Positions 1-64,000 of a stretch of DNA of 64,000 nucleotides are shown piece by piece. The DNA is from Eubacteriaceae bacterium ES3 (GTDB lineage Bacteria > Bacillota > Clostridia > Eubacteriales > Eubacteriaceae): positions 1,854,680 to 1,918,679 of the forward strand of contig CP130741.1 in assembly GCA_030586155.1 (NCBI GenBank), read 5' to 3'. Positions within the stretch are counted from its first letter, which is position 1; the number at the start of each line of letters is the position of its first letter. The notes beneath the pieces are model-generated. The model was not told the origin of the DNA and made no database searches. It was given only the letters and a program-made list of their open reading frames with translations. The position numbers were made by a program, and so were the translations under genes.

Positions 1-139
1 TATTATTTCTACCCCTTTCTCTTTTCCTAACGCATTACCTATAAAAAAAAACTGCAATTTTTGCCAGACAGTGCAATTTTCAAAGCTTAGGCTCACCTAT
101 CTATATATAGAATAAAAACTTAGGCCATCGTCTTTGGTG

Positions 140-168
140 TTGACAAAAACCCGCTCGCAAGCTATGAT
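140..168 (+). promoter_or_regulatory. Sigma-A promoter of the parvulin gene
   Basis: TTGACA at 140-145 and TATGAT at 163-168 are separated by exactly 17 nt. The transcript would start near 175 and reach the ribosome site AAGGAG at 199-204. Nothing else was recognised in the first 139 bases. Confidence 0.75.
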
Positions 169-210
169 TTTAAGAGTAACAAAATTATTTTGAATATTAA
201 GGAGAATATA

Positions 211-966
211 ATGGAAAAAACCCCTTTAGCTACTGTTGAAGGTAAAGAAATTTATTCAACAGACCTCGAGAACCTGATTAAACAATTACCCCAGGAGCAG
301 GCACAACAGTTTCAAACCCGCGAAGGCCGACGTCAGTTACTGGAAGAATTAGTGGCTCAGGAGCTATTCTATCTGGAAGGAAAAGCAGCCAAAGCAGATG
401 AAACCGAAGAATTTAAAGCTATGGTTAAAGATGCTGAGGAAAAACTTTTAAAAACTCATATGATTGCCCAGTTCATGATGAATATATCTGTCCCTGATGA
501 AGAAGTACAGAAATTCTACGATGAAAACCCAGATCAGTTTATTGCACCTGACAGCATTCGCGCTCTTCATGTACTGGTGCCAACAGAAGAACAGGCGGCA
601 CAGATTATTGATGAAATTAAAGATGGCAAAACTTTTGAAGATGCTGCCAAAGAATTCTCTGTTTGCCCCTCAAAAGATCAGGGCGGTGATTTAGGCTACT
701 TCTCAAAAGGTAAAATGGTACCGGAATTCGAAACTGCGGCTTTTGCTCTGGAAGTTGACGAAATGACTGAAGTACCAGTACAGACGCAATTTGGTTTCCA
801 TATCATCAAGGTTGTGGACCGAAAAATTTCTGAAACCATCCCCTTTGAAGCTGTTAAGGAAAATGCCCGCAATTTCCTGCTGCGCGAAAAACAAAACCGA
901 TCTTTTATCGGAAAAGTTGAAGAATTAAAAGGAAAATATAAAGTCGATATGAAATCTGCTTTTTAA
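211..966 (+). CDS. Parvulin-type peptidyl-prolyl cis-trans isomerase, probably cytoplasmic
   Basis: A 251-residue foldase that would isomerise Xaa-Pro bonds and assist folding. The first half (about residues 1-100) is a charged helical SurA/trigger-factor-like chaperone region. The second half (about 105-205) is a rotamase domain with the family hallmarks HVLV, FEDAAKEFS, GGDLGYF, VPEFE and QFGFHIIKV. PrsA homologues have a signal peptide and lipobox; this protein has neither, so it is more like the soluble parvulins of clostridia. The ATG at 211 is chosen because AAGGAG lies 6 nt upstream; an in-frame TTG at 190 lacks a ribosome site. It is a single-gene transcript with its own promoter and a strong terminator. 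The family is clear; the client proteins are unknown. Confidence 0.9.
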   Translation: MEKTPLATVEGKEIYSTDLENLIKQLPQEQAQQFQTREGRRQLLEELVAQELFYLEGKAAKADETEEFKAMVKDAEEKLLKTHMIAQFMMNISVPDEEVQKFYDENPDQFIAPDSIRALHVLVPTEEQAAQIIDEIKDGKTFEDAAKEFSVCPSKDQGGDLGYFSKGKMVPEFETAAFALEVDEMTEVPVQTQFGFHIIKVVDRKISETIPFEAVKENARNFLLREKQNRSFIGKVEELKGKYKVDMKSAF

Positions 967-972
967 ATGCCA

Positions 973-1006
973 AAGCCCCGTGATAATTATCACGGGGCTT
1001 TTTTAA
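973..1006. terminator. Bidirectional rho-independent terminator
   Basis: Positions 973-1000 form a perfect 28-nt palindrome (arms AAGCCCCGTGATAA) with T residues on the right and A residues on the left, so it can stop transcription from both convergent genes. The stop codon of the minus-strand gene (990-992) lies inside the stem. Confidence 0.92.
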
Positions 1007-2246
1007 ACCATTTTTCAATTTCTTCTCGAGAATAAATGTAAACAGATTCGGGCAGGTGCCTGACAAACTCATTGAAAGCCTTGTTAATCCCGAATTCATT
1101 AATCCTGATACCAGCTATTTTTTTTGCATGATGACATTCAAAAATGATTTCAAAGTCCATTGATTCTTCATTATACTTAAAAACAATCGAATTTTTACCA
1201 CTGATAAATTGATCGCGCAGTAAAAAAACAGAAGGTTCATTTTCACCGTCAGGCAATATCTGTTCATAAAGACTTCTTCTAGCCATCTTATTTTCAGGAT
1301 CTTTTTCTTTAAGAAAATCGATTGCCTTCTGGGCGATCATATATTCTCGCTTTTTATTTTCATCTTCATGAATAAAGCAGGCTCTGGCATTGATCGGACA
1401 CTGGGTTTCTACCCTGTTAATAAGCGATTGGGACTGGCGAATAATTGAAGTTGCCTTATTTTTATAGTAATCAATGACTTCCGGGCGGTCAACAATAACT
1501 GCCGACTTTAAATCGTCATCGATTAAGAGCAGATTCGAAGATGTAATAAAATAGTTTGGCATTAAAATACTCAAATCTGTTCCTTTTTTAGATGCCGTAT
1601 AATAATAATATGGTTCAAATTTGATATTTTTAAGACAACCTAACATAAAAGCTGTCTCTAACGCCTCAAGATTATTCTCCAACTTTTTATTATTGACTAT
1701 CGGAATTAAATTTTGGACGACTCCCCCGGTTAAGTCCATATAGTCCATCCGCAGCAGCAACTCGTTTAAAAGATCATAGTTTTCTCTCAGCGACAGGATC
1801 ACATGGGCCTCCTGTTCACGTTGCATTTCCTTAAACAAAAGATTTTCAATTACTGAAATGACCTGTGTATTGCCCTCAACAAACTGAAGTGGAAGTTTTT
1901 CTATTTCATAATTTAAGGGCAGTCGCGTGCTTTTTAAAAAGTCTTTTTTGCTGTCCTGAAAGCTGCTAAGTGTTTGCAAAAGGTCCATAAATTTGTAGTG
2001 TTCATTATAGCGATAAAGGCCCTGACTCTCTATTTCAAACAAGGTAAGAAGCTCATAAAGTTTTTCCTGGTCCGGTTTGAAATAGTCCACCAGAATTTTA
2101 AAATTTTCTCGGGATAAATTTCTGGAACCAGAAAAAAACTTTTGCAGCTGTGTTCGTTCAATTTCTAATATTTCTGCCAATCCGTAGATGGTCTGGCCAT
2201 TATCATCCAGTAGTTCTTTAAAACATTTCGATAAGGTATTTTTCAT
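990..2246 (-). CDS. HTH-domain protein, unknown family (paralogue of the adjacent gene)
   Basis: A 418-residue protein whose N-terminal 60 residues look like an XRE-type helix-turn-helix (IYGLAEILEIERTQLQKF followed by SGSRNLSRE). The long C-terminal part is soluble and unrecognised; it could sense a ligand or bind a partner. The neighbour at 2269-3798 has the same plan: HTH, a motif of the type (K/E)L(Y/L)ELLxLxE after it, similar central blocks, and a C-terminal block ending before the last 60 residues. The two are therefore tandem paralogues, 22 bp apart and co-directional. The last codons and the TGA stop lie within the shared terminator palindrome. A transcription factor is the best inference, but no effector domain is identified. 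Confidence 0.7.
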   Translation of the reverse strand: MKNTLSKCFKELLDDNGQTIYGLAEILEIERTQLQKFFSGSRNLSRENFKILVDYFKPDQEKLYELLTLFEIESQGLYRYNEHYKFMDLLQTLSSFQDSKKDFLKSTRLPLNYEIEKLPLQFVEGNTQVISVIENLLFKEMQREQEAHVILSLRENYDLLNELLLRMDYMDLTGGVVQNLIPIVNNKKLENNLEALETAFMLGCLKNIKFEPYYYYTASKKGTDLSILMPNYFITSSNLLLIDDDLKSAVIVDRPEVIDYYKNKATSIIRQSQSLINRVETQCPINARACFIHEDENKKREYMIAQKAIDFLKEKDPENKMARRSLYEQILPDGENEPSVFLLRDQFISGKNSIVFKYNEESMDFEIIFECHHAKKIAGIRINEFGINKAFNEFVRHLPESVYIYSREEIEKWFKKAP

Positions 2247-2268
2247 CTGGACCTGCTTTCAATTTAAA

Positions 2269-3798
2269 TCAGCTCGTAGCCGAATTGACATTCTCGACTT
2301 TAAATTCACCACCGAGAAAATATCTGTCATGAATCATTTGAAATTCCGGACGTTTTTCATATTTATCAATCAGGACATTCAGCTTTTCTAATGTAATTCT
2401 TTCACTGTTAACCCATTCACTAACCGATAAATAGCTGAAAAAATCTTTAAAGGCTGCTCTGATTGATGCCTTCCTTATGTTTATCGATTTAAACACTTGT
2501 TTCTGCTTTATGCGATAATGAAATGTTATCTGCAGAGAATTCACTTCATCTGAATATTCAGCAGCATTATTGATAAAAAACAACGTCTCATTGACAACAT
2601 TAAACTTTCTCTTCCCGCTTGCCAGGTCATCACGCACCAGCTTTAAAAAGGCCAGCCTTTCCGGAGGATCAACTGTCTCAGACACTGATTCAGGCAGATA
2701 AAGCTCCCCATTTTCCATAAATATTTCAAGATACTTAAAGGAAAAAACATTCTTCATTGCCTTCCCACTTTTCCTGAGATTTGAATAAAAGCTTTTTGCA
2801 AACGGTAATAGTGCCTGGTAAAAAGGAAAATCCTTACGTACTTTATCTTCTATAAATAGGTCCGTAAAATAGTGGGCGAAACAGGGAATGGGCTCAAGAA
2901 TTACACGAGGTTCATACTCCAGATCAAAAGCGCTGTATATCTGCAGTGGATTATTATTATCGATGATTAATTGTTTAGTTTGCGAAAACAAAGCATTAAA
3001 TCGAGAATTGTAATAATCCAGTTTGTCCTGAGTCCGATACCTGACCCCCAGTTTAAAGTCCGGTGATATGACCATCACCTCTGTCGTTGTCAGTATAAAA
3101 AAGACCACACCTGATTGATTGCTTTTAATATTCTGGTCCTGAATCATCATATAATTTGCATCATATGTCACATTTTCAAGCAGAGAAATACCAAGCAGAA
3201 ATTTGAGCGTACTCAATGCCTGATCTCCCTGACTATTTTCTTCTTCAGTAAAACAGACTATATCCTGTATTATTAATCGTTTTCTGTTTCCCATCATTTC
3301 ATGGAATAAATAATGATACAGGAAATTCTGATCGCTGGAGGATACCAGCTTAATCCTTGGCTCTTCTCTGAAATAAACTTCGCGATCAATGACCTGATGC
3401 ATGAGGGCAATGATATTCTCCAAACCGTAAACGCTTTTGTTCTCTTCTAAAATCTGTACATCGTTAATATCGATGGATTTGGTGTCGATATTTTTTTTAA
3501 TCGGGATCTCATATTCAGTCAGTTCAGAAATCAGTTCGATCAGTTCTTTAATCGTTTGCCTGTTCTGATAGATCTGCATTCCACACTTTTCCATTTCCAG
3601 CAGGTCCAACAGCTCGTCTTCATCGGGCTTAGACAGCTGCAAAACCTGACTGAATCGACAGAGAAATTCACGGGTTGGCAGACGCTTTCCAGATTTTATC
3701 TTTTGAATCGTCGTGCGATCCAAGTGTCCCATTTCAGCAATTGATTGGACACTCTCGCCGTATTCATTAATCAATTCTTCTATCCGTGTCTGCAGCAA
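2269..3798 (-). CDS. HTH-domain protein, larger paralogue of the downstream gene
   Basis: About 509 residues. The N-terminus carries an XRE-like helix-turn-helix (VQSIAEMGHLDRTTIQKI, then SGKRLPTREFL) followed by an acidic stretch (KPDEDELLDLLEMEK), matching the paralogue at 990-2246. The remaining 400 residues have no recognised domain or transmembrane segment. The TTG at 3798 is the probable start because AGGAGGTGAG lies directly upstream with ideal spacing; a longer reading from 3849 has no ribosome site. It heads a two-gene transcript. Targets and signal are unknown. Other readings include phage-type or competence-type regulators, but nothing specific supports them. Confidence 0.65.
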   Translation of the reverse strand: MLQTRIEELINEYGESVQSIAEMGHLDRTTIQKIKSGKRLPTREFLCRFSQVLQLSKPDEDELLDLLEMEKCGMQIYQNRQTIKELIELISELTEYEIPIKKNIDTKSIDINDVQILEENKSVYGLENIIALMHQVIDREVYFREEPRIKLVSSSDQNFLYHYLFHEMMGNRKRLIIQDIVCFTEEENSQGDQALSTLKFLLGISLLENVTYDANYMMIQDQNIKSNQSGVVFFILTTTEVMVISPDFKLGVRYRTQDKLDYYNSRFNALFSQTKQLIIDNNNPLQIYSAFDLEYEPRVILEPIPCFAHYFTDLFIEDKVRKDFPFYQALLPFAKSFYSNLRKSGKAMKNVFSFKYLEIFMENGELYLPESVSETVDPPERLAFLKLVRDDLASGKRKFNVVNETLFFINNAAEYSDEVNSLQITFHYRIKQKQVFKSINIRKASIRAAFKDFFSYLSVSEWVNSERITLEKLNVLIDKYEKRPEFQMIHDRYFLGGEFKVENVNSATS

Positions 3799-3983
3799 AT
3801 TTCTCACCTCCTCTGAAACTGAAAAACAAAAGTAATAAATGTTTAACAAATGTGCTTTTTTGTTGATACATATTCACTATTAGATATGAGATATTTTACC
3901 AAATATTTAAGTTAATTTCAATCTTAAAGCAACAAATTTAGATTACAAAATCGACGATTTGTAACTTTTACTGCCCAAAATCT

Positions 3984-3997
3984 CCTGAATTATTCAT
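3984..3997 (+). repeat. 14-nt match to the IS1380-type inverted-repeat end
   Basis: CCTGAATTATTCAT here is identical to the first 14 bases of the 18-bp terminal repeat of the insertion sequence at 13788-15439. It lies in an AT-rich gap (3799-4183) that otherwise shows only the subtilase terminator. It may be a relic end or chance. Confidence 0.35.
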
Positions 3998-4091
3998 AAA
4001 TTTTTATAAAAAAATGTTCTATTTTTAAACATAAACGTTTTTTTGCAACATTCAGTTTCTTATTAGAACTTTTTCCACTCAAATTTTAAAT

Positions 4092-4122
4092 ATAAAAACG
4101 ATTCTGATAGATAATATCAGAA
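4092..4122 (-). terminator. Terminator of the subtilase gene
   Basis: On the minus strand TTCTGATA (4122-4115) and TATCAGAA (4109-4102) form an 8-bp stem followed by CGTTTTTAT, about 60 nt after the subtilase stop codon. Confidence 0.7.
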
Positions 4123-4183
4123 CCGCTTAAAGACTTTTCATACTTGCTTTTATCTTGTCAGGAGCGCTTTTTCTTCTTATGTC

Positions 4184-5245
4184 TTATAAGGACTGACCTG
4201 CTTCCAAGCTAGCCTGTGAGGCTACATATGTAAAGGTCATTCGATTTTTAACAACTTCCAAAGCCTGAGCGGCCTGAATTTCTCCAGCACCAAATGCCAA
4301 TTCAGAATCGGTGAAGTCTTTAGCTGTGTCTTTTAAGATTGATTCTACATCTTCAGCAGTCAGGGAAGGATTCTGAGCCAATAAGCTGGCTGCGATTCCA
4401 GAAACGATACCGGTTGAGAATGATGTTCCGCTTTCCCATACATATCGGTTATTGATTGATAATAAAGTCAAGCTTTCGCCTGGTACATAAACATCAACTG
4501 CATCATTTGTCTGTGAGAAAGCTGCGATTTCGCCATCTTTTCCAACTGAACCAACTGAGATAACGCCGGGGTAAGAAGCTGGGTAGTAGTAAGGGTCAAC
4601 GCCATCAACTTCTTCACCGTGATTTCCAGCACCGGCGATAATGATTTTGCCCTGTTCAATTGCGAAGGCAATTGCCTGTGCCTGACGTTCATTATAAACA
4701 TTTGAGCCGAAGCTTAAATTAATGATGCGAACTTCTTCACGATTTGCTGCATCCATGATTGCTTCATAAACTGCATCGTTATCTAAAGATGCTTCACCAA
4801 CCCGGTAAGGAGCGATTTTTACATTTGCTGTTCCTGCTGCGCCGGCAATTCCGATTCCGTTATCTGCTAAAGCGGCGATTGCACTTGCAACCATTGTGCC
4901 GTGTCCGTCAGTGTCTGTCATGTCTGAAGTATTCTTGATGTAGTCATAACCATCAGTAATGCGTCCGGCTAAATCTTCTGCACTTAAATCCAGGCCAGTA
5001 TCTAAAACTGCAACAACTATTTCATTATCTGTATCAACTGCATTCCAGGTATTGTTGATGCCAATTTCTTCCAACTGCCAGGCATTTCCCAAGTATGGAT
5101 CGTTTGGTGTGCTTCCGTTTTCGGCTGCAAAGGCAATACCGGTTGAAGCTGAACTCATCAGCAAAACTGCTGCGATTGAGGATGTAACCACTTTTTTAAT
5201 ATTCTTTTTACTGTTATTGATGATTGCATTGATTTTAGTTTTCAT
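4184..5245 (-). CDS. Secreted subtilisin-like serine protease (S8 family)
   Basis: A 353-residue exported protease. A typical Gram-positive signal peptide covers about residues 1-40 (KKNIKK, then a hydrophobic stretch, then a cleavage site near AFAAE). The catalytic triad is visible: Asp in VLDTG, His in DGHGT, Ser in GTSFS, with the oxyanion Asn in AGAGNHG. The mature enzyme follows the signal directly; the usual I9 propeptide chaperone is missing, so folding may differ from subtilisin. It ends soon after the catalytic domain with no cell-wall anchor, so it is probably released. GGGGAG precedes the ATG. Three c-di-GMP-I riboswitches in the leader suggest that protease output falls or rises with cyclic di-GMP, as for the secreted protease that detaches Clostridioides difficile from surfaces. 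Confidence 0.93.
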   Translation of the reverse strand: MKTKINAIINNSKKNIKKVVTSSIAAVLLMSSASTGIAFAAENGSTPNDPYLGNAWQLEEIGINNTWNAVDTDNEIVVAVLDTGLDLSAEDLAGRITDGYDYIKNTSDMTDTDGHGTMVASAIAALADNGIGIAGAAGTANVKIAPYRVGEASLDNDAVYEAIMDAANREEVRIINLSFGSNVYNERQAQAIAFAIEQGKIIIAGAGNHGEEVDGVDPYYYPASYPGVISVGSVGKDGEIAAFSQTNDAVDVYVPGESLTLLSINNRYVWESGTSFSTGIVSGIAASLLAQNPSLTAEDVESILKDTAKDFTDSELAFGAGEIQAAQALEVVKNRMTFTYVASQASLEAGQSL

Positions 5246-5265
5246 TTTTATCTCCCCTTCCGGAT

Positions 5266-5297
5266 AAAAGAGCTTTGCTCTGCCAGTTTGCTCTTTT
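5266..5297 (-). terminator. Terminator-like hairpin after riboswitch A, next to the ribosome site
   Basis: On the minus strand AAAAGAGC and GCTCTTTT pair across a 16-nt loop, followed by ATCC and then the GGGGAG ribosome site of the subtilase. It is weaker than the hairpins behind copies B and C and could act on transcription or on translation. Confidence 0.55.
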
Positions 5298-5320
5298 TAA
5301 TCTTTCAGGAAAGATATACT

Positions 5321-5396
5321 TTGCAACTGGCTGCCATATAAATTACTTAGGCCCTATAGCTTTGCGCCCTCACCTTTCGATGAGTTTGCCAAATAT
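5321..5396 (-). ncRNA. Cyclic di-GMP-I (GEMM) riboswitch, copy A (promoter-distal)
   Basis: Read on the minus strand, the aptamer core is present in order: GGCAAACTCATC-GAAA-GGTGAGGGCGC, then GCAAAGC, CCTAAG, TATGG and CAGCCAGTTGC. The P2 stem is capped by the GAAA tetraloop, and CCTAAG with TATGG is the classical 11-nt tetraloop receptor. This is the best preserved of the three copies and the closest to the subtilase start. Confidence 0.92.
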
Positions 5397-5535
5397 TCAA
5401 TTTTTATAGTTATTTAAATTTTTGTAAGTGCCTTGTTACACCATCATAATATCCTATGCTTATGCTGTTTACTGTAACTTTGTCACCATATTTATTCTTT
5501 TTACTTTTTTTATATTTTACCAATATTTTCAAAAT

Positions 5536-5560
5536 AAAAAGAGCAACGTTGCCGTTGCTC
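5536..5560 (-). terminator. Terminator behind riboswitch B
   Basis: On the minus strand GAGCAACG (5560-5553) and CGTTGCTC (5548-5541) form the stem, followed by TTTTTATTTT. Confidence 0.88.
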
Positions 5561-5578
5561 TTAAGTTCTTTAAAAACC

Positions 5579-5660
5579 TTGCAACTGGCTGTCTTATAAT
5601 AAAATTATTTAGACCCTATAGCTTTGCGTCCTCACCTTTCGATGAGTTTGCCAAATATTT
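5579..5660 (-). ncRNA. Cyclic di-GMP-I (GEMM) riboswitch, copy B (middle)
   Basis: The minus strand carries GGCAAACTCATC-GAAA-GGTGAGGACGC, GCAAAGCTATAGGGTCTAA and GACAGCCAGTTGC. The core matches copy A, but the receptor is a variant (TCTAAAT with ATAAGA). A strong terminator follows 18 nt downstream, so this is a complete aptamer-plus-terminator unit. Confidence 0.92.
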
Positions 5661-5674
5661 AATTTTGTGAAAAT

Positions 5675-5700
5675 AAAAAGAGCAACGTCACCGTTGCTCT
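5675..5700 (-). terminator. Terminator behind riboswitch C
   Basis: On the minus strand AGAGCAACG pairs with CGTTGCTCT across a GTGA loop and is followed by TTTTTATTTT. Stem and tail are nearly identical to those behind copy B, which points to duplication of whole aptamer-terminator units. Confidence 0.88.
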
Positions 5701-5720
5701 GAGTTTACTTTTAAACCTTT

Positions 5721-5800
5721 TTGCAACTGGCTGTCTTATAATAAAATTATTTAGACCCTATAGTTTTGCGTCCTCACTTTTCAGTGAGTTTGCCCTTAAT
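5721..5800 (-). ncRNA. Cyclic di-GMP-I (GEMM) riboswitch, copy C (promoter-proximal)
   Basis: The minus strand carries GGCAAACTCACT-GAAA-AGTGAGGACGC and GACAGCCAGTTGC. The conserved GCAAAGC is GCAAAAC here, a G-to-A change at the base of P3 that may alter affinity. It is the first aptamer transcribed from the promoter at 5837-5865. Confidence 0.88.
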
Positions 5801-5836
5801 ATTCAGTTTTGCGTTAGCAAATATTTATTTGCCCTT

Positions 5837-5865
5837 ATTCTACAACAATTTCATTTTCCTGTCAA
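5837..5865 (-). promoter_or_regulatory. Sigma-A promoter of the riboswitch-subtilase transcript
   Basis: On the minus strand TTGACA (5865-5860) and TAGAAT (5842-5837) are separated by 17 nt. Transcription would begin near 5830, giving a leader of about 580 nt before the subtilase ATG. Confidence 0.85.
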
Positions 5866-5972
5866 CAGTTTGTAGGCAAATTTATGTAATTTAATTGTTT
5901 TTTTTCCATGTGACAACCTTATTTTAATATATTTTATATATAAGGCATCGCCATCAACTTGTCAAGTGCTTT

Positions 5973-6593
5973 TTATGACTTATAAAATGCATATTTCATG
6001 TAATAATATACAGATTTTGTCGCCTCTGCAGACATCTGCTGACGGATCTCTTTTTCTTCAAAAACCAGGTCCGGTTCATAGATCGAATCCGGAGAAAAAG
6101 TCCCCATCACATTGACCTCCGGGAAAATCTTTTTAAACATAAACCGTGCCCGTCTGGACTGAACTGGAGACGAAACAAGAATCATCGACTCAATCGCTTT
6201 ATCAGTCACATAAGCCTCTAGGTTATAGGCATTTTCAAAGGTGGTCGTAGCTGTTTGTTCAAAAATATACTGGTCTTCAGTAAAACCATTTTCAGCAAGC
6301 AGCTGCCTGGCATATTTATCATTACCCACCCCAGAAAAAACAATCCTTGGTGCATAACCAGCCTTTAATAGTTCTACCCCGTATTCCAGCCGCAGAGTAT
6401 TCTCTGCCCCGCCGATCACCACAATCACATCGGCATTCTGAATGGGATCTTCCTTGACTAAAAAATGGGCCAGCTGGTCAACCACCTCATCAGGGTGAAA
6501 AAAGATATAGGCTGCCAGCCCAATCAAACTGAAAAACAGAATCAGCTGGAGAACATTGGCGACAATCAAAATATTTTTCAAGATTTTTTTCAT
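5973..6593 (-). CDS. YdcF/SanA-like DUF218 membrane protein
   Basis: A 206-residue protein with one N-terminal membrane helix (about residues 8-32) followed by an extracytoplasmic or cytoplasmic DUF218 fold. The family signature is visible: ADVIVVIGG near residue 54, then LRLEYGVELLKAGYAPRIVFSG, TATTTFENA and ILVSSPVQSRRARFMF. Members are linked to cell-envelope integrity and peptidoglycan-precursor steps in other bacteria, but the reaction is not settled. GGAAGGAAGAG precedes the ATG. It lies just downstream of the tandem cyclase genes on the same strand (92-bp gap), so co-transcription with them is possible. Confidence 0.82.
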   Translation of the reverse strand: MKKILKNILIVANVLQLILFFSLIGLAAYIFFHPDEVVDQLAHFLVKEDPIQNADVIVVIGGAENTLRLEYGVELLKAGYAPRIVFSGVGNDKYARQLLAENGFTEDQYIFEQTATTTFENAYNLEAYVTDKAIESMILVSSPVQSRRARFMFKKIFPEVNVMGTFSPDSIYEPDLVFEEKEIRQQMSAEATKSVYYYMKYAFYKS

Positions 6594-6685
6594 CTCTTCC
6601 TTCCAATAACTCTATTTCAGAATTTTATCTAAATAAAAATTCATAGATATAACAAAGCAGACATTTTATAGTCCCCCGGAAAACA

Positions 6686-8575
6686 TTACTGACCGCTAAA
6701 AACCTGGACCTGGTTTCGGCCATTATTTTTGGCCCGATAAAGGGCGGTATCAGCCTGCTCAACCAATTTTTCCGGTCCGACTTTAACAGTTGGAATTATC
6801 GAAGAAACGCCAATACTGACCGTGACACAATCTTTCACAAGGGACTCACTGTGGGGGATACCGCTTTCCTCAATTTTTTGCCGCAACATCTGTGAGGTTT
6901 TAAGTGCCTCGATTTCATTTGCTTCCGGCAAAAGAATCACAAATTCCTCACCGCCAAATCTGACTGCCATATCGGTTGCCCGGGACAAAGATGCTTTTAG
7001 GATACTGGCAATTTGGGCAAGACAGTCGTCGCCGGCCAGATGACCATATGTGTCATTGAAAAATTTAAAATAATCGATGTCAATAAAAATCAGGGAAATG
7101 GGATGACTGTAGCGCAAACAGCGTTTCCACTCCATATCGATCACCTCATCGTATTTACGGCGGTTCCATAGTCCCGTCAGGGGATCCCGAAGGGATAGTT
7201 TTTGCAGCTCTTCGTTGGCTTTTTGAAGCTCCAGTTTCTGTTGTTCAACCTTCTGATTTGACTCCGATAAGGCTTGTGTTCTCTGGGTTACGATTTCATC
7301 CAGGTGAGCATTCATCTGGGTTTTAAACTCCAGCGAATCCGAAAATGTTTTCGCCATATGAAATGAATAAGCAATCACAAAAATTAATTGACCTGTCGAA
7401 CTGTAGTCATCATTTCTAAAAATCATCTGCAACAGAGGTGGACATTGATTATTGATAAAAAAGCTTTGCGAAATAATATCGATGAAGATGGTAAGAATCA
7501 GGATTAGGCCACCCAGGCTGATCAGAAAAGTCCCCTTAACCCGGTGTCGCCAGATATTGACAAATCGGGTCAGCATGTAGCCGATCAGAAAAAGGCACCA
7601 TATCTGATAGCTTGTATTGAAGGCATGGAAGAAGCCAAGTGGTATAAACATTACAATTAATGCATAAATAAGACCTACATACAAAGAGAGATCAACCATT
7701 TTAGCATGAAAATAGTCAGGTAAAATCGCTCCAAAGAACAGGATAATCATGGGTGGACTCAAATAGAAAAGCATGGTTTGGATCTTCCTGAAGTAGGTAA
7801 AATCACCGTTTTGAAAAAGCGTGTAATAATATCCCTCGCCAGCCATTAAAGTACGGGCTGCAACCAGCATACAGAATAATCCAAAGTAAAGCGATGAATA
7901 ATCCTTTTTCCGGAAAAAAAACAGGGCCAGATGATAAAAGCCCATAATAACCAGGGCACCAAAAATTGCCAGCGAAGTATTTAATTTGCTTTCCCGCAAG
8001 GCCTGAATACCTGCTGCGCTCCCCATTTCAATTTCGCTCAACATACCACCGTTTGGCATATAGTAATTGGAAACCAGCAAAATAATTTCATTTTCACCTT
8101 CCCGCGCATTAAAAAAGGCAATTTGCGGCAGATACTGGGCAACCATATCCTCCTCGTCCCGACCAATTAAGCCAGCGGAGGCAATGAGTTTCCCGTTTAT
8201 ATACATCTCGTAAGCGGTTTGCACTTTCGGTATCTTTATTCCCAGGATGTCGGTTTTATCTGATGTAAAGGTCAGGCGATAAGTTGCATACCCCTGGCCC
8301 GGCAACTTTTCACCGTCAATGGCATATCTGTTCCAGGTGGAAGGTACATCAACAATAGCACTTAATTCACCCTGGTCGATCATAAATGGATACAAGAGCT
8401 GGTTCCAGTAGAATTCCCATTCACCGGAAAGACTGACGAGTTGCTGATTAAGATCAACTTCAGTTAAATCCAAACGGCCCTGACTTGCACTGGTTGGGGT
8501 GATTCTATTTACACAGCCGGTTAAAAGGGGAGTCAGCAAAAGCAGAACAAGTAAAGTTTTTTTGTTATTTTTCAT
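6686..8575 (-). CDS. Membrane diguanylate cyclase with DISM-type sensor (copy 2 of a tandem pair)
   Basis: A 629-residue enzyme that would make cyclic di-GMP from two GTP. The N-terminus has a lipoprotein-like signal (LLTPLLTGC). An extracytoplasmic beta-sandwich follows (GEWEFYWNQLL, about residues 30-190), as in 7TMR-DISM sensors that often bind carbohydrates, then about seven membrane helices (200-400), a coiled coil (about 420-460) and a GGDEF domain. The active site is GGEEF, and the RATD five residues before it is the inhibitory I-site, so product feedback is likely. It is the downstream member of a tandem duplication, with 41 bp between the genes. AAAGGGG precedes the ATG. It is probably transcribed from the activator-type promoter at 10567-10616. 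Confidence 0.92.
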   Translation of the reverse strand: MKNNKKTLLVLLLLTPLLTGCVNRITPTSASQGRLDLTEVDLNQQLVSLSGEWEFYWNQLLYPFMIDQGELSAIVDVPSTWNRYAIDGEKLPGQGYATYRLTFTSDKTDILGIKIPKVQTAYEMYINGKLIASAGLIGRDEEDMVAQYLPQIAFFNAREGENEIILLVSNYYMPNGGMLSEIEMGSAAGIQALRESKLNTSLAIFGALVIMGFYHLALFFFRKKDYSSLYFGLFCMLVAARTLMAGEGYYYTLFQNGDFTYFRKIQTMLFYLSPPMIILFFGAILPDYFHAKMVDLSLYVGLIYALIVMFIPLGFFHAFNTSYQIWCLFLIGYMLTRFVNIWRHRVKGTFLISLGGLILILTIFIDIISQSFFINNQCPPLLQMIFRNDDYSSTGQLIFVIAYSFHMAKTFSDSLEFKTQMNAHLDEIVTQRTQALSESNQKVEQQKLELQKANEELQKLSLRDPLTGLWNRRKYDEVIDMEWKRCLRYSHPISLIFIDIDYFKFFNDTYGHLAGDDCLAQIASILKASLSRATDMAVRFGGEEFVILLPEANEIEALKTSQMLRQKIEESGIPHSESLVKDCVTVSIGVSSIIPTVKVGPEKLVEQADTALYRAKNNGRNQVQVFSGQ

Positions 8576-8616
8576 TAACTACCCCTTTCTGGACACTAAT
8601 AATTTTTCGTTTGAAA

Positions 8617-10497
8617 TCAATAGACCTGCACCTGATTTCGGCCATTGTTTTTAGCCCGATAAAGGGCTTCATCCGCTTCCATCACCAGTATTTCCGGTGT
8701 TGTTTTTATGGATGGTACCATAGCCGATACCCCAACACTGACGGTTACGCAGTCTTTAACCTGGGAATCGCAATGGGGAATTCCCTGATTTTCGATTTTT
8801 TCAAGCAGCATATGCGCGGTCTTCATGGCTTCAGACTGGTCAGTTTCCGGCTGCAATATCACAAATTCTTCACCACCATAACGCACAGCCATATCAGTTG
8901 CGCGGGACAAGGAAGAATTGAGGATATCGGCAATAATGATCAGGCATTTATCGCCAGCCAGATGTCCATAGGTATCATTAAAATTCTTGAAGTAATCAAT
9001 ATCAATAAAAATCACTGCAATTGAATGTTTGTAGCGCAAGCAGCGCTTCCATTCAATAGCTAAGACTTCGTCATATTTCCGGCGATTCCACAAACCGGTT
9101 AGGGGATCGTGATAAGAGATTTTTTTCAGCTCGGCATTAGCTTTTTCAAGGGCGGTTTTCTGTTGCTCAATCTGTTGGTTGGAAACCGTTAGGGCATCCG
9201 TTTTTAAAGCCACTATATCATCCAGCTCCAGATTAGTTGCAGTTGTAAATGCCAGGCTATCGGCGTACTTTTTAGCCAGATGCAAGGAATAGACCATTAC
9301 AAAAATCAGTTGCCCGGTCGATAAATAGTTATTATTTTTAAAAAGCATCTGCAGATAAAGCGGCCACTGATCATTGACAATTCCAGTCTGAGGTATGATA
9401 TCCATTAAAACGGCGATTAATAGAGGAATGCCCCCCAAAACAATCACTAGACTTTCTTTTTCATGCCGTAGAATAATCCTGACAAACTGTACCACCATAT
9501 ATAAAATCAGAAAAAGGCACCAGGGCAGATAAATCATGCTGAAAACAGAAAACACAGAGGCCGGCATCAGTATTACGGCAAAGACATAAAAAAGACTTAC
9601 GAAAAGTGATAAATCGGCTATTTTTTTGTGGAAGAAATCCGGCAGAATTGCCTTGAAAAACAGCACGAGCATTGGCGGCATCAAGTAAAATAGAATCGAT
9701 TGAATCTTCCGCATTAAAGTAAAATCAGCATTCTGAAACAGGGTGTAATAATAGGAATCGCCTATCATCATCGTTCTCAGGGCGACCAGGATACAAAACA
9801 GGCCAAAGAATAAAGAAGCATGATCCTTTTTTCTAAAAAGAAACATCGCCAGATGATAAATTCCAATAATAGACAGGGCTCCAAATAGAAACAGCGAGTA
9901 ATTAAGGCTTCTTTCCCGCATCAGCTGGATGTTCGCCGCACTGCCCAATTCGATATCGCCCACCAGTCCGCCGCTGGCCATATAGTAATTTGAAACCAGC
10001 ATCACCAGTTCATTTTCACCTTCCCGGGCATTAAAATAGGCAATCTGTGAAAGATACTGGGCCGTCATCGCGTCTTTACTTGTTCCTACAACCCCTGCTG
10101 AAGCCACCAGCTTATTGTTAATATAAAGCTCATAAGCAGTTTTAATCTTTGGTAGTTTAATTCCATAAATACCATTCTGTGAAGAATTAAATGTTAAACG
10201 GTAAGTTCCATATCCCTGACCTGGAATCGTCTGACCATCGATCTCAAACTGAGTCCATGAAGATGGAAGCTTAATATAGCCATTTAGTTCTCCCTCATTA
10301 ATGCTTTCCGGAAGAAGCAACTGATTCCAGTAGAATTCCCATTCCCCAGAAAGTGTTATGATCTCATTTTCCAGATCCAGACCACTTAAGTCCACATGCC
10401 CGTCATCGGCTTTACTTTGTGTAACTTGCTTCACGCATCCGCTTAGAAGAGGCATCAACAGAACTAAGACGATAATTATCTTTTTTATCTTATTCAT
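8617..10497 (-). CDS. Membrane diguanylate cyclase with DISM-type sensor (copy 1 of a tandem pair)
   Basis: A 626-residue paralogue of the gene at 6686-8575, collinear over its whole length. It has a lipobox-like signal (LMPLLSGC), a DISM beta-sandwich with GEWEFYWNQLL, about seven membrane helices, a linker helix and a GGDEF domain with GGEEF and the I-site RATD. Both copies keep all residues expected for activity. The sensor halves differ more than the catalytic halves, so the two may respond to different ligands. AAAGGGGG precedes the ATG. Its promoter carries the same 20-bp direct-repeat element as the exopolysaccharide operon, which suggests shared control of c-di-GMP synthesis and matrix production. 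Confidence 0.92.
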   Translation of the reverse strand: MNKIKKIIIVLVLLMPLLSGCVKQVTQSKADDGHVDLSGLDLENEIITLSGEWEFYWNQLLLPESINEGELNGYIKLPSSWTQFEIDGQTIPGQGYGTYRLTFNSSQNGIYGIKLPKIKTAYELYINNKLVASAGVVGTSKDAMTAQYLSQIAYFNAREGENELVMLVSNYYMASGGLVGDIELGSAANIQLMRERSLNYSLFLFGALSIIGIYHLAMFLFRKKDHASLFFGLFCILVALRTMMIGDSYYYTLFQNADFTLMRKIQSILFYLMPPMLVLFFKAILPDFFHKKIADLSLFVSLFYVFAVILMPASVFSVFSMIYLPWCLFLILYMVVQFVRIILRHEKESLVIVLGGIPLLIAVLMDIIPQTGIVNDQWPLYLQMLFKNNNYLSTGQLIFVMVYSLHLAKKYADSLAFTTATNLELDDIVALKTDALTVSNQQIEQQKTALEKANAELKKISYHDPLTGLWNRRKYDEVLAIEWKRCLRYKHSIAVIFIDIDYFKNFNDTYGHLAGDKCLIIIADILNSSLSRATDMAVRYGGEEFVILQPETDQSEAMKTAHMLLEKIENQGIPHCDSQVKDCVTVSVGVSAMVPSIKTTPEILVMEADEALYRAKNNGRNQVQVY

Positions 10498-10566
10498 TAA
10501 ATCCCCCTTTTACAGTAAATGTAAATCATTTTTATCGTAACAATATAAATACATACAGATACTGTC

Positions 10567-10616
10567 ATTATATCAAATAACTTTTTTGACTACAACGTGT
10601 GACAAAAAGTGTGACA
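10567..10616 (-). promoter_or_regulatory. Promoter of the tandem cyclases with a 20-bp direct-repeat activator site
   Basis: On the minus strand TGTCACACTTTTTGTCACAC (10616-10597) is followed after 1 nt by the -35 box TTGTAG (10595-10590), a 17-nt spacer and the -10 box TATAAT (10572-10567). The two GTCACAC half-sites are direct repeats 12 nt apart, about one helical turn. The weak -35 with an adjoining repeat is typical of a promoter that needs an activator. Confidence 0.75.
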
Positions 10617-10628
10617 GCAATAATTAAA

Positions 10629-10664
10629 GGGGACGACTCTTTGTTTAAACAAAAAATCGTCCCC
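10629..10664 (-). terminator. Terminator-like hairpin after the DUF4301 gene
   Basis: GGGGACGA and TCGTCCCC form an 8-bp GC-rich stem with a 20-nt AT loop. On the minus strand it is followed by TTTAATTATT. It separates the DUF4301 gene from the cyclase promoter. Confidence 0.65.
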
Positions 10665-10671
10665 AAATATT

Positions 10672-12033
10672 TTAGCCCTTGATTGGCTTATGCCCCTCAC
10701 GCAATAAATCATTAACCGTTTTGACTGGATTAAAGGTAGACAGCGGAACCTCTACAAATAAGGTATTCCAGTTATCCATGGCACCGTTCCACAAACCCGG
10801 ATGTTCCAGGGCTTTAAGCTTTCGACCCCTGTAGGTCTTCTCACTGATAAAGTAGCGGTCAGGATTAGTGAAATCCAGTAAATTAAACTTTTGCCCTTGA
10901 TAATCTTTTATAAAACAAACCAGATCTACCGGATTGAAAAACTGCGACTGACTGACCAGGTCTTTTTTCTCTTTATCGTTTAAATCAATTTCTGACATTT
11001 CACAAATCTGCAGATCCAGATAATCGCCGTTGTCCACCACAAAAGGTCCGCCCCCTGGCTCGCCCTGATTTTTCACCACTCCGCAAACCCGCAGTGGCCG
11101 GTTTAAAAAGCCAAGCGCTGTATCTTTGGTGACTGCTTTCTTGCTTTTGATATGTAGGGTGTTTTCAATAAAGTCTGATACCAGTTCTAAATCAGCCGAG
11201 TCAGAATTCAGCTGTTCAATATATCCATCTATCTGCTGCTTAACCTGATAACCAATGGAGGCCAGCTTTTTCTTGGAATCGATGGTTGTCTTAACACGGT
11301 CCCGATGACAGACGTTATCAATATTCTTAATGAAGATTATATCTCCGTCCAAGTCATTAAGGTTTTCAATTAAGGCACCGTGGCCGCCGGCCCGGTATAG
11401 GATTTCCCCATTTTCGTCGAGAAAAGGCTGATTATCCATATCAACGGCCAGGGTATCTGTAGATTTTTTCTGAAAGGAATGGGTAATCTCGAACTTGTCC
11501 TTCCCTGCTAAAGCTTTTTCAACATACTGGTCGAATAATAATTCATGTTCCGCCGAAATGGTAAAATGCAGTCTGGCCCTGTCTTTGCCAGCGTACTGCT
11601 CACATTCGTAGATATGTTCATCAATCGGGGTGACCGACCTGTCCCCGTAAGTATGGACCTTTAAGAGGGCTTTGGGTAAATTGCCGTAATTGAGACCATC
11701 AGTCAGGAGCAGTCTAATTAGCTGGCTTTTACCTTCTGCGGTGTCCCATTCTTGTCCGTTTAGAACTTTTTTCAGGTCATCAAAAAAGGCAAGTTCTTCT
11801 ATATTATCAAAAAACTTTTTTATAAATTCGGTCTCCTGCTGATCCTCCAGGTATTGGTATAAGTCTTTAAACATTCGGGTAGCCGCTCCGCTGGCGGGAA
11901 TAAACTTGATACATTCCTGACTAAGATAATCATCACTGATCTGATTAGCAGTTGTCAGTTCTTTAGTGGATACCGCTGCCCAAATATTTACATATTGAGT
12001 GCCTTTAATAAACTTCTCAATCATCGTTTCCAT
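10672..12033 (-). CDS. DUF4301 family protein
   Basis: A 453-residue soluble protein with no signal peptide or membrane segment. FIPASGAATRMFK near residue 44 is the hallmark of DUF4301 and resembles the phosphate-binding loop of nucleotide-sugar pyrophosphorylases. Further conserved blocks are YRAGGHGALIENLN, IFIKNIDNVCHRDR (like the uridine- and sugar-binding parts of UDP-sugar pyrophosphorylases) and NQGEPGGGPF. A nucleotidyltransferase-like role is an inference; no reaction is established for the family as far as I know. The family is better known from Bacteroidetes, so horizontal acquisition is possible. It appears to be monocistronic. Confidence 0.72.
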   Translation of the reverse strand: METMIEKFIKGTQYVNIWAAVSTKELTTANQISDDYLSQECIKFIPASGAATRMFKDLYQYLEDQQETEFIKKFFDNIEELAFFDDLKKVLNGQEWDTAEGKSQLIRLLLTDGLNYGNLPKALLKVHTYGDRSVTPIDEHIYECEQYAGKDRARLHFTISAEHELLFDQYVEKALAGKDKFEITHSFQKKSTDTLAVDMDNQPFLDENGEILYRAGGHGALIENLNDLDGDIIFIKNIDNVCHRDRVKTTIDSKKKLASIGYQVKQQIDGYIEQLNSDSADLELVSDFIENTLHIKSKKAVTKDTALGFLNRPLRVCGVVKNQGEPGGGPFVVDNGDYLDLQICEMSEIDLNDKEKKDLVSQSQFFNPVDLVCFIKDYQGQKFNLLDFTNPDRYFISEKTYRGRKLKALEHPGLWNGAMDNWNTLFVEVPLSTFNPVKTVNDLLREGHKPIKG

Positions 12034-12307
12034 TAAATCCTCCCTCTGGTGATCCGAAAATAAATAAACTTTTTATATTGATGTATATAGGTACTATTAT
12101 AGCATTAGTGGTAGGGGTTTATTTAATAATATTGAAAGAATATTTAAAACACAATTATTTGATATGCCAATCTAGGACTTATACCAACAAAAATTAATAA
12201 AATAAAACCTTTATATATAGAGAGAGTACGAAAGCTTCTAACTTTAATCACAATAAAAGAACTTTATCTTCTTTTGGAATGCTTATAGTCACCAAGAAGA
12301 AAATGTT

Positions 12308-12358
12308 TGCCACACTAACTGTCACATCTTATTGATAAATATAAATACAGTTTATATT
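12308..12358 (+). promoter_or_regulatory. Fourth direct-repeat promoter, pointing right into a non-coding region
   Basis: On the plus strand TGCCACACTAACTGTCACAT (12308-12327) is followed after 1 nt by TTATTG (12329-12334), a 17-nt spacer and TTATAT (12352-12357). The spacing is identical to the promoters at 10567-10616, 55373-55422 and 55651-55700. There is no plus-strand gene downstream; the transcript from about 12364 would contain the foldable element at 12405-12499. Confidence 0.55.
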
Positions 12359-12404
12359 TGTCAAAATTATTGGGGAAAATAATCCAAGAAACAATCGAAA
12401 TAAG

Positions 12405-12499
12405 GGATGGAAAAAAGACCGTGATTAAAGGGTAATTGTCTGGAAGCTATCAGAATCCTGATCAAACCCAAAGGTCACGGGGCTCATGGTTCAACATCC
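12405..12499 (+). ncRNA. Possible structured RNA, class unknown (alternatively a minus-strand terminator region)
   Basis: Four nested pairings are visible: GGATG (12405-12409) with CATCC (12495-12499), CCGTGA (12419-12424) with TCACGG (12475-12480), GGGT (12430-12433) with ACCC (12466-12469), and ATCAG (12449-12453) with CTGAT (12458-12462). It lies about 40 nt downstream of the promoter at 12308-12358. On the opposite strand the CCGTGA stem is followed by TCTTTTTT, so it can also end transcription from the gene at 12551. It matches no riboswitch class that I recognise. The rest of the gap 12034-12550 is AT-rich and shows nothing else. Confidence 0.4.
12411..12480 (-). terminator. Probable terminator of the flavodoxin and Cys-cluster transcript
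   Basis: On the minus strand CCGTGA and TCACGG close a branched stem that is followed at once by TCTTTTTT (12416-12411). A second small hairpin (12556-12579, arms ATTCTTCAAA) covers the end of the upstream gene. Confidence 0.5.
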
Positions 12500-12550
12500 A
12501 CTCCTTTTGTAGAAAAATAAGCGTTTAAATCAAAGATAACCTCAGACCTC

Positions 12551-13129
12551 TTAAAATTCTTCAAAACCCTTTGAAGAATAGCGCATCAATATATTCCCTG
12601 CTGCCAAGCGCTCTTTGGAGGAATAATCGACATAATACTTAATGATGGGAATCTTAATCAGTTCCAGCCAGCCAGTATAAACACCATCGATAAAGGCCTG
12701 GCGCCACTTAGACGTTTTTTCAATCAGAACACAGTCGTGAATCTGGTCTTTTTCAATCACCAGCGAAAAGTCCCCATTTTCCAGATGGGGTTCAAAGGGG
12801 TAGGTCCGGCATTGGATGGGTCGATAATCGCGCAGGCAGCCTTTTGGCAAATGACAATATATATAGTAGGCTTTCTTTATTTTTGGGGGGAGTTCGTAAT
12901 TTCGATGACTATGTACTTCATAATCGTTGGCGACCTCCCTTTGCATATATTCGTATTCCAGCGGTAACAGATACATACCTAGCCGATTGCCATTGGCGTC
13001 AATCCGGCGACAGCAATGGTAGCCGCATAATTCGCCGCAGTTACCATCAATCATCGCTTCATCCATTAGCTGATAGGCTTTTTGAAAAATCGCCTGATAT
13101 TCAATTTGCATTGTTTGTTTAACTGCCAT
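12551..13129 (-). CDS. Cysteine-cluster protein of the YkgJ/UPF0153 type
   Basis: About 192 residues. Cysteines are spaced as in the YkgJ-like putative metal or Fe-S cluster family: CGELCGYHCC near the N-terminus, then CHLPKGCLRDYRPIQCRTYPF with the conserved Arg-Pro-x-x-Cys-Arg-x-Tyr-Pro-Phe block. No signal peptide or membrane helix is seen. The ATG at 13129 is preferred because CGGAG lies 5 nt upstream; an ATG at 13144 would add five residues. It follows the flavodoxin gene by 18 bp, so the pair forms a likely redox-related operon. The function and bound metal are unknown. Confidence 0.75.
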   Translation of the reverse strand: MAVKQTMQIEYQAIFQKAYQLMDEAMIDGNCGELCGYHCCRRIDANGNRLGMYLLPLEYEYMQREVANDYEVHSHRNYELPPKIKKAYYIYCHLPKGCLRDYRPIQCRTYPFEPHLENGDFSLVIEKDQIHDCVLIEKTSKWRQAFIDGVYTGWLELIKIPIIKYYVDYSSKERLAAGNILMRYSSKGFEEF

Positions 13130-13147
13130 TGCTGCTCCGTTCATTTA

Positions 13148-13681
13148 TTACGCTTTTAAAAAGGCTTCAATCTCCGCTAAATTCCGACTGTCAACGTCAT
13201 TGTGTTTCGACTGAAAAAACTCAAGAAATTCCCTGTCCTCTGCTGATAAGGACTCCGGCTCGGCGTCCTGTTTTTTCTTAAGCGACTTGGCCACTTTTTC
13301 CAGCATGATGCGCAATGGGAATTTAAGTTTTTCCGGATCAAAACCACCTTGTAAATAGAATAACGGACATCCTAATTCGCTAATCGAACTATTCTTCTCC
13401 ATCAGTTTTCGGGTATTTTCTTCCGATGCGCCATTGGCTCCAACGGCAAAGACTGCAAGCCTTTGATTGCTCCCCCCGGGAATCAGCTTGATGAACTTAC
13501 TGAGGCCGACAATTGCTGACGCCCTTACCCAACCGCCAAAGACCAGCTGGTCGTATTTAGTCAACTCAACCTTTGAGACTTGATTAAAGGCTATAGCCTG
13601 ACAATCCATATGATTTGCAAGCGCCTGGGCATATTCTTTGGTATGGCCGCTATCAGATTTGTAAATAACAAGTGTTTTCAT
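13148..13681 (-). CDS. Flavodoxin-domain protein
   Basis: A 177-residue protein that begins with a flavodoxin fold. YKSDSGHTKEYAQAL at the N-terminus is the FMN phosphate-binding loop, and QLVFGGWVRASAI and VFAVGANG correspond to the other two flavin loops. The C-terminal third is a helical, Lys- and Glu-rich extension. It would carry electrons, possibly for the Cys-cluster protein encoded directly downstream. AAAGGAG lies 5 nt before the second of two adjacent ATGs, so 13681 is chosen. The IS1380-type element inserted 107 bp upstream may have separated it from its original promoter. Confidence 0.82.
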   Translation of the reverse strand: MKTLVIYKSDSGHTKEYAQALANHMDCQAIAFNQVSKVELTKYDQLVFGGWVRASAIVGLSKFIKLIPGGSNQRLAVFAVGANGASEENTRKLMEKNSSISELGCPLFYLQGGFDPEKLKFPLRIMLEKVAKSLKKKQDAEPESLSAEDREFLEFFQSKHNDVDSRNLAEIEAFLKA

Positions 13682-13787
13682 CATTACTCCTTTATCGCAA
13701 AAACGAATCCTTTCTGCTCTGAACAACTCTCTTAACATAATAAAATGGCAAAATTATCGGTCCAGTGGTGACTTTTATTTTACTTAT

Positions 13788-15439
13788 CCTGAATTATTCA
13801 TCCAGCAATGAGCAATCTTAAAATCGAGAAACAACATCTTTTTCAAGGATTAAATACACAGACGGTTGAATTTCAACCCAAAAAGGGTAGACGAATCCCG
13901 TAGATGTTATTTTCAAGATTTTAAGTTGCCAAAGATCATCAGTTACTGTTATTCCAGCTGCGGAAGTTGTCTGATATTTTCTAAAGTTTTATAAAATTCA
14001 TCTTTGTAGGGACAACTGCTACATAGCTTGAAATAAATATAGCTTGCTGCTTTTACGATTTTCGAAGCAATTTTTAGCAGCTTTAAACGAATGGTATCGA
14101 TCTGCATCTTTTTCATGCTCTTCGGCAGAACCAATCGTCTGAAACAATTAAACAGATTATAAGCCAACACATGCAGTTGCAGTCGGTTGGCATTGACTAC
14201 TTTGGATTTACTTCCGGTAGAAGCGAAGCCAAATCCGGACTTGCTTTCTTTGATGAAATTCTCCATAGTGCCTCGGTTACGATAGTATCTTAGGATTTCT
14301 TCAGGTTTCAAGTCCATATTGGTTACAATGAAGGAATGCTGAATGGTGAACTGATTGCAAGGTTTCTCCACTTTAACAACTACCCTGCGCGGGTACTCCC
14401 ACTTGCCTGCTTTGTAATAAAACTCATCATAGCGGACAATATACTGGGACATATCTTCTTTCATCGCTTCAAATATTTCATGATCAAGATGTTTCGCTTT
14501 GTCATTTAAAACACTGTTCGCTTTTAAACGGATCGCATAAGACACACCATTGGTTTCGCATTGCTTGTACAAATCAGGCGTTGCAAACCCGCTGTCACCA
14601 CGTAAATACAGCTCTATGTCGGGATACTCCGTGAAATATTCATCAAGTAGAGGTTGCATAAAATCAACAACCCCAGTGGAACTGTAGTCCGTTCCATCAC
14701 GGAGATCTGCTTTCAGCAGATCACCGGTTAATCCGTCGTAACAAAGTAATGGATGATAACCATGTACCCTGTAATGATAGTTGAAACCTTCACCTTCCTG
14801 TTTTCCATAGGTATTCAATAGGGTGGAGTCCAAATCCAGCAATACCTGTTTTGGACGTTTTATTTTATAAGCAGATGTCCGCATTGCTTTAATGATGGCA
14901 TCAAATTTTGGCAGCGTTTTATCATCCATCCGGTTCCAGAATCTTGACAGAGTCGGTTGAGAAGCCAGTGCTTTTTTACCCAGAATGTTTGTAAAGACAG
15001 GTTCATTTGTCAATTCATCAGCATCGTCATCTTCAAAGTAACCAGCAATGATCTGATATACCATTTGGCACAGGTTTTGATCATCCTTATGCTGACGACT
15101 GGTCTTCTCATCAGTTTTGAAGTTGCTGACATGTTTATGGAAACTGAATTTATGAGCAAATTCTTTGATCAGAATCAGTCCGGAATCAGAGGATAAATCA
15201 CCGCCATCGAAATTTATTTTGATTTTTTTATTGCTTTCTAACTGAAGTGCATCTAAACTAGACATATGAAGAGTTTCTCCTTTGTTTGGTTTTGGTTTGG
15301 TCACTTAAATTTTAACAAAGTTGGAGCTCTTTTTCTATTGTCTTAGCTTCACTTATTTAGTGAAAAGCAAAAATAATCAAAAACACTGTATCTATGCGGC
15401 ACAATGTGCCGTTAATTGTATCTGGATGAATAATTCAGG
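13788..15439 (-). mobile_element. Complete IS1380-family insertion sequence
   Basis: The element is 1652 bp, bounded by perfect 18-bp inverted repeats (CCTGAATTATTCATCCAG at 13788-13805 and its complement at 15422-15439) and by a 5-bp target duplication CTTAT (13783-13787 and 15440-15444). The transposase is intact. Perfect ends and duplication point to a recent insertion. Confidence 0.95.
13949..15265 (-). CDS. IS1380-family transposase
   Basis: A 438-residue DDE transposase. The first conserved block is FDGGDLSSDSGLILI near residue 20. Catalytic-region blocks visible are LLDLDSTLLNTYGKQEG (first Asp), YLRGDSGFATPDLY (second Asp) and YRNRGTMENFIKESKSGF (Glu, the YREK-like motif). The ATG at 15265 has AGGAG 12 nt upstream; a GTG at 15304 has no ribosome site. 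No frameshift or internal stop is present, so the element is probably active. Confidence 0.95.
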   Translation of the reverse strand: MSSLDALQLESNKKIKINFDGGDLSSDSGLILIKEFAHKFSFHKHVSNFKTDEKTSRQHKDDQNLCQMVYQIIAGYFEDDDADELTNEPVFTNILGKKALASQPTLSRFWNRMDDKTLPKFDAIIKAMRTSAYKIKRPKQVLLDLDSTLLNTYGKQEGEGFNYHYRVHGYHPLLCYDGLTGDLLKADLRDGTDYSSTGVVDFMQPLLDEYFTEYPDIELYLRGDSGFATPDLYKQCETNGVSYAIRLKANSVLNDKAKHLDHEIFEAMKEDMSQYIVRYDEFYYKAGKWEYPRRVVVKVEKPCNQFTIQHSFIVTNMDLKPEEILRYYRNRGTMENFIKESKSGFGFASTGSKSKVVNANRLQLHVLAYNLFNCFRRLVLPKSMKKMQIDTIRLKLLKIASKIVKAASYIYFKLCSSCPYKDEFYKTLENIRQLPQLE

Positions 15440-15645
15440 CTTATTTAAGTTTATTATAGCACTTTTACCCTTGTTGATTTAATATTTTAGAAACTCAACT
15501 GCTTTTAAATTACAATCAGACGAGAAAAAATAAAGCTGAAATGGTTACCATATCTTATCATTTTCATCAAAATATTAATTATATTTAAAAAATGAAATAT
15601 TACAGCTTTAAAAATGAATTATACAAAATAAATCTACATAAACGC

Positions 15646-15674
15646 TTGTATAAAATTGTTTAATTTGATAAAAT
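15646..15674 (+). promoter_or_regulatory. Promoter of the unknown membrane protein
   Basis: TTGTAT at 15646-15651 and TAAAAT at 15669-15674 are spaced by 17 nt and lie just before AAGGAGG at 15689-15695. The gap from 15445 to here is AT-rich and otherwise featureless. Confidence 0.6.
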
Positions 15675-15700
15675 TGTCGCAATTATACAAGGAGGCCCTA

Positions 15701-16771
15701 ATGAATCTAAAGCGCCTGTTAAACTATCAAATACAAAAAAGCTACGGGGAAATATTAATCCTCACAAAAGTCAAATTAATGAACTTTTACATGCGTAATT
15801 TCAGTTCGGTAATATTTCCTGCCTGGATTTTTTTAATCTGCCTGACCATTTTTTCGTTTATCATCGATAGCGTCTTTACACTTTATTTTGAGATCTCCCA
15901 GTCTGTCCTTAATGCCGTTACTTACATGGGTGGATTTTCACTGTTATTTCTTATTTATAGTGGCATATCCCATTTATTTATAACAAAAATCCTTACATCT
16001 GATTACCAGTGGAAATTTTATGAGGAATTATCCGAGAAAATTATCAATCCAGGGGATGCGAAGGAAATCGATAATTATTATGCCTTTGTCACCCACTGTG
16101 CAAATACCCTTAAACGCGAGGACACTTTATTGTGGGTAACCGTCATTTGCTTATATTTTCAGGAGAACAATCTGACTTTAAACAGAAATTTATTTATCGA
16201 TCTGCTCGAAAAAATTATGACTGATCCCTACATCAAGAGTCAGTATATTAATTTTTTTGATCAGAAAAAGAATCAGGAAAACTTTAAAATCGATCGTCAA
16301 ACGCGAAGGAAATTGAATAGTTTAAAATTATCCTTATCACGACATATAAATCTGATCAGCTGGCCGCATTTTTACGGATGGTACCCCCATGAAAATTTAT
16401 CGCTGACATTCAGAATTTTTTCTACCAATACAAAAGAAAAAAAATCATTAGACCGATTAAAATATAGCTATCTAACCCATTCAATTTATCTTTTACCAAA
16501 AATGAGAGTCAATAACAAACTGATCCACCAGAGTTACTATAATCATTCTGAATACGAAAAGAAACTGGTGGAATTAGGCACTTTTCAGTCCTCACAACTA
16601 TATAATAAGGCAGTTCAGATCGCCTGCCAGATCATTAAAGAACAAACAGACGGGATTGAAAAAATACAGCGATATATATATCCAATAGTGTGTAATCCGG
16701 ATGACACTTCATTGATCAAGCTGGCTGATTATGCCTACTTTGATTTTCCTCAGTATATTAAACCGCTCTAA
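15701..16771 (+). CDS. Membrane protein of unknown function
   Basis: I do not recognise this 356-residue protein. Two hydrophobic helices lie near residues 40-65 and 75-100, and the remaining 250 residues are soluble, basic and rich in Tyr, Asn and Lys. No catalytic motif is visible. The ATG at 15701 is chosen because AAGGAGG lies 5 nt upstream. It has its own promoter and a strong terminator, and is the only plus-strand gene between 1 and 35 kb. Its AT-rich codon use and its place next to an insertion sequence suggest recent acquisition. Confidence 0.65.
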   Translation: MNLKRLLNYQIQKSYGEILILTKVKLMNFYMRNFSSVIFPAWIFLICLTIFSFIIDSVFTLYFEISQSVLNAVTYMGGFSLLFLIYSGISHLFITKILTSDYQWKFYEELSEKIINPGDAKEIDNYYAFVTHCANTLKREDTLLWVTVICLYFQENNLTLNRNLFIDLLEKIMTDPYIKSQYINFFDQKKNQENFKIDRQTRRKLNSLKLSLSRHINLISWPHFYGWYPHENLSLTFRIFSTNTKEKKSLDRLKYSYLTHSIYLLPKMRVNNKLIHQSYYNHSEYEKKLVELGTFQSSQLYNKAVQIACQIIKEQTDGIEKIQRYIYPIVCNPDDTSLIKLADYAYFDFPQYIKPL

Positions 16772-16785
16772 ATCAACATAAATAC

Positions 16786-16834
16786 AAATCCCCCAAACAG
16801 ATTGCATGCCAACCTGTTTGGGGGATTTTCGTTT
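16786..16834. terminator. Strong terminator between convergent genes
   Basis: AAATCCCCCAAACAG (16786-16800) pairs with CTGTTTGGGGGATTT (16814-16828) in a 15-bp stem followed by TCGTTTT. It ends the plus-strand gene and probably also the feo operon from the other side. Confidence 0.9.
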
Positions 16835-16906
16835 TACACAGGACCATCGTCCCTGATTCAATTAGGAGTCACTCGAAATTCCCGTTTAAGCAGTTGAGAA
16901 AATTAA

Positions 16907-17044
16907 CTACTTACAGGAGCAATTACTGCCACTGCTATGCGGGCAACCCACGCACTTGGCGCCTTTTTTCTTCTCGCTTCGGTACTTCCAAATAGAGGCA
17001 GAAGTAACGCCGATGATGATTAAGCCGACGATCAGATTCGCCAT
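16907..17044 (-). CDS. FeoB-associated Cys-rich membrane protein
   Basis: A 45-residue protein. Residues 3-17 form one membrane helix (MANLIVGLIIIGVTSASIW), followed by a basic stretch YRSEKKKG and a Cys-rich tail with CVGCPHSSGSNCSCK. This is the plan of the small FeoB-associated proteins found after feoB in Gram-positive bacteria, which probably assist Fe(II) transport. AAAGGGGTGG precedes the ATG, and the gene is the last of the feo operon, 42 bp after feoB. The stop codon is TAG. Confidence 0.88.
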   Translation of the reverse strand: MANLIVGLIIIGVTSASIWKYRSEKKKGAKCVGCPHSSGSNCSCK

Positions 17045-17086
17045 CTCACCACCCCTTTCTTTAAACTTTCTCTGACAAATCAGACA

Positions 17087-19078
17087 TTATTTTGCAGCCA
17101 ACAAGCGGTGTTCAGCTTTTTGATTGCCTTTTTTAACCAGGTAACCAACAGCCACTGCAATCGCTGCTACAATCAGCAGTCCTGGTAAGAAACCTTCTGC
17201 CAGTCTGCCCTGGGTAATCAGGGTACCGACCTGGTTAACCAGGAAGGCCACCGTATAGCCCACACCAAACTGCAGGCCAATCCCACCCCAGAGCCACTTG
17301 GCGTTTTCCATTTCGGAGTTCATTGCGCCAATGGCAGCAAAACACGGCGGTGTAAACAGGTTAAACATCAGGTAAGCAAGGGCGGTTACTGAAGTCAGGC
17401 CCATAATCTCGGCAACACTGGAAGCACCGGAAACCAACGCCAGTTCCTCGGTATCAATGAAGTTGGAAATCCCATAAACAACAGCCAGGGTACCAACGAT
17501 GTTTTCCTTGGCAATAAAACCGGTAATGGCCGCTGCTGCCAGCTGCCAGACACCAAATCCCAACGGAATAAAGAGAAGGGCAAAAGGTGATGCAATCCCG
17601 GCCAGAATACTGGTGGATTCTGCCCCTTCTTCAATCAGCTGCAGCGACCAGTTGAAGGACTGCATAATCTGGACTGCCATGTTACACAGCACAATAATGG
17701 TTCCGGCTTTGATGATAAAGCCCTTGGCCCGTGATAACATAGAAATCGTTGCCCGCTTGATGCTGGGCAGACGGTATTCCGGAAGTTCCATAATGAAGAA
17801 AGACTTGGCATCTTTTTCTCCAGAGATTCGCTGAACCAGCAAAGCACTTAAAACAATAATCGCAATAGCTGCAAAGTACATCAGGGTCCCAACCCAACCG
17901 GCATCATTAAAGAAGACGCCAGCAAACAATGCAATTACAGGAAGTTTGGCACCACAGGGCATAAAGGGCGTCAGCATGGCGGTCGTTCGTCTTTGCCGTT
18001 CATTCTTGATGGTTCTGGTGGCCATAACCCCAGGAATTGCACAGCCTGTTCCAATAATCATCGGAATAATCGATTTACCGGAAAGCCCCACTTTCAGGAA
18101 AAAACGATCCATCACCACTGCGACACGGGCCATATATCCGCTGTCCTCCAGCAGAGCCAGGAGAAAGAAAAGGACCATAATCAGCGGCAGGAAGCCAACG
18201 ATGGCAATAAAGCCGCCAATGATTCCATCCACTAAAAGGGCACTCAGAAACGGCGATACCCCGTCCATTGAAGCCGCAACAGCCCCCTGGAAGCCTTCCA
18301 GCCAGCCAACCAGCAGATCAGCAAAGAAGGGACCGACATAGGTTTGGGAAATCGCAAAAACTCCCCACATGACCAGGGCAAAAATTGGAATACCCAGCCA
18401 CTTATGGGCCAAAATACGATCAGCCGCGTCCTGCCTGGTTTGGGCGTTGGAGGCAATTTCTCTTTTTTCAACTTTGGCAACCAGCCCCTTTACAAAGTCA
18501 TAACGCTTAACATCCGCTGCTTCAACTGCCGTTTTGGAGGTCAACTCCTGGCTGCCACCATCAAAGGGAGCTGTCTGGCCTTTGCCGACTGCATTGTTAA
18601 CCCCATTAATCAGTTCTTCCAGACCTTGACCGGAGGTGGAGACAGTTTCGACGACCTGGCAGCCGAGAGCCGTTGAAAGCTTTCCAACATCGATCAGATT
18701 CTTTTTCCGGCGGCTCAGGTCTGTCTTATTAAGGGCAACCACAACAGGAATCCCCAGCTCCAGCAATTGAGTCGTGAAAAACAAACTTCGGCTCAGATTA
18801 GTGGCATCAACGATGTTGATGATAACATCGGGATTTTCACCTTTGACAAAGGCACTGGTGATACTTTCCTCTGACGTGTAAGGTGACATGGAATAGGCGC
18901 CCGGCAGGTCAACCGCCGTGATAGGCTCGCCGGTCTTGTTGTAGACCGGCTTAATTGCCCCTTCTTTTTTATCAACTGTAACCCCGGCCCAGTTTCCCAC
19001 CTTTTCAATCTTTCCGGTAATGGCATTAAACAGTGTCGTTTTGCCACTGTTCGGATTTCCCGTTAACGCTACTTTCAT
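17087..19078 (-). CDS. feoB: Ferrous iron transporter FeoB
   Basis: A 663-residue GTP-driven Fe(II) permease. The N-terminal G domain shows G1 GNPNSGKTT, G3 DLPGAYS and G4 NKTD. A helical spacer follows, then two Gate repeats with many membrane helices from about residue 230 to the end, including the conserved cysteine of GTGCAIPGVMATRT and the GCGAKLP-like motif FMPCGAKLPV. The ATG at 19078 has GGAGG 5 nt upstream; a longer reading to 19099 does not. It lies between feoA and the Cys-rich accessory gene, with a terminator-like hairpin in the gap after feoA. Confidence 0.97.
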   Translation of the reverse strand: MKVALTGNPNSGKTTLFNAITGKIEKVGNWAGVTVDKKEGAIKPVYNKTGEPITAVDLPGAYSMSPYTSEESITSAFVKGENPDVIINIVDATNLSRSLFFTTQLLELGIPVVVALNKTDLSRRKKNLIDVGKLSTALGCQVVETVSTSGQGLEELINGVNNAVGKGQTAPFDGGSQELTSKTAVEAADVKRYDFVKGLVAKVEKREIASNAQTRQDAADRILAHKWLGIPIFALVMWGVFAISQTYVGPFFADLLVGWLEGFQGAVAASMDGVSPFLSALLVDGIIGGFIAIVGFLPLIMVLFFLLALLEDSGYMARVAVVMDRFFLKVGLSGKSIIPMIIGTGCAIPGVMATRTIKNERQRRTTAMLTPFMPCGAKLPVIALFAGVFFNDAGWVGTLMYFAAIAIIVLSALLVQRISGEKDAKSFFIMELPEYRLPSIKRATISMLSRAKGFIIKAGTIIVLCNMAVQIMQSFNWSLQLIEEGAESTSILAGIASPFALLFIPLGFGVWQLAAAAITGFIAKENIVGTLAVVYGISNFIDTEELALVSGASSVAEIMGLTSVTALAYLMFNLFTPPCFAAIGAMNSEMENAKWLWGGIGLQFGVGYTVAFLVNQVGTLITQGRLAEGFLPGLLIVAAIAVAVGYLVKKGNQKAEHRLLAAK

Positions 19079-19140
19079 AACTTCCTCCGCTCTCCTCAAA
19101 TTTTATCGTTACTTTGTAAGCCTTGTTTAACTCTGTTCTT

Positions 19141-19173
19141 AAAAAAATTCGCCTGAGAAAAGGCTCAAGCAAA
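19141..19173 (-). terminator. Terminator-like hairpin between feoA and feoB
   Basis: On the minus strand TTTGCTTGAG and CTCAGGCGAA form a 10-bp stem with two G-U pairs, followed by seven T residues (19147-19141). It should lower feoB expression relative to feoA or act as an attenuator. Confidence 0.65.
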
Positions 19174-19182
19174 TTGATAAAC

Positions 19183-19470
19183 CTAAATAATAATCACTTT
19201 GGCCAGCTCTGTATTGATGCTGTACCTGGCATCCTTAACCGAGATGACAATGTTTCCAGCCAGCCTTGATATGATGGTAACCTCCTCATCCTGGTAGCAG
19301 CCCAGGCTAAAAAGAAATTCTATCATCTCCTGATCCTCAGTTCTGATCTCTTTAATCCGATAAGGCACATTGGCCTCCCCCTCGGAAAGATTGGAAATAA
19401 CTTTCACTTCACAGGCCCGATCTCGTTTGAAAGAAAAGAATTGCAGGAATTCATTTACTGTTGGAACCAT
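19183..19470 (-). CDS. feoA: FeoA-domain protein
   Basis: A 95-residue small cytoplasmic protein with the SH3-like FeoA fold. The conserved region is YRIKEIRTEDQEMIEFLFSLGC with EEVTIISRLAGNIVISVKDARYSINTELAKVIII, ending in the usual Ala-Lys-x-Ile-x-Ile. It binds the FeoB G domain and promotes Fe(II) uptake. AGGAGG precedes the ATG at 19470. It is the first gene of the operon, behind a promoter overlapped by an iron-box-like palindrome. The N-terminal 35 residues are longer than in minimal FeoA proteins. Confidence 0.92.
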   Translation of the reverse strand: MVPTVNEFLQFFSFKRDRACEVKVISNLSEGEANVPYRIKEIRTEDQEMIEFLFSLGCYQDEEVTIISRLAGNIVISVKDARYSINTELAKVIII

Positions 19471-19521
19471 CGCATACCTCCTAATTTACTGCTTTAAAAG
19501 ATTACTTTCACACCCAAAGAA

Positions 19522-19564
19522 TTAGTGTAAGCTAACTATAACACGATTGTCTTAGACTTGTCAA
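19522..19564 (-). promoter_or_regulatory. feo promoter with DtxR/IdeR-like operator
   Basis: On the minus strand TTGACA (19564-19559) and TATAGT (19540-19535) are 18 nt apart. TTAGCTTACACTAA (19535-19522) begins at the end of the -10 box; its TTAG...CTAA arms resemble the binding site of DtxR-type iron repressors, so iron repression is inferred. Confidence 0.6.
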
Positions 19565-19656
19565 ACATTTTTTAAACTTAAAACCCTTTTTTTCTACCTG
19601 CATATTTTTCTCACGAAAAAAACCCCTGCACCAGCAAGGGCCTCGTGTTTCAGACT

Positions 19657-20754
19657 TTAAAATTTTATGATTGGCTTAATGGTCACACCGCTGTGAGAAT
19701 CGGCAAAGGCGGTTTCGAGTTCCACCAGTTTATAAAACTTAATCAGTTTATCAACCGGCAGCTTGCCTTCTTTATAGAATTCCACCAGTTTGGGAATCAG
19801 CACCTGTGGGTTTGAACCACCCTCGGTCAGTCCCATCAGGGTAACAGAAGGATTCATCAATCCCATTTCGATGGGCAGATCAATGGTTTCCGGTCCGGTA
19901 ACACTGACTACGCAGGCTTTTCCCAGCCGCGCCAGGCATTCAAGAGCTGTCAGGGTAACAGAAGAAATGCCCGATGATTCAACACTGTAGTTGGCACCGC
20001 CATTGGTGATTTTTTTGATTTCCTCGACAACGTTTACACTTTTGGAATTTAAAGTATGGGTCGCACCAAATTCTTTGGAAAGCTCCAGGCGTTCATCATT
20101 TACATCAACGGCAATAATGGTCGAGCATCCCACAATCGCGGCCCCCATGATGGCGCTCATACCTACCCCGCCGCAGCCAAAGACGACTAATGAAGAACCG
20201 GCTTCCGGTTTTAATCCGTATAGAACGGCCCCTACACCAGTCTGGACACCGCAACCCAAAGAACAGAGTTTTGCCAGCTCATCATCAGAATCGATATCAA
20301 CTTTTACGGCATTGCGGGCATCAACAACAACATATTGGGAAAATGCTCCCTGTCCAAAGAAGGAGGAGATTTCCTGACCATTCTGCGAGAAACGTTTGGT
20401 GCCATCTTTAAAAGTCCCGGAAAAGAAAAGCTCATTTAAATGATCACAGGCATAGGGATGGCCCGATATGCAGTAAGAACAGGTTCCGCAGGACGGATAA
20501 GATAAAATAACGCGATCGCCGGGTTTTAGCGTCTCCACCCCTTCGCCAACTTTTTCTACAATGCCAACGCCTTCGTGTCCAAGAATGATGGGCAGCGAAA
20601 CCGGTATAAACTGCTGCAAACCTGCTGCATCGGTATGGCAGACGCCACAGGCGATATTTCTCACCAGTACCTCGGAAACCTTTGGGTTGGCCAGCTCTAC
20701 TTCTTCAAGTGACAATTGTCCCTTTTCGTGGGTAACAGCCGCAATCGTTTTCAT
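19657..20754 (-). CDS. Zinc-dependent medium-chain alcohol dehydrogenase (aryl-alcohol type)
   Basis: A 365-residue NAD(P)-dependent dehydrogenase. Catalytic zinc ligands are in ACGVCHTD and GHEGVG, and the structural zinc lobe is SCGTCSYCISGHPYAC. The Rossmann motif VVFGCGGVGMSA lies near residue 193, and the Asp in AVDVNDERL suggests NAD rather than NADP. Length and the NPSVTLMGLTEGGSNPQ block resemble benzyl-alcohol dehydrogenases (XylB type), so aromatic or long-chain alcohols are plausible substrates. GAGGTG lies 7 nt before the ATG at 20754. It appears to be monocistronic with a leader of about 200 nt. Confidence 0.9.
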   Translation of the reverse strand: MKTIAAVTHEKGQLSLEEVELANPKVSEVLVRNIACGVCHTDAAGLQQFIPVSLPIILGHEGVGIVEKVGEGVETLKPGDRVILSYPSCGTCSYCISGHPYACDHLNELFFSGTFKDGTKRFSQNGQEISSFFGQGAFSQYVVVDARNAVKVDIDSDDELAKLCSLGCGVQTGVGAVLYGLKPEAGSSLVVFGCGGVGMSAIMGAAIVGCSTIIAVDVNDERLELSKEFGATHTLNSKSVNVVEEIKKITNGGANYSVESSGISSVTLTALECLARLGKACVVSVTGPETIDLPIEMGLMNPSVTLMGLTEGGSNPQVLIPKLVEFYKEGKLPVDKLIKFYKLVELETAFADSHSGVTIKPIIKF

Positions 20755-20834
20755 CAAGAATCACCTCGTCTAATATTTTTGAAACTAAATGCAGTCTGAC
20801 AAATTAACTAATTTTGTTCAGAGCTAACAAGACC

Positions 20835-20907
20835 ATCCCATAATCAATCGGTTAAATCATGTCTACAAACCATTAAGTGTGCCTAATTAAACCCCTGATT
20901 CTGGGAT
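20835..20907 (-). promoter_or_regulatory. Long-range hairpin in the alcohol dehydrogenase leader
   Basis: ATCCCATAATCA (20835-20846) and TGATTCTGGGAT (20896-20907) are complementary apart from one mismatch. On the minus strand this is a stem-loop between the likely promoter (20967-20994) and the gene. The rest of the gap 20774-21158 holds a degenerate intergenic repeat at 21065-21095. Confidence 0.4.
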
Positions 20908-20966
20908 GATGCAGTATTTATTACTCTGAATATTTTAGTATCTCGCCTTATTTTAACGTTATGACT

Positions 20967-20994
20967 ATTATAGCATCATTTTTTCGTAACACAA
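20967..20994 (-). promoter_or_regulatory. Probable promoter of the zinc alcohol dehydrogenase
   Basis: On the minus strand a perfect TATAAT (20972-20967) follows TTGTGT (20994-20989) with a 16-nt spacer. The leader would be about 200 nt. Confidence 0.5.
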
Positions 20995-21064
20995 CAACAT
21001 ATTATGATAAGATTTAGTTCCACTTAAAATTCATGCCAGGTAGCCTGGCAATGAGAGTGAGGCA

Positions 21065-21095
21065 ATATGTTTGTATGTAGGTATCAGGCGCCTGG
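21065..21095 (+). repeat. Intergenic repeat, family 1 (ATATGTTT...GGTGTCAGG type)
   Basis: The plus strand reads ATATG-TTTG-TATG-TAGG-TATCAGG-CGCCTGG. Related copies lie at 23601-23636, 32304-32332 and, truncated, 36252-36269. Confidence 0.5.
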
Positions 21096-21158
21096 TGCTT
21101 CATTGATTGGCGATTTAACTGCATTTCAAACAATTTCCTTTCATTGGTGTCAGAGACT

Positions 21159-21893
21159 TTAAACCTTCCATTCAAGGATTTTATTTAAAAACTGCCGCAG
21201 CTCCCTACTTTGCGGCGACTTAAAGATCTGAGCGCTGTCTCCGCTTTCAATGATTTTGTTGTTACTCAAAAAAACCACCTTTTGACAGGCGTTCTTGGCA
21301 AAACCCATTTCATGCGTGACAATAATGGTTTTTATCCCATCATTTTGAAGCTCCCCCAACATATGGAGCACTTCGGCGGTATATTCGGGGTCCAGCGCTG
21401 AGGTTGGTTCATCCAGCAATAACAGCCGGGGCTTTACTGCCACCGCTCTGGCAATGGCAATGCGCTGTTGCTGACCACCGGAAAGCTGAAAGGGATACTT
21501 GTCTTTTTCATCGATCAGGCCAAAACGCTCAAAAAGCCGATTGCTGATATCAAGGGCCTGGCTTTTTCCCATGCCAAAGGTATGTCGCAATGGCAAAAGC
21601 ATATTCTCCATGGCGGTGAGATGCTCAAAAAGCCCTTTCGACTGAAAAACAAAGCCGGTATTCCGATGATAGGTCTGGAGATATTTTTTACTGAAGATGA
21701 CGGTCTCACCATCAATTTTCAAACTGCCGGAATCAGGGGCCAACAGTCCACCGATAATCCTGAGTAAGGTCGACTTGCCACCGCCTGACGGACCAATCAC
21801 TGCGATGGAATTAATTTCAAAACAACCGCAGACATCATCTAAGACCAGCTCATCCTGAAAGGTTTTACAAATATTGATTAACTCGATATTCAT
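21159..21893 (-). CDS. Polar amino-acid ABC transporter, ATP-binding protein
   Basis: A 244-residue ATPase of the GlnQ/HisP type that powers uptake by the adjoining permease and binding protein. Walker A is GPSGGGKST, the signature is LSGGQQQRIAIARA, and Walker B is LLLLDEPTSALDPE, followed by the switch His in IIVTHEMGF. The ATG at 21893 has AAAGGCGG upstream. The first 29 bases overlap the end of the permease gene, which indicates translational coupling. Confidence 0.95.
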   Translation of the reverse strand: MNIELINICKTFQDELVLDDVCGCFEINSIAVIGPSGGGKSTLLRIIGGLLAPDSGSLKIDGETVIFSKKYLQTYHRNTGFVFQSKGLFEHLTAMENMLLPLRHTFGMGKSQALDISNRLFERFGLIDEKDKYPFQLSGGQQQRIAIARAVAVKPRLLLLDEPTSALDPEYTAEVLHMLGELQNDGIKTIIVTHEMGFAKNACQKVVFLSNNKIIESGDSAQIFKSPQSRELRQFLNKILEWKV

Positions 21894-22650
21894 GGTTAAA
21901 CCGCCTTTCCAAAAAGCCTGATAGCATCGAAACACTAAAGGTCAGAATAAAGTATAAGACGCCCACAAAAAGATAATTTTCAAACATTCTAAAATTATCC
22001 GCCGAAATTTCCTGGACAGTCTGGGTCAGTTCAATCACCGCAATCACCGACAGCAGTGAAGAATCTTTGATAATCGAGGCAAACTGCCCTGCCAGAGCCG
22101 GCAGAATCCGTGCTAATAAAATTGGCAGGGTCACCAGCTGCAGAGTTTTAATTGGCGTCAGTCCGATCGATCTGGCCACCTCGTATTGCTGGCGGTCAAT
22201 ACTGGCCAACCCCCCGCGGATGATTTCCGAAATATAGGCACCTTCGAAAATAGATAAAATCAGGACCCCAGCCACATAGCGATTATCTACCCCCCAGGCT
22301 GTTCCAATTATATAATAGAAGAAATAAATCTGAACCAGCAGCGGTGTTCCCCGGATAATCTGAACATAGGCCCGGCAAAAATAACTGATGACCAAAAACC
22401 TGGCATTTTGACCAAGGGCCGTCAGCGCACCAATGACAAGGCTGACCAGTAAACTGGCCAGCGATATCATCACCGTCATCATAAAGCCGTCCCAGAAACG
22501 CTGCCGGTATTGGTAAAGGGTTGTAAAATCCAGTTTGAGCCCAATGGAAGTCACCGAAAACCAGAGCAGGCCAATTAAAATAACGGCCACAAAAATAGCA
22601 CTGATCACCTTATTGGCCCGCGATGGTCCTTTACTGCGTGTCTCTTTCAT
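21865..22650 (-). CDS. Polar amino-acid ABC transporter, permease
   Basis: A 261-residue HisM/GlnP-type permease with about five to six membrane helices. The EAA loop that contacts the ATPase is visible as EVARSIGLTPIKTLQLVTLPILLARILPAL, and the N-terminal RGTPLLVQIYF block is the family marker. It lies between the binding-protein gene (8-bp gap) and the ATPase gene (overlap). One permease gene suggests a homodimeric channel. The substrate is inferred only as a polar amino acid. Confidence 0.94.
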   Translation of the reverse strand: MKETRSKGPSRANKVISAIFVAVILIGLLWFSVTSIGLKLDFTTLYQYRQRFWDGFMMTVMISLASLLVSLVIGALTALGQNARFLVISYFCRAYVQIIRGTPLLVQIYFFYYIIGTAWGVDNRYVAGVLILSIFEGAYISEIIRGGLASIDRQQYEVARSIGLTPIKTLQLVTLPILLARILPALAGQFASIIKDSSLLSVIAVIELTQTVQEISADNFRMFENYLFVGVLYFILTFSVSMLSGFLERRFNHEYRVNQYL

Positions 22651-22658
22651 CGATCCGC

Positions 22659-23471
22659 TTAGTCAAAAAACCAGGGGAAGCCAAGCGCATCAAAGGTTTC
22701 TTTTTCTTCCTTCAGGTATTTTTCGGTCAATTCGTTAAAGCCCCCCTGGTCTTTGAAGCTTTCAATAAAAGCGTCAATCTCGGTTAATAGCTCTTCATTC
22801 CCCTCATTCACGGCCATACCCCAGCTTTCACTGTCCTGAAAAGGAATCAGAAGCGCTTTGGTGGTATCTAAATTGGCCTGGTTTTGTCGGTAAATGGTTA
22901 GCTGATCATAAATAAAGGCATCTGACTTACCCTGGATTACCTCAGTGACGCAGGCATTTTCAGAGGAAAGAGCATTAATCGTGGCATTGGTTAAATTATT
23001 GCTGGCATAGATATTTCCGGTGGTGCCTTTTTTAACAGCCACAACCTTACCCGCCTGATTCAGATCCTCCACCTGATTGACATCGGCATTGCTATTAACC
23101 AGCAATCCCAGATAGGAATGGGCGTAGGGTACCGAAAAATCCACAACTTCTTCACGTTCATCGGTGATTGTCATCGAGGAAATCACCACATCCACCTTGC
23201 CGGTCTGAAGTGATGGAATCAGCCCATCCCAGTTGATATTTTCAATCTCTACCGGCCGACCCAGATACTCACCCAGTGCATAGGCCAAATCAACACTGAC
23301 ACCGCTGGGATTGCCGGCATCATCCTTGGTTTCAAACGGTGGATAAGCCAGTTCCATTCCTACAATCAGCGGTTCATCCTGGCTGGCAGTCTCCTCCTGA
23401 TTACTGCTGCATCCCATCAGCAGCAATCCAGCCATGGACACTACCATTAACATTAACACTAATTTCTTCAT
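22659..23471 (-). CDS. Amino-acid ABC transporter, substrate-binding lipoprotein
   Basis: A 270-residue family-3 binding protein. The signal peptide ends in the lipobox LLLMGC, so it is lipid-anchored outside the membrane. The mature domain shows IVGMELAYPPFE, the ligand-contact block VDVVISSMTITDEREEVVDFS, and VAVKKGTTGNIYA. The ATG at 23471 has AAGGAG 8 nt upstream; the longer reading to 23489 does not. It is the first gene of the three-gene transporter operon. The ligand cannot be assigned from sequence; arginine, glutamine or cystine are all possible. Confidence 0.93.
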   Translation of the reverse strand: MKKLVLMLMVVSMAGLLLMGCSSNQEETASQDEPLIVGMELAYPPFETKDDAGNPSGVSVDLAYALGEYLGRPVEIENINWDGLIPSLQTGKVDVVISSMTITDEREEVVDFSVPYAHSYLGLLVNSNADVNQVEDLNQAGKVVAVKKGTTGNIYASNNLTNATINALSSENACVTEVIQGKSDAFIYDQLTIYRQNQANLDTTKALLIPFQDSESWGMAVNEGNEELLTEIDAFIESFKDQGGFNELTEKYLKEEKETFDALGFPWFFD

Positions 23472-23600
23472 CAATTCACTCCTTGTCATAACACTTAATA
23501 AAGCACATTATAATTTAATTGCTACTCCTATTTTAGCCCAAATAATTTGACTTGTCGATAAGATTTGGGAAGTCGGATATGTGGTGACAGGCGCGAGGTA

Positions 23601-23636
23601 TATATATGTTTAGATGTTGGTGTCAGGTACCTGGGC
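23601..23636 (+). repeat. Intergenic repeat, family 1
   Basis: The plus strand reads TATATATG-TTTAGATG-TTGG-TGTCAGG-TACCTGGGCG. It lies between the amino-acid transporter operon and the HD-GYP gene. Compare 21065-21095 and 32304-32332. Confidence 0.55.
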
Positions 23637-23669
23637 GATACAATCAAACGACCTAATCACTCAGAGTTT

Positions 23670-24401
23670 TTATGCCCCTTTCCCATTAGCCAGGACATAG
23701 GTTTTCCTTACAGGATCAATCCGAACGCCTTCATTAACCATCATGTCCCCTAGAGTTTCGACAATCCTTCCGTCGAAATGTTCGGAAACTTCACTCATCA
23801 GCACCTGATAAGCCTCTTCCAGAGAAAAAGCCTGGCGATAATTGCGTCTGCAGGTCATGGCATCAAAGACATCAGAAACGGCGATAATCCGATCAAAGAG
23901 AAGGAGATCTGCAGCCCTTTTATGGTCCGGATAACCGCTGCCGTCTAACCGTTCATGATGGTTTCTGATCATGTTTAGACTGTTTGCGGGAATCCATGTC
24001 TGATTTTTCAGCAGTTGACAGCCGATTTGCGGGTGGGCTTTAACCTTTTCATATTCTTCATCCGATAATTTAGACGGCTTATTGAGGATCTTCCCGTCGA
24101 TCCTGATTTTTCCGATATCGTGAAGGATGGCGCCAATCCCCAGTTCGATCCGGTCCTGCAGATCCAGCTGCAAATTTTGCCCGATCCCGCCGGCAATCAA
24201 TGCCGTTCTAAGCGAATGCCCGGCCAGACAATTGATATTCATTGAAAATTTCTGATAATTGATCAGGTTGGAAAAGGGTTCGAACAATAGTTCAAGCACA
24301 ATTCTTTCGATAGTCTCCCGAAAACAGTCGGGAAACACAGCTTCTTGTGAGCCTTCTATCCGATTAAACAACAGTGAGATTTCACAGCATTTTCTATACA
24401 T
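23670..24401 (-). CDS. HD-GYP domain protein, probable cyclic di-GMP phosphodiesterase
   Basis: A 243-residue soluble protein consisting of little more than an HD-GYP domain. Metal-binding HDIGK (HDIGKIRI) and the GYP loop HHERLDGSGYP are intact, as are GHSLRTALIAGGI (first His) and ISDVFDAMT-like AVSDVFDAMTCRRNYR. It should hydrolyse c-di-GMP to pGpG or GMP. It follows a diguanylate cyclase gene by 25 bp on the same strand, so opposing enzymes are made from one transcript. No receiver or sensor domain precedes it, so activity may depend on the partner. Confidence 0.9.
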   Translation of the reverse strand: MYRKCCEISLLFNRIEGSQEAVFPDCFRETIERIVLELLFEPFSNLINYQKFSMNINCLAGHSLRTALIAGGIGQNLQLDLQDRIELGIGAILHDIGKIRIDGKILNKPSKLSDEEYEKVKAHPQIGCQLLKNQTWIPANSLNMIRNHHERLDGSGYPDHKRAADLLLFDRIIAVSDVFDAMTCRRNYRQAFSLEEAYQVLMSEVSEHFDGRIVETLGDMMVNEGVRIDPVRKTYVLANGKGA

Positions 24402-24426
24402 ACTTCACATCTTCTCCTAAATATTT

Positions 24427-25470
24427 CTACAAACATGCCCCGGTGACCCGGTTTTTCCCCTGGCGTTTGGACTCATACAGCAGTGAGTCCGCCTGATCCA
24501 CCAGAAGCACCTGTTCTGATTTTTTCAAGGTTACCGATGAACTGCAGATACCGGCCGAAACCGTTACCTGAAAATTATAAGCTTCAAAAACAAAAGGATG
24601 GCTTTCAATTTCTTCGCGGATCCGATCGGCAATCTTTCGTCCCGTGTTTTCTTCGGTTTCCGGCAGCAGAATGGCAAATTCCTCACCGCCATACCGGGCT
24701 GCAATATCAGTTGAACGCACCTGCTGTCTGATGATCTGCGCTACCTCACGAATCACATAATCACCGCAGAGATGGCCGTAGACATCGTTGATTTTCTTGA
24801 AATCATCAATGTCAAAGAGAATCAGAATAATCGGCGCAATCTTAGATGCCATCCCATCCAGTTCCTGATAAAAGGACTGATGATTGGATAAGTCTGTCAA
24901 AAAATCCGTTTTGGCCCGATGTTCAAGTAGCTGGTTCTTCTGTTCAATTTCCGCCATAATGCGTTCATTCTGTGTGTAAACTTCCTGAACTGTCTGCCTG
25001 ATCTCATCGACAAAGAAAGCCACGCCCACCAGCAGGACCGTCTGAACAATCGCTGTTAGTAAGTGATGCTTAAGCAGGAGTGAAAGCAGGAGGTAAAATG
25101 TTGCCAGAATCAGGCTATAGCTTTTCACTCTGACCGGCTGATCTCCCAGGCAGAAAATCAGGATATTCAGACACAGAACCGGCAGCAGAAAATAGTAAAA
25201 CAGATCTATGGTATAAGCACAATAAAAAATAAAAAACAGATCAATGAAATAACCCAGATAGCCTGATCCCATTTTTTGCTGGGCCCCACTTTGCCTTCTG
25301 GCATACAAAATAATCTGTTCCACCAGATAGATAAAGTAAAGAACCAAAACGAAGGCGGTTCCCGTCGACACAGTGCCCGTAATGTAATAGACATAAAAAA
25401 ATGTGAACTCAAAAATACAGAGGAAAAATCCCAGATAAATTTCCATAAACAGATGATTAGTTCTTCTCAT
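24427..25470 (-). CDS. Membrane diguanylate cyclase (GGDEF)
   Basis: A 347-residue protein with about six membrane helices in residues 8-165, a short coiled coil (EVYTQNERIMAEIEQKNQ) and a C-terminal GGDEF domain (about 185-345). The active site is GGEEF with the inhibitory RSTD five residues ahead; DFLTDLSNHQSF and FDIDDFKKINDVYGH are the other GTP-binding parts. AGGAGA precedes the ATG. A 23-bp inverted repeat overlaps its promoter and leader. It is the first gene of a pair with the HD-GYP phosphodiesterase. Confidence 0.93.
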   Translation of the reverse strand: MRRTNHLFMEIYLGFFLCIFEFTFFYVYYITGTVSTGTAFVLVLYFIYLVEQIILYARRQSGAQQKMGSGYLGYFIDLFFIFYCAYTIDLFYYFLLPVLCLNILIFCLGDQPVRVKSYSLILATFYLLLSLLLKHHLLTAIVQTVLLVGVAFFVDEIRQTVQEVYTQNERIMAEIEQKNQLLEHRAKTDFLTDLSNHQSFYQELDGMASKIAPIILILFDIDDFKKINDVYGHLCGDYVIREVAQIIRQQVRSTDIAARYGGEEFAILLPETEENTGRKIADRIREEIESHPFVFEAYNFQVTVSAGICSSSVTLKKSEQVLLVDQADSLLYESKRQGKNRVTGACL

Positions 25471-25484
25471 TTCAGCTTTCTCCT

Positions 25485-25550
25485 AAAAGAAACTAGACTA
25501 TAGTTAGCTATTTCTAACAATAGTCTAGTTTCTTTTGGATATTTTGTCAA
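25485..25550 (-). promoter_or_regulatory. Promoter of the cyclase/HD-GYP pair overlapped by a 23-bp inverted repeat
   Basis: On the minus strand TTGACA (25550-25545), a 17-nt spacer and TAGACT (25527-25522) form a promoter. Positions 25485-25507 and 25514-25536 are complementary at 22 of 23 positions with a 6-nt loop. The repeat covers the -10 box and the start of the transcript and ends 3 nt from the ribosome site. It could be a repressor operator, a 5' mRNA hairpin, or a terminator for the upstream gene. Confidence 0.6.
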
Positions 25551-25711
25551 GGGTAAAAAGTGCCAGGTTTTGAATGGCTTTTTCTTAAGCAAAAGGCCGG
25601 AGCCAAAAAAAGCCCTGGCCAAATAATGCTTTTGCTGCGGTCCCAGGCCGCCTTATATATGGTTGTGTCAGACACTTAGGCATAGGGAGCCCGTGTTCTT
25701 TTTGACGGCCA

Positions 25712-26866
25712 TTACAGGGCGCGTTTAAGAATCTCTTCCAACTCCTCATAGTTTAATTTAATGGGATTACCTTTCATACTACTGGCGACCATAGATTTCT
25801 CGATAATCTCGTTAAAGTCGTCTTCTTTAATAGAAAATGCCGACAATCGTGGAATCTTTAAGTGTTGACACAGGTTTTGAATCCATAAAACGCAGTCTTC
25901 AGCGGTTGACTGCTGATTGCCAGTTAAAATTTGAGCGACTTCATCAAATCTTTTAACGGAGACACTCCCTGAATCATCCCGGAGCAGAGCTTTGACATTG
26001 ATTTCAATGGCATATGGCAGCAAGGCAGCGCAGACCACCCCGTGTGGAATCGGAAACATTCCCCCAATTACGCCTGCAAAACCGTGAACTACCCCTAATT
26101 TTGCATTGGCCAGGGCCAATCCCCCGAAAAGACTGGTGATCGCCATGTCTTCCCGAGCTTCAAGATCTGTGCCATCATCAAAGGCTTGTCTGAGGGATTT
26201 AGCCGCCCGCGCCAAACCTTCGCGACAGAAGGCATCAGTGATTGGGTTAGCCTGATTTGAGACAAAGGGTTCCAAAACCTGGGTTAAGGCGTCAAGACCA
26301 GTGCTGGCTGTCACGGCTTGCGGAACGCTGATGGTCAAGGCCGGATCGAGGATTACCAGTTCCGGCAGCATATAGGGACTGCGCAAACTGACTTTAACCT
26401 TATGTTTTTTTGAGCTTATAACCGCATTTTTGGTGACCTCTGCCCCAGTTCCTGAAGTGGTTGGGATGGCAATGCAGGGCAGAGATGGCTGGGTTAATTG
26501 CTGACCTCCACCAATCACTTCCAGGTAGTCAATGATCTCGCCATCATTGTTAAGCATGGCGGCGATTACCTTGGCGGTATCCATGGTGGATCCGCCACCA
26601 AAACCAATGACGACATTACACGCTTCTGTTCTGGCCAAAGCAAGGGCTTCTTTTAAACCTTCAACAGAAGGCTCTCCCTGAACCCCGACGACGATTGTGG
26701 TTATACCGGCTTCATTTAAATAGCCGACTATTTTTGACGTTTCATCTTCCGACATGCCACTAGCAAGCAGGGCTTTATTCCCGAAACTGCTGGTCAGGTG
26801 TCCGATTTTTTTGATGGCACCGACCTCAAAAATAATCCGATTGGCGGTCATAAATTCAAATTTCAT
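25712..26866 (-). CDS. Iron-containing alcohol dehydrogenase
   Basis: A 384-residue group III dehydrogenase. The NAD(P)-binding GFGGGSTMDTAKV lies near residue 90, with IPTTSGTGAEVTKNAVI after it. Metal ligands are seen in STGLDALTQVLE (Asp), VVHGFAG (His) and IPHGVVCA (His). TAGGAG precedes the ATG. In acetogens such enzymes interconvert aldehydes and alcohols or diols; the neighbouring glycerol kinase raises the possibility of C3 metabolism, but nothing fixes the substrate. It follows yjbQ by 27 bp. Confidence 0.92.
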   Translation of the reverse strand: MKFEFMTANRIIFEVGAIKKIGHLTSSFGNKALLASGMSEDETSKIVGYLNEAGITTIVVGVQGEPSVEGLKEALALARTEACNVVIGFGGGSTMDTAKVIAAMLNNDGEIIDYLEVIGGGQQLTQPSLPCIAIPTTSGTGAEVTKNAVISSKKHKVKVSLRSPYMLPELVILDPALTISVPQAVTASTGLDALTQVLEPFVSNQANPITDAFCREGLARAAKSLRQAFDDGTDLEAREDMAITSLFGGLALANAKLGVVHGFAGVIGGMFPIPHGVVCAALLPYAIEINVKALLRDDSGSVSVKRFDEVAQILTGNQQSTAEDCVLWIQNLCQHLKIPRLSAFSIKEDDFNEIIEKSMVASSMKGNPIKLNYEELEEILKRAL

Positions 26867-26893
26867 GATAACTCCTATCTATTTCTTAATTCC

Positions 26894-27289
26894 TTAACCT
26901 TCAATGATTTTCGCAAAAACTTTTCGCTCCCTGGGACCATCAAATTCGCAGAAAAAGATCCCCTGATAGCCTCCAATAACCAATTCGCCCTCATCGATAA
27001 TAAATTCGCTTGAAAAATTAAAGAGACTGGCTTTAATGTGAGCGGCAGCATTTCCTTCTTCATGGGTATAATTATCTTCAAACGGCACAAGCTTATTGAT
27101 GGAATTTAGTATGTCTTTCATGACATTGGGATCGGCATATTCGGTCAGCGTGATTCCGGCCGTTGTGTGAGGAACAAATAAGACCACTATACCTGAGATG
27201 ATTCCGCTGTTTCTAACATAGTCTTTAACCTGTTGCGTTATCTCAACCATATCAGTTCTGCCACCTGATGTAACCTTCAGTATTTCCAT
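26894..27289 (-). CDS. yjbQ: YjbQ family protein (UPF0047)
   Basis: A 131-residue small soluble protein. The family marks are VLFVPHTTAGITLTEYADPNV, HEEGNAAAHIKASL and GTWQGIFFCEFDGPR-like GGYQGIFFCEFDGPRERK, with conserved His and Asp that could hold a metal. The family has been described as having weak thiamine-phosphate synthase activity; the natural role is unsettled. The ATG at 27289 has GGAGG upstream, so the ATG at 27304 is less likely. It lies between the glpK terminator and the iron alcohol dehydrogenase. Confidence 0.87.
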   Translation of the reverse strand: MEILKVTSGGRTDMVEITQQVKDYVRNSGIISGIVVLFVPHTTAGITLTEYADPNVMKDILNSINKLVPFEDNYTHEEGNAAAHIKASLFNFSSEFIIDEGELVIGGYQGIFFCEFDGPRERKVFAKIIEG

Positions 27290-27320
27290 TTTATTGACCT
27301 CCATTTACTGTGATTTAAAA

Positions 27321-27358
27321 AAATGAGCAGAAAACAAAATATTTTCTGCTCATTTTTT
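27321..27358. terminator. Terminator downstream of glpK
   Basis: AAATGAGCAGAAAA (27321-27334) and TTTTCTGCTCATTT (27342-27355) form a 14-bp stem with T runs on both sides. The minus-strand reading ends the glpK transcript before yjbQ. Confidence 0.9.
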
Positions 27359-27377
27359 ACGTTTATCCGACGAATGC

Positions 27378-28874
27378 TTATTCGTGATCAACCCAATTCA
27401 ATGAACGTTCAACCGCTTTTTTCCAGCCCTTGAAGTTTTCAGCGCGGACTTCTTCAGACATATCTGGCGTAAACTTGCGATCCAGGGCCCATTTATCCAA
27501 CAACTCATCCATGCTGCTCCAATAACCTACGGCAAGGCCGGCGAGATAAGCTGTTCCCAAAGCAGTCAGTTCGTTGACAACAGGACGGACAACCGGGACA
27601 TTTAGCATATCTGACTGGAATTGCAGTAAGAAATTATTTTTAATGGCACCACCGTCGCACTTCATTTCTTTCAGATCGATGCCGCAATCCGCAACCATGG
27701 CATCAAGGATTTCTTTGATCTGATAACAGATGGATTCAATGGCGGCGCGAACGATATGAGCCCGGTTGACTCCACGGGTAATCCCCTGAATCGAGGCTCT
27801 GGCGTAAGGGTCCCAATAAGGAGCGGCCAGGCCGACGAAAGCAGGCACCAGATAAACCCCATTGGTGTCAGGGACGCTCAGACAAAGTTCTTCGGTTTCA
27901 GCGGCACTATCTATCATTTTCAGTTCATCTCGCAGCCATTGAACCGTTGCTCCGGCAACAAAGGTATTCCCTTCCAGACAATATGTAACCTTGCCGTTGA
28001 TCCCCCAGGCAATCGTGGTTAACAGGCCATTTTTGGATTCAACGCTTTTTTCACCAGTGGTCATCATCAAGAATGCCCCGGTGCCATATGTGGCTTTTGA
28101 AGAACCTTCCTCAAAACAGGTCTGGCCAAACAGTGCTGCCTGCTGATCGCCAATACATCCGGCAATCGGGACCTCGGCACCAAATATTTTGGGATCGGTC
28201 ATGCCATAGTCGTAACTGGAGGGATGGACTGCCGGTAGCATAATTCTGGGAATATTAAGCTCTTCAAGGAGTTCATCATCCCAATCAAGGGTATGAATAT
28301 TAAATATCATCGTTCGTGACGCATTTGAATAGTCGGTGGCATGCACTCTTCCGCCGGAAAGTTTCCAAATTAGCCAGGTATCAACGGTACCAAAAAGCAG
28401 GTCGCCTTTTTCGGCCCGTTCGCGTGCCCCGGGGATGTTATCGAGCATCCATTTGATTTTAGTCCCGGAAAAATAGGCGTCACAAACGACTCCAGTTTTT
28501 TCTCTAACCTTTGGACCCCATCCGCGGGCATTCATGTCGTCACAAATACTCGCTGTCCGCCGACATTGCCAGACAATTGCATTCATAATCGGTTCACCCG
28601 TCTCTTTATCCCAGATAATCGTTGTTTCACGCTAGTTTGTTATCCCAACGGCAACAATATCTGAAGGCTCAATTCTGGCGCTTCTGAGGATTGCTTTAGC
28701 AGTTTCGATTTGGGTATTCCAAATGTCCAAGGGCCTGTGTTCGACCCAACCGGGATTGGGATAGATCTGTTCGAATTCTCTGTTGAGGGATTCAACTGGG
28801 GTACCATTCTTATCAAAGATGATTGAACGCGAGCTCGTTGTTCCCTGATCCATTGCTAATACGTACTTTGCCAT
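27378..28874 (-). pseudogene. glpK: Glycerol kinase interrupted by an in-frame TAG codon
   Basis: A 498-codon FGGY-family gene collinear with bacterial glycerol kinases from ALDQGTTSSR-like AMDQGTTSSRSII to the C-terminus ([14 protein letters not shown]). Codon 81 (28634-28632) is TAG where the family has CAG in GITN-Gln-RETT; a single C-to-T change explains it. The Arg-Glu right after the stop contacts glycerol in the known enzymes, so translation ending at 80 residues, or restarting at Met (28586), should give no activity. Everything else is intact: [50 protein letters not shown] precedes the ATG. Either this is a very young pseudogene or the TAG is suppressed. Other genes here (chlI, cobN, the feo Cys-rich gene) end normally in TAG. 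Confidence 0.9.
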
Positions 28875-28924
28875 TTTTTTTCCTCCACTTTTTATTCGAT
28901 TTGAGTATCGGGGGCTCGAACAAA

Positions 28925-28938
28925 TGTTATCGTTTACA
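28925..28938 (-). promoter_or_regulatory. CcpA catabolite-responsive element (cre) in the glpK leader
   Basis: The minus strand reads TGTAAACGATAACA, a full match to the degenerate cre consensus TGWAANCGNTNWCA. It lies about 35 nt downstream of the likely transcription start and 51 nt upstream of the glpK ATG, so CcpA could block elongation. Confidence 0.75.
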
Positions 28939-28978
28939 TATTGCTGAATTATTCAACTCATCCTATATGCTTGTTTTC

Positions 28979-28987
28979 ATTATATCA
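28979..28987 (-). promoter_or_regulatory. Extended -10 promoter of glpK
   Basis: On the minus strand TGATATAAT (28987-28979) is a perfect extended -10; the -35 region (TATATT at 29007-29002) is poor. It would give a leader of about 100 nt that contains the cre site. Confidence 0.6.
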
Positions 28988-29031
28988 TATTGGGGGTGGA
29001 AAATATAAGAGAGCTAGTGGAATATTCAGTG

Positions 29032-29244
29032 TTATTCCCCAAAATAATCATCCGCGACTTGAATCTTTCGAACAACAAAAAGCCCCTGGTGGATTAAGGA
29101 GCCATGCGTTTCGTCATAAAGATTAATATATATGTTAGTGACAGTCACCCGGAGAAGATAACGGGCGTTTAAAACCGTTATATTAGAAAAAATCGTTTCA
29201 CAATTATTTTGGTCCCTTTGTGTTAAATGATCTAGCGGCTCCAT
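29032..29244 (-). CDS. Possible small protein, unrecognised
   Basis: A 70-codon open frame starting with ATG and co-directional with its neighbours, in a gap of almost 590 bp between glpK and the GGDEF-EAL gene. It shows no family motif, signal peptide or strong ribosome site. The predicted protein alternates hydrophobic and polar residues like a beta-rich domain (LLRVTVTNIYINLY). It may be a remnant. Confidence that it is translated is low. Confidence 0.28.
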   Translation of the reverse strand: MEPLDHLTQRDQNNCETIFSNITVLNARYLLRVTVTNIYINLYDETHGSLIHQGLFVVRKIQVADDYFGE

Positions 29245-29251
29245 TTGCTGT

Positions 29252-29464
29252 TTATTCTTTCAATTCACACACAATTTCCAGGGCATGAATAAAATCCTTG
29301 ATCAGATCATTTTCCCCATCATTGATGCACCATAAAACACCGTAACCAAATGACATGTTGGCGCATGCCAGGTATAGTTCTCTGGGATCACTTGAGTTGC
29401 CGATCTGACCGGATACTTGGGCATGCTTAAAATATGACGGACGAAATGTCCCAAGCTCATTCAA
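29252..29464 (-). CDS. Possible small protein coupled to the GGDEF-EAL gene
   Basis: A 70-codon frame whose TTG start overlaps the TGA stop of the upstream GGDEF-EAL gene (TTGA). The sequence is not low-complexity (ELYLACANMSFGYGVLWCIN, then DLIKDFIHALEIVCELKE ending in a helix), which favours a real or formerly real gene. There is no separate ribosome site, so it would rely on coupling. I recognise no family. Confidence 0.35.
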   Translation of the reverse strand: MNELGTFRPSYFKHAQVSGQIGNSSDPRELYLACANMSFGYGVLWCINDGENDLIKDFIHALEIVCELKE

Positions 29465-32151
29465 GAACCAAATATCAGCGTATCAATTTGATCGGCTGGT
29501 ATTGGCCTGCTTTTTATGTATCCCTGAACATGGTTGCAGTTTGCGTTTTTCAGATACTGATACTGTTCTTTGGTTTCAACACCTTCGGCTATTGTTTCTA
29601 TATCCAGTTTATGTATTAACTGGATAATGGACTCGATAATATCTGCGCTTTTGGAATCGACCGTAATCTCCTGAATAAAAGACTTATCAATTTTTAAGGT
29701 ATCCAAAGGCAGGCTCTTTAAATAAGACAGCGATGAATAACCGGTCCCAAAATCATCCAACGCAATTTTAAAGCCTGCATTTCTAAAATCATTGAGTTTT
29801 GAAATGACCAAATCAAATGAATCAATCAGCACACTTTCTGTAATTTCCAGCTCAATGTCTTCAGGCTGCAGTTCAAATTCTTTAACCGTTCGATGAATAA
29901 AATCGGAAAAGTCATTCATACGAAGCTGTATATAAGAAACATTGACAGACATCACACCGGTAAAAGCAAATGTATCTTTCCAGCGCTTCATGGTTCGACA
30001 GGCCTCCCTTAATACATATTGTCCTAATGGGATGATAAAGCCGTTATCTTCAGCAATCGGGATAAACTCATTTGGTGAAACCTTGCCATTGACAGGGTCA
30101 TTCCAGCGCAGCAGTGCTTCAAAACCACGGACTTCGTCATTAGCGATTCTAAATTGTGGCTGATAATAAAGTACAAACTCACTGTTAGTTAAGGCAAGGG
30201 GCATTCTCCGCTCCAGTTCCACGCGATGGATAATATCTTCTTTCATCGAACTGTTGAAAAAATCAATTCTATTTTTACCATTTTGCTTTGCTTTGTACAT
30301 GGCCATATCGGCATTGGTAAGCAGTTCTTCAGCAGATAAACCATCCATAGGATAAACAGTGACACCAATGCTGATATTAATAAATATGTCCGCGTCATCT
30401 ATGTGAAATGGAAGCAGAAACACATTTTTTAATTTTTCTGTAAGGACGTGAATAGTGTGAATGTTTTTTATATTCTGAAAAATCACAACAAATTCATCAC
30501 CGCCGAACCGTGCAGCAATATCAGTCGCCCTGATGCATTTTCTGATGACATCTGCAGTCTGTTTTAAAAGCAGATCACCTGTTGCATGCCCCATACTGTC
30601 ATTTATATGTTTAAAATTATCTATATCTATAAACAGAATGGCTATATGGCTCATATTCTGCGCCGCTTCCTCAATAGCCATGGATAGTCTGTCCATTAAA
30701 AGGCTTCGATTAGGCAGTTGGGTGAGTGTATCATGGTGAGCAAGAAAATTTAATTGTTCTTCCTGTTTTTTTAATTTATCAATATCGGTATGAACGCCTG
30801 CCAGGATATAACGTTTCCCGGATTCGTCATAAAAAGCTTTACCTTTTGAGCGAATCCATTGGTAAGTATTATCTGCGGAGAGTAATCGGTATGTTCCCTC
30901 GTACAGGTCAAAAGAACCTTTTATAAACAAATCGAAGGTTTCCATTGTATGAATACGATCATCCGGATGAACATATTCATGCCACTCAGTTTCAGTTATT
31001 GTCTTTAAATTCTTACTTTTCATGTGTGACATGGCGTTTGTATAATCCGGTTTTCCTTCGGATAGTTCCATATACCATATACCATCATTGCTGGCTTCCA
31101 TGATAATTTCAAAAAGTTTATTCTTTTTATGTAAAGAACTCTTACTTTCAAAAAGCTCTTCATTCAAACGTTCTAAACTAGTGTTCTTTTCTTCCAGATC
31201 TTTAATGACAGGTTGTGTCAGATACTGTGTCGCATATAAGATAACAAGTGCAGCAATGATAGCGATGATAATCCCGACACCTACGATAAAGAAATTCGTT
31301 TTTCTTATTGGCTCTTGCAGCTCATCCATATTCCCGGAGACAACCAGTAACCAGTTCGTTTCGGGAATGATACTGCAGGCAGCAATCATTTTCCCGTCCG
31401 TTGTCTCGTATTCGCATATCGTAGCAGAGGATTTTTCTGTTTCATTTGACAGCAATGTCTGAATTTCAGGTATTTCGACAGTCTGACCGATATGATCTTC
31501 ATCAGGAGAATATATATAATTTCCATTTTCATCAACAAGATAGACAAAACTTGTCTCAATCCCTGTTAAGGAAATATCATATAGATATTTTGCAAGACTG
31601 TCAGCATAAATGACAGTCCCAATAAATCCTTTTATCTGTTGGTCGGATTGAGAGAAAACCGGGTGGGCAACAACAACGATCATCCGGTTATCTTTTTGCG
31701 AAACCAGGGTTTCACTAATCACACTGACCTTTTCTGTCATAACTTTCTGGTCATAACTGCGATAAGACAAATCCAGGCCTTTGGTCAGCGGATTGAGACC
31801 TGTCAGGATAATCCCATTTGCATCTGCAATAAAAATGCCATCCAGATTATCACGTTCATCAAAATAATCCTGAAATAAGGCAACGACATTCGCTTCAAGA
31901 TCATCAGAATCAGGGTTGTCCAGAAGCGATATCACGTTTGTATCTTTGGTAAGGTATTCTGGAAGCTTCAATTCCATATCGATCAGGCCACTGATCGTTC
32001 TGCTTTCTGATGTGGATATATCAATGGCAGATTGCTCAAGAATGTTTCTGGTGAGCTCAGAAGATTTATAAGTATTGACGACACCCATTAATATGATTGA
32101 GCTGCTTACAATAATAATCATGAAAATACAAAGTTTAAGTTTAAATCCCAT
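29461..32151 (-). CDS. Cache-PAS-GGDEF-EAL cyclic di-GMP signalling protein
   Basis: An 896-residue membrane sensor. Helix 1 (about 5-27) and helix 2 (about 278-302) bracket an extracytoplasmic double Cache domain (about 35-270, with FVYLVDENGNYIYSPDEDHIGQ). A coiled coil, a PAS fold (about 340-460, ending AGVHTDIDKLKKQEEQ), a GGDEF domain (about 465-630) and an EAL domain (about 645-890) follow. The GGDEF site is intact (FGGDEF with I-site RATD), and the EAL motif EALLRW with DDFGTGYSSLSYL and EGVET supports phosphodiesterase activity, so the protein could do both. GGGGAAG precedes the ATG. It would read an external small ligand and adjust c-di-GMP. Confidence 0.93.
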   Translation of the reverse strand: MGFKLKLCIFMIIIVSSSIILMGVVNTYKSSELTRNILEQSAIDISTSESRTISGLIDMELKLPEYLTKDTNVISLLDNPDSDDLEANVVALFQDYFDERDNLDGIFIADANGIILTGLNPLTKGLDLSYRSYDQKVMTEKVSVISETLVSQKDNRMIVVVAHPVFSQSDQQIKGFIGTVIYADSLAKYLYDISLTGIETSFVYLVDENGNYIYSPDEDHIGQTVEIPEIQTLLSNETEKSSATICEYETTDGKMIAACSIIPETNWLLVVSGNMDELQEPIRKTNFFIVGVGIIIAIIAALVILYATQYLTQPVIKDLEEKNTSLERLNEELFESKSSLHKKNKLFEIIMEASNDGIWYMELSEGKPDYTNAMSHMKSKNLKTITETEWHEYVHPDDRIHTMETFDLFIKGSFDLYEGTYRLLSADNTYQWIRSKGKAFYDESGKRYILAGVHTDIDKLKKQEEQLNFLAHHDTLTQLPNRSLLMDRLSMAIEEAAQNMSHIAILFIDIDNFKHINDSMGHATGDLLLKQTADVIRKCIRATDIAARFGGDEFVVIFQNIKNIHTIHVLTEKLKNVFLLPFHIDDADIFINISIGVTVYPMDGLSAEELLTNADMAMYKAKQNGKNRIDFFNSSMKEDIIHRVELERRMPLALTNSEFVLYYQPQFRIANDEVRGFEALLRWNDPVNGKVSPNEFIPIAEDNGFIIPLGQYVLREACRTMKRWKDTFAFTGVMSVNVSYIQLRMNDFSDFIHRTVKEFELQPEDIELEITESVLIDSFDLVISKLNDFRNAGFKIALDDFGTGYSSLSYLKSLPLDTLKIDKSFIQEITVDSKSADIIESIIQLIHKLDIETIAEGVETKEQYQYLKNANCNHVQGYIKSRPIPADQIDTLIFGS

Positions 32152-32194
32152 ATCAGCTTCCCCAGCAAATCAAAATTTTTGATGATTTACGATA

Positions 32195-32223
32195 AGTATA
32201 TCAAAGAAGAATGTAATCCTCAA
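32195..32223 (-). promoter_or_regulatory. Promoter of the GGDEF-EAL gene
   Basis: On the minus strand TTGAGG (32223-32218), a 17-nt spacer and TATACT (32200-32195) lie 44 nt before the ATG. The remaining gap to 32506 holds one family-1 repeat and the insertion-sequence target site. Confidence 0.7.
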
Positions 32224-32303
32224 TCATAATTAAAATTTGCAAAGCATTCTTAAACTCACAGATTTTATCTGGCGCACCAAGAAGTCTTTTACCATTGATG
32301 ATA

Positions 32304-32332
32304 TCCATATATGTTGGTGTCAGCTACTGGGC
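32304..32332 (+). repeat. Intergenic repeat, family 1
   Basis: The plus strand reads CCATATATG-TTGGTGTCAG-CTACTGGGCG, and is followed by an inverted echo CACCAGGTACCG at 32339-32350. Compare 23601-23636. Confidence 0.5.
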
Positions 32333-32641
32333 GCAAAGCACCAGGTACCGAAAAATTATTTTAATAATTTTTTAGTTCAGGTTTATCATAATAAAAACAG
32401 GGTATTAGAAATATATATTAGATAATCTAAACTACTTCAATGCTGCTTTGTCAATTTTTCTAGTTTGTATTTTTTAACTATTACCGGGAGGCGAAATATA
32501 GTTTTATGTTTTTTGCAAGTTCTTTTTGCAGAAAGTTGCAAGTGAAAAATACAGAATGTTGCATTCTGGAAAATCCATAGTTTTGCAAACTGAAATACAA
32601 AGCAATTTCAGCAGAAATTACCGCATTGCAGGCAATGTTTG

Positions 32642-33403
32642 TCAGTTTTTCGGCTGATTCTCCGAAATCGATCGATATAAGTCATTAATGCTGGATTCTC
32701 GCATCCGGTTACTGGGACCCGGGAATAAAATCAGATGACAGTGATGCAGCAACCGATCCAGCATGGCAGCCGTCATCTGTTCATCATAAAGGACATTGAC
32801 CCATCGGGAAAATTCCAGATTGGTATTAAGAATAATACTTCTGTTCTGATAACAGTCGGAGATAATCTCAAACAGCAGCTGGGAGCCCGTCCGATCCAGC
32901 GGCACATAGCCATATTCATCGAGAATAAGCAACTCAGCTTTATTCAGTTTTTTAAGAAAAGCAGTCAATGTTCCGGCTGCTTTTGCTTCAGAAAGCTTAT
33001 TGACCAGTGCCGCTGTTCGAAAAAATTTAACTGGTATACCCTGAAGGCAGGCTGCCACACCAAGGGCGGTTGACAACATGGTTTTACCGGTTCCGGTACC
33101 GCCGTACATGATGATATTTTTGTGGTCATTAATAAAAGCAAGTGATTTCAGGCTTTCAGGGGTCAGATCCGCAGGCAGCATGATTTCGTCAAAGCGGTAG
33201 CCTTCAAAAGTCTGACGGCTGTAGAATCCGGCACTGTTGACCAGCTTTTCAGTCCGGGAGATCTCCCGATACTGGAGTTCCTCGCTGAGAATCCGGTACA
33301 GATATTCCTGATGACTGTCACCTTCGGCAGTCTGAGCCAATTCGGCCAGGTTCCGGCTGAGACGCAGTTTCCGGCAGCATTCAGAGATTTCATTGTCAAG
33401 CAT
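32642..33403 (-). CDS. istB: IS21 helper ATPase IstB
   Basis: A 253-residue AAA+ ATPase of the IstB/DnaC type that loads the transposase on target DNA. Walker A is YGGTGTGKTML and Walker B is LLILDEYGY; the sensor block NTNLEFSRW follows. The ATG at 33403 lies in the sequence ATGCTTGA that overlaps the istA stop, with GGAGG upstream, the usual istA-istB coupling. The gene is intact. Confidence 0.95.
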   Translation of the reverse strand: MLDNEISECCRKLRLSRNLAELAQTAEGDSHQEYLYRILSEELQYREISRTEKLVNSAGFYSRQTFEGYRFDEIMLPADLTPESLKSLAFINDHKNIIMYGGTGTGKTMLSTALGVAACLQGIPVKFFRTAALVNKLSEAKAAGTLTAFLKKLNKAELLILDEYGYVPLDRTGSQLLFEIISDCYQNRSIILNTNLEFSRWVNVLYDEQMTAAMLDRLLHHCHLILFPGPSNRMRESSINDLYRSISENQPKN

Positions 33404-34927
33404 GGGGGCTAACCTCCTTCTGATTAAGTAGCCGGTCATAAGCATCCAGATTCGGCATCAGCGGCTGCATTTGAGGAATTCCGGGCTGCAGATTCATGGC
33501 CGGAAGTTCAGGAACATCGGCATACAGCCTCCGGTAGAGACTTGCAAGACTGTCAGCATCCTTTACCTGACAGGCAATGGCATGATCGACTGTATTCAGA
33601 GCGCTCTCAAAACCGGATCGATTGGTCAGTTCTGAAAGCAGTCTGATGACCTGAGCGGTTTCACTGTCTGAGCAGGAGGCCAAAAAAGACCGCATGGTTT
33701 CGGGCATCATTTCATAAATTCCCGAATATTTGACCGCTCGTGGTCGCTGAGATAACTGCTTCAGATAGGGCAGCCAGTCCATCTGTTCCTGTTTGCTGTC
33801 ACCGTATAATCGTCGATGGCGGACGATTTCTCTAAAGTTTTCATCCTGAATGATAACAGCAGCTGACGTCAGTACCAGATGAACCGAACACTGGGCATAT
33901 TTAGGGGCCACTGAATAGGCATGCCTGCCTTTATTCAGATAAACCTTTGCCCATTTGTCGGCTTTCAGGGTCTTATGCCCATTAAGATTAAAAGGAACAG
34001 ACGGCAATTCGCGCGATGCCTTCAGATCAGCCTGAAAACGCGATTCAATCGTCTCATCGTACCGGTAATGATCCCGCTGTGCATCCTCCTCGCATTGATT
34101 AAACAAACCACGATTATAATCCGGCAGTGACAGAAAGTGCGGAACCGGCACCAGAAAGTTACGGCGCTGATAGCCGACCTTGTTCTCAACATTGCCTTTT
34201 TCATGGCCTTCGTTTGGATTCATGAAGACTGCCTTGAAACCGTAATGTTCCCGGAAACGCTCGAATTTTTCGGTGAGTTTACGCCCACCGCCACGGATAA
34301 TGTCCGTAACAATAACTTTTGTGTTGTCAAACCAGAGTTCAGCCGGAACACACCCGATATGCCGAAAGATGGCATCAAGTCCTTCCAGCAGGCATTCCAT
34401 GTTTTCGCCGTAGAACAGCTGAAGATAACCTTTGTTGCTGTACGGAAAAGAGACCTCCAGGTATTTTCCGGTCAGCTTGCGGCCATTTTCATAAAATTCA
34501 GCAGTGCCAAAATCGACCTGCGCTTCGCCTGGTTGATGTACCAGTGGCAGAAATGCTTTTGGGTTCTGTTTAAAAATTTCTTTGTGTTTTTCTGCATAAT
34601 AACTGGCAACGGTCCGATAGGAACAGTCAAAACCGGGTGTTTCTTTCTGCAGACGTTCAAACACCCGTTTGGCGGTATGACGCTGTTTTCTGGGAGCAGA
34701 TTTGTCATTGAGCAGCCATTCATCGATGATCGCTTTATAAGGTTCTAACTTGGGACAGAATTTTTTTCAACTGCCGGCCTGGGTGCCGGTTCGTTGAAAT
34801 CCGTCTGATCAATATATTTGCGGACAGTCCGCCAGTCCATGTGCAGTGCTTCAGCGATTTGTGAAATATTTTCCCCTTTCTCATAAAACCGAAATCTGAT
34901 ATCATGTATTTGATCCATTGTGAGCAT
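33396..34927 (-). pseudogene. istA: IS21 transposase IstA, split by a -1 frameshift at an A7 run
   Basis: The first 55 or so codons (from ATG 34927, AAGGAGG upstream) encode the HTH region (ENISQIAEALHMDWRTVRKYID). The frame ends at TAG (34747-34745), but the -1 frame opens just upstream of it and continues without a stop to 33396. The joined product of about 510 residues is full length and carries the DDE residues in VDFGTAEF, WFDNTKVIV and GNVENKVGY. The switch can occur only in a window of about 30 nt that contains A-AAA-AAT (34767-34761), a slippery heptamer. So this is either a homopolymer mutation or programmed frameshifting. The terminal overlap with istB is intact. Confidence 0.85.
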
Positions 34928-35167
34928 TCTCCATTTCCTCCTTGTTCTTTGGTCAGATACAAGGATATTTGATTTGAGTTTTGCCCGCAATGGATTTTTG
35001 CATTATTCTGGATTTTGCAGCTTGCAATACTCTGGATTTTGCTTTTGCAACTTTCTGTATTTATAGCTTACACTAAACAAGTTTTACAAAAATACATAAA
35101 TCGTATGAGCGTATTTAACACAAAGGGGACTACATTTTTAGATTTTTTTTAAAAGGAGTGGTTTCAT

Positions 35168-36049
35168 TTGAAAAAGAAAAAAATCTTATTAATGCTTGTA
35201 CTTGTCTTGATCCTGGCATTCAGCTTTGCAGGTCCGACCTTTGCTGCCGATACTCAGGTCGTAGTGAATTTTGATGATTTAACTGGGCTCGATCCAGTTC
35301 CCGCTGACTATGCTGGACTAATATGGGAACCAGGATGGACCGTCTATCCAGACTTTGGAGAAAATATGCGTCCGTATTCGGCTCCGTATTCAGGCTATTT
35401 CTATTCTCCGTCTCAATCCTCAACCAGTATTGACTTTTCATCTCTAGGAACGGATGTCACCTTTGAAGGAGCATGGTTTAGCGGTATTGCCAATACGGGT
35501 ATTATCCATTTTGAAGGATGGCGTGATGGTGCAGTGGTGGCAAGCTCAGGAAACCTGATATTTGATATGACGAATTTCAGGACTCCAAGATATCTGGCTG
35601 CAGATTTTGGTGAGCCGGTCGATAAAGTTGTTATTTATTGCCTGATTTCACCAACTTCTTATAATGTATTCGCGATGGATGATTTCACCTATACGATTCC
35701 CGACACTACAATAGCAGTAGACTTTAATGTATCGTCCGATATTAATATTGGTTCAAAAGGTGTTCTGCCACTTACTATTCTTGGTTCAGAAGATTTTGAT
35801 GTCTCCCAAATTGCTCCTGAAACGATTCTAATTGGCAGTACCGGAATAAGTGAAAAAGGCAACAAACTCCAATTTTCACTTGACGACATAAATGCCGACG
35901 GTTATTTAGATGGCGTATTTAAAGTCAGTATTCCTGACCTTGTCTTAAACGGTGATCTAAATGAATTCACAAGCAGCTTAACCATTTCCGGTGCATTTTA
36001 TGATGGTTCTGTTTTTGAAGGAATTGATACAGTTAATATTGTTCCCTAA
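35168..36049 (+). CDS. Secreted protein with a calcium-loop-like C-terminal module
   Basis: A 293-residue exported protein with a signal peptide (KKKK, a hydrophobic stretch, cleavage near TFAAD). Residues 30-180 form a beta-rich domain that begins VVNFDDLTG, resembling the carbohydrate-binding or PEP-CTERM-type jelly-roll domains. Residues about 185-293 form a second module (GSKGVLPLTILGSEDFDV, then LDDINADGYLDGVF, then SGAFYDGSVFEGIDTV); the DxNxDGxxD loop resembles EF-hand or dockerin calcium sites. It starts with TTG at 35168 behind AAAGGAG. The IS21 element just upstream may have brought or displaced its promoter. The role is unknown; binding to surface sugar is a guess. Confidence 0.78.
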   Translation: MKKKKILLMLVLVLILAFSFAGPTFAADTQVVVNFDDLTGLDPVPADYAGLIWEPGWTVYPDFGENMRPYSAPYSGYFYSPSQSSTSIDFSSLGTDVTFEGAWFSGIANTGIIHFEGWRDGAVVASSGNLIFDMTNFRTPRYLAADFGEPVDKVVIYCLISPTSYNVFAMDDFTYTIPDTTIAVDFNVSSDINIGSKGVLPLTILGSEDFDVSQIAPETILIGSTGISEKGNKLQFSLDDINADGYLDGVFKVSIPDLVLNGDLNEFTSSLTISGAFYDGSVFEGIDTVNIVP

Positions 36050-36170
36050 TCTGATTCATTAGGTACACGAAAATCTTTCTTTAGAAAAATTGTTAATAAA
36101 AGCACTAAATGATTCAAAAATAAAGATTATCGCTGAAAGTTGGAAAAGGTGTCCCCCAATGTTAAACTTT

Positions 36171-36204
36171 AATCGGAGTAGTTTTTCTACTCCGATTTTT
36201 TTAT
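36171..36204 (+). terminator. Terminator of the secreted-protein gene
   Basis: AATCGGAGTAG (36171-36181) and CTACTCCGATT (36187-36197) form an 11-bp stem followed by TTTTTT. Confidence 0.92.
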
Positions 36205-36251
36205 TTCAGGCGTATTAATAAGGATAATTGTTTTTTTGGTATTAGCCTCTT

Positions 36252-36269
36252 TAGTGTCAGGCACTGGGC
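36252..36269 (+). repeat. Truncated family-1 repeat supplying a stop codon
   Basis: TAGTGTCAGGCACTGGGC matches the core of the family-1 repeats. The minus-strand gene at 36257 ends inside it: its last residues and TGA stop are encoded by the repeat. Confidence 0.45.
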
Positions 36270-36577
36270 ATTTGAAGTTCATAACCAAAATCTTTTAAGC
36301 GATTTTTACAAATTTCTCTTTCTTCATCTGTAAAGAGTTCATGGTATTCAGGCTTTAAAACTAATGCCTCTACAGATAAGTCAAGTCGATTATTCACCCA
36401 CAAAACTTCAAATCCATAAGTACCTCCACTTTTTGAGATTAGTTGTTTTGCCGCTTTTAATCCGCCTTCTCTTGACACAATTTGTATAAATCTTGAAGCA
36501 TTATATTTCAGTTCTTTCTTCGCAGTAAAATATATGCTGCTCATTTCTTCATGGAATTTGCTTTCTAATGCATTCAT
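36257..36577 (-). CDS. Small conserved hypothetical protein
   Basis: A 106-residue soluble protein of a type seen often in bacterial genomes, with the characteristic block YGFEVLWVNNRLDLSVEALVLKPEYHELFTDEEREICKNRLKDFGYEL. No function is established that I know of. GGAGGTC precedes the ATG. The final residues QMPSA and the stop come from an intergenic repeat, so the original C-terminus may have been lost. It lies between two IS21-family elements. Confidence 0.7.
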   Translation of the reverse strand: MNALESKFHEEMSSIYFTAKKELKYNASRFIQIVSREGGLKAAKQLISKSGGTYGFEVLWVNNRLDLSVEALVLKPEYHELFTDEEREICKNRLKDFGYELQMPSA

Positions 36578-36621
36578 TTAAGACCTCCATTATTTTATTT
36601 CATTCATAAATTAGTTAAGTA

Positions 36622-36700
36622 ATAAGTTAAGTTTGGCCTGGCACCGTCACCATAAAAAGTTTGTCCTCATTTGAACACAAAAGAACCGTCCCTTTGTGTT
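36622..36700 (+). repeat. Intergenic repeat, family 2 (copy 1)
   Basis: It contains AAGTTAAGTTTGGCC, TGGCACCGTCACC, TCCTCATTT and a 27-nt hairpin unit (36674-36700) with arms AACACAAA and TTTGTGTT around AGAACCGTCCC. The 27-nt unit is identical at 39525-39551. Confidence 0.75.
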
Positions 36701-36948
36701 TTACTCTGGAGGTATCATCAAAGACAATGATCATTGATCAGACTTCATTAAAAAATGACGGCTATCGGCTCATCACTCATTGAGTATTCTGCCGATGTAG
36801 AGCCACTCAATCCGATACCCAAAACCATGCAATCCGAAGCTGAGAGCCACCTGTTTAAAAAATCAAATCCGCTATAGAGAGCCACTTTTGTAAGTATTAA
36901 AATGAAGATGCGGGATAACCGTTATACTTACGGAAGGAGGACATAATT

Positions 36949-38511
36949 ATGTCCAAAGAAAAACAAATTTTGCAGCTCCGCCTTAAAGGATTCAGCCAGC
37001 GAAGAATTGCGGATACTTTAAAAGTATCCCGAAACACGGTATCCAAGGTGGTCAAAGCATGGGAAGCTCATCCAATTGATGATCCGGAGTTCCAGGCAAT
37101 TGATGAATCAAAGTTACACAGCCATCTGTTTCCGGAAGAAGAAAAAATTCCAGTGATGGTACCTCCTGACTATGATTACATCCACAAAGAATTGCTGAGA
37201 AATGGGGTGACCTTAAAACTGCTGTGGGAAGAATACGTTGATACCTGTCGGCAGACAGGCAAGCCGCCTTATATGTATTCTCAATTCTGCAAGCTATATC
37301 AGGATCATGTCAGTCAGAACCGTCTAACGATGCACATTCACCATAAGCCAGGCGACAAAATCATGGTTGACTGGGCAGGCTCGACCATGCCGCTATATGA
37401 TCAGGTTACGGGTGCAAGCTGCAAGGTATATCTCTTTGTTGCAACGCTGCCGTTTAGTATGTACTGTTTTGCAAGAGCCTGTCTGACGATGAAGGAAGAA
37501 GACTGGATTAATGCCCACATCAGTATGTATGACTACTTTGGAGCGTCAACACGGCTGCTCATCCCCGACAATCTGAAAGTTGGAGTGCTGAGCCATAAAA
37601 AGCATGAAGATCCAGTCATCAACCGGGCTTATCAGGAACTGGCGGATCATTATCATACGGCTCTGCTGCCAGCTCGAATCTTATCGCCAAAAGACAAAGC
37701 TGCTGTGGAGGGCTCAGTTGGTCTGCTGACCAGTCATGTAATTGGAAGACTCCGTAACCGTCAGTTTTTCAAACTGGAGGAGATGAATCAGGCGATTGAT
37801 AAAGAACTGGAAGAATTCAATCATTCTGATTTTCAAAAAAAGGAGGGTTCCCGCTACTCTGTCTTCGAGGAAGAAGAACTACCCTTTATGCAGTCGCTTC
37901 CCAGATTCCCCTATGAGTTTGCCCAATGGAAAACAGCAACGGTGCAGATGAACTACCACGTTTCAATTGACCATCAGTATTATTCGACGCCGTATGAATA
38001 TGTCCGAAAGAAAGTGGATCTACGTTATACCAAAAATATCATTGAAGTTTTCTACAAAGGAACCCGTCTTTGCAGTCACAAGCGGCTATACGGACGACGA
38101 GGCCAGTATTCAACTAATGTGGATCATATGCCGATCAACCACCAGCTTTACAGTGAATGGGATTCAGACCGTTTTTTAAAATGGGCCGAAGGTATTGGTC
38201 CGTCAACCAGAGAAGTGGTCCAAAAGTTGTTTGCTTCTTATCGTGTTGAAGAACAGGCTTACAAGGGGTGTCTGTCTCTGTTAAAACTGGCTGATCATTA
38301 TACAAACATTCGTCTGGAAAATGCCTGCAGCGTCGCACTTGAACATATTCCCAATCCACGGTACAAGAATATTAGACTGATTCTGGAAGCAGGGCAGGAT
38401 TCAGCCAGCGTTAAAAATCAAACCAAATCTGAACCATCATCTTCTGAAACGATCAACAAATATGCTTATGTTCGTGGCTCAGCTTATTATGGAGGTGACC
38501 ATGATGAATAA
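36949..38511 (+). CDS. istA: IS21 transposase IstA
   Basis: A 520-residue DDE transposase. The N-terminal HTH is LRLKGFSQRRIADTLKVSRN. The catalytic residues are visible in IMVDWAGSTM (Asp), LLIPDNLKVGV (Asp) and DKAAVEGSVGLL (Glu), followed by the C-terminal beta-barrel. GGAGGAC precedes the ATG. The 3' end overlaps istB by 11 bp. It differs strongly from the IstA of element A, so the two belong to separate branches of the family. Confidence 0.96.
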   Translation: MSKEKQILQLRLKGFSQRRIADTLKVSRNTVSKVVKAWEAHPIDDPEFQAIDESKLHSHLFPEEEKIPVMVPPDYDYIHKELLRNGVTLKLLWEEYVDTCRQTGKPPYMYSQFCKLYQDHVSQNRLTMHIHHKPGDKIMVDWAGSTMPLYDQVTGASCKVYLFVATLPFSMYCFARACLTMKEEDWINAHISMYDYFGASTRLLIPDNLKVGVLSHKKHEDPVINRAYQELADHYHTALLPARILSPKDKAAVEGSVGLLTSHVIGRLRNRQFFKLEEMNQAIDKELEEFNHSDFQKKEGSRYSVFEEEELPFMQSLPRFPYEFAQWKTATVQMNYHVSIDHQYYSTPYEYVRKKVDLRYTKNIIEVFYKGTRLCSHKRLYGRRGQYSTNVDHMPINHQLYSEWDSDRFLKWAEGIGPSTREVVQKLFASYRVEEQAYKGCLSLLKLADHYTNIRLENACSVALEHIPNPRYKNIRLILEAGQDSASVKNQTKSEPSSSETINKYAYVRGSAYYGGDHDE

Positions 38512-39247
38512 CGATACGCTAAGAAAGCTGAAACATATGCGTTTGCCGGTTTTTGCGCAAATTTACCAGGACCAGCTTGAAGATGAAATGGCCTATCTTT
38601 CAATGTCTTTTCAGGAAAGACTGGCTCTGATGGTTGATGCGGAGTTTGATTCCCGACATAATAACAATATTAAACGGCTTATCAAGGAGGCGAAATTCAA
38701 CAACTCAGCAGCATTTCTTGGTAATATCGAATATCTGCCGGATCGCCATTTAAACCGTGAATTGCTGGAAAGTCTGGCCACTAATGAATACATCCGTCAG
38801 GGGCTGAACGTCATTCTTGTCGGAGCCACCGGTTGCGGAAAAACCTATATTTCCAATGCCCTCGGGGTAAACGCCTGTCAGTCCGGTTACAAGACCCGGT
38901 ATATTCGTTTGCCGGATCTCTTTAGCGCCTTTGAAGCTGCCCGTATTCAGGGGAAGTATCATCATCTTCTCAATCAGTATAAAAAATGTTCTCTGATGAT
39001 TCTGGATGAGTTTCTGCTTGTCCCAACTACAGATACTGAGCAGCGGGATCTTCTGGAACTTGTGGAATGTCGTTGTGATCAGGCATCCATTATTATCTGT
39101 TCACAGCTAACTGCCGAAGGCTGGCATGAACGTTTAGGTGGTGGTGCGCTGGCTGATTCAATTCTTGACCGCATTGTTCCATCTGCTTATTCAATGATTA
39201 TTGATGGCGATGTTTCAATGCGCTGGCGAAAACGAACCATTAAATAA
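38501..39247 (+). CDS. istB: IS21 helper ATPase IstB
   Basis: A 248-residue AAA+ ATPase. Walker A is VGATGCGKTYI, Walker B is LMILDEFLL, with ICSQLTAEGWHERL after it. Two adjacent ATGs at 38501 and 38504 follow GGAGGTG; the first is listed. The start lies inside the istA stop region, which indicates coupling. It is intact. Confidence 0.95.
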   Translation: MMNNDTLRKLKHMRLPVFAQIYQDQLEDEMAYLSMSFQERLALMVDAEFDSRHNNNIKRLIKEAKFNNSAAFLGNIEYLPDRHLNRELLESLATNEYIRQGLNVILVGATGCGKTYISNALGVNACQSGYKTRYIRLPDLFSAFEAARIQGKYHHLLNQYKKCSLMILDEFLLVPTTDTEQRDLLELVECRCDQASIIICSQLTAEGWHERLGGGALADSILDRIVPSAYSMIIDGDVSMRWRKRTIK

Positions 39248-39377
39248 TTCAACTACCAGGGAGCTATCTCTAGTGGCTCCCTCTTTCGGAGCACTGGCTC
39301 TCGATAAAAGATTACCTGGCTCTATCACAGGAGATTGGTTGGCTCTGTCGCTTCATAATATACACTCATTAAAGGGC

Positions 39378-39480
39378 GGGTCAATTTTCAGTGTAAAAAA
39401 CATGATTTTTATATAAATTTGACCCACCAGTTATTAAACTGAGGTGGGTCAGGTTTAAATGAAAAAGTGGGTCAATTTTA
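39378..39480 (+). repeat. Cluster of GGGTCAATTTT-type repeats, probable relic of a transposon end
   Basis: GGGTCAATTTT occurs at 39378-39388 and 39470-39480, GTGGGTCA at 39444-39451 and 39467-39474, and the inverse TTTGACCC at 39418-39425. Spaced short repeats of this kind are typical of IS21-like ends, but no transposase frame adjoins them. Confidence 0.5.
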
Positions 39481-39496
39481 CTTGACAATCAACAGC

Positions 39497-39551
39497 AACG
39501 TCACCCTAAGTTTATCCTCATTTTAACACAAAAGAACCGTCCCTTTGTGTT
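39497..39551 (+). repeat. Intergenic repeat, family 2 (copy 2)
   Basis: ACGTCACC, TCCTCATTTT and the identical 27-nt hairpin unit (39525-39551) match copy 1. A separated piece AAGTTAAGTTAGGCC-TGGCACCGTCGCC follows at 39613-39640, so the order of the two halves is reversed relative to copy 1. Confidence 0.75.
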
Positions 39552-39656
39552 CACGAATTTTGAAAGATCATTCGGGTGTGGTTTTTAACCTTTACCCTAA
39601 CTATATCTTACAAGTTAAGTTAGGCCTGGCACCGTCGCCTAGAGACGAGGCACTAG

Positions 39657-40775
39657 TTACATTAATTCCCTTTTACATAAATCTAATACAGCTGCAATCA
39701 CTTGATCCATATCATAATATTTATATTCACCAAGTCGACCGCCAAAGATCACATTTTGCTCTGCTTCTGCCATTTTTTTGTACGCTTCATACAACTTACT
39801 GTTTTTCTCGTCATTTACCGGATAATATGGCTCATCACCAGGCTTCCACTCTGAACTGTATTCTCTACTAATTACCGTTTTTAGAAGATCATTTCCTTTC
39901 GAATCTTTACCAAACTCAAACCATTTATGTTCAATAATTCGTGTCCAAGGTGTTTCTCTATCGGTATAATTTACAGCAGCATTGCCTTGAAAATTTGGTA
40001 TATCCAAAAGTTCGTTTTCAAAACACACAGAACGATATTCAAGATTTCCTAAAGAATAGTTGAAATACCCATCAATTGGCCCAGTATAAACTACTTTTTG
40101 GGCAATGTGCTCTAACTCAGTCTTATTTTTCAAATAATCTGTATTAAGCTTTACCTCAATTCCTTCCAGCAGATTTTCAACCATTTTGGTATAACCACCC
40201 ATTGGTATACCCTGATAAAGTGCGTTAAAGTAGTTATTATCAAAAGTTAATCGAACCGGTAGCCGCTTAATAATAAACGGCGGAAGTTCTTTACAATCCC
40301 GCCCCCATTGCTTTTCGGTATATCCTTTTATCAGTTTTTCGAAAATGTCACGACCAACTAAAGAAATTGCCTGTTCTTCCAGATTCTTCGGTTCTCCACT
40401 AATCTCTGCACGCTGTTCATTTATTTTAGTTTCTGCTTCCTCTGGTGACACAACGCCCCACATTTTATTGAACGTGTACATATTAAAGGGCATCGAATAA
40501 AGTTCACCTTTATAATTTGCTACCGGTGAATTGGTAAACCGATTAAATTCCGCAAACTGCGTAATGTAATTCCAAACTATTTTATTGTTTGTGTGAAAAA
40601 TATGAGCCCCATACTTGTGCACATTTATCCCTTCAATTTCTTCAGTATAAACATTACCTGCAATGTTTGGTCTTTTGTCTATAACCAAAACTGATTTACC
40701 CACAGCTTTTGCTTCGTGTGCAAAAATTGCACCATAAAGGCCTGAACCTACAATTAAATAGTCATACATAAACAT
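39657..40775 (-). CDS. glf: UDP-galactopyranose mutase
   Basis: A 372-residue flavoenzyme that converts UDP-galactopyranose to UDP-galactofuranose. The FAD-binding motif is LIVGSGLYGAIFAHEAK at the N-terminus, followed by VLVIDKRPNIAGNVYTE and the substrate-site blocks KYGAHIFHTNN, FTNSPVANYKGELYSMPFNM and EKQWGRDCKELPPFIIKRLPVR. It implies that galactofuranose is part of the polymer made by this cluster. It is the last gene of the polysaccharide region, 6 bp after the flippase. ATGs at 40775 and 40769 are both possible. Confidence 0.96.
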   Translation of the reverse strand: MFMYDYLIVGSGLYGAIFAHEAKAVGKSVLVIDKRPNIAGNVYTEEIEGINVHKYGAHIFHTNNKIVWNYITQFAEFNRFTNSPVANYKGELYSMPFNMYTFNKMWGVVSPEEAETKINEQRAEISGEPKNLEEQAISLVGRDIFEKLIKGYTEKQWGRDCKELPPFIIKRLPVRLTFDNNYFNALYQGIPMGGYTKMVENLLEGIEVKLNTDYLKNKTELEHIAQKVVYTGPIDGYFNYSLGNLEYRSVCFENELLDIPNFQGNAAVNYTDRETPWTRIIEHKWFEFGKDSKGNDLLKTVISREYSSEWKPGDEPYYPVNDEKNSKLYEAYKKMAEAEQNVIFGGRLGEYKYYDMDQVIAAVLDLCKRELM

Positions 40776-40781
40776 TTTTCC

Positions 40782-42227
40782 TTATCTAATTTTTTTTTTG
40801 ATTAATTTCAACAATTCAAATACAACTGCATTCTTGGTTAATATACTTAGAAGAAAATATATCGATCCCCCTAATACTACCGATATAAATAATTTTAGAA
40901 TATCACTTAATTGTGTAATTTGAATACTACCGACTACTATCGCCATACCTACTGTTGAGAACGCAATTGATAATAGAAACTTTTTATCTAAATCAATTGA
41001 AATATATCTAGAAGAAAACAAAATTGCCAATAGTGTAACAATCGACTCACTAACAACAGAAGCAAGTGCCGCACCATTTTGTGCAAACTTTTGAATTAAA
41101 AAAGCATTTAGTATAACATTAACAATAGCCCCAAAAATCGTACAAAATAACAATTTTTTCTCTGCACCAAATGTTAGTAAAATTTGTGTTCCAAACAAAT
41201 TACTAAAACCTAATGTGCATATGAGTAAGCTAGCTATTCTAAGTGTAGTAACACCTGGTTCAAATGAACTACCAAAAAGCAACGGCATGATTTGACCAGC
41301 TACTAATAATATACCAATTTCTGAAGGGACAAAAAAATATATCAATATTGACAAAACCTTATTGACGATTTTTGAGCATCCATCAATATTCCCTTGTATA
41401 TTATAATAGCTTAATCTAGGAAGTAATACACCACCTATCGCAGTAATAACGCTAATTAAAATCTTTATTAATTTCATTGCATTTGTGTAATAGCCTACAT
41501 TTTCATCTGAACACAAAATACCAATCATTGTTGTATCAACCATTGTATAAAGTTCAACTGCAATTGCCGAAGCCAACAAAATTAGAACTGGTTTTAAGTG
41601 CTTTTTTAGGTGTACCTCCCGTACAGTTACTTTTACTCCATACTTTCTCAAGTTAATAATATTAAAAAGATTATTCCCACCTATTCCAATGCAATAAATA
41701 GCAGCGTAAGTCGAAATATCATTTTCAGTTCTAACAAATACTAAAATAGAGACTAAAGTAAGAATTTTTACTGCGAAACTACGCTTCGCTATATAACCAT
41801 ATTCTTCAACCCCTTGATACAGCCATTCAACATTAATAAAATTAAATATAATAGCCATTCCTATAATCATATAAAGATTGATATTTCTTTGAAAATATTC
41901 AATTGACATTATCATTAAATAGTAAGCAGTTGTGCATAAAGCTGTTGAGATAAAATTTATTGTAAATAACTCTGTGAATAGTGAATTTGTTAGTTCTTTT
42001 TTGCCTTTTAATTTTGCAATCTCTCTAGTACCATAATTCGGAATACCAAGTGCCGCTATTGTAGTAAAATAGGATACAATATTCTGTGCATATGAAACCT
42101 GGCCAACACCCTGGGCAAATAATACACGTGAAATATAGGTTGCTGTTATTAAAGGAAAAAGCACATTTAACATTCTATATGCAACATTATATATTGAATT
42201 TTTCGCCAATGATTTTTCTATATCCAT
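40782..42227 (-). CDS. Polysaccharide repeat-unit flippase (Wzx-like)
   Basis: A 481-residue membrane protein of the MOP superfamily with about 12 to 14 helices. The N-terminus NSIYNVAYRMLNVLFPLITATYISR is typical of Wzx/RfbX proteins. It would flip lipid-linked repeat units to the outer face for polymerisation by the Wzy-like protein encoded at 43359-44684. It lies in the AT-rich glycan part of the cluster between a glycosyltransferase and glf. The ribosome site is weak. Confidence 0.92.
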   Translation of the reverse strand: MDIEKSLAKNSIYNVAYRMLNVLFPLITATYISRVLFAQGVGQVSYAQNIVSYFTTIAALGIPNYGTREIAKLKGKKELTNSLFTELFTINFISTALCTTAYYLMIMSIEYFQRNINLYMIIGMAIIFNFINVEWLYQGVEEYGYIAKRSFAVKILTLVSILVFVRTENDISTYAAIYCIGIGGNNLFNIINLRKYGVKVTVREVHLKKHLKPVLILLASAIAVELYTMVDTTMIGILCSDENVGYYTNAMKLIKILISVITAIGGVLLPRLSYYNIQGNIDGCSKIVNKVLSILIYFFVPSEIGILLVAGQIMPLLFGSSFEPGVTTLRIASLLICTLGFSNLFGTQILLTFGAEKKLLFCTIFGAIVNVILNAFLIQKFAQNGAALASVVSESIVTLLAILFSSRYISIDLDKKFLLSIAFSTVGMAIVVGSIQITQLSDILKLFISVVLGGSIYFLLSILTKNAVVFELLKLIKKKIR

Positions 42228-42353
42228 ACACTATATTCTTTCTAATATTTCATTTTTCATAGGAGTACGTGGCTCACTTTCAAAGTATCATTCAAATATC
42301 AGACATTAACTCAAACATACCCGTCAAAACTACTATAAACACTTCTTACATCT

Positions 42354-43352
42354 TTACCTCAGAAATATCTTTTCAACATCAGCAATGAAACATTCTTGTT
42401 CTGAAGCAATCATTTTTCTATAATAATCAAAATCGTCAAAATTATATTCATATTTATCAAAACAATCTTTTATACAATTAATAATTTTCATGCCATTTTG
42501 TTTTTTATCTTGAAGTTTATATTTTTCAGGGATAGGGACATCTTTATAAAACTTTGCTGCACCTCTTTCACCTGTTATAACGCAACAACCGCACATTGCA
42601 GCTTCTCTGGGGAATCTATCCTTACCTGGGTGATTTCCAAAATCTATATATACTTTACTGGTTAACAATAAATCTCTGACTTGATGATTGGTTAAATTAA
42701 TCAATGGAACCCAAATAATACTACGATCAAGCCCCATTAAGTAATCTGAGTATTTCTTTCCCTTTTTAGGGTTATACAATACCACATTATTTCTTTCTTT
42801 TGATTTGTCCAACGCTATTTGCAAATAGTCGGAATTGATATAATCGGAAAGATATTCAATATTTGAAAAACCGTTTTTTTGTAAAAAATCAATTGCATAA
42901 TGACTTTGCGCAAAATTGTATTTGATTTTTTTATTTATTTTAGAAACACGGTATTTCCAACGACCATTCTTAATATACCATGCAACCCCTCTCCAACCTA
43001 AGAGTGAATATGCTTTCTTAGGTTCATAAACTTTCTGATAATTATCTACACTTAACCACCATATAGCAACTTCAGCATTTTTAAGCTTGTCCATTAGCTC
43101 AATCTGATGCTCGGATATAACAACCAATATTTTTTTTCTATCCAATAATTCTATGAACTCAACGTAGTCACTTACATATCTTTCATAGTCAGGATTAGTA
43201 GGGTGATCATCCTTAATATTTGTATAAGCAATCTTTGCATTTAACCCAAGCTGATTTAACATAAAAGTTAATTGATGTAAAAGCTCCAAACCGCCAGTTT
43301 TTGAACTAGCCGGACAAACTACGTACACTGAATCATATTTTTTATTAAACAT
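42354..43352 (-). CDS. Predicted glycosyltransferase (GT-B fold)
   Basis: A 332-residue cytoplasmic protein. It opens with VYVVCPASSKTGGLELLHQLTFMLNQLG, as in GT4-like enzymes, and its C-terminal half has SKVYIDFGNHPGKDRFPREAAMCGCCVITG, which fits a nucleotide-sugar site of a GT-B transferase (Arg-Glu-Ala-Ala-x-Cys). No membrane helix is seen. It lies within the exopolysaccharide cluster between the flippase and polymerase genes. Donor and linkage are unknown. Confidence 0.75.
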   Translation of the reverse strand: MFNKKYDSVYVVCPASSKTGGLELLHQLTFMLNQLGLNAKIAYTNIKDDHPTNPDYERYVSDYVEFIELLDRKKILVVISEHQIELMDKLKNAEVAIWWLSVDNYQKVYEPKKAYSLLGWRGVAWYIKNGRWKYRVSKINKKIKYNFAQSHYAIDFLQKNGFSNIEYLSDYINSDYLQIALDKSKERNNVVLYNPKKGKKYSDYLMGLDRSIIWVPLINLTNHQVRDLLLTSKVYIDFGNHPGKDRFPREAAMCGCCVITGERGAAKFYKDVPIPEKYKLQDKKQNGMKIINCIKDCFDKYEYNFDDFDYYRKMIASEQECFIADVEKIFLR

Positions 43353-43358
43353 TTAACA

Positions 43359-44684
43359 CTACACCTCTCGTTTTACAGACTTAAATGCTAAAAATATCAA
43401 CATTAAAAATGCAATTGCATAATATATATTTGAAAATGGAAAACGTATAAACGACCATACTAGACCTTGAAATATAAAACTATATATAGCAGCAGTCTTC
43501 ACATTTGTATATTTTATTGCATCATTATATGAATGTGCCAAATAAACACCATAAAGAAACATTCCTATAAGAATCCCAAACAACCTTCCATCTACATAAA
43601 AAAACCAAAATATACCAACATAAGCGTTTGCCTTTGAAAACGTTGCAGTTATAATCTGCCATTCGCTATCAGTTGCACGTATCAAATCATATACACTTTG
43701 CCAATGTGTTGGAAAATCAATGCCAAACAAATTTTTGAATATATATAAAACAGCAAAACTAAAACCATTTAAAGATGTTTCACCGTATCCAAAAATCCCT
43801 TCTAAATCAGCTCTTTTTGCCCAAATATCAAACATATAAGGTTGCATCGAAAAATACAAATAGAGCTCCTTATATAATGTTTGTCCAGCTCTTGAAACCG
43901 AAAACCATATAAGAAATATTACACCTATAGTTACTGCCCCAAGAATTAGACGTTTTCTTTTTTTCATTTTCGCTACAGATATTTGGGCTTTATTTTTTAA
44001 ACTTACACCAGAGAGGTAATACCCTAACAGCATATATATACACATGTTTACAAGTGATGTTCTTCCACCCTCGCCAATCGAACTCATTACTGCCAGTATT
44101 ACAGCTAGAAAAAAAAGTTTCTTTTCGCGTTTACCAAACCAAAAATCCATAGCCCCTACTACTTGAACAACTGCAGCTCCAGGCACAAGAAAAAGTATAG
44201 ATATTGCATTTAGAAATTTATTTTGATTAAATAGATTATACGCGCTTGTACTATCCTGCACTATACTACGTATTTCAGCTAAGCTTATCCCAGAATACAA
44301 ATAGTAAAAAGTCAATATTACTGAACCCAAATAATATATAATACATAAAATAGCTAGTACATATAGCATTTTATACCTAGGTATATTAATTGAATATGTA
44401 GCTGTATTAAGGTACTGCCTACCTATTTTAAATATCGTCTTATTGCGTTTTCTTCTATAATCCCAAACAAAAAAACCAATATTTATTGCCAAAACACCAC
44501 AAAGAATATACCAATATATACTTTCTGAAGACTTATAAAGTTCGTAGAAATGAAACGATTCCAAGAATAAGATAAAAGCCCAACATACATTAAATATAAG
44601 CAAAGGATGATAGAAATGTTTAGTCCCAAATAATAAATATGTTACTGTTATCGTACAAACTAAAATCGTTATAAATGAGTACAT
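43359..44684 (-). CDS. Oligosaccharide repeat-unit polymerase (Wzy-like)
   Basis: A 441-residue membrane protein with about 10 to 12 helices and one large external loop near residues 270-350 (GYGETSLNGFSFAVLYIFKN, then DFPTHWQSVYDL). This layout and the position among glycosyltransferases fit an O-antigen or exopolysaccharide polymerase. SSIGEGGRTSLVNM resembles the conserved Gly-Arg-Thr block of the oligosaccharide-polymerase (EpsG/Wzy) families. It lies 6 bp upstream of the next gene. Sequence conservation in the family is low, so the call rests on topology and context. Confidence 0.8.
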   Translation of the reverse strand: MYSFITILVCTITVTYLLFGTKHFYHPLLIFNVCWAFILFLESFHFYELYKSSESIYWYILCGVLAINIGFFVWDYRRKRNKTIFKIGRQYLNTATYSINIPRYKMLYVLAILCIIYYLGSVILTFYYLYSGISLAEIRSIVQDSTSAYNLFNQNKFLNAISILFLVPGAAVVQVVGAMDFWFGKREKKLFFLAVILAVMSSIGEGGRTSLVNMCIYMLLGYYLSGVSLKNKAQISVAKMKKRKRLILGAVTIGVIFLIWFSVSRAGQTLYKELYLYFSMQPYMFDIWAKRADLEGIFGYGETSLNGFSFAVLYIFKNLFGIDFPTHWQSVYDLIRATDSEWQIITATFSKANAYVGIFWFFYVDGRLFGILIGMFLYGVYLAHSYNDAIKYTNVKTAAIYSFIFQGLVWSFIRFPFSNIYYAIAFLMLIFLAFKSVKREV

Positions 44685-44734
44685 TCATTTCCCCTTGTTT
44701 TTTCTTTTTTAACTCTTACTATGTTCTGCAATAT

Positions 44735-45622
44735 CTAATCAACTTCATTGTTTAATTTTTTCTTCAACATCAAATTTCTTTTTAAATTCCTATAAACTTT
44801 TGCTGACTCTATTAGTCGTTTATACTTTCTTCGTGTTTTTATATCCGTCGAGCCTTTTACCATATTCGTTGCAATATCTTCTTTATGATATATATAAAGT
44901 TCGCTGCTATATAACATTACAAAGCCATAAAAATCCGCTTGTAGCTTTAAAATATCCTCTTCCCAATAAAGAAAGGTTTCTTCATATAAACCATCAAATT
45001 GACTAATAAACAGAGGTGAAAAAACAAAGCACGCACCATGCAAAATAGTATTTAAAACATCACCAGTACATGATTCGACATGGTATATTTCTTTTACAGA
45101 CTCTATCGCCTTAGACAAAAGAAAATCCATGTGTATATAACTTAAAGCAATTCTTACACGTTTTTTAATTACATATAACATTAATTCTTTATAGTTCCAT
45201 GTTTGTTTACTACCTGGATTTTGATGAAAACCATCTGCAGTCATTATATCAGGGCCTAATACAGAATACTGTTTTTCATCAAACTTTCTAATTATTACCT
45301 CATTAAAGTCCTTTTGTCTCACAATTGTATCATTATTTAATTGAACTATAAAATCCGCTTGGTAAGTACGTTTAGCATAGCAAAATCCAATATTATTCCC
45401 CCTCGCAAATCCGATATTTTCATCGCTGTGCAATAGTATGACTTGTTTATTACACGTGAAAGCTTTTTGAATTTCGAAATAAGATTCATTTGTACTCCCA
45501 TTATCAACAATTATTATTATAGTTTCATGTTCTGATTCTATTGTTGCACTAAGGATAGATTTAGCACATTCAATTGTATCTTTACCCGCTAAATAATGCA
45601 GGATAACATAAGCTAATTTCAT
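44735..45622 (-). CDS. Family 2 glycosyltransferase
   Basis: A 295-residue GT-A enzyme. VDNGSTNESY and LHSDENIGFARGNNIG are donor-site blocks of rhamnosyl- and galactofuranosyl-type transferases, and the metal-binding DxD equivalent is LNNDTIV. GTLHGACF-like TILHGACFVFSPLF and EETFLYWEED form the acceptor side. AGGAGG precedes the ATG. Together with glf, transfer of galactofuranose is a reasonable guess, with rhamnose as the alternative. Confidence 0.88.
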   Translation of the reverse strand: MKLAYVILHYLAGKDTIECAKSILSATIESEHETIIIIVDNGSTNESYFEIQKAFTCNKQVILLHSDENIGFARGNNIGFCYAKRTYQADFIVQLNNDTIVRQKDFNEVIIRKFDEKQYSVLGPDIMTADGFHQNPGSKQTWNYKELMLYVIKKRVRIALSYIHMDFLLSKAIESVKEIYHVESCTGDVLNTILHGACFVFSPLFISQFDGLYEETFLYWEEDILKLQADFYGFVMLYSSELYIYHKEDIATNMVKGSTDIKTRRKYKRLIESAKVYRNLKRNLMLKKKLNNEVD

Positions 45623-45637
45623 AGTCTAACCTCCTAG

Positions 45638-46756
45638 TCATCTTATCGAAATTGCTTCGTTAAAAACACTTTCTATATTCTTCACCATAGCTTCAGCAGA
45701 GAAATTATTACGTTTCTTTTCTTGACCTTTTACTCCCATTTGTTTCCTTTTTCTTTCATCTAACATCAAATCAATTATACGAGTTGCCATCTGATTGGGA
45801 CTTTCGTAATCTACTAGATAACCATCAACACCTTCATCGATGATTTCTACTGGACCACCATGATTAGTTGCAATTACAGGCAAACCAAATTCCATTGCCT
45901 CAATTACAACGAGACCAAACGGTTCAGGCTGTGTAGAAGGTAATACAAACAGATCTAATGAACCATAAAAGCTTGACATATCATTAACTTGACCTAGAAG
46001 AATCACAGTATCTGTTAGTTCTTTTTCTTCAATATATTTGTGTAGATCAACTTTTAAATACTCCTCACCAGAGTAAGCCTCCCCTGCAATCTTAAAAATC
46101 ACATCTGGCATTTTTTCATGTACAATTTCAGCTGCATCAACAAGCAGTTTCTGCCCTTTCCAACGGTTAATACGTCCCGCCATTCCAACAACCAAATAAT
46201 CATGTGGCTGTTGGATTGTGTTTTTCTTCTCTTCAACAGCATTATAAACTACTCTTACACATTTCTGATTTACTTTAAGTGCTATGCCTGTAGATTTACT
46301 ATTAGCTACGATAAGATTCGCATATCGATTCATTATCATTGAAATAACCTTGTTTTCCATGTCATTCTTGATAATCTCTCTAATATGCCAAACACTTTTT
46401 ATTTTGCTATGCTTTGCAACAATTGCGCCAGGCAGTACTACACCCGTATTTGTGTCAACAATATCAATTTTATAAGTCTTTATAAACTTTTTAAGATATT
46501 TGTATGAATTAATAAACTCTTTAAAATACCGCCCCCCACCCTTAATAGAGAAATTATTTCTACGGAGAACAGCTATTTCAAAAATTTCTACCTTGACGCC
46601 TGGAACTTTTTTCATCTCATCAACAAGTTGCCCTGGACAAGGTAGTATTACAAAAATATTAAATTTACTTTTATCGATATACTTAACAATATTTAATAAT
46701 GATCTATCTGATCCATACATCTCAGAACTTGAATGTACAAATAATATATTCTTCAT
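45638..46756 (-). CDS. Family 4 glycosyltransferase
   Basis: A 372-residue GT-B enzyme. The N-terminal half begins ILFVHSSSEMYGSDRSLLNI, and the C-terminal half has the family signature FVLPSTQPEPFGLVVIEAMEFGLPVIATNHGGPVEII with the E-x7-E motif. VGMAGRINRWKGQKLLVDA marks the donor-binding domain. GGAGTATAAAG precedes the ATG. It adds one sugar of the repeat unit on the cytoplasmic side of the membrane. Confidence 0.92.
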   Translation of the reverse strand: MKNILFVHSSSEMYGSDRSLLNIVKYIDKSKFNIFVILPCPGQLVDEMKKVPGVKVEIFEIAVLRRNNFSIKGGGRYFKEFINSYKYLKKFIKTYKIDIVDTNTGVVLPGAIVAKHSKIKSVWHIREIIKNDMENKVISMIMNRYANLIVANSKSTGIALKVNQKCVRVVYNAVEEKKNTIQQPHDYLVVGMAGRINRWKGQKLLVDAAEIVHEKMPDVIFKIAGEAYSGEEYLKVDLHKYIEEKELTDTVILLGQVNDMSSFYGSLDLFVLPSTQPEPFGLVVIEAMEFGLPVIATNHGGPVEIIDEGVDGYLVDYESPNQMATRIIDLMLDERKRKQMGVKGQEKKRNNFSAEAMVKNIESVFNEAISIR

Positions 46757-46788
46757 CTTTATACTCCACTTAGCACCTAATTCAAAGA

Positions 46789-48030
46789 TTAAGATATTTT
46801 AAATAATTTTTCATATTTATCTACTATATATTCCCAACTATACTCTTTGGTAACCCTAGCTTTTGCCTGACCGGCAATATTTTTTATCCTTGAAACATTA
46901 AACATATCCGCCTTTTCTATCAAACTTGATAAGCATCCATTTTTTTTACACCAATAGAGTGCTCCACTTTGGGCAACTTCTCGATTAAATCCAACATCTA
47001 GCAATAAATTTAAATCCGTACTGCCTAACGCCTCAAGTAGTGAAGGATTTGTTCCGCCAACCTCATGTCCATGAAAATAACCATATGCATTTTCTCTTAT
47101 TTTCATCAATAATTCTTGGTCATAAACTGTGCCAACAAATTTTATTCTATTATCGCTTTTAAAGTGCAACCTTTTTTCCAATTGTTCTAAAAATTTAATA
47201 TTAGCATTAGTAATAATTGCAAAATCTTTTTTAGTTTTGGACTTCATAAACTCACTTATCATAATTTCATAGTTATTCTCAGGGACAAATCTACCTACAA
47301 CAAGATAATAATTCTTTGGTGCCAATCCATTTTGCTTGTACCAATTATTTAAGTTTTGATCATCGTCTGATAATATACTTTTTCGTGTTTCTGCACCATA
47401 AGCTATAAATATCGTATTAGGATTACGACATTTAATTCCCTTACCGTCATAACAATCATGGATATACTTCTCAATATTAATAGAGTCACAGATTACAAGG
47501 TCACTGTATTTCACCATCATCTGTTCAGATATCTTCCAATATTTTCTTATCGGTGCAGACCACTTTGCCCTCATCCATTCGTGTCCATCAGGATTTAGAT
47601 AGACTTTGCCACCCAATTTATGTATCTTATGATAATAATGTGAAGCAAATGGACCAATACGACAAGCCATTATATATACTATTGGATATTTGATATTATT
47701 TTCTTTTATATATTTGCAGCAGTTACTTAATGCTGCTACATCATAGTAAATTGCCACCGCAGAGCCAATATTAGGAATTTTTATTTTAAAACAACGAGCA
47801 TTATGGTAGGAAAATTCATTATCAGAAATCCTTGTCACACCGTCAATCTTTGTTTCATCCATTGCACCGTCACCATTAGCTTTACAAGCAACATGATATT
47901 TGATGTTTTTGTTATTTTGATGATATTCTGTTAATTTGTTAATAAATGTTTCATAACCGCCATATGCACCTAAGCTTTTTGCCCCTACCAAAAATACATG
48001 TTGTACATCCTGTTCATGCAGCAAATTCAA
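46789..48030 (-). CDS. Rhamnosyltransferase-like protein (DUF1972 / Cps2T type)
   Basis: A 413-residue GT-B protein. FLVGAKSLGAYGGYETFINKL at the N-terminus and YLNPDGHEWMRAKWS are marks of the DUF1972 group of beta-1,4-rhamnosyltransferases found as the second-sugar enzyme in capsule clusters. The C-terminal domain has YFHGHEVGGTNPSLLEALGS. The start is TTG at 48030 behind GAGGTG. It probably acts right after the priming transferase encoded at 49589. Confidence 0.85.
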   Translation of the reverse strand: MNLLHEQDVQHVFLVGAKSLGAYGGYETFINKLTEYHQNNKNIKYHVACKANGDGAMDETKIDGVTRISDNEFSYHNARCFKIKIPNIGSAVAIYYDVAALSNCCKYIKENNIKYPIVYIMACRIGPFASHYYHKIHKLGGKVYLNPDGHEWMRAKWSAPIRKYWKISEQMMVKYSDLVICDSINIEKYIHDCYDGKGIKCRNPNTIFIAYGAETRKSILSDDDQNLNNWYKQNGLAPKNYYLVVGRFVPENNYEIMISEFMKSKTKKDFAIITNANIKFLEQLEKRLHFKSDNRIKFVGTVYDQELLMKIRENAYGYFHGHEVGGTNPSLLEALGSTDLNLLLDVGFNREVAQSGALYWCKKNGCLSSLIEKADMFNVSRIKNIAGQAKARVTKEYSWEYIVDKYEKLFKIS

Positions 48031-48074
48031 TTTTCACCTCGCCCTCCAATTTATCTTCTTTTACACACGGGATC

Positions 48075-49325
48075 TCAATCTCTCCTGAAAATATCCCTTG
48101 TATAAACCATTTCCTCTACATCCATAATCTCAGAATCATACCTATTTGCAACAATCGCATCCGATCCACGCTTAAATTTCTCAATATCATTTACTACTAA
48201 ACTTCCAAAGAAAGTTTCACCGTCTTGCAGTGATGGCTCATAAATAATTACGGTTGCTCCTTTTGCCCTGATTCTCTTCATAACCCCCTGTACAGAACTC
48301 TGCCTAAAATTATCACTGCTACTCTTCATTGTAAGCCGATATACACCAATGGTAATAGGTCTTTCTTTCTCGGCATTCCAAATACTATTACCTGAATAAG
48401 AATAGTATCCGGCTTTCTTGAGAACTTGATCCGCAATAAAATCTTTTCTGGTTCGGTTACTTTCTACAATCGCCCCAATCAGGTTTTCTGGTATATCTTC
48501 ATAATTTGCCAGCAACTGTTTGGTGTCTTTCGGCAAACAATAACCACCATAACCAAAAGAAGGATTATTATAATGGGTGCCTATCCTATCGTCTAAACAC
48601 ACTCCATTAATAATATTGCTGGTATCCAGCCCTTTCATTTCGGCATAGGTATCCAGCTCATTAAAATAGCTCACACGCAAGGCCAGGTAAGTATTGGCAA
48701 ATAGTTTTACGGCTTCTGCTTCGGTAAAATCCATAAATAAGGTTTCAATATCTTCTTTTATGGCCCCTTCCTGTAATAGACCTGCAAAAGTATGAGCTTC
48801 TTTTAGAAGTCTTTCATCATTCATATCAGTCCCAACAATAATTCGGCTAGGGTATAAATTGTCATAAAGGGCTTTACTCTCTCTAAGAAACTCTGGGCTA
48901 AACAGAATATTTTGTGAACCCGTCTTTTCCCTAATAGATCTTGTATAACCTACCGGAATGGTACTTTTTATAACCATAATTGCATCTGGGTTATATTGCA
49001 TTACCAAATCTATAACAGCTTCTACTGCAGAAGTATCGAAAAAATTCATGTCTGGATCATAATTTGTCGGAGCGGCAATCACTACAAAGTCCGCATTTGT
49101 ATATGCTTCTTCTGCATCAAGAGTTGCCGTCAACTTAAGTTCCTTTTCTGCTAAATACTTTTCAACGTACTCATCCTGAATTGGAGATTTTCTGTTATTT
49201 ATCAGATTAATTTTTTCTTCAATAATATCAACGGCCACCACTTCGTGATATTGAGAAAGCAGTATCGCTATTGATAAACCAACATAGCCTGTACCGGCAA
49301 CAGCAATTTTAAAATCCTTCTTCAT
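48075..49325 (-). CDS. ugd: UDP-glucose 6-dehydrogenase
   Basis: A 416-residue enzyme that oxidises UDP-glucose to UDP-glucuronate with two NAD. The Rossmann motif is [16 protein letters not shown], the catalytic Cys is in [12 protein letters not shown], and [12 protein letters not shown] and [15 protein letters not shown] are further family blocks. It implies an acidic polymer. The ATG at 49325 has GGAG upstream at long spacing; a reading to 49373 would place the start in a terminator. A terminator lies just ahead of it, so expression depends on read-through or a weak local promoter. Confidence 0.95.
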
Positions 49326-49372
49326 AATTCTAAAGATCTCCTCAACGTAACTCTTATAACCGAAACCAAACA

Positions 49373-49408
49373 CAAAAAATCCGCTACATATTCCTACATA
49401 GCGGATTT
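49373..49408 (-). terminator. Terminator inside the exopolysaccharide cluster
   Basis: On the minus strand AAATCCGCTA and TAGCGGATTT pair across a 12-nt loop and are followed by TTTTGTG. It divides the regulatory and assembly genes from the glycan-building genes. The rest of the gap 49409-49588 contains only a small TTATCGTT-type hairpin at 49440-49463. Confidence 0.8.
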
Positions 49409-49588
49409 CCCCCTCTTCAAAAGCCTTAAAAAGCCTTTCTTATCATCGTTTTTCCAACGATAATCAACCAATCCTATAAATAATCCTTCACACTATGTAA
49501 CTGCGTCTCCCTCACTACTTAATAATGCTGTAACAAGAGAACTATTCAATTGTCTAAATCATTTGTTACATACAAAACTCATTCCCTA

Positions 49589-51004
49589 TTAAACTGCACC
49601 AGACTTATTAAAGACTACCATCACTGTTTTAAAAAGGATCTTAACGTCAGAAGTAAGATTCCAGTCGCTGATATAGCGGGCATCCAATTTTACAATATCT
49701 TCAAAATCGGTAATGTCACTGCGGCCGGAAATCTGCCAGAGGCCGGTAATGCCCGGCTTCATAGCCAGTCGTGATTTATGATGGTAGTCATATTCGTTAA
49801 ATTCATCCTGGGTTGGCGGTCTGGTTCCCACTAGGGACATATCCCCTTTTAACACATTCCACATCTGAGGGAACTCGTCAATCGAGGTGGCCCGAATAAA
49901 ATGACCAATCCCCTTAATAATGCGCGGGTCGTTATCCATTTTAAACATCAGGCCATTCATCTTGTTCTGGGCCATCAGTTCGGCTTTTCGCTTTTCCGCA
50001 TCCATATACATGGACCGGAATTTATAAATTTTAAACTGCCGTCCGTTCATCCCTATCCTGGTCTGGGCGAAAAAGATTGGGCCCGGGCTTTTAATATAAA
50101 TAATCGGTGCAACAAAGACAAACAGGATGCCGGTAATAAACAAGCCCACCAGGCTGCCGCAGATATCAATAACCCGTTTAATGAAAAGCTTGCGGGCGCT
50201 GACCACATTCATCCCACCGGTGACTACTTTATAATTGCCGACGCCTTCAACCACTTCTTTAATCGGGTATTTATTGTGTTTTTCACCCAGGACAAAGTGA
50301 ACCACCGCCCCCATAGAGACACAGGTATCTTCTATGTCCGAAATAAAGTCGTTAAAACCATTGGCACAGATAAAGACTTCGTCGATAACGTTTTCCTTAA
50401 TATAGGCAAAGGCCTCTTCCTTGGTTGCCAGGTTTTCGAAATGGCAGTCCTCCACCGGTTCATCATCCAGCAGAAAGACCTTTTCGAATTCGTAATGGAC
50501 GCATTCATTATTTTTAATGAAATTGCTGACATCCTCAAGCTGGTCCAGTTTGTCACTGTAAGTAAAGACCACCACCTTATTGATCTGACATTTGCTTGCC
50601 GAATGTCTTTTACAGTAGGCCTTGGCAAAATTTCTGAAGGCAAAAGTCATCATGACGGTTAAAACATACATTAAACCAATATACAAACGGGAATAGTCGC
50701 TGGAGGTCTTAATCAGAAAGGTGATAAAGATGGTCAGCACATAAACCGTCGATACCTGAAAAACAACCGATGCGGCCTCGTCGTAATAACCGCGGCAATA
50801 AATGTTTTTGTAGGACTGGTTAAACAGAATAAAAATAAAGAAACTTAAAGACATAATCAGGGCCAGCTGCAGATAGGAATTGTAATTTCTTGCAGTAATG
50901 ATTCCCGCAATAAAGGGCAGCAGAAACGCAAACTGCATACAAATAAAATCGATAATTGTAAACTGATAATGCTTTAACCAGTCATCTTCGTAGATCTTAT
51001 ACAT
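49589..51004 (-). CDS. Polyprenyl glycosylphosphotransferase that primes exopolysaccharide synthesis
   Basis: A 471-residue PHPT-type transferase that would put a sugar phosphate on undecaprenyl phosphate. Four N-terminal helices lie within residues 10-130, followed by a nucleotide-binding-like middle domain, a fifth helix (about 280-305), and the catalytic sugar-transferase domain with FKIYKFRSMYMDAE, TSIDEFPQMWNVLKGDMSLVGTRPP and PGITGLWQISGRSD. GAGGAAC precedes the ATG at 51004. It is the last gene of the promoter-proximal block. Confidence 0.93.
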   Translation of the reverse strand: MYKIYEDDWLKHYQFTIIDFICMQFAFLLPFIAGIITARNYNSYLQLALIMSLSFFIFILFNQSYKNIYCRGYYDEAASVVFQVSTVYVLTIFITFLIKTSSDYSRLYIGLMYVLTVMMTFAFRNFAKAYCKRHSASKCQINKVVVFTYSDKLDQLEDVSNFIKNNECVHYEFEKVFLLDDEPVEDCHFENLATKEEAFAYIKENVIDEVFICANGFNDFISDIEDTCVSMGAVVHFVLGEKHNKYPIKEVVEGVGNYKVVTGGMNVVSARKLFIKRVIDICGSLVGLFITGILFVFVAPIIYIKSPGPIFFAQTRIGMNGRQFKIYKFRSMYMDAEKRKAELMAQNKMNGLMFKMDNDPRIIKGIGHFIRATSIDEFPQMWNVLKGDMSLVGTRPPTQDEFNEYDYHHKSRLAMKPGITGLWQISGRSDITDFEDIVKLDARYISDWNLTSDVKILFKTVMVVFNKSGAV

Positions 51005-51145
51005 TTGGTTCCTCACTTCCAAAACTTATTAATTTACAGACAATCCAACTCACTTTAAATAGGTCATACCATCTACGTCATACAAATATTTTTACTGCAG
51101 GCTTTGCTGCCCACAATTCCCACTTGCCGGCCGATTTAATTATGT

Positions 51146-52165
51146 TTATTGTTCTTCTGCCACCTCATAAAAGAGATCCACCGTTAGCTGGTTAAGACTT
51201 GCCTTGTCCGGGTAAAACTCGATATAGTCGTCACTCCCCTGTTTGGTTTCCCCGCTCAGGCTATAGACTTGGGCCTCCGGATAGGACTGAATATAATTCT
51301 GGAACTCGCCAATCTTTACATAGTCACAATTGGTGACCAGGTAGTCATCAATGGCGCCAAAGGCGTTGGCTAAAAAGCTGTTGTTGCCCGTTGAGCTGGC
51401 TTTTAAATTATGATAAAAGCCATTGATATAGAGTTCCTGCCTGCCGATACGGGCAAGGTTTGAATTATCGGAAACATACCAGCGCTGACGCACAAACTTC
51501 AGTGCCTGGTCTCCCATCAAAGTCACTGTCGTATCTTCGGTGAAGGTCGGGTCAATCACTGTCATGTCATCTGTCAGGGTTACCGTTACTCCGCCGACCA
51601 TATCATTTAGAATCGGGATGGCATCCATTTTCATAATCGCATAATTATCGATGGTGATCCCGCCCAGCAGGCTTTCCACGGCGTTAACTGTATTTTCGGC
51701 ACTGTCTTTTAATCCGGTGCCGTAGGTATGGGAAAGGGCAATCTGTTCGTAGAGGGTTCCGGCACTTCTGCCGCCCAGCCCCAGAACCGGGACATCGGTC
51801 ATGGTATCTCGATTGACTACCAGGATTTTGCAGGTGTTTTCCTCTGTGTTGTAGGCAATCAGAGAGATAAAGTCAATCTGTTCATCATTCTTGTAGGATC
51901 CGCTTTCCACCGCATCACCAAACTTATCGACCCCGCCCAAAAGAACTGTATACACATCCGGGTCGGGGAGATATTTCACCCCGTCGATGGTTATGGCTTT
52001 CAGCTCATCATAATCTGTAAGTGTCTGCCCGGCATAGGCGATCTCCTCTTCATGCCCCAGGTAGGAAATCCCCAGATAAGCAGTAACCAGAATAACAGCG
52101 CTGAGTACTAAAATTATGATGATGCGAAAAATAATGTTACTGCTAATACTATGTCTTATTCTCAT
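51146..52165 (-). CDS. LytR-CpsA-Psr family ligase
   Basis: A 339-residue protein with one membrane helix (about 13-35) and an extracytoplasmic LCP domain. The visible marks are TVLLGGVD near the start of the domain, LVVNRDTMTDVPV (Arg and Asp near the pyrophosphate), and FVRQRWYVSDNSNLARIGRQELYI. Such enzymes transfer finished polysaccharide from lipid carrier to peptidoglycan. In this cluster it would anchor the exopolymer to the wall. The ribosome site is weak, and the gene follows the secreted protein gene by 13 bp. Confidence 0.92.
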   Translation of the reverse strand: MRIRHSISSNIIFRIIIILVLSAVILVTAYLGISYLGHEEEIAYAGQTLTDYDELKAITIDGVKYLPDPDVYTVLLGGVDKFGDAVESGSYKNDEQIDFISLIAYNTEENTCKILVVNRDTMTDVPVLGLGGRSAGTLYEQIALSHTYGTGLKDSAENTVNAVESLLGGITIDNYAIMKMDAIPILNDMVGGVTVTLTDDMTVIDPTFTEDTTVTLMGDQALKFVRQRWYVSDNSNLARIGRQELYINGFYHNLKASSTGNNSFLANAFGAIDDYLVTNCDYVKIGEFQNYIQSYPEAQVYSLSGETKQGSDDYIEFYPDKASLNQLTVDLFYEVAEEQ

Positions 52166-52178
52166 GGTATCAGATCAA

Positions 52179-52949
52179 TTAAGAGGTCTTTTTCATTTTT
52201 GTAATGACTAAGGCTGCGACAACAATTATGACACCAGCACCTGCCAAAATTGGAATCATCATAGAATTGCTGGTTGTTGCTTCGGCGGTTTCAGCTTCTA
52301 CTGCCGATGCGGTTTCCACACTGGCTGATAAAAAGGCCACCGGGCATAAGTGAGGGAAGGTAACGGTTACGCTGCCATCTGCATTGACGACTACATCATC
52401 CGAGGATACAAAATCCCATCCGCCGGTTTCGGCATTGTAGACAATGACAACAATCACATCGCCTTCGTTATAGCCAGCATCGAAGGTCATTTGCACATCA
52501 TAACCCTGGTCAAAGGTTGCGGCTCTTAAGGCATCACTGATACTAACATCGATAATATCTCTGACGGCAAAGTCGCTGTCGGAATAATCCGGATAGGAAG
52601 CAGCGATAAAATCGGTCAGATTGGTATAAAATTCAGAACCAGTATTTAGGAGCTGGTCTCTGGCGGCTATATAATTTTCCAGAGCCTCACCGGTTAGTGT
52701 GGCTTCAAAATCCGAGTCAGTGGTAATGGTAACAGCACCATCAGCGGCTGGAATATAGTGGGTTACCCCATCTGCATCCACATAAGAAGCAATGGCTAAT
52801 GTGCCGTCCGGTGCGGTAAAAGTGGTCAGTGTCGGACCATCCGTTCCAGCAACACTTGGTGCTATGGTGGCAAAGACATGGCTGCTTAGTAACAGGGTAA
52901 TAACTGTTGTTGCCAGTAATATAAGTTTCCAGTTTTTCTTACTTTTCAT
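52179..52949 (-). CDS. Secreted, C-terminally membrane-anchored protein in the exopolysaccharide operon
   Basis: A 256-residue protein with a signal peptide (cleavage near HVFAT), an extracytoplasmic part and a C-terminal helix (IPILAGAGVIIVVAALVI) ended by KMKKTS. Residues 30-70 are beta-rich and contain ADGVTHYIPAADGAVTI. A second domain ends with DGSVTVTFPHLCPVAFL, a pattern seen in several Gram-positive surface proteins. There is no LPxTG motif. Its gene overlaps cpsB by 11 bp, so it is a core part of the operon. The role is unknown; export or surface retention of the polymer is a guess. Confidence 0.75.
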   Translation of the reverse strand: MKSKKNWKLILLATTVITLLLSSHVFATIAPSVAGTDGPTLTTFTAPDGTLAIASYVDADGVTHYIPAADGAVTITTDSDFEATLTGEALENYIAARDQLLNTGSEFYTNLTDFIAASYPDYSDSDFAVRDIIDVSISDALRAATFDQGYDVQMTFDAGYNEGDVIVVIVYNAETGGWDFVSSDDVVVNADGSVTVTFPHLCPVAFLSASVETASAVEAETAEATTSNSMMIPILAGAGVIIVVAALVITKMKKTS

Positions 52950-53637
52950 AATTTCTTCCTTCCCTTAAATAGTTTGTTTGTTTATCTAAAAAAGTCTCTA
53001 CACTTTGGGTCCCAAGTTTATCTATCATGGTCTGATAGGCTTCTTGTATATTTGGCGGCCGGGTGGTCAGATTGTGACAATCCGAGCCGATAAAATCTAT
53101 ATAATCTTTCTTCATAAGCTTCAGTGCCTTTCTTTGGGTCTTCCAGTCTATAAAATAGTCTACACTGACCTGAATTAAAAAGTTATTACAGACATAATCA
53201 ATATTGTCTGTTCCCTTTTGGCACTTGATATACCGTTCGATATGGGCTAAAACCAGTTTAAGATTTGTTTTGTTTTCAACATGATGCAAGTCCTCAACCA
53301 TTCGCTCTGTCCATACCGTTACTGGCATTTCCACCAAGAGTAAGTTTGTTTCTTCTATTCTTAGTTTTTCTATCTCTTCTGAATTTCCCATGCCATCGTA
53401 ATAAGCGACTTCGGCACCAATTAAAAGATTGTCGTAGGTTTTACCCAATGCTTCAACAGAAGCATTTCTTCTTTCCAAAAATCGATCCGGCTGATCCTGC
53501 CAGGGATAGAAATGCGGTGTTGCAACAAGAATTTCAACCCCCTGTTCAAATGACTGCCTGATCATTTCATTCGATTCTTCACTATTGTGGCTGCCATCAT
53601 CCATTCCTGGTAAGACGTGTGAATGAAAATCGATCAT
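52939..53637 (-). CDS. CpsB/YwqE-type tyrosine-protein phosphatase
   Basis: A 232-residue PHP-fold metal-dependent phosphatase. Metal ligands are visible in MIDFHSHVLPGMDDGSH, ATPHFYPW, LIGAEVAYYDG, VLAHIERY and FIGSDCHN. It would dephosphorylate the Tyr-rich tail of the neighbouring kinase CpsD and so tune polymer length and output. The genes lie in the classical order C, D, B as in streptococcal and Bacillus capsule loci, here 4 bp after cpsD. Confidence 0.93.
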   Translation of the reverse strand: MIDFHSHVLPGMDDGSHNSEESNEMIRQSFEQGVEILVATPHFYPWQDQPDRFLERRNASVEALGKTYDNLLIGAEVAYYDGMGNSEEIEKLRIEETNLLLVEMPVTVWTERMVEDLHHVENKTNLKLVLAHIERYIKCQKGTDNIDYVCNNFLIQVSVDYFIDWKTQRKALKLMKKDYIDFIGSDCHNLTTRPPNIQEAYQTMIDKLGTQSVETFLDKQTNYLREGRNYEK

Positions 53638-53641
53638 AATA

Positions 53642-54439
53642 TCACCCGTTGGTCAGCGAAGAACTTGTGTGGGCGTATTTTGAATTGCTGTAATCGGAAT
53701 AGCTGTAATTATCGCTATATTTTTTATAGTAACCCGATCTGACCTGGGTATAACTATTGAAGATAAAACCAAGAATTTTGGTATTGGAAAATTTAAGCTG
53801 TCTGATGGTTTCAGACAGGGACTTCTGATCGCTCCGGTCCTGTCTGACCACCACCACCATACCATCGATAAATTTGGAGGCAATCACTGCATCCGCCACC
53901 ACCGTAACCGGCGGCAAATCGATGATGATATAGTCATAGGCCATGGAACAGGCGTCCAGAAATTCCTTCATTTTCTTAGAATCCAGCAGTTCTGCCGGGT
54001 TTGGTGGAATGCTCCCCGCCGGGGCCAGATCCAGTTTTACATCTTCCGATGCATCAATTGAATTGAGAATATCTCTAACTGGTATGTCATGGCCAACCAG
54101 CAGGTCGGTTAGGCCTATTTTGTAGGACTTGCCCAGTTTTGAGGTAACCGTCGGCTTTCTGAAATCCGCTTCGATAATTAACACCTTTTTATTGTTGGCC
54201 GCGATGGAATAGGCCAGGTTAATGGAAGTCAGGCTTTTTCCCTCGCCGGTAATGGCGCTGGTAACGCCAATGACCTTGCACATTTTATCGTTGGCAAAAG
54301 AGAATTCCAGGTTGGTTCGTAACCGTTTATAAGCTTCTGTGGCCTGAAAGTTCAGGCTGTTACCAATTTTCTGCTGCTCGCTTTTTTTATTGCGCTCCGA
54401 GCGTTTGCTTGATGACTTTTTCTTTTTAAAACCAAACAT
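53642..54439 (-). CDS. CpsD-type tyrosine autokinase
   Basis: A 265-residue BY-kinase. Walker A is TSAITGEGKSLTSIN, Walker A' is LIIEADFRKP, and Walker B is YIIIDLPPV. The C-terminal tail is a cluster of tyrosines (YYKKYSDNYSYSDY), the autophosphorylation site. The N-terminus is Lys- and Ser-rich. It works with the membrane protein CpsC encoded just upstream. The ATG at 54439 has GGAGGAG upstream, so the one at 54451 is less likely. Confidence 0.95.
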   Translation of the reverse strand: MFGFKKKKSSSKRSERNKKSEQQKIGNSLNFQATEAYKRLRTNLEFSFANDKMCKVIGVTSAITGEGKSLTSINLAYSIAANNKKVLIIEADFRKPTVTSKLGKSYKIGLTDLLVGHDIPVRDILNSIDASEDVKLDLAPAGSIPPNPAELLDSKKMKEFLDACSMAYDYIIIDLPPVTVVADAVIASKFIDGMVVVVRQDRSDQKSLSETIRQLKFSNTKILGFIFNSYTQVRSGYYKKYSDNYSYSDYSNSKYAHTSSSLTNG

Positions 54440-54460
54440 ACTCTCCTCCATTCTCTTTCT

Positions 54461-55210
54461 TTACTGTTTGTAATTGCTGTAATAGTTATTATTGCTGTCG
54501 TCCCGATCCATATCCGGGATAATGGCCAAAAGCGGGATATCGGTGTAATTGGTGACCAGATAATCTTCCTCCCTGATGGTGGTATCGCTAAGTTCAATAA
54601 TGATAATCAGGCCGGCGCTCAAAACGAAACCAACCAGTGCGCCCATTAAAGTGTATTTAAATAAGTTGGGGCTGCTTTTAGCGGCTGGAACCACCGCGTA
54701 ATCGACGATTCTGGCCGAGCTGCCTTCCACAATGCTGGAAATTCGCTCCGGCAGATCTTCTGCTATGGTATTGGCAATCAGTTCCGCCCGGTAGGGGTCG
54801 GTGTCGGTGACCAGGATTTCGAAAACTTCGGTGGAATCCACCGATGCTGCGGTAATCATTTCCACCAGTTCATCATAGGTCAGATCCAGCTGGGCATCGG
54901 CGATCACTTCGTTTAACATCTGTCGGGACTTTAAAATAACCATATAGGTATCGACTAAGCTTTTGGAAGCGGTAATATCGGTGCTGGAGATACTCAGTGC
55001 CGAGGTATCAAATGACAGGCCATTATTGTTGACATACATCTGGGCGCTGGATTCATATAAGGGGTCGACATAGAGATAGGTATAGGCCAATGCGCCGCCG
55101 CCAAAGATAAAAGAAACGAGGACCAGCAGCCAGGCTTTGTGCCAGAGGGCCTTTATCAGTTTTAGTAAGTCAATTTCCAGTTCATCATTTTGTTCAGTGT
55201 TATTCGTCAT
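54461..55210 (-). CDS. CpsC-type chain-length regulator and kinase activator
   Basis: A 249-residue Wzz-domain protein with two membrane helices (about 28-48 and 185-205) that bracket an external loop. The helix-proximal Pro-rich block PAAKSSPNLFKYTLMGALVG is typical of the family. The short cytoplasmic end activates the separate kinase CpsD. GAGGAG precedes the ATG. It is the first gene of the exopolysaccharide operon, behind two promoters with the direct-repeat element. Confidence 0.93.
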   Translation of the reverse strand: MTNNTEQNDELEIDLLKLIKALWHKAWLLVLVSFIFGGGALAYTYLYVDPLYESSAQMYVNNNGLSFDTSALSISSTDITASKSLVDTYMVILKSRQMLNEVIADAQLDLTYDELVEMITAASVDSTEVFEILVTDTDPYRAELIANTIAEDLPERISSIVEGSSARIVDYAVVPAAKSSPNLFKYTLMGALVGFVLSAGLIIIIELSDTTIREEDYLVTNYTDIPLLAIIPDMDRDDSNNNYYSNYKQ

Positions 55211-55372
55211 GGGCTCTCCTCATTGTTTGCTTTTAAGAAATTAAAACTTAATAATTGGAAGCGAAACTCGAAATATGTGTATTTTTCTTTATTTTACGAT
55301 ATTTCGCCGATTTGATATTGAATAAATTGTGAAGCTGTAAATAAATACTTAAAATAATTAGGTATTCTGTTT

Positions 55373-55422
55373 ATTCTATCATGGCCGTTTACTGTATACA
55401 ACGTGTGACAAAAAGTGTGACA
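55373..55422 (-). promoter_or_regulatory. Proximal exopolysaccharide promoter (P2) with direct-repeat activator site
   Basis: On the minus strand TGTCACACTTTTTGTCACAC (55422-55403) is followed after 1 nt by TTGTAT (55401-55396), 17 nt and TAGAAT (55378-55373). The arrangement equals that of the cyclase promoter at 10567-10616. The leader to the cpsC-type gene is about 155 nt. Confidence 0.78.
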
Positions 55423-55534
55423 AGATAAATTTTTGCTTTTTTTAGCAAATTTCTACTTTCTCATTTTTAGTTGTTGATTTTTTTTGCCATTCAAATATTT
55501 TGCGATATTATTGCGTTATAGGCATATTTATATA

Positions 55535-55574
55535 TAAAAAAGCAATGTTCGCCCCTCTAGGAGCAACCATTGCT
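55535..55574 (-). terminator. Terminator between the two exopolysaccharide promoters
   Basis: On the minus strand AGCAATG-G-TTGCTCC and GGGGCGA-A-CATTGCT form a stem of about 14 pairs with a TAGA loop, followed by six T residues. It would stop RNA from the distal promoter after about 100 nt unless antitermination occurs. Confidence 0.85.
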
Positions 55575-55650
55575 AACTTGTTTTCAATATTTTCCTGTGG
55601 ATTGTATTTTCGTTAAATTTTATAAATTACTTATTTATATAGTTGCATTT

Positions 55651-55700
55651 ATTGTAGCACTATTCTTTTGCGCTGACAATATGTGACAAAAAGTGTGGCA
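55651..55700 (-). promoter_or_regulatory. Distal exopolysaccharide promoter (P1) with direct-repeat activator site
   Basis: On the minus strand TGCCACACTTTTTGTCACAT (55700-55681), 1 nt, TTGTCA (55679-55674), 17 nt and TACAAT (55656-55651). It directs a short leader RNA into the terminator at 55535-55574. Confidence 0.75.
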
Positions 55701-55712
55701 GTAACAATTTTG

Positions 55713-55739
55713 TAAAAAAAAGACATCCGAAGATGTCTT
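55713..55739 (-). terminator. Terminator of the STAS gene
   Basis: On the minus strand AAGACATC and GATGTCTT pair across a TTCG loop and are followed by a T run. The TAA stop codon (55740-55738) overlaps the foot of the stem. Confidence 0.9.
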
Positions 55740-56037
55740 ATGAGATGGTCAATACGTCTGAAAACCCGGTCATATCAAAAATTTCCATAACAGTGTCGCA
55801 AACCTCTTTAACTTCCAGCTTTCCGCTGATGGCGTTAACCTTTTTCTGAATCATCAGAATCACCCGCAGGCCGGCACTGGAAATATAGTCCATATCTTTT
55901 AGATTCAATTCGACGTTCTTGGCCTCATCCAAAACACCGTTAAATGCCGCTTCCAGCTCCGGGGCAGTGGTGGTATCCAAACGACCAACCAGGGCAATCA
56001 CCATTTTGTCATCCGATAAATTCTTGTTAATCTCCAT
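55738..56037 (-). CDS. STAS-domain protein (anti-sigma-factor antagonist type)
   Basis: A 99-residue single-domain protein. ALVGRLDTTTAPELE and the block LNLKDMDYISSAGLRVILM are the STAS signature; the Ser of ISSAGLR is the usual phosphorylation site for a partner kinase. The ATG at 56037 has GGAG 8 nt upstream. No anti-sigma kinase gene adjoins it, so its partner is elsewhere. It lies directly upstream of the exopolysaccharide promoters on the same strand, which hints at a link to surface or stress regulation. Confidence 0.88.
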   Translation of the reverse strand: MEINKNLSDDKMVIALVGRLDTTTAPELEAAFNGVLDEAKNVELNLKDMDYISSAGLRVILMIQKKVNAISGKLEVKEVCDTVMEIFDMTGFSDVLTIS

Positions 56038-56110
56038 TTTAGTGCTCCTTTTATTTATATTCATATTTTTAGCTCAATCGTAAACGTTATTAGTATACCA
56101 TGAATTGTGC

Positions 56111-56145
56111 ATAAAAAAAAGGAAGGGGAAATAAATTCCGGCTTT
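56111..56145 (-). terminator. Probable terminator after cbiC
   Basis: On the minus strand GGAAtttaTTTCC-like pairing is followed by CCCCTTCC and eight T residues (56118-56111). The stem is weak, but the T run is strong. Confidence 0.5.
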
Positions 56146-56154
56146 ACTTTATTC

Positions 56155-56784
56155 TTACCACTCTCTATGAATCTGATACATCATGGCATTTAAGATAGTT
56201 GCCACCACCGGGCTGCCGCCTTTTCGGCCATTGATGCGAATACTTGGCGTATCAATCTGATCCAGTGCTTCCTTGGAATCAGCCGCTCCGACAAAGCCGA
56301 TGGGAGCCCCAATAATTAGGTCCGATTTAGCCTTACCCGCTTTGATGTTTTCTATCAGGGTAAACAGGGCTGTTGGCGCATTGCCGATGGCGTAGATACC
56401 GATCGAATCATCTTTAAAAGCTTTTTCCATGGCCACCGTTGATCGGGTAACACCCCGTTCTTTGGCTTCTTCTGCCACATCCAGATCATGGCTGTAATTG
56501 ACAATTTCGATCCCATTGTCTGCCAGAGCTTTTTTATTGACACCGGACTGTATCATTCGGGTATCGGCATAGATTTTTTTACCAGCACGCAGAGCACCCA
56601 TACCCGATTCATAACCGCCATTTAGAAACTCCAACAAATCGGCATATTCAAAATCAGCCGTCGTATGTATAATACGTTTTACAATCGGATCGATTTCCGC
56701 TGGAAAGCTTTTATCTCCCAGCTCTTCGGTAATAATTTCAAAACTTCTTTCTTCAATTCCTCGTGGATCATTCATGTACTGCAT
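56155..56784 (-). CDS. cbiC: Precorrin-8X / cobalt-precorrin-8 methylmutase
   Basis: A 209-residue enzyme that moves a methyl group from C11 to C12 of the corrin ring, forming (cobyrinic) hydrogenobyrinate-type product in cobamide synthesis. Family blocks are DPRGIEERSFEII at the N-terminus (with the region around the catalytic His in IIHTTADFEYADLL), ADTRMIQSGVNK, IGNAPTALF and GAPIGFVGAADSKEAL. AGGAGG lies 5 nt before the ATG. The gene follows cobN, whose TAG stop is part of this ribosome site. Confidence 0.95.
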   Translation of the reverse strand: MQYMNDPRGIEERSFEIITEELGDKSFPAEIDPIVKRIIHTTADFEYADLLEFLNGGYESGMGALRAGKKIYADTRMIQSGVNKKALADNGIEIVNYSHDLDVAEEAKERGVTRSTVAMEKAFKDDSIGIYAIGNAPTALFTLIENIKAGKAKSDLIIGAPIGFVGAADSKEALDQIDTPSIRINGRKGGSPVVATILNAMMYQIHREW

Positions 56785-56793
56785 AACTTCCTC

Positions 56794-59700
56794 CTAAAAG
56801 ATGTGATTTATTGTATTAAATTTTTCATCCCAGGTCTCAACCTGATCATGATTAATAACCTCTATTTCGCTGCCCTGATAGTCCCCATCAGCGGATTCCA
56901 TCAGCTCTTCCATATCGCCTTGAATGTCTAAATAAACCTTTTTGAGGATTTCAAATGTTTCTTCCTCCGGCTCCCATTTTTTGCGCTCCTTGAGCTCCAT
57001 AAAACGGCGGGTCATTTCTTCCAAGGCAAACTGATTGTCTTCTTTCAGCCAGTTAAGCGTGTCCGGATCATCCAGATAAACTTTTACCAACTTGTCGATT
57101 TTTATATCTTTGATGGTTTCAGTCATGCATTTCCAGTCGAAAATCGTCTGGACTTTACACATGATTTCCGAACCACCCAGCTCACTTTTATTCTTGACGG
57201 CTTCGTTCCAGAGCGGATTAAACATAGTCTGATCCATCATTTGATCGATGGCTTCTTCCATAGAATTGATATTTCCCTGTTGCTTATAATCGGTCGTTCC
57301 ATGATAGTAATTTAAGTCTTCCATTTTGAAGGCCCGTTTCACCTCATTAAAGCCACCCATGACTGATGCCGAAAAACTGGACGAAAGCAGGTCATACCGT
57401 TTGCTGACTGATGTTTCATAGGCGATATCAGCTGATTTCACATTGGCGACAAATTCTTCATAAAAGCTTTCGCCAAACAGGCCTTCCCCATAGGCATAAC
57501 CGGAAAACAAGGTAAATATTTTTGCCAGCTCGCTCTCATCTTCCCAGGCACTGGCTTGGAGTGCCAGATCGACACCTGAACCGTAAGCCCCTGGCTTATC
57601 GCCAAAAATCCGAACAGTCGACCTCCGCCTAATCTGATCTTCGGTTAATCCCATTTCTCTGAGACTTTCTGCCATGAGCCGGCTGTTTTTCCTGACAAAG
57701 TTTAACTTATCCGGTTCATCCACTTCAGCTGCCATTCTTACCGCCTGATCCATCATGGACACTAGTTCCGGATAGGAATCCCGAAGCACTCCTGAAATCC
57801 GCACAATCACATCCAGCCTTGGCCGATTTAATTCTTCCGGCGGGATGATTTCTATATCCATAACGATTCCACTCTCGTTCCATACCGGCCGGACGCCTAA
57901 AATATTTAAAACCTGTGACAGTTCTTCCCCATTTGTTTTTGAAATATCCGTTGAAATCATATTGAGCGCCACTTTTTCAGGAATTTGGCCAAAGTCGTTA
58001 ATATGCCGCCTAACAAGTTGATCCGCCAAATCCGCTCCGATGCCATAGGCTTCTTTTGTCGGCACTTTTTGTGTATCCATCAGATAGATATTTCGGCCTG
58101 TCGGCAATACGTTAAGCAGTCCGTCTTTGGGCATTCCGGATAGTCCTGGCTCAAGGTAGCCGCCATTAAGAGCAACCATTAGGCCATCGAGTTCATTTTC
58201 AACGCCTTTAAAACTGTCTGCACATTTTTCAATTTCTTCAGCCAGTTTTCTTTCTTCCTTTTCAGAATTAAAGGGCAGCTCTTTTGGCAACGGTTCTTTC
58301 TCAAGCACGGCTTCTATGAATTTTAACAATCCGGCATGAAAATCATACTCATTTTTAATTCCCTGTTTCAGTTCAAAAACGACTGGCGAGTTACCCTCAA
58401 GGGATTCTTTTATAAAAGCTATTTGCTCGGAAACTTCTGGAATTTGGGCAAATACATGGAGTTTCTCTTCTGATCCGCAATTGATTGACTGAACCAGACG
58501 ATTACCGAGGGCCTTTAAGCCTTCAAGAAAATTTTCCTCATCCTGGATCACTTTCTCATATTCCGGATGACCGTCTATCATTTCCATGATCCGAAGGCCG
58601 ATTAATTCCACCTGATTGCTTTCAGCTGTGACAGCTTCCAAATACTGGCCAATCACCTTGACCAGTTCGATTCGCTCCGGATCTTTTATCATGGTTGATG
58701 GCAGATAGTCAATGATTTTGGCATAGGACCGTCTCTTGGCCCCTGCCCCTTCAACTCCCACTGCCATATTGTAGCAGTAGAAATGATTGAGGGCTCCGAC
58801 TACCGTATTAGGCCAGCAGTCAGGACCCGGAGCATTGGTTTTACCGGGCAGGTGTTCCAGACTTCCGCCCGTACCAACATGAACAAGGGCCGCCACTTTC
58901 TCAATATGTTCCAGGTAGCGGTAGGTGGCCAAATACTGGTGGGGTGGCGGACAGGACGGATCGTGGAGAATTTTACAGACTTCGCCCGTACATTTGGGAC
59001 CATAACAGCCCCTTTTGGGTTGAATCATCACTGTTATATTGCCAAATCGCAATCCGGTAATAACCATTTCACCATCTACGACCATGCCCTCACCCGGCGG
59101 CGGGCCCCAGAATTTTTCCATTTCAGCCTGCTGGTTTTGGGTCAGTTCATTATAAAACTGATCATAGCCTCCCTGACCTGTTAAACCCATCCGGAAAAGA
59201 TCGCCACCATGTTTAACAATCTCTTCAACCGTTGTCCAGCGAAAATCCTGGTAGGCTTTTTTCTCCATCAAAAGACTCTTTAAAGCCTTACCGTTTTCCG
59301 GCAGATTTTCAACCACATAGCCGTCTTCTTTAAGCCGCTCTAAAATCTTCACAACGCTTTCAAAAACGTTTAACCCAACACCAATGCCCAGTGTCGCTTC
59401 GACACCAGCACAGGGGGCAGAGTGAAGCATCAAAGACACTTTTTTATCCTTATTTTTAAGTCCCTGAATTAAGAGGACGCTTTTCACCCGTTCTACCAGG
59501 GTATCGATCTGTTCATCAATCGGAATCGAGACCAGTTCCTGGCCTCTTTTTTCTTTTGTTCCAATCAGCACAGGCTCAACCATCCCCAACCGTTCAGGAC
59601 TTGTAAAGGCCCATGATATTTCAGAAAACAAACCGCTTATGCTGTTTTCCCATTCCTTCTGGGTTTGGAGATGACTGATAATTGGTCTTAAAACCGGAAT

Positions 59701-60099
59701 TCGCATCTGCTTAAAGCTCTCAACACCTTGCGTAAATAGATCATCCCCTAAATCCCGGCCGGTTGCGGCAATCATCTGAAAATTAATCAGGGCATCAATC
59801 GCAAGCTGACCGCATTTTGAATAACAGTCGGCTACAAGCTGTGTAAATGTCCGAATACCAGACTCCGGTTCGGAAGACGAAGTCGAAAAAACAGGAACGA
59901 CCCCAATCCCCTGTTTTTCAAAGCATCGAATTAAAGCAGTTTCTACCCTGATATTTCGCCGATGGAAGTTTTGAGCATGGGTTAAAATCCCTACATAATG
60001 ACTGAAATCCTTTTTATACCAGGCAAGATAAAGCTCAAGACTGGAAAAAGTCACCTTACTATCCGGATGAAAAATGCCATCACTTTTCTTATCTTGCAT
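56794..60099 (-). CDS. cobN: CobN/BchH-like chelatase large subunit
   Basis: A 1101-residue protein of the CobN-magnesium chelatase family, which inserts a metal into a tetrapyrrole with the help of ChlI- and ChlD-like ATPases. Blocks visible are FWGPPPGEGMVVDGEMVITG, LHDPSCPPPHQYLATYRYLE, LPGKTNAPGPDCWPNTVVGALN, GAGAKRRSYAKIIDYLPSTM, RISGVLRDSYPELV and RIFGDKPGAYGSGVDLAL. The canonical HxGTHGxLEWLPGK reads HVGTGGSLEHLPGK here, so one conserved His is Gly. It is also shorter than usual (about 1200-1300). The ATG at 60099 has GGAGGGG upstream and overlaps the ChlD-like gene by 11 bp. Cobalt is the likely metal because cbiC follows, but nickel or another metal is possible. Confidence 0.88.
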   Translation of the reverse strand: MQDKKSDGIFHPDSKVTFSSLELYLAWYKKDFSHYVGILTHAQNFHRRNIRVETALIRCFEKQGIGVVPVFSTSSSEPESGIRTFTQLVADCYSKCGQLAIDALINFQMIAATGRDLGDDLFTQGVESFKQMRIPVLRPIISHLQTQKEWENSISGLFSEISWAFTSPERLGMVEPVLIGTKEKRGQELVSIPIDEQIDTLVERVKSVLLIQGLKNKDKKVSLMLHSAPCAGVEATLGIGVGLNVFESVVKILERLKEDGYVVENLPENGKALKSLLMEKKAYQDFRWTTVEEIVKHGGDLFRMGLTGQGGYDQFYNELTQNQQAEMEKFWGPPPGEGMVVDGEMVITGLRFGNITVMIQPKRGCYGPKCTGEVCKILHDPSCPPPHQYLATYRYLEHIEKVAALVHVGTGGSLEHLPGKTNAPGPDCWPNTVVGALNHFYCYNMAVGVEGAGAKRRSYAKIIDYLPSTMIKDPERIELVKVIGQYLEAVTAESNQVELIGLRIMEMIDGHPEYEKVIQDEENFLEGLKALGNRLVQSINCGSEEKLHVFAQIPEVSEQIAFIKESLEGNSPVVFELKQGIKNEYDFHAGLLKFIEAVLEKEPLPKELPFNSEKEERKLAEEIEKCADSFKGVENELDGLMVALNGGYLEPGLSGMPKDGLLNVLPTGRNIYLMDTQKVPTKEAYGIGADLADQLVRRHINDFGQIPEKVALNMISTDISKTNGEELSQVLNILGVRPVWNESGIVMDIEIIPPEELNRPRLDVIVRISGVLRDSYPELVSMMDQAVRMAAEVDEPDKLNFVRKNSRLMAESLREMGLTEDQIRRRSTVRIFGDKPGAYGSGVDLALQASAWEDESELAKIFTLFSGYAYGEGLFGESFYEEFVANVKSADIAYETSVSKRYDLLSSSFSASVMGGFNEVKRAFKMEDLNYYHGTTDYKQQGNINSMEEAIDQMMDQTMFNPLWNEAVKNKSELGGSEIMCKVQTIFDWKCMTETIKDIKIDKLVKVYLDDPDTLNWLKEDNQFALEEMTRRFMELKERKKWEPEEETFEILKKVYLDIQGDMEELMESADGDYQGSEIEVINHDQVETWDEKFNTINHIF

Positions 60100-62065
60100 T
60101 TGCCCCTCCACTTGCCAGCATCGAAGACCGGGACATTTCTCTGACCGCATCGGCCAGCAGATCCGATTCCAGCTCTTCAATCCGGTAATACTGTGCGCCC
60201 ATATTGGCGGCCAGGTCTTTAGCTAATCCCAGTTTAATGAAATCTGATTCCGTATCGACTACGATCGTCTGAATGCCTTCAAAAGCAATTTTTGTTCCGA
60301 TATTAACCGCTTCTTTAAAAGGATCCTGACCCGGCGTACCCACGTTGGTCCGGCCATCGGAAACGACGACCATAATGGGCAGGACATCTTCATTTTTTCG
60401 GGTCTCATTTTTAATCAGTTCATAGCCTTTTACCAGGCCGTCTGCCAGCGGTGTCTTACCACCCGTAGGCAGGTTCTGCAGTGATTTTTGGGCCAGATCA
60501 ACACTTCTAGTCACATTAAGGAGCACCTCTGCCTCTTGCTTTCTAAAGGCTACCAGTCCTACCCGGTCACGCTTCTGATAGGCATCGGTTAAAAGTGAAA
60601 CGATCGCCCCCTTAACCGTTGACATCCGTTTTTTAGCCCCCATTGACCCAGAGGCATCGACAACAAATACAATCGTCGAACCAGAGCGTTTTTCACGAAC
60701 CTTTTCTCTTATATCCTCACTTTTAATGCAAAGTGCTAATCCATTTTTTTCTCTTTTATTCTGAAAAGGCGCCGCCTCCCTGAGGGTTGCGTCAAAAGCC
60801 AGGTCTGTCAGCTCATTTTGTTTGGTTCGGCTTTTGATATACTGACCCTTCTTAAGATCCGTATGGGTTTTGATTCGTTTTCCCTCACCTTTGCGTTTTT
60901 TGCGGTCATTAACTTTAATGTTAAGGTTCTTAACCGCAAAGACCCGGCCAATTTCATCCACCTGATCCAGAATGTCGCTTAAATCTGGCATTTGTTCAGG
61001 GTTATTCTCTTTTGGTTCTTCGTCATTTTTATCCTCATTATCCTCTTCTTGATCTTCCTGACTTTCATCCGGCTGGTCTTGAGAATTTTCTGGTGGTGGT
61101 TCATTTTCATCATCCGGCTGGTTCTCGTCCGAACTTTCGTCTTCCTGGTCTTGAGGCTGGTCCTGTTCTTCCTGGTCCTCAGGCTCAGTCTCGTTCTGAG
61201 GTGAAGGGGGTGGCTCCGGTTTTTCCCGTTTACGGTGGGGCAGGGCCAGTTCAGCCGCCGTTTTGACATCATTAATGTTGATGTTTTCCCGGCCATCCCA
61301 TGCGGCCAGGGCCCGGGCTGTTTCAAACATTACCAGTTCACCCCGGTGTCCGGCACAATTGACCGCGTTTACGATTTCGATGATCATTTTTAGAATCGGC
61401 TCTGTCGCCTTTACTTTGGCAAGACGGCCTTTAGCTGCCTCAATTTCCAGTGCCAGATTTTTAGTATCCTCCTGACTTTTTTCAATGAAGTCGCGCGGAT
61501 TCTGTTCAAACAAAAGCCGCCGTCTGACAATTTCTTTACGCTCCATCAGATGACTAGAGCCAGATACTTCTACATAAATCCCAAAGCGGTCCAGCAACTG
61601 CGACCTTAAAAAGCCTTCCTCCGGATTCATGCTGCCAACTAAAGTAAAATGTGCCGGATGGGTCATCGAAATGCCTTCTCTCTCCACCCGGTTAATGCCC
61701 GACGATGAGGCTTCCAGAATTGAGTTGACGATATGTTCATTTAAAAGATTGACTTCATCGATATAAAGAATTTCCCCGTCGGCTTTTTTAAGGATTCCGG
61801 GCTCAAAAACCCGCTTCCCACCTGAAACAGTTTTTTCGATAGAAATAGAACCCACTACCCGGTCCTCGGTCGCATTAAGCGGCAAATCAACCACTTGAGT
61901 CCGGGATAATTCTCCCAGACCTCTGACCAAGGTGGATTTGGCCGTTCCTTTTTCACCGGATAAAAGGACTCCACCAATTTGGGGATTAATCAGATTTAGA
62001 ATCAGCGCCTGTTTGACCGTTTCCTGACCGATGACCGCTGAAAAGGGATAACTACAGTAGGCCAT
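60089..62065 (-). CDS. ChlD/BchD-like chelatase subunit (AAA+ and VWA)
   Basis: A 658-residue protein with three parts. Residues 1-275 form an AAA+ domain (Walker [12 protein letters not shown], Walker [34 protein letters not shown]). Residues about 280-380 are a very acidic, Gln-, Pro- and Glu-rich linker. Residues about 455-650 form a von Willebrand A domain with the MIDAS motif DASGSMG, the Thr of [11 protein letters not shown] and the Asp of VVSDGRTN. It bridges the ATPase ring and the CobN-like subunit. The ATG overlaps the ChlI-like gene by 14 bp, and the 3' end overlaps cobN. Confidence 0.92.
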
Positions 62066-63107
62066 ATTGTTGACTTCCGACCGTATTTACAATTTCCTGA
62101 ACTCTGCTTAAATCAAAAGAGCCATCTTCAAACGGCGTTCGCCGCATCCGGTGTGGTAAAACAAGTTCAGCCGCTTCCATCATATCCTGAGCCGTCACTT
62201 CGGTCGCTCCTCTAAAGGCGGCAATGGTCATCGCTGTCTTAATCATGGAAATATCCGCCCGATGGCCGTCAACCCCCAGTTCAATAGAGATATTAACGGC
62301 AATTTCCAGCATCTCATCAGAGTAATGGACCTGGTTTAACAGTTTCTTGGCTTTTCGAATTTTTTCTTTTAAAGCTTCCTGATCGTTTTTAAAACTTTCG
62401 GCAAAAGCCTCTTTATCTAATTCGTATTGAAGACGATTTTTGATAACTTTCATTCTCAATTCCGGGTCTGACTCACCAACCACATCGACAACCATGCCGA
62501 AACGGTCTAAAAGCTGAGGTCGCAGGTCTCCCTCTTCCGGATTCATAGTCCCAACCAGAATAAAACGGGCCGGATGACAATAGGAAACACCTTCACGTTC
62601 AATGGTGTTAATCCCCATAGCCGCTGAATCCAAAAGGACATCGACAATGTGGTCATCCAACAGATTAACTTCGTCCACATATAAAATATTTCTGTTTGCC
62701 TGAGCCAGAATTCCCGGTTCAAATTTCTTTTCCCCTTCTTTAATGGCATGTTCGATATCAAGGGTTCCGACCACCCGGTCTTCGGTCGCAGAAACCGGCA
62801 GATCAATCACTCTCATCGAACCAAAGCTTTCCACCAGGCTTTGGCCCCGATTTACTTTATCAAAACAATCCTGACACATCATCGCCGGCTCCCGCGGATC
62901 ACACCCAAAAGAACATCCTTCGACCTGACTTCTTGAAGGCAGAAGTTCTGCCAGGGCCCGGACCGCCGTTGATTTTGCCGTTCCTTTTTCTCCGCGGATC
63001 AGAACACCACCCAATAAAGGATTGATGACATTGAGAATCAATGCCTTCTTCATGGTTTCCTGGCCAACGATTCCCGAAAACGGATATGATATTTGCTGAT
63101 TTTTCAT
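62052..63107 (-). CDS. ChlI/BchI-like chelatase ATPase
   Basis: A 351-residue AAA+ ATPase that forms the motor ring of the metal chelatase. Walker A is [13 protein letters not shown], followed by the Cys insert [17 protein letters not shown] typical of ChlI. Walker B is [15 protein letters not shown], with [20 protein letters not shown] and the sensor-2 region AHRADI-like [20 protein letters not shown] precedes the ATG. The stop codon is TAG and overlaps the start of the ChlD-like gene, so I and D subunits are made in a coupled way. Confidence 0.93.
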
Positions 63108-63121
63108 TTTTTTCCTCTTTT

Positions 63122-63856
63122 CTACTCAGTCTTCTTACAGACTTTTGCACCGATAATAAACAGAACAACAAAATAAGCCAACAATACCCCGACATGAAGC
63201 AGCTTCTGATTAAAGCTTTCCCCGACGGTTCTCATTGCCAGGTTTGTATGGGTCAGCGGTAAAATATAAATAAATCCGCGCAGAATGGTTGGCATCCGAT
63301 CAATGGGAAAGAAAGTCCCGCATAAGAAAGACATGGGTGTAATGACAAAGCTGGTGAATTTAGACATATCCGCATGGGATTTAACCAAAAGTCCCATCAG
63401 AAAACCCAGGGCCGAGAATGTAAAGCAGTTTAACAGGGCCACAAACAAAAAGTAAGGTGTAATAACCAGGTCTGATGTGAAAACCGAAACCATAATCATA
63501 ATTAATGATGCCGAATAGACACCGTAAAAGACCCCGCCGATAATTTTCCCAACCGCATAAACGGTCATATTAATCGGTGAAATCATATAGGCTTCAAAGG
63601 TCTTATAGAAGATCCTCGAGATATTAATAGTATTAGCCGTATTGTTAAAAGACATCATCATGGTGTTCATAGCGATAATCCCGGGGATCACATAGGCCAT
63701 ATAAGACATCCCGTCAACTTCCATGCCGTCACCCAGTCCCCAACCAAAGGCAATTAAATAAAGGAGTGGTGAAATCAAAGCAGAGGTCGTTGTCGCAAAG
63801 AATTTTCTCTTGAAAACAACGCTTTCCTGCCACAATATTCCGTATAATCCCTGCAT
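63122..63856 (-). CDS. ABC-2 type exporter, permease
   Basis: A 244-residue membrane protein with six helices. [20 protein letters not shown] and the conserved [27 protein letters not shown] block place it in the NodJ/DrrB-type ABC-2 permeases. The start ATG overlaps the stop of the ATPase gene by one base (TAATG). The ChlI-like gene begins 14 bp after its end, so transport and metal chelation are in one operon. The substrate is unknown; a tetrapyrrole, metal complex or drug are all possible. Confidence 0.92.
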
Positions 63857-64000
63857 TATGATTCCACCCTTCTGTTTGTAAATTTAAGAAATACGTCTTC
63901 CAGATTGGAAGAACGAATCCGCACGTCCCTTTCAATATCTTTTGCATAGTTGGCCGCCTGATCACGGTTATCGAAAAAGACTTCCTGAGTTGTTCCATTT
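63856..64000 (-). CDS. ABC-2 type exporter, ATP-binding protein (partial, C-terminus only)
   Basis: The window holds the last 47 codons. The ending SNLEDVFLKFTNRRVES is typical of the C-terminal tail of ABC-2 exporter ATPases (the SLEDVFLxLTGR motif). Walker motifs lie beyond the right edge. The stop TAA overlaps the ATG of the permease gene. Confidence 0.88.
   Translation of the reverse strand, partial: NGTTQEVFFDNRDQAANYAKDIERDVRIRSSNLEDVFLKFTNRRVES

Follow-up and report, generated by a model that had tools for sequence, protein, structure and literature searches.

A direct-repeat element at promoters of clostridial surface and signalling genes and its candidate Cro/C1-type regulators

Sequence comparison indicates that in many clostridia a short direct-repeat element is found at promoters of genes for the cell surface, slime and signalling, and that an undescribed family of DNA-binding proteins is present almost wherever the element is. 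We propose, with a probability of roughly three in four, that the element is the operator of this family, whose members combine a Cro/C1-type helix-turn-helix (HTH) domain with a TrmB-like one, and that these factors activate a surface programme via sigma-A promoters. The starting point was a stretch of 64,000 nt from Eubacteriaceae bacterium ES3 (CP130741.1, positions 1,854,680 to 1,918,679), referred to below as the window; the genome (G000) is one contig of 3.39 Mb. The preliminary description of the window had reported the element at four promoters, and had overlooked the candidate regulators (990–3849), the c-di-GMP riboswitches (5319–5804) and the spread of the system through Clostridia.

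All four 20-mers of that description are present with no mismatches, and in each case 1 nt, a –35-like hexamer (TTGTAG, TTGTAT, TTGTCA and TTATTG), 17 nt and a –10-like hexamer (TATAAT, TAGAAT, TACAAT and TTATAT among the four sites) follow, exactly as described. The first site (10567..10616, minus strand) reads TGTCACACTTTTTGTCACAC G TTGTAG N17 TATAAT and lies 5' of tandem diguanylate cyclase genes, its footprint being common to a MAG from the Eubacteriaceae (G012). Two more sites are on the minus strand, one (55373..55422) ahead of a wzz-led exopolysaccharide operon, with a footprint in G006 and G016, and the other (55651..55700) upstream of it. Between these two promoters lies a terminator-like hairpin (55549..55566, minus strand, fold z –3.04), where a leader RNA of about 100 nt started at the upstream promoter may end; the stretch from promoter to terminator between the two exopolysaccharide elements (55540–55680, minus strand), roughly 100 nt long, is a possible leader or small RNA. 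The least certain site (12308..12357, plus strand, TTATTG N17 TTATAT) is the weakest of the four, with a –35 box devoid of TTG and two mismatches to the 50-nt element-plus-promoter pattern, compared to none in the other three. No sense gene was found downstream and no terminator-like site just behind, and the non-coding RNA previously suggested here was rejected, as the fold is ordinary (z –0.84) and no Rfam family was found at this place. Scanning of the window with the 50-nt pattern yields four matches at three or fewer mismatches, versus 0.04 expected in shuffles, while the 20-mer at the same threshold yields eight versus 2.95 expected and is mostly noise.

The same holds for the complete genome. 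The exact 20-mer occurs six times in 3.39 Mb (reversed control, 0), and both exact copies outside the window, at 961484 and 1537887, carry the same promoter. At two or fewer mismatches 16 sites are found, versus 12 in the control, that is, mostly noise; the promoter is also present at two of the added sites, 2944034 and 2944510.

The rigid geometry beside a weak –35 box, claimed from four sites, is supported by a search of family genomes with a pattern that did not include the –10 box. The search for TGNCAC-N6-TGTCAC-N3-TTG produced 18 matches in five of 40 family genomes (control, 1), and TANNNT is located exactly 20 nt past TTG in 16 of the 18, no other offset being observed more than twice. 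As for the two exceptions, one has the box at 19 nt, and the other (locus L020 of G004) looks like chance. The extended –10 motif (TGn) is present in 12 of the 18 sites. The pattern TGNCACA-N5-TGNCACA-N2-TTG-N20-TANNNT, which leaves the third base of each half open, identified 69 sites in 22 of the 40 family genomes at up to one mismatch (control, 0). The element thus described occupies predicted positions –56 to –38 and consists of two 7-bp half-sites, TGNCACA, with a period of 12 bp. The half-sites are indeed direct repeats, as had been stated, since the variable third base is in the same register in both; the period is somewhat longer than the "one helical turn" claimed for them. Similarly, the original consensus, TG(T/C)CACAC and GTCACA(C/T), is valid for the four window copies, while in the wider set the third base varies.

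In Acetobacterium the second half-site is TGCCACA in 45 of 62 sites, and the third bases of the two halves are identical in only eight of 62, compared to six of six sites in Eubacterium. A palindromic reading (TGT-C-ACA) is not favoured, as variation in Acetobacterium falls on the third position in both halves, and thus on the same register. Patterns with free third bases left exactly these bases open, and a cleaner view is provided by the one-mismatch scan of Clostridia: G004, G016 and G023 have eight one-mismatch sites in all, and every one deviates at the third base of its second half (TGCCACA).

Almost all family sites (68 of 69) are clear of ORFs of at least 100 aa, so the refuting condition set in the preliminary description, copies scattered inside genes, did not apply. 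An unblocked co-directional ORF starts within 700 nt of the predicted transcription start in 62 of the 69 sites (median 94 nt); among the remaining seven, some are at the end of the fetched stretch or contig and some are blocked by an opposite ORF. The ORF picker, used here and for the distant loci below, is crude and keeps long antisense frames, so some of the blocked or geneless sites (e.g., L080 and L086) may have a gene.

In the window, the first gene behind the cyclase element encodes a 7TMR-DISM and GGDEF diguanylate cyclase (8617..10497, minus strand), followed by a second one of the same architecture (6686..8575, minus strand). The exopolysaccharide operon starts with the Wzz chain-length determinant (54461..55210, minus strand); four of its further genes (48075..54451, minus strand) were scanned and found to encode an AAA_31 ATPase, LytR_cpsA_psr, a sugar transferase and a UDP-sugar dehydrogenase. 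The proposed link between cyclase and exopolysaccharide promoters through a shared element gains from conservation in other species. In G012 the cyclase promoter has the element and the –10 box in common with its window counterpart, in a syntenic neighbourhood and between diverged flanks, and the wzz-proximal promoter is kept in G006 and G016, again with diverged flanks; no counterpart of the second, upstream exopolysaccharide element (55681) was seen in these two genomes. A gene for a DUF4301 protein (10672–12033, minus strand) adjoins the cyclase element in the window, and a resembling gene precedes the element in G012.

Clustering of the first genes behind the 69 family sites, with domains confirmed on examples only, yielded several recurrent classes: ChW/Ig-type surface proteins (13 sites in ten genomes), diguanylate cyclases, some as fragments (nine in nine), Ser/Thr kinases of kinase-FHA operons (seven in seven), the HTH regulator itself (seven in seven, including four near-identical sites in Eubacterium), ECF sigma factors (five in five), Wzz (four in three), the aldolase II family (three in three) and polysaccharide epimerases (two in two). 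Twelve first genes are singletons, including an O-antigen-ligase-like gene in G003. The element precedes the ECF sigma factor gene in L211, L223, L225 and two more Acetobacterium loci (one Pfam-checked); a possible anti-sigma gene (by inspection) comes next, which suggests a second control tier.

The genome of the window has eight promoter-type sites, seven from the search with free third bases plus 12308, and Pfam assigns the targets of only three of them to the recurrent classes (one to cyclases, two to exopolysaccharide). Behind a further one is a gene that on inspection looks flagellin-like; it is in two overlapping frames of 206 and 193 aa (L037:8569-9703) and may be broken. No target of the recurrent classes was found at 12308 or at the sites of L038 and L039. 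In L038 a look-alike (by inspection; 9147-9770) of the DDE_Tnp_1_4-group transposase encoded in the window at 13949–15304 lies beside the 1537887 element, and insertion may have moved this element or left it behind. L039:9031-9530 contains two elements 476 bp apart with no clear target gene; directly behind the first, a hairpin and a short T-run can be made out by eye.

Outside the family, the 50-nt pattern was matched by 39 stretches in about 85,000 species genomes, a scan run without a control, for which arithmetic with equal base frequencies gives about two chance matches. Four of these stretches are from Acetobacterium, five from G012, and the other 30 from further Clostridia, except two from Anaerovibrio, a negativicute. 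Among 391 Clostridia genomes scanned with one mismatch allowed, 11 match (control, 0). The first half-site is TGTCACA in all 30 distant sites, like the second, which is fixed by the pattern, so that sites with another second half would be missed. A downstream ORF is found inside the stretch in 24 of the 30 distant loci, three being counted as blocked. Pfam analysis of 20 of the 21 unblocked first genes (all except L057) identified FHA or FHA-FtsK/SpoIIIE proteins of the type-VII kind (four), BspA-type leucine-rich repeats (LRR, three), zinc ribbons (two), and ChW, sortase, FIVAR, PP2C phosphatase, M23 peptidase and Sel1 (one each), while five gave no Pfam family.

The likely regulators of the element, judging by co-occurrence and gene order, are long proteins with Cro/C1-type HTH and TrmB/PLD-like domains. 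Two paralogous genes for such proteins are present in the window on the minus strand, candidate A (2269..3849, 526 aa as called, start codon uncertain) and candidate B (990..2246, 418 aa). Homologues of the latter were found in 22 of 40 family genomes (E ≤ 0.001), and presence of HTH hits agrees with that of the element in 38 of the 40 (21 with both, 17 with neither); the Fisher test value of 3.5e-9 is an indication only, as related genomes are treated as independent, and copy numbers (two for G433, where the profile search described below shows one full-length member) and genome size entered by eye. The two discordant genomes at this threshold are G028, with the HTH family only, and G030, with the element only. 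A more sensitive profile, applied to G030 and to G028, one of 16 element-free genomes outside the genus, found full-length members in both, so G030 has the family, and G028 has full-length members yet no element at one or fewer mismatches. In two of the 19 genus members, G007 and G017, both the element and the family are missing, with short HTH matches only. Paralogues are frequent, with two to seven hits, some partial, per genome in the 17 positive Acetobacterium genomes and one to three in Eubacterium; most members are about 420–540 aa long, and a few of those listed are partial.

The same association is seen at larger distances. The profile detected full-length or near full-length members, mostly one or two, in 23 of 24 distant element-bearing genomes; the exception is G428, where elements are present and the profile found no family member. 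In two families that also contain element-bearing genomes, none of the seven element-free genomes, which are all such genomes in the 391-genome Clostridia sample, has more than a short HTH match.

Moreover, iterated profile search of locus ORFs found a gene of the family in 17 of the 39 loci, fetched by the DNA pattern alone. Outside Acetobacterium such a gene is present in 16 of 30 loci: in 12 it is divergent and lies beside the element with gaps of 63–177 bp (in L051 the called ORF overlaps the element by 35 bp), and in the other four it is upstream on the same strand, 92, 172, 475 and 1526 bp away. In G012, in a neighbourhood syntenic with the window, three HTH genes lie side by side and the element immediately precedes one of them; the called start codon of this gene, which may be annotated too early, is 9 bp from the –10 box. 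The regulator pair of the window itself has no element in front. A collection of plasmids contained no match for the exopolysaccharide DNA or a distant regulator homologue, and a collection of phages none for candidate A.

The AlphaFold2 model of candidate A, built with 15 relatives, has mean pLDDT of 81.8 and pTM of 0.81. Its first domain matches SinR, DdrO and C proteins (Foldseek E about 0.05, TM by target 0.7–0.86), and the sequence scores 24.0 bits with HTH_3 (cut-off 23), a threshold of HTH_3-type Pfam models that candidate B and most homologues miss; on the model, the domain is of the Cro/C1 type (XRE). Residues 134–298, modelled alone (pLDDT 86.8), match TrmBL2 (5bpi, E 1.7e-6, TMq 0.57), NucT (1.3e-4) and TrmB (2f5t, 2.9e-4, TMq 0.57), the TrmBL2 and TrmB hits having 8–10% identity. 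By its modelled fold this part is a PLD-fold effector domain. The catalytic HKD motif is missing in 15 of 16 members, and its sole occurrence, in L079, is at the start of the PLD-like domain and looks accidental. No Pfam model (14 members) or NCBIfam model (10 members) reaches its cut-off in the second domain, and the only sign of the TrmB winged helix is a trace of PF01978 in one protein (E-value 0.071). A correlation of a recognition-helix residue (K/H after a conserved Q) with the third base of the half-site seemed to hold within Acetobacterium and was rejected, being broken by L059.

Between the cyclases and the regulator pair of the window are three tandem c-di-GMP-I riboswitch aptamers (5319..5804, minus strand; 80.2, 75.2 and 69.2 bits), with a subtilase gene (4184–5245) downstream. 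One c-di-GMP-I aptamer is found at the same place in G012, and none in 17 other loci scanned. By position, a loop is possible in which the three riboswitches next to the regulators could respond to c-di-GMP made by the target cyclases.

In the mechanism that we propose, proteins of the family would bind, presumably as dimers, to two head-to-tail TGNCACA half-sites directly upstream of a weak –35 box, and the bound regulator would help sigma-A RNA polymerase to start at the promoter, often with an extended –10. A signal, possibly a ligand of the PLD-like domain, would switch the regulator on, and expression of exopolysaccharide, ChW- and BspA-type adhesins, Ser/Thr kinase-FHA operons and diguanylate cyclases would rise. 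Elsewhere in clostridia the predicted regulon extends to type-VII-like ATPases and, in some species, to the regulator's own gene. A more ambitious version is tentative, and we would sooner expect it to fail than to hold: a surface switch common to clostridia at large, operated by one-component regulators of an undescribed class (Cro/C1 HTH plus TrmB-like sensor) that read their operator head to tail, with the gene split in Acetobacterium into paralogues A and B, whose products form a heterodimer, one protein per half-site, and with the regulon of the window species wired to c-di-GMP via target cyclases and the riboswitch array. The contrast relevant to the heterodimer is that the halves are mostly unlike in Acetobacterium and alike in Eubacterium and distant sites; gene numbers do not differ as cleanly.

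If the HTH family binds the element, we strongly favour activation: the box ends just before a –35 of which only TTG is retained, an extended –10 is common, and this is the place at which Cro/C1-type activators, for example lambda CI at PRM, exert their effect. The proposal also has points against it: Cro/C1-type proteins more often bind inverted repeats, the regulator pair of the window has no element in front, few sites of its genome have targets of the recurrent classes, paralogues are frequent, and G028 and G428 break the match of family and element. Proteins of the HTH family might instead act as repressors or two-way switches with negative autoregulation of the HTH genes. This is rather unlikely, but agrees with the divergent position of the HTH gene beside the element in 12 of the 30 distant loci, as is often the case for repressors, and with the SinR-like HTH domain, SinR being a repressor of matrix genes; the TTG-only –35 and the extended –10 in 12 of 18 sites are what is expected of an activator at a weak promoter, although the location of the box upstream of –35 is fixed by construction of the pattern. 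It is still less probable that the repeats are the site of some other factor, e.g., a response regulator of the OmpR/PhoB type or a SARP/BTAD protein, the HTH genes being mere conserved targets. The element does precede HTH genes in seven genomes, and binding to direct repeats next to –35 is classical for regulators of the OmpR type, but mere target status would predict neither the matching presence and absence of family and element nor divergent adjacency to other targets. SARP/BTAD as the common factor was rejected: BTAD (PF03704) has hits in eight of 19 genus genomes, is missing in the element-bearing G000 and G012, and is present in the element-free G017.

Two further readings have very little left to stand on. 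The box resembles sigma-54 (–24/–12) promoters of some species (TGGCAC-N5-TTGC), and G and C at the two third positions do give GG-N10-GC in 24 of 62 Acetobacterium sites. However, this core is missing in the other 38, in all six Eubacterium sites, in the G030 site and in the 30 distant sites, where both halves are TGTCACA, and a sigma-A –10 box, which sigma-54 promoters do not need, follows at the fixed N20; a sigma-54 promoter was therefore rejected as hardly credible. Chance similarity or a dispersed repeat, to which the noise of the first-pass 20-mer search with mismatches might point, has a negligible probability and is refuted by the reversed-pattern controls, which gave 0 for the exact 20-mer in the genome, the 391 Clostridia and the 69-site search, and one in the 18-match search; besides, the flanks of orthologous sites have diverged.

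Several known systems resemble the proposed one in part. SinR of Bacillus subtilis, the Cro/C1-type protein in overall charge of biofilm matrix genes, is short and acts as a repressor; it has its own 7-bp box and the SinI antagonist. The likeness concerns control of exopolysaccharide and surface genes, the shortness of the half-sites and the HTH fold (3zkc chain B, TM by target 0.86, 26% identity over 64 columns, Foldseek E only 0.059). In contrast to SinR, the proteins described here are about 420–540 aa long, with a mixed alpha/beta TrmB/PLD-like domain in place of a helical C-terminus of the SinI-binding type, and the half-site is TGNCACA in a box adjoining a weak –35. The archaeal TrmB and TrmBL2, with a PLD-fold sugar-binding domain, are similar in the fold of residues 134–298, where HKD is mostly missing in our family, and differ in having a winged helix instead of the N-terminal Cro/C1-type domain; the family has no Pfam hit to the TrmB sugar domain. 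Lambda CI at PRM and the C proteins of restriction-modification systems, the latter found among the fold hits, share the Cro/C1 HTH beside a weak –35; they contact sigma and their operators are inverted repeats, unlike the direct repeat observed here. Response regulators of the OmpR type (PhoB, mycobacterial PhoP, MtrA) bind tandem GTCA-containing direct repeats at activated promoters, the Pho box having an 11-bp period and overlapping –35, while the element has a 12-bp period and ends upstream of it.

In acetogens, the Pcauto promoter motif and the TetR-family activator CAETHG_0459, with targets in C1 fixation, also combine a promoter motif with an activator, and differ in factor family and targets (PMC6873888); TGTCAC does not appear in the main text of that paper. 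Nor is the motif described in the accessible parts of PMC8457756, PMC11217815, PMC5651825 (on a primary transcriptome of E. limosum) and PMC6873888. The suggestion that no regulator for such a site had been described still stands: neither the motif nor the regulator was found in the open-access literature, searched with narrow term combinations and excluding supplements, which is weak evidence.

The analysis puts forward an operator, a rule for its promoters and a candidate regulator for genes of adhesins, exopolysaccharide, Ser/Thr kinase-FHA operons, diguanylate cyclases and type-VII-like ATPases, and shared control of these clostridial gene groups is not described in the literature searched. 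The precision of the rule allows regulon members to be predicted from sequence, as it already does for 22 family genomes and 24 other named ones, and the system has a bearing on attachment and biofilm in the acetogens of gas fermentation.
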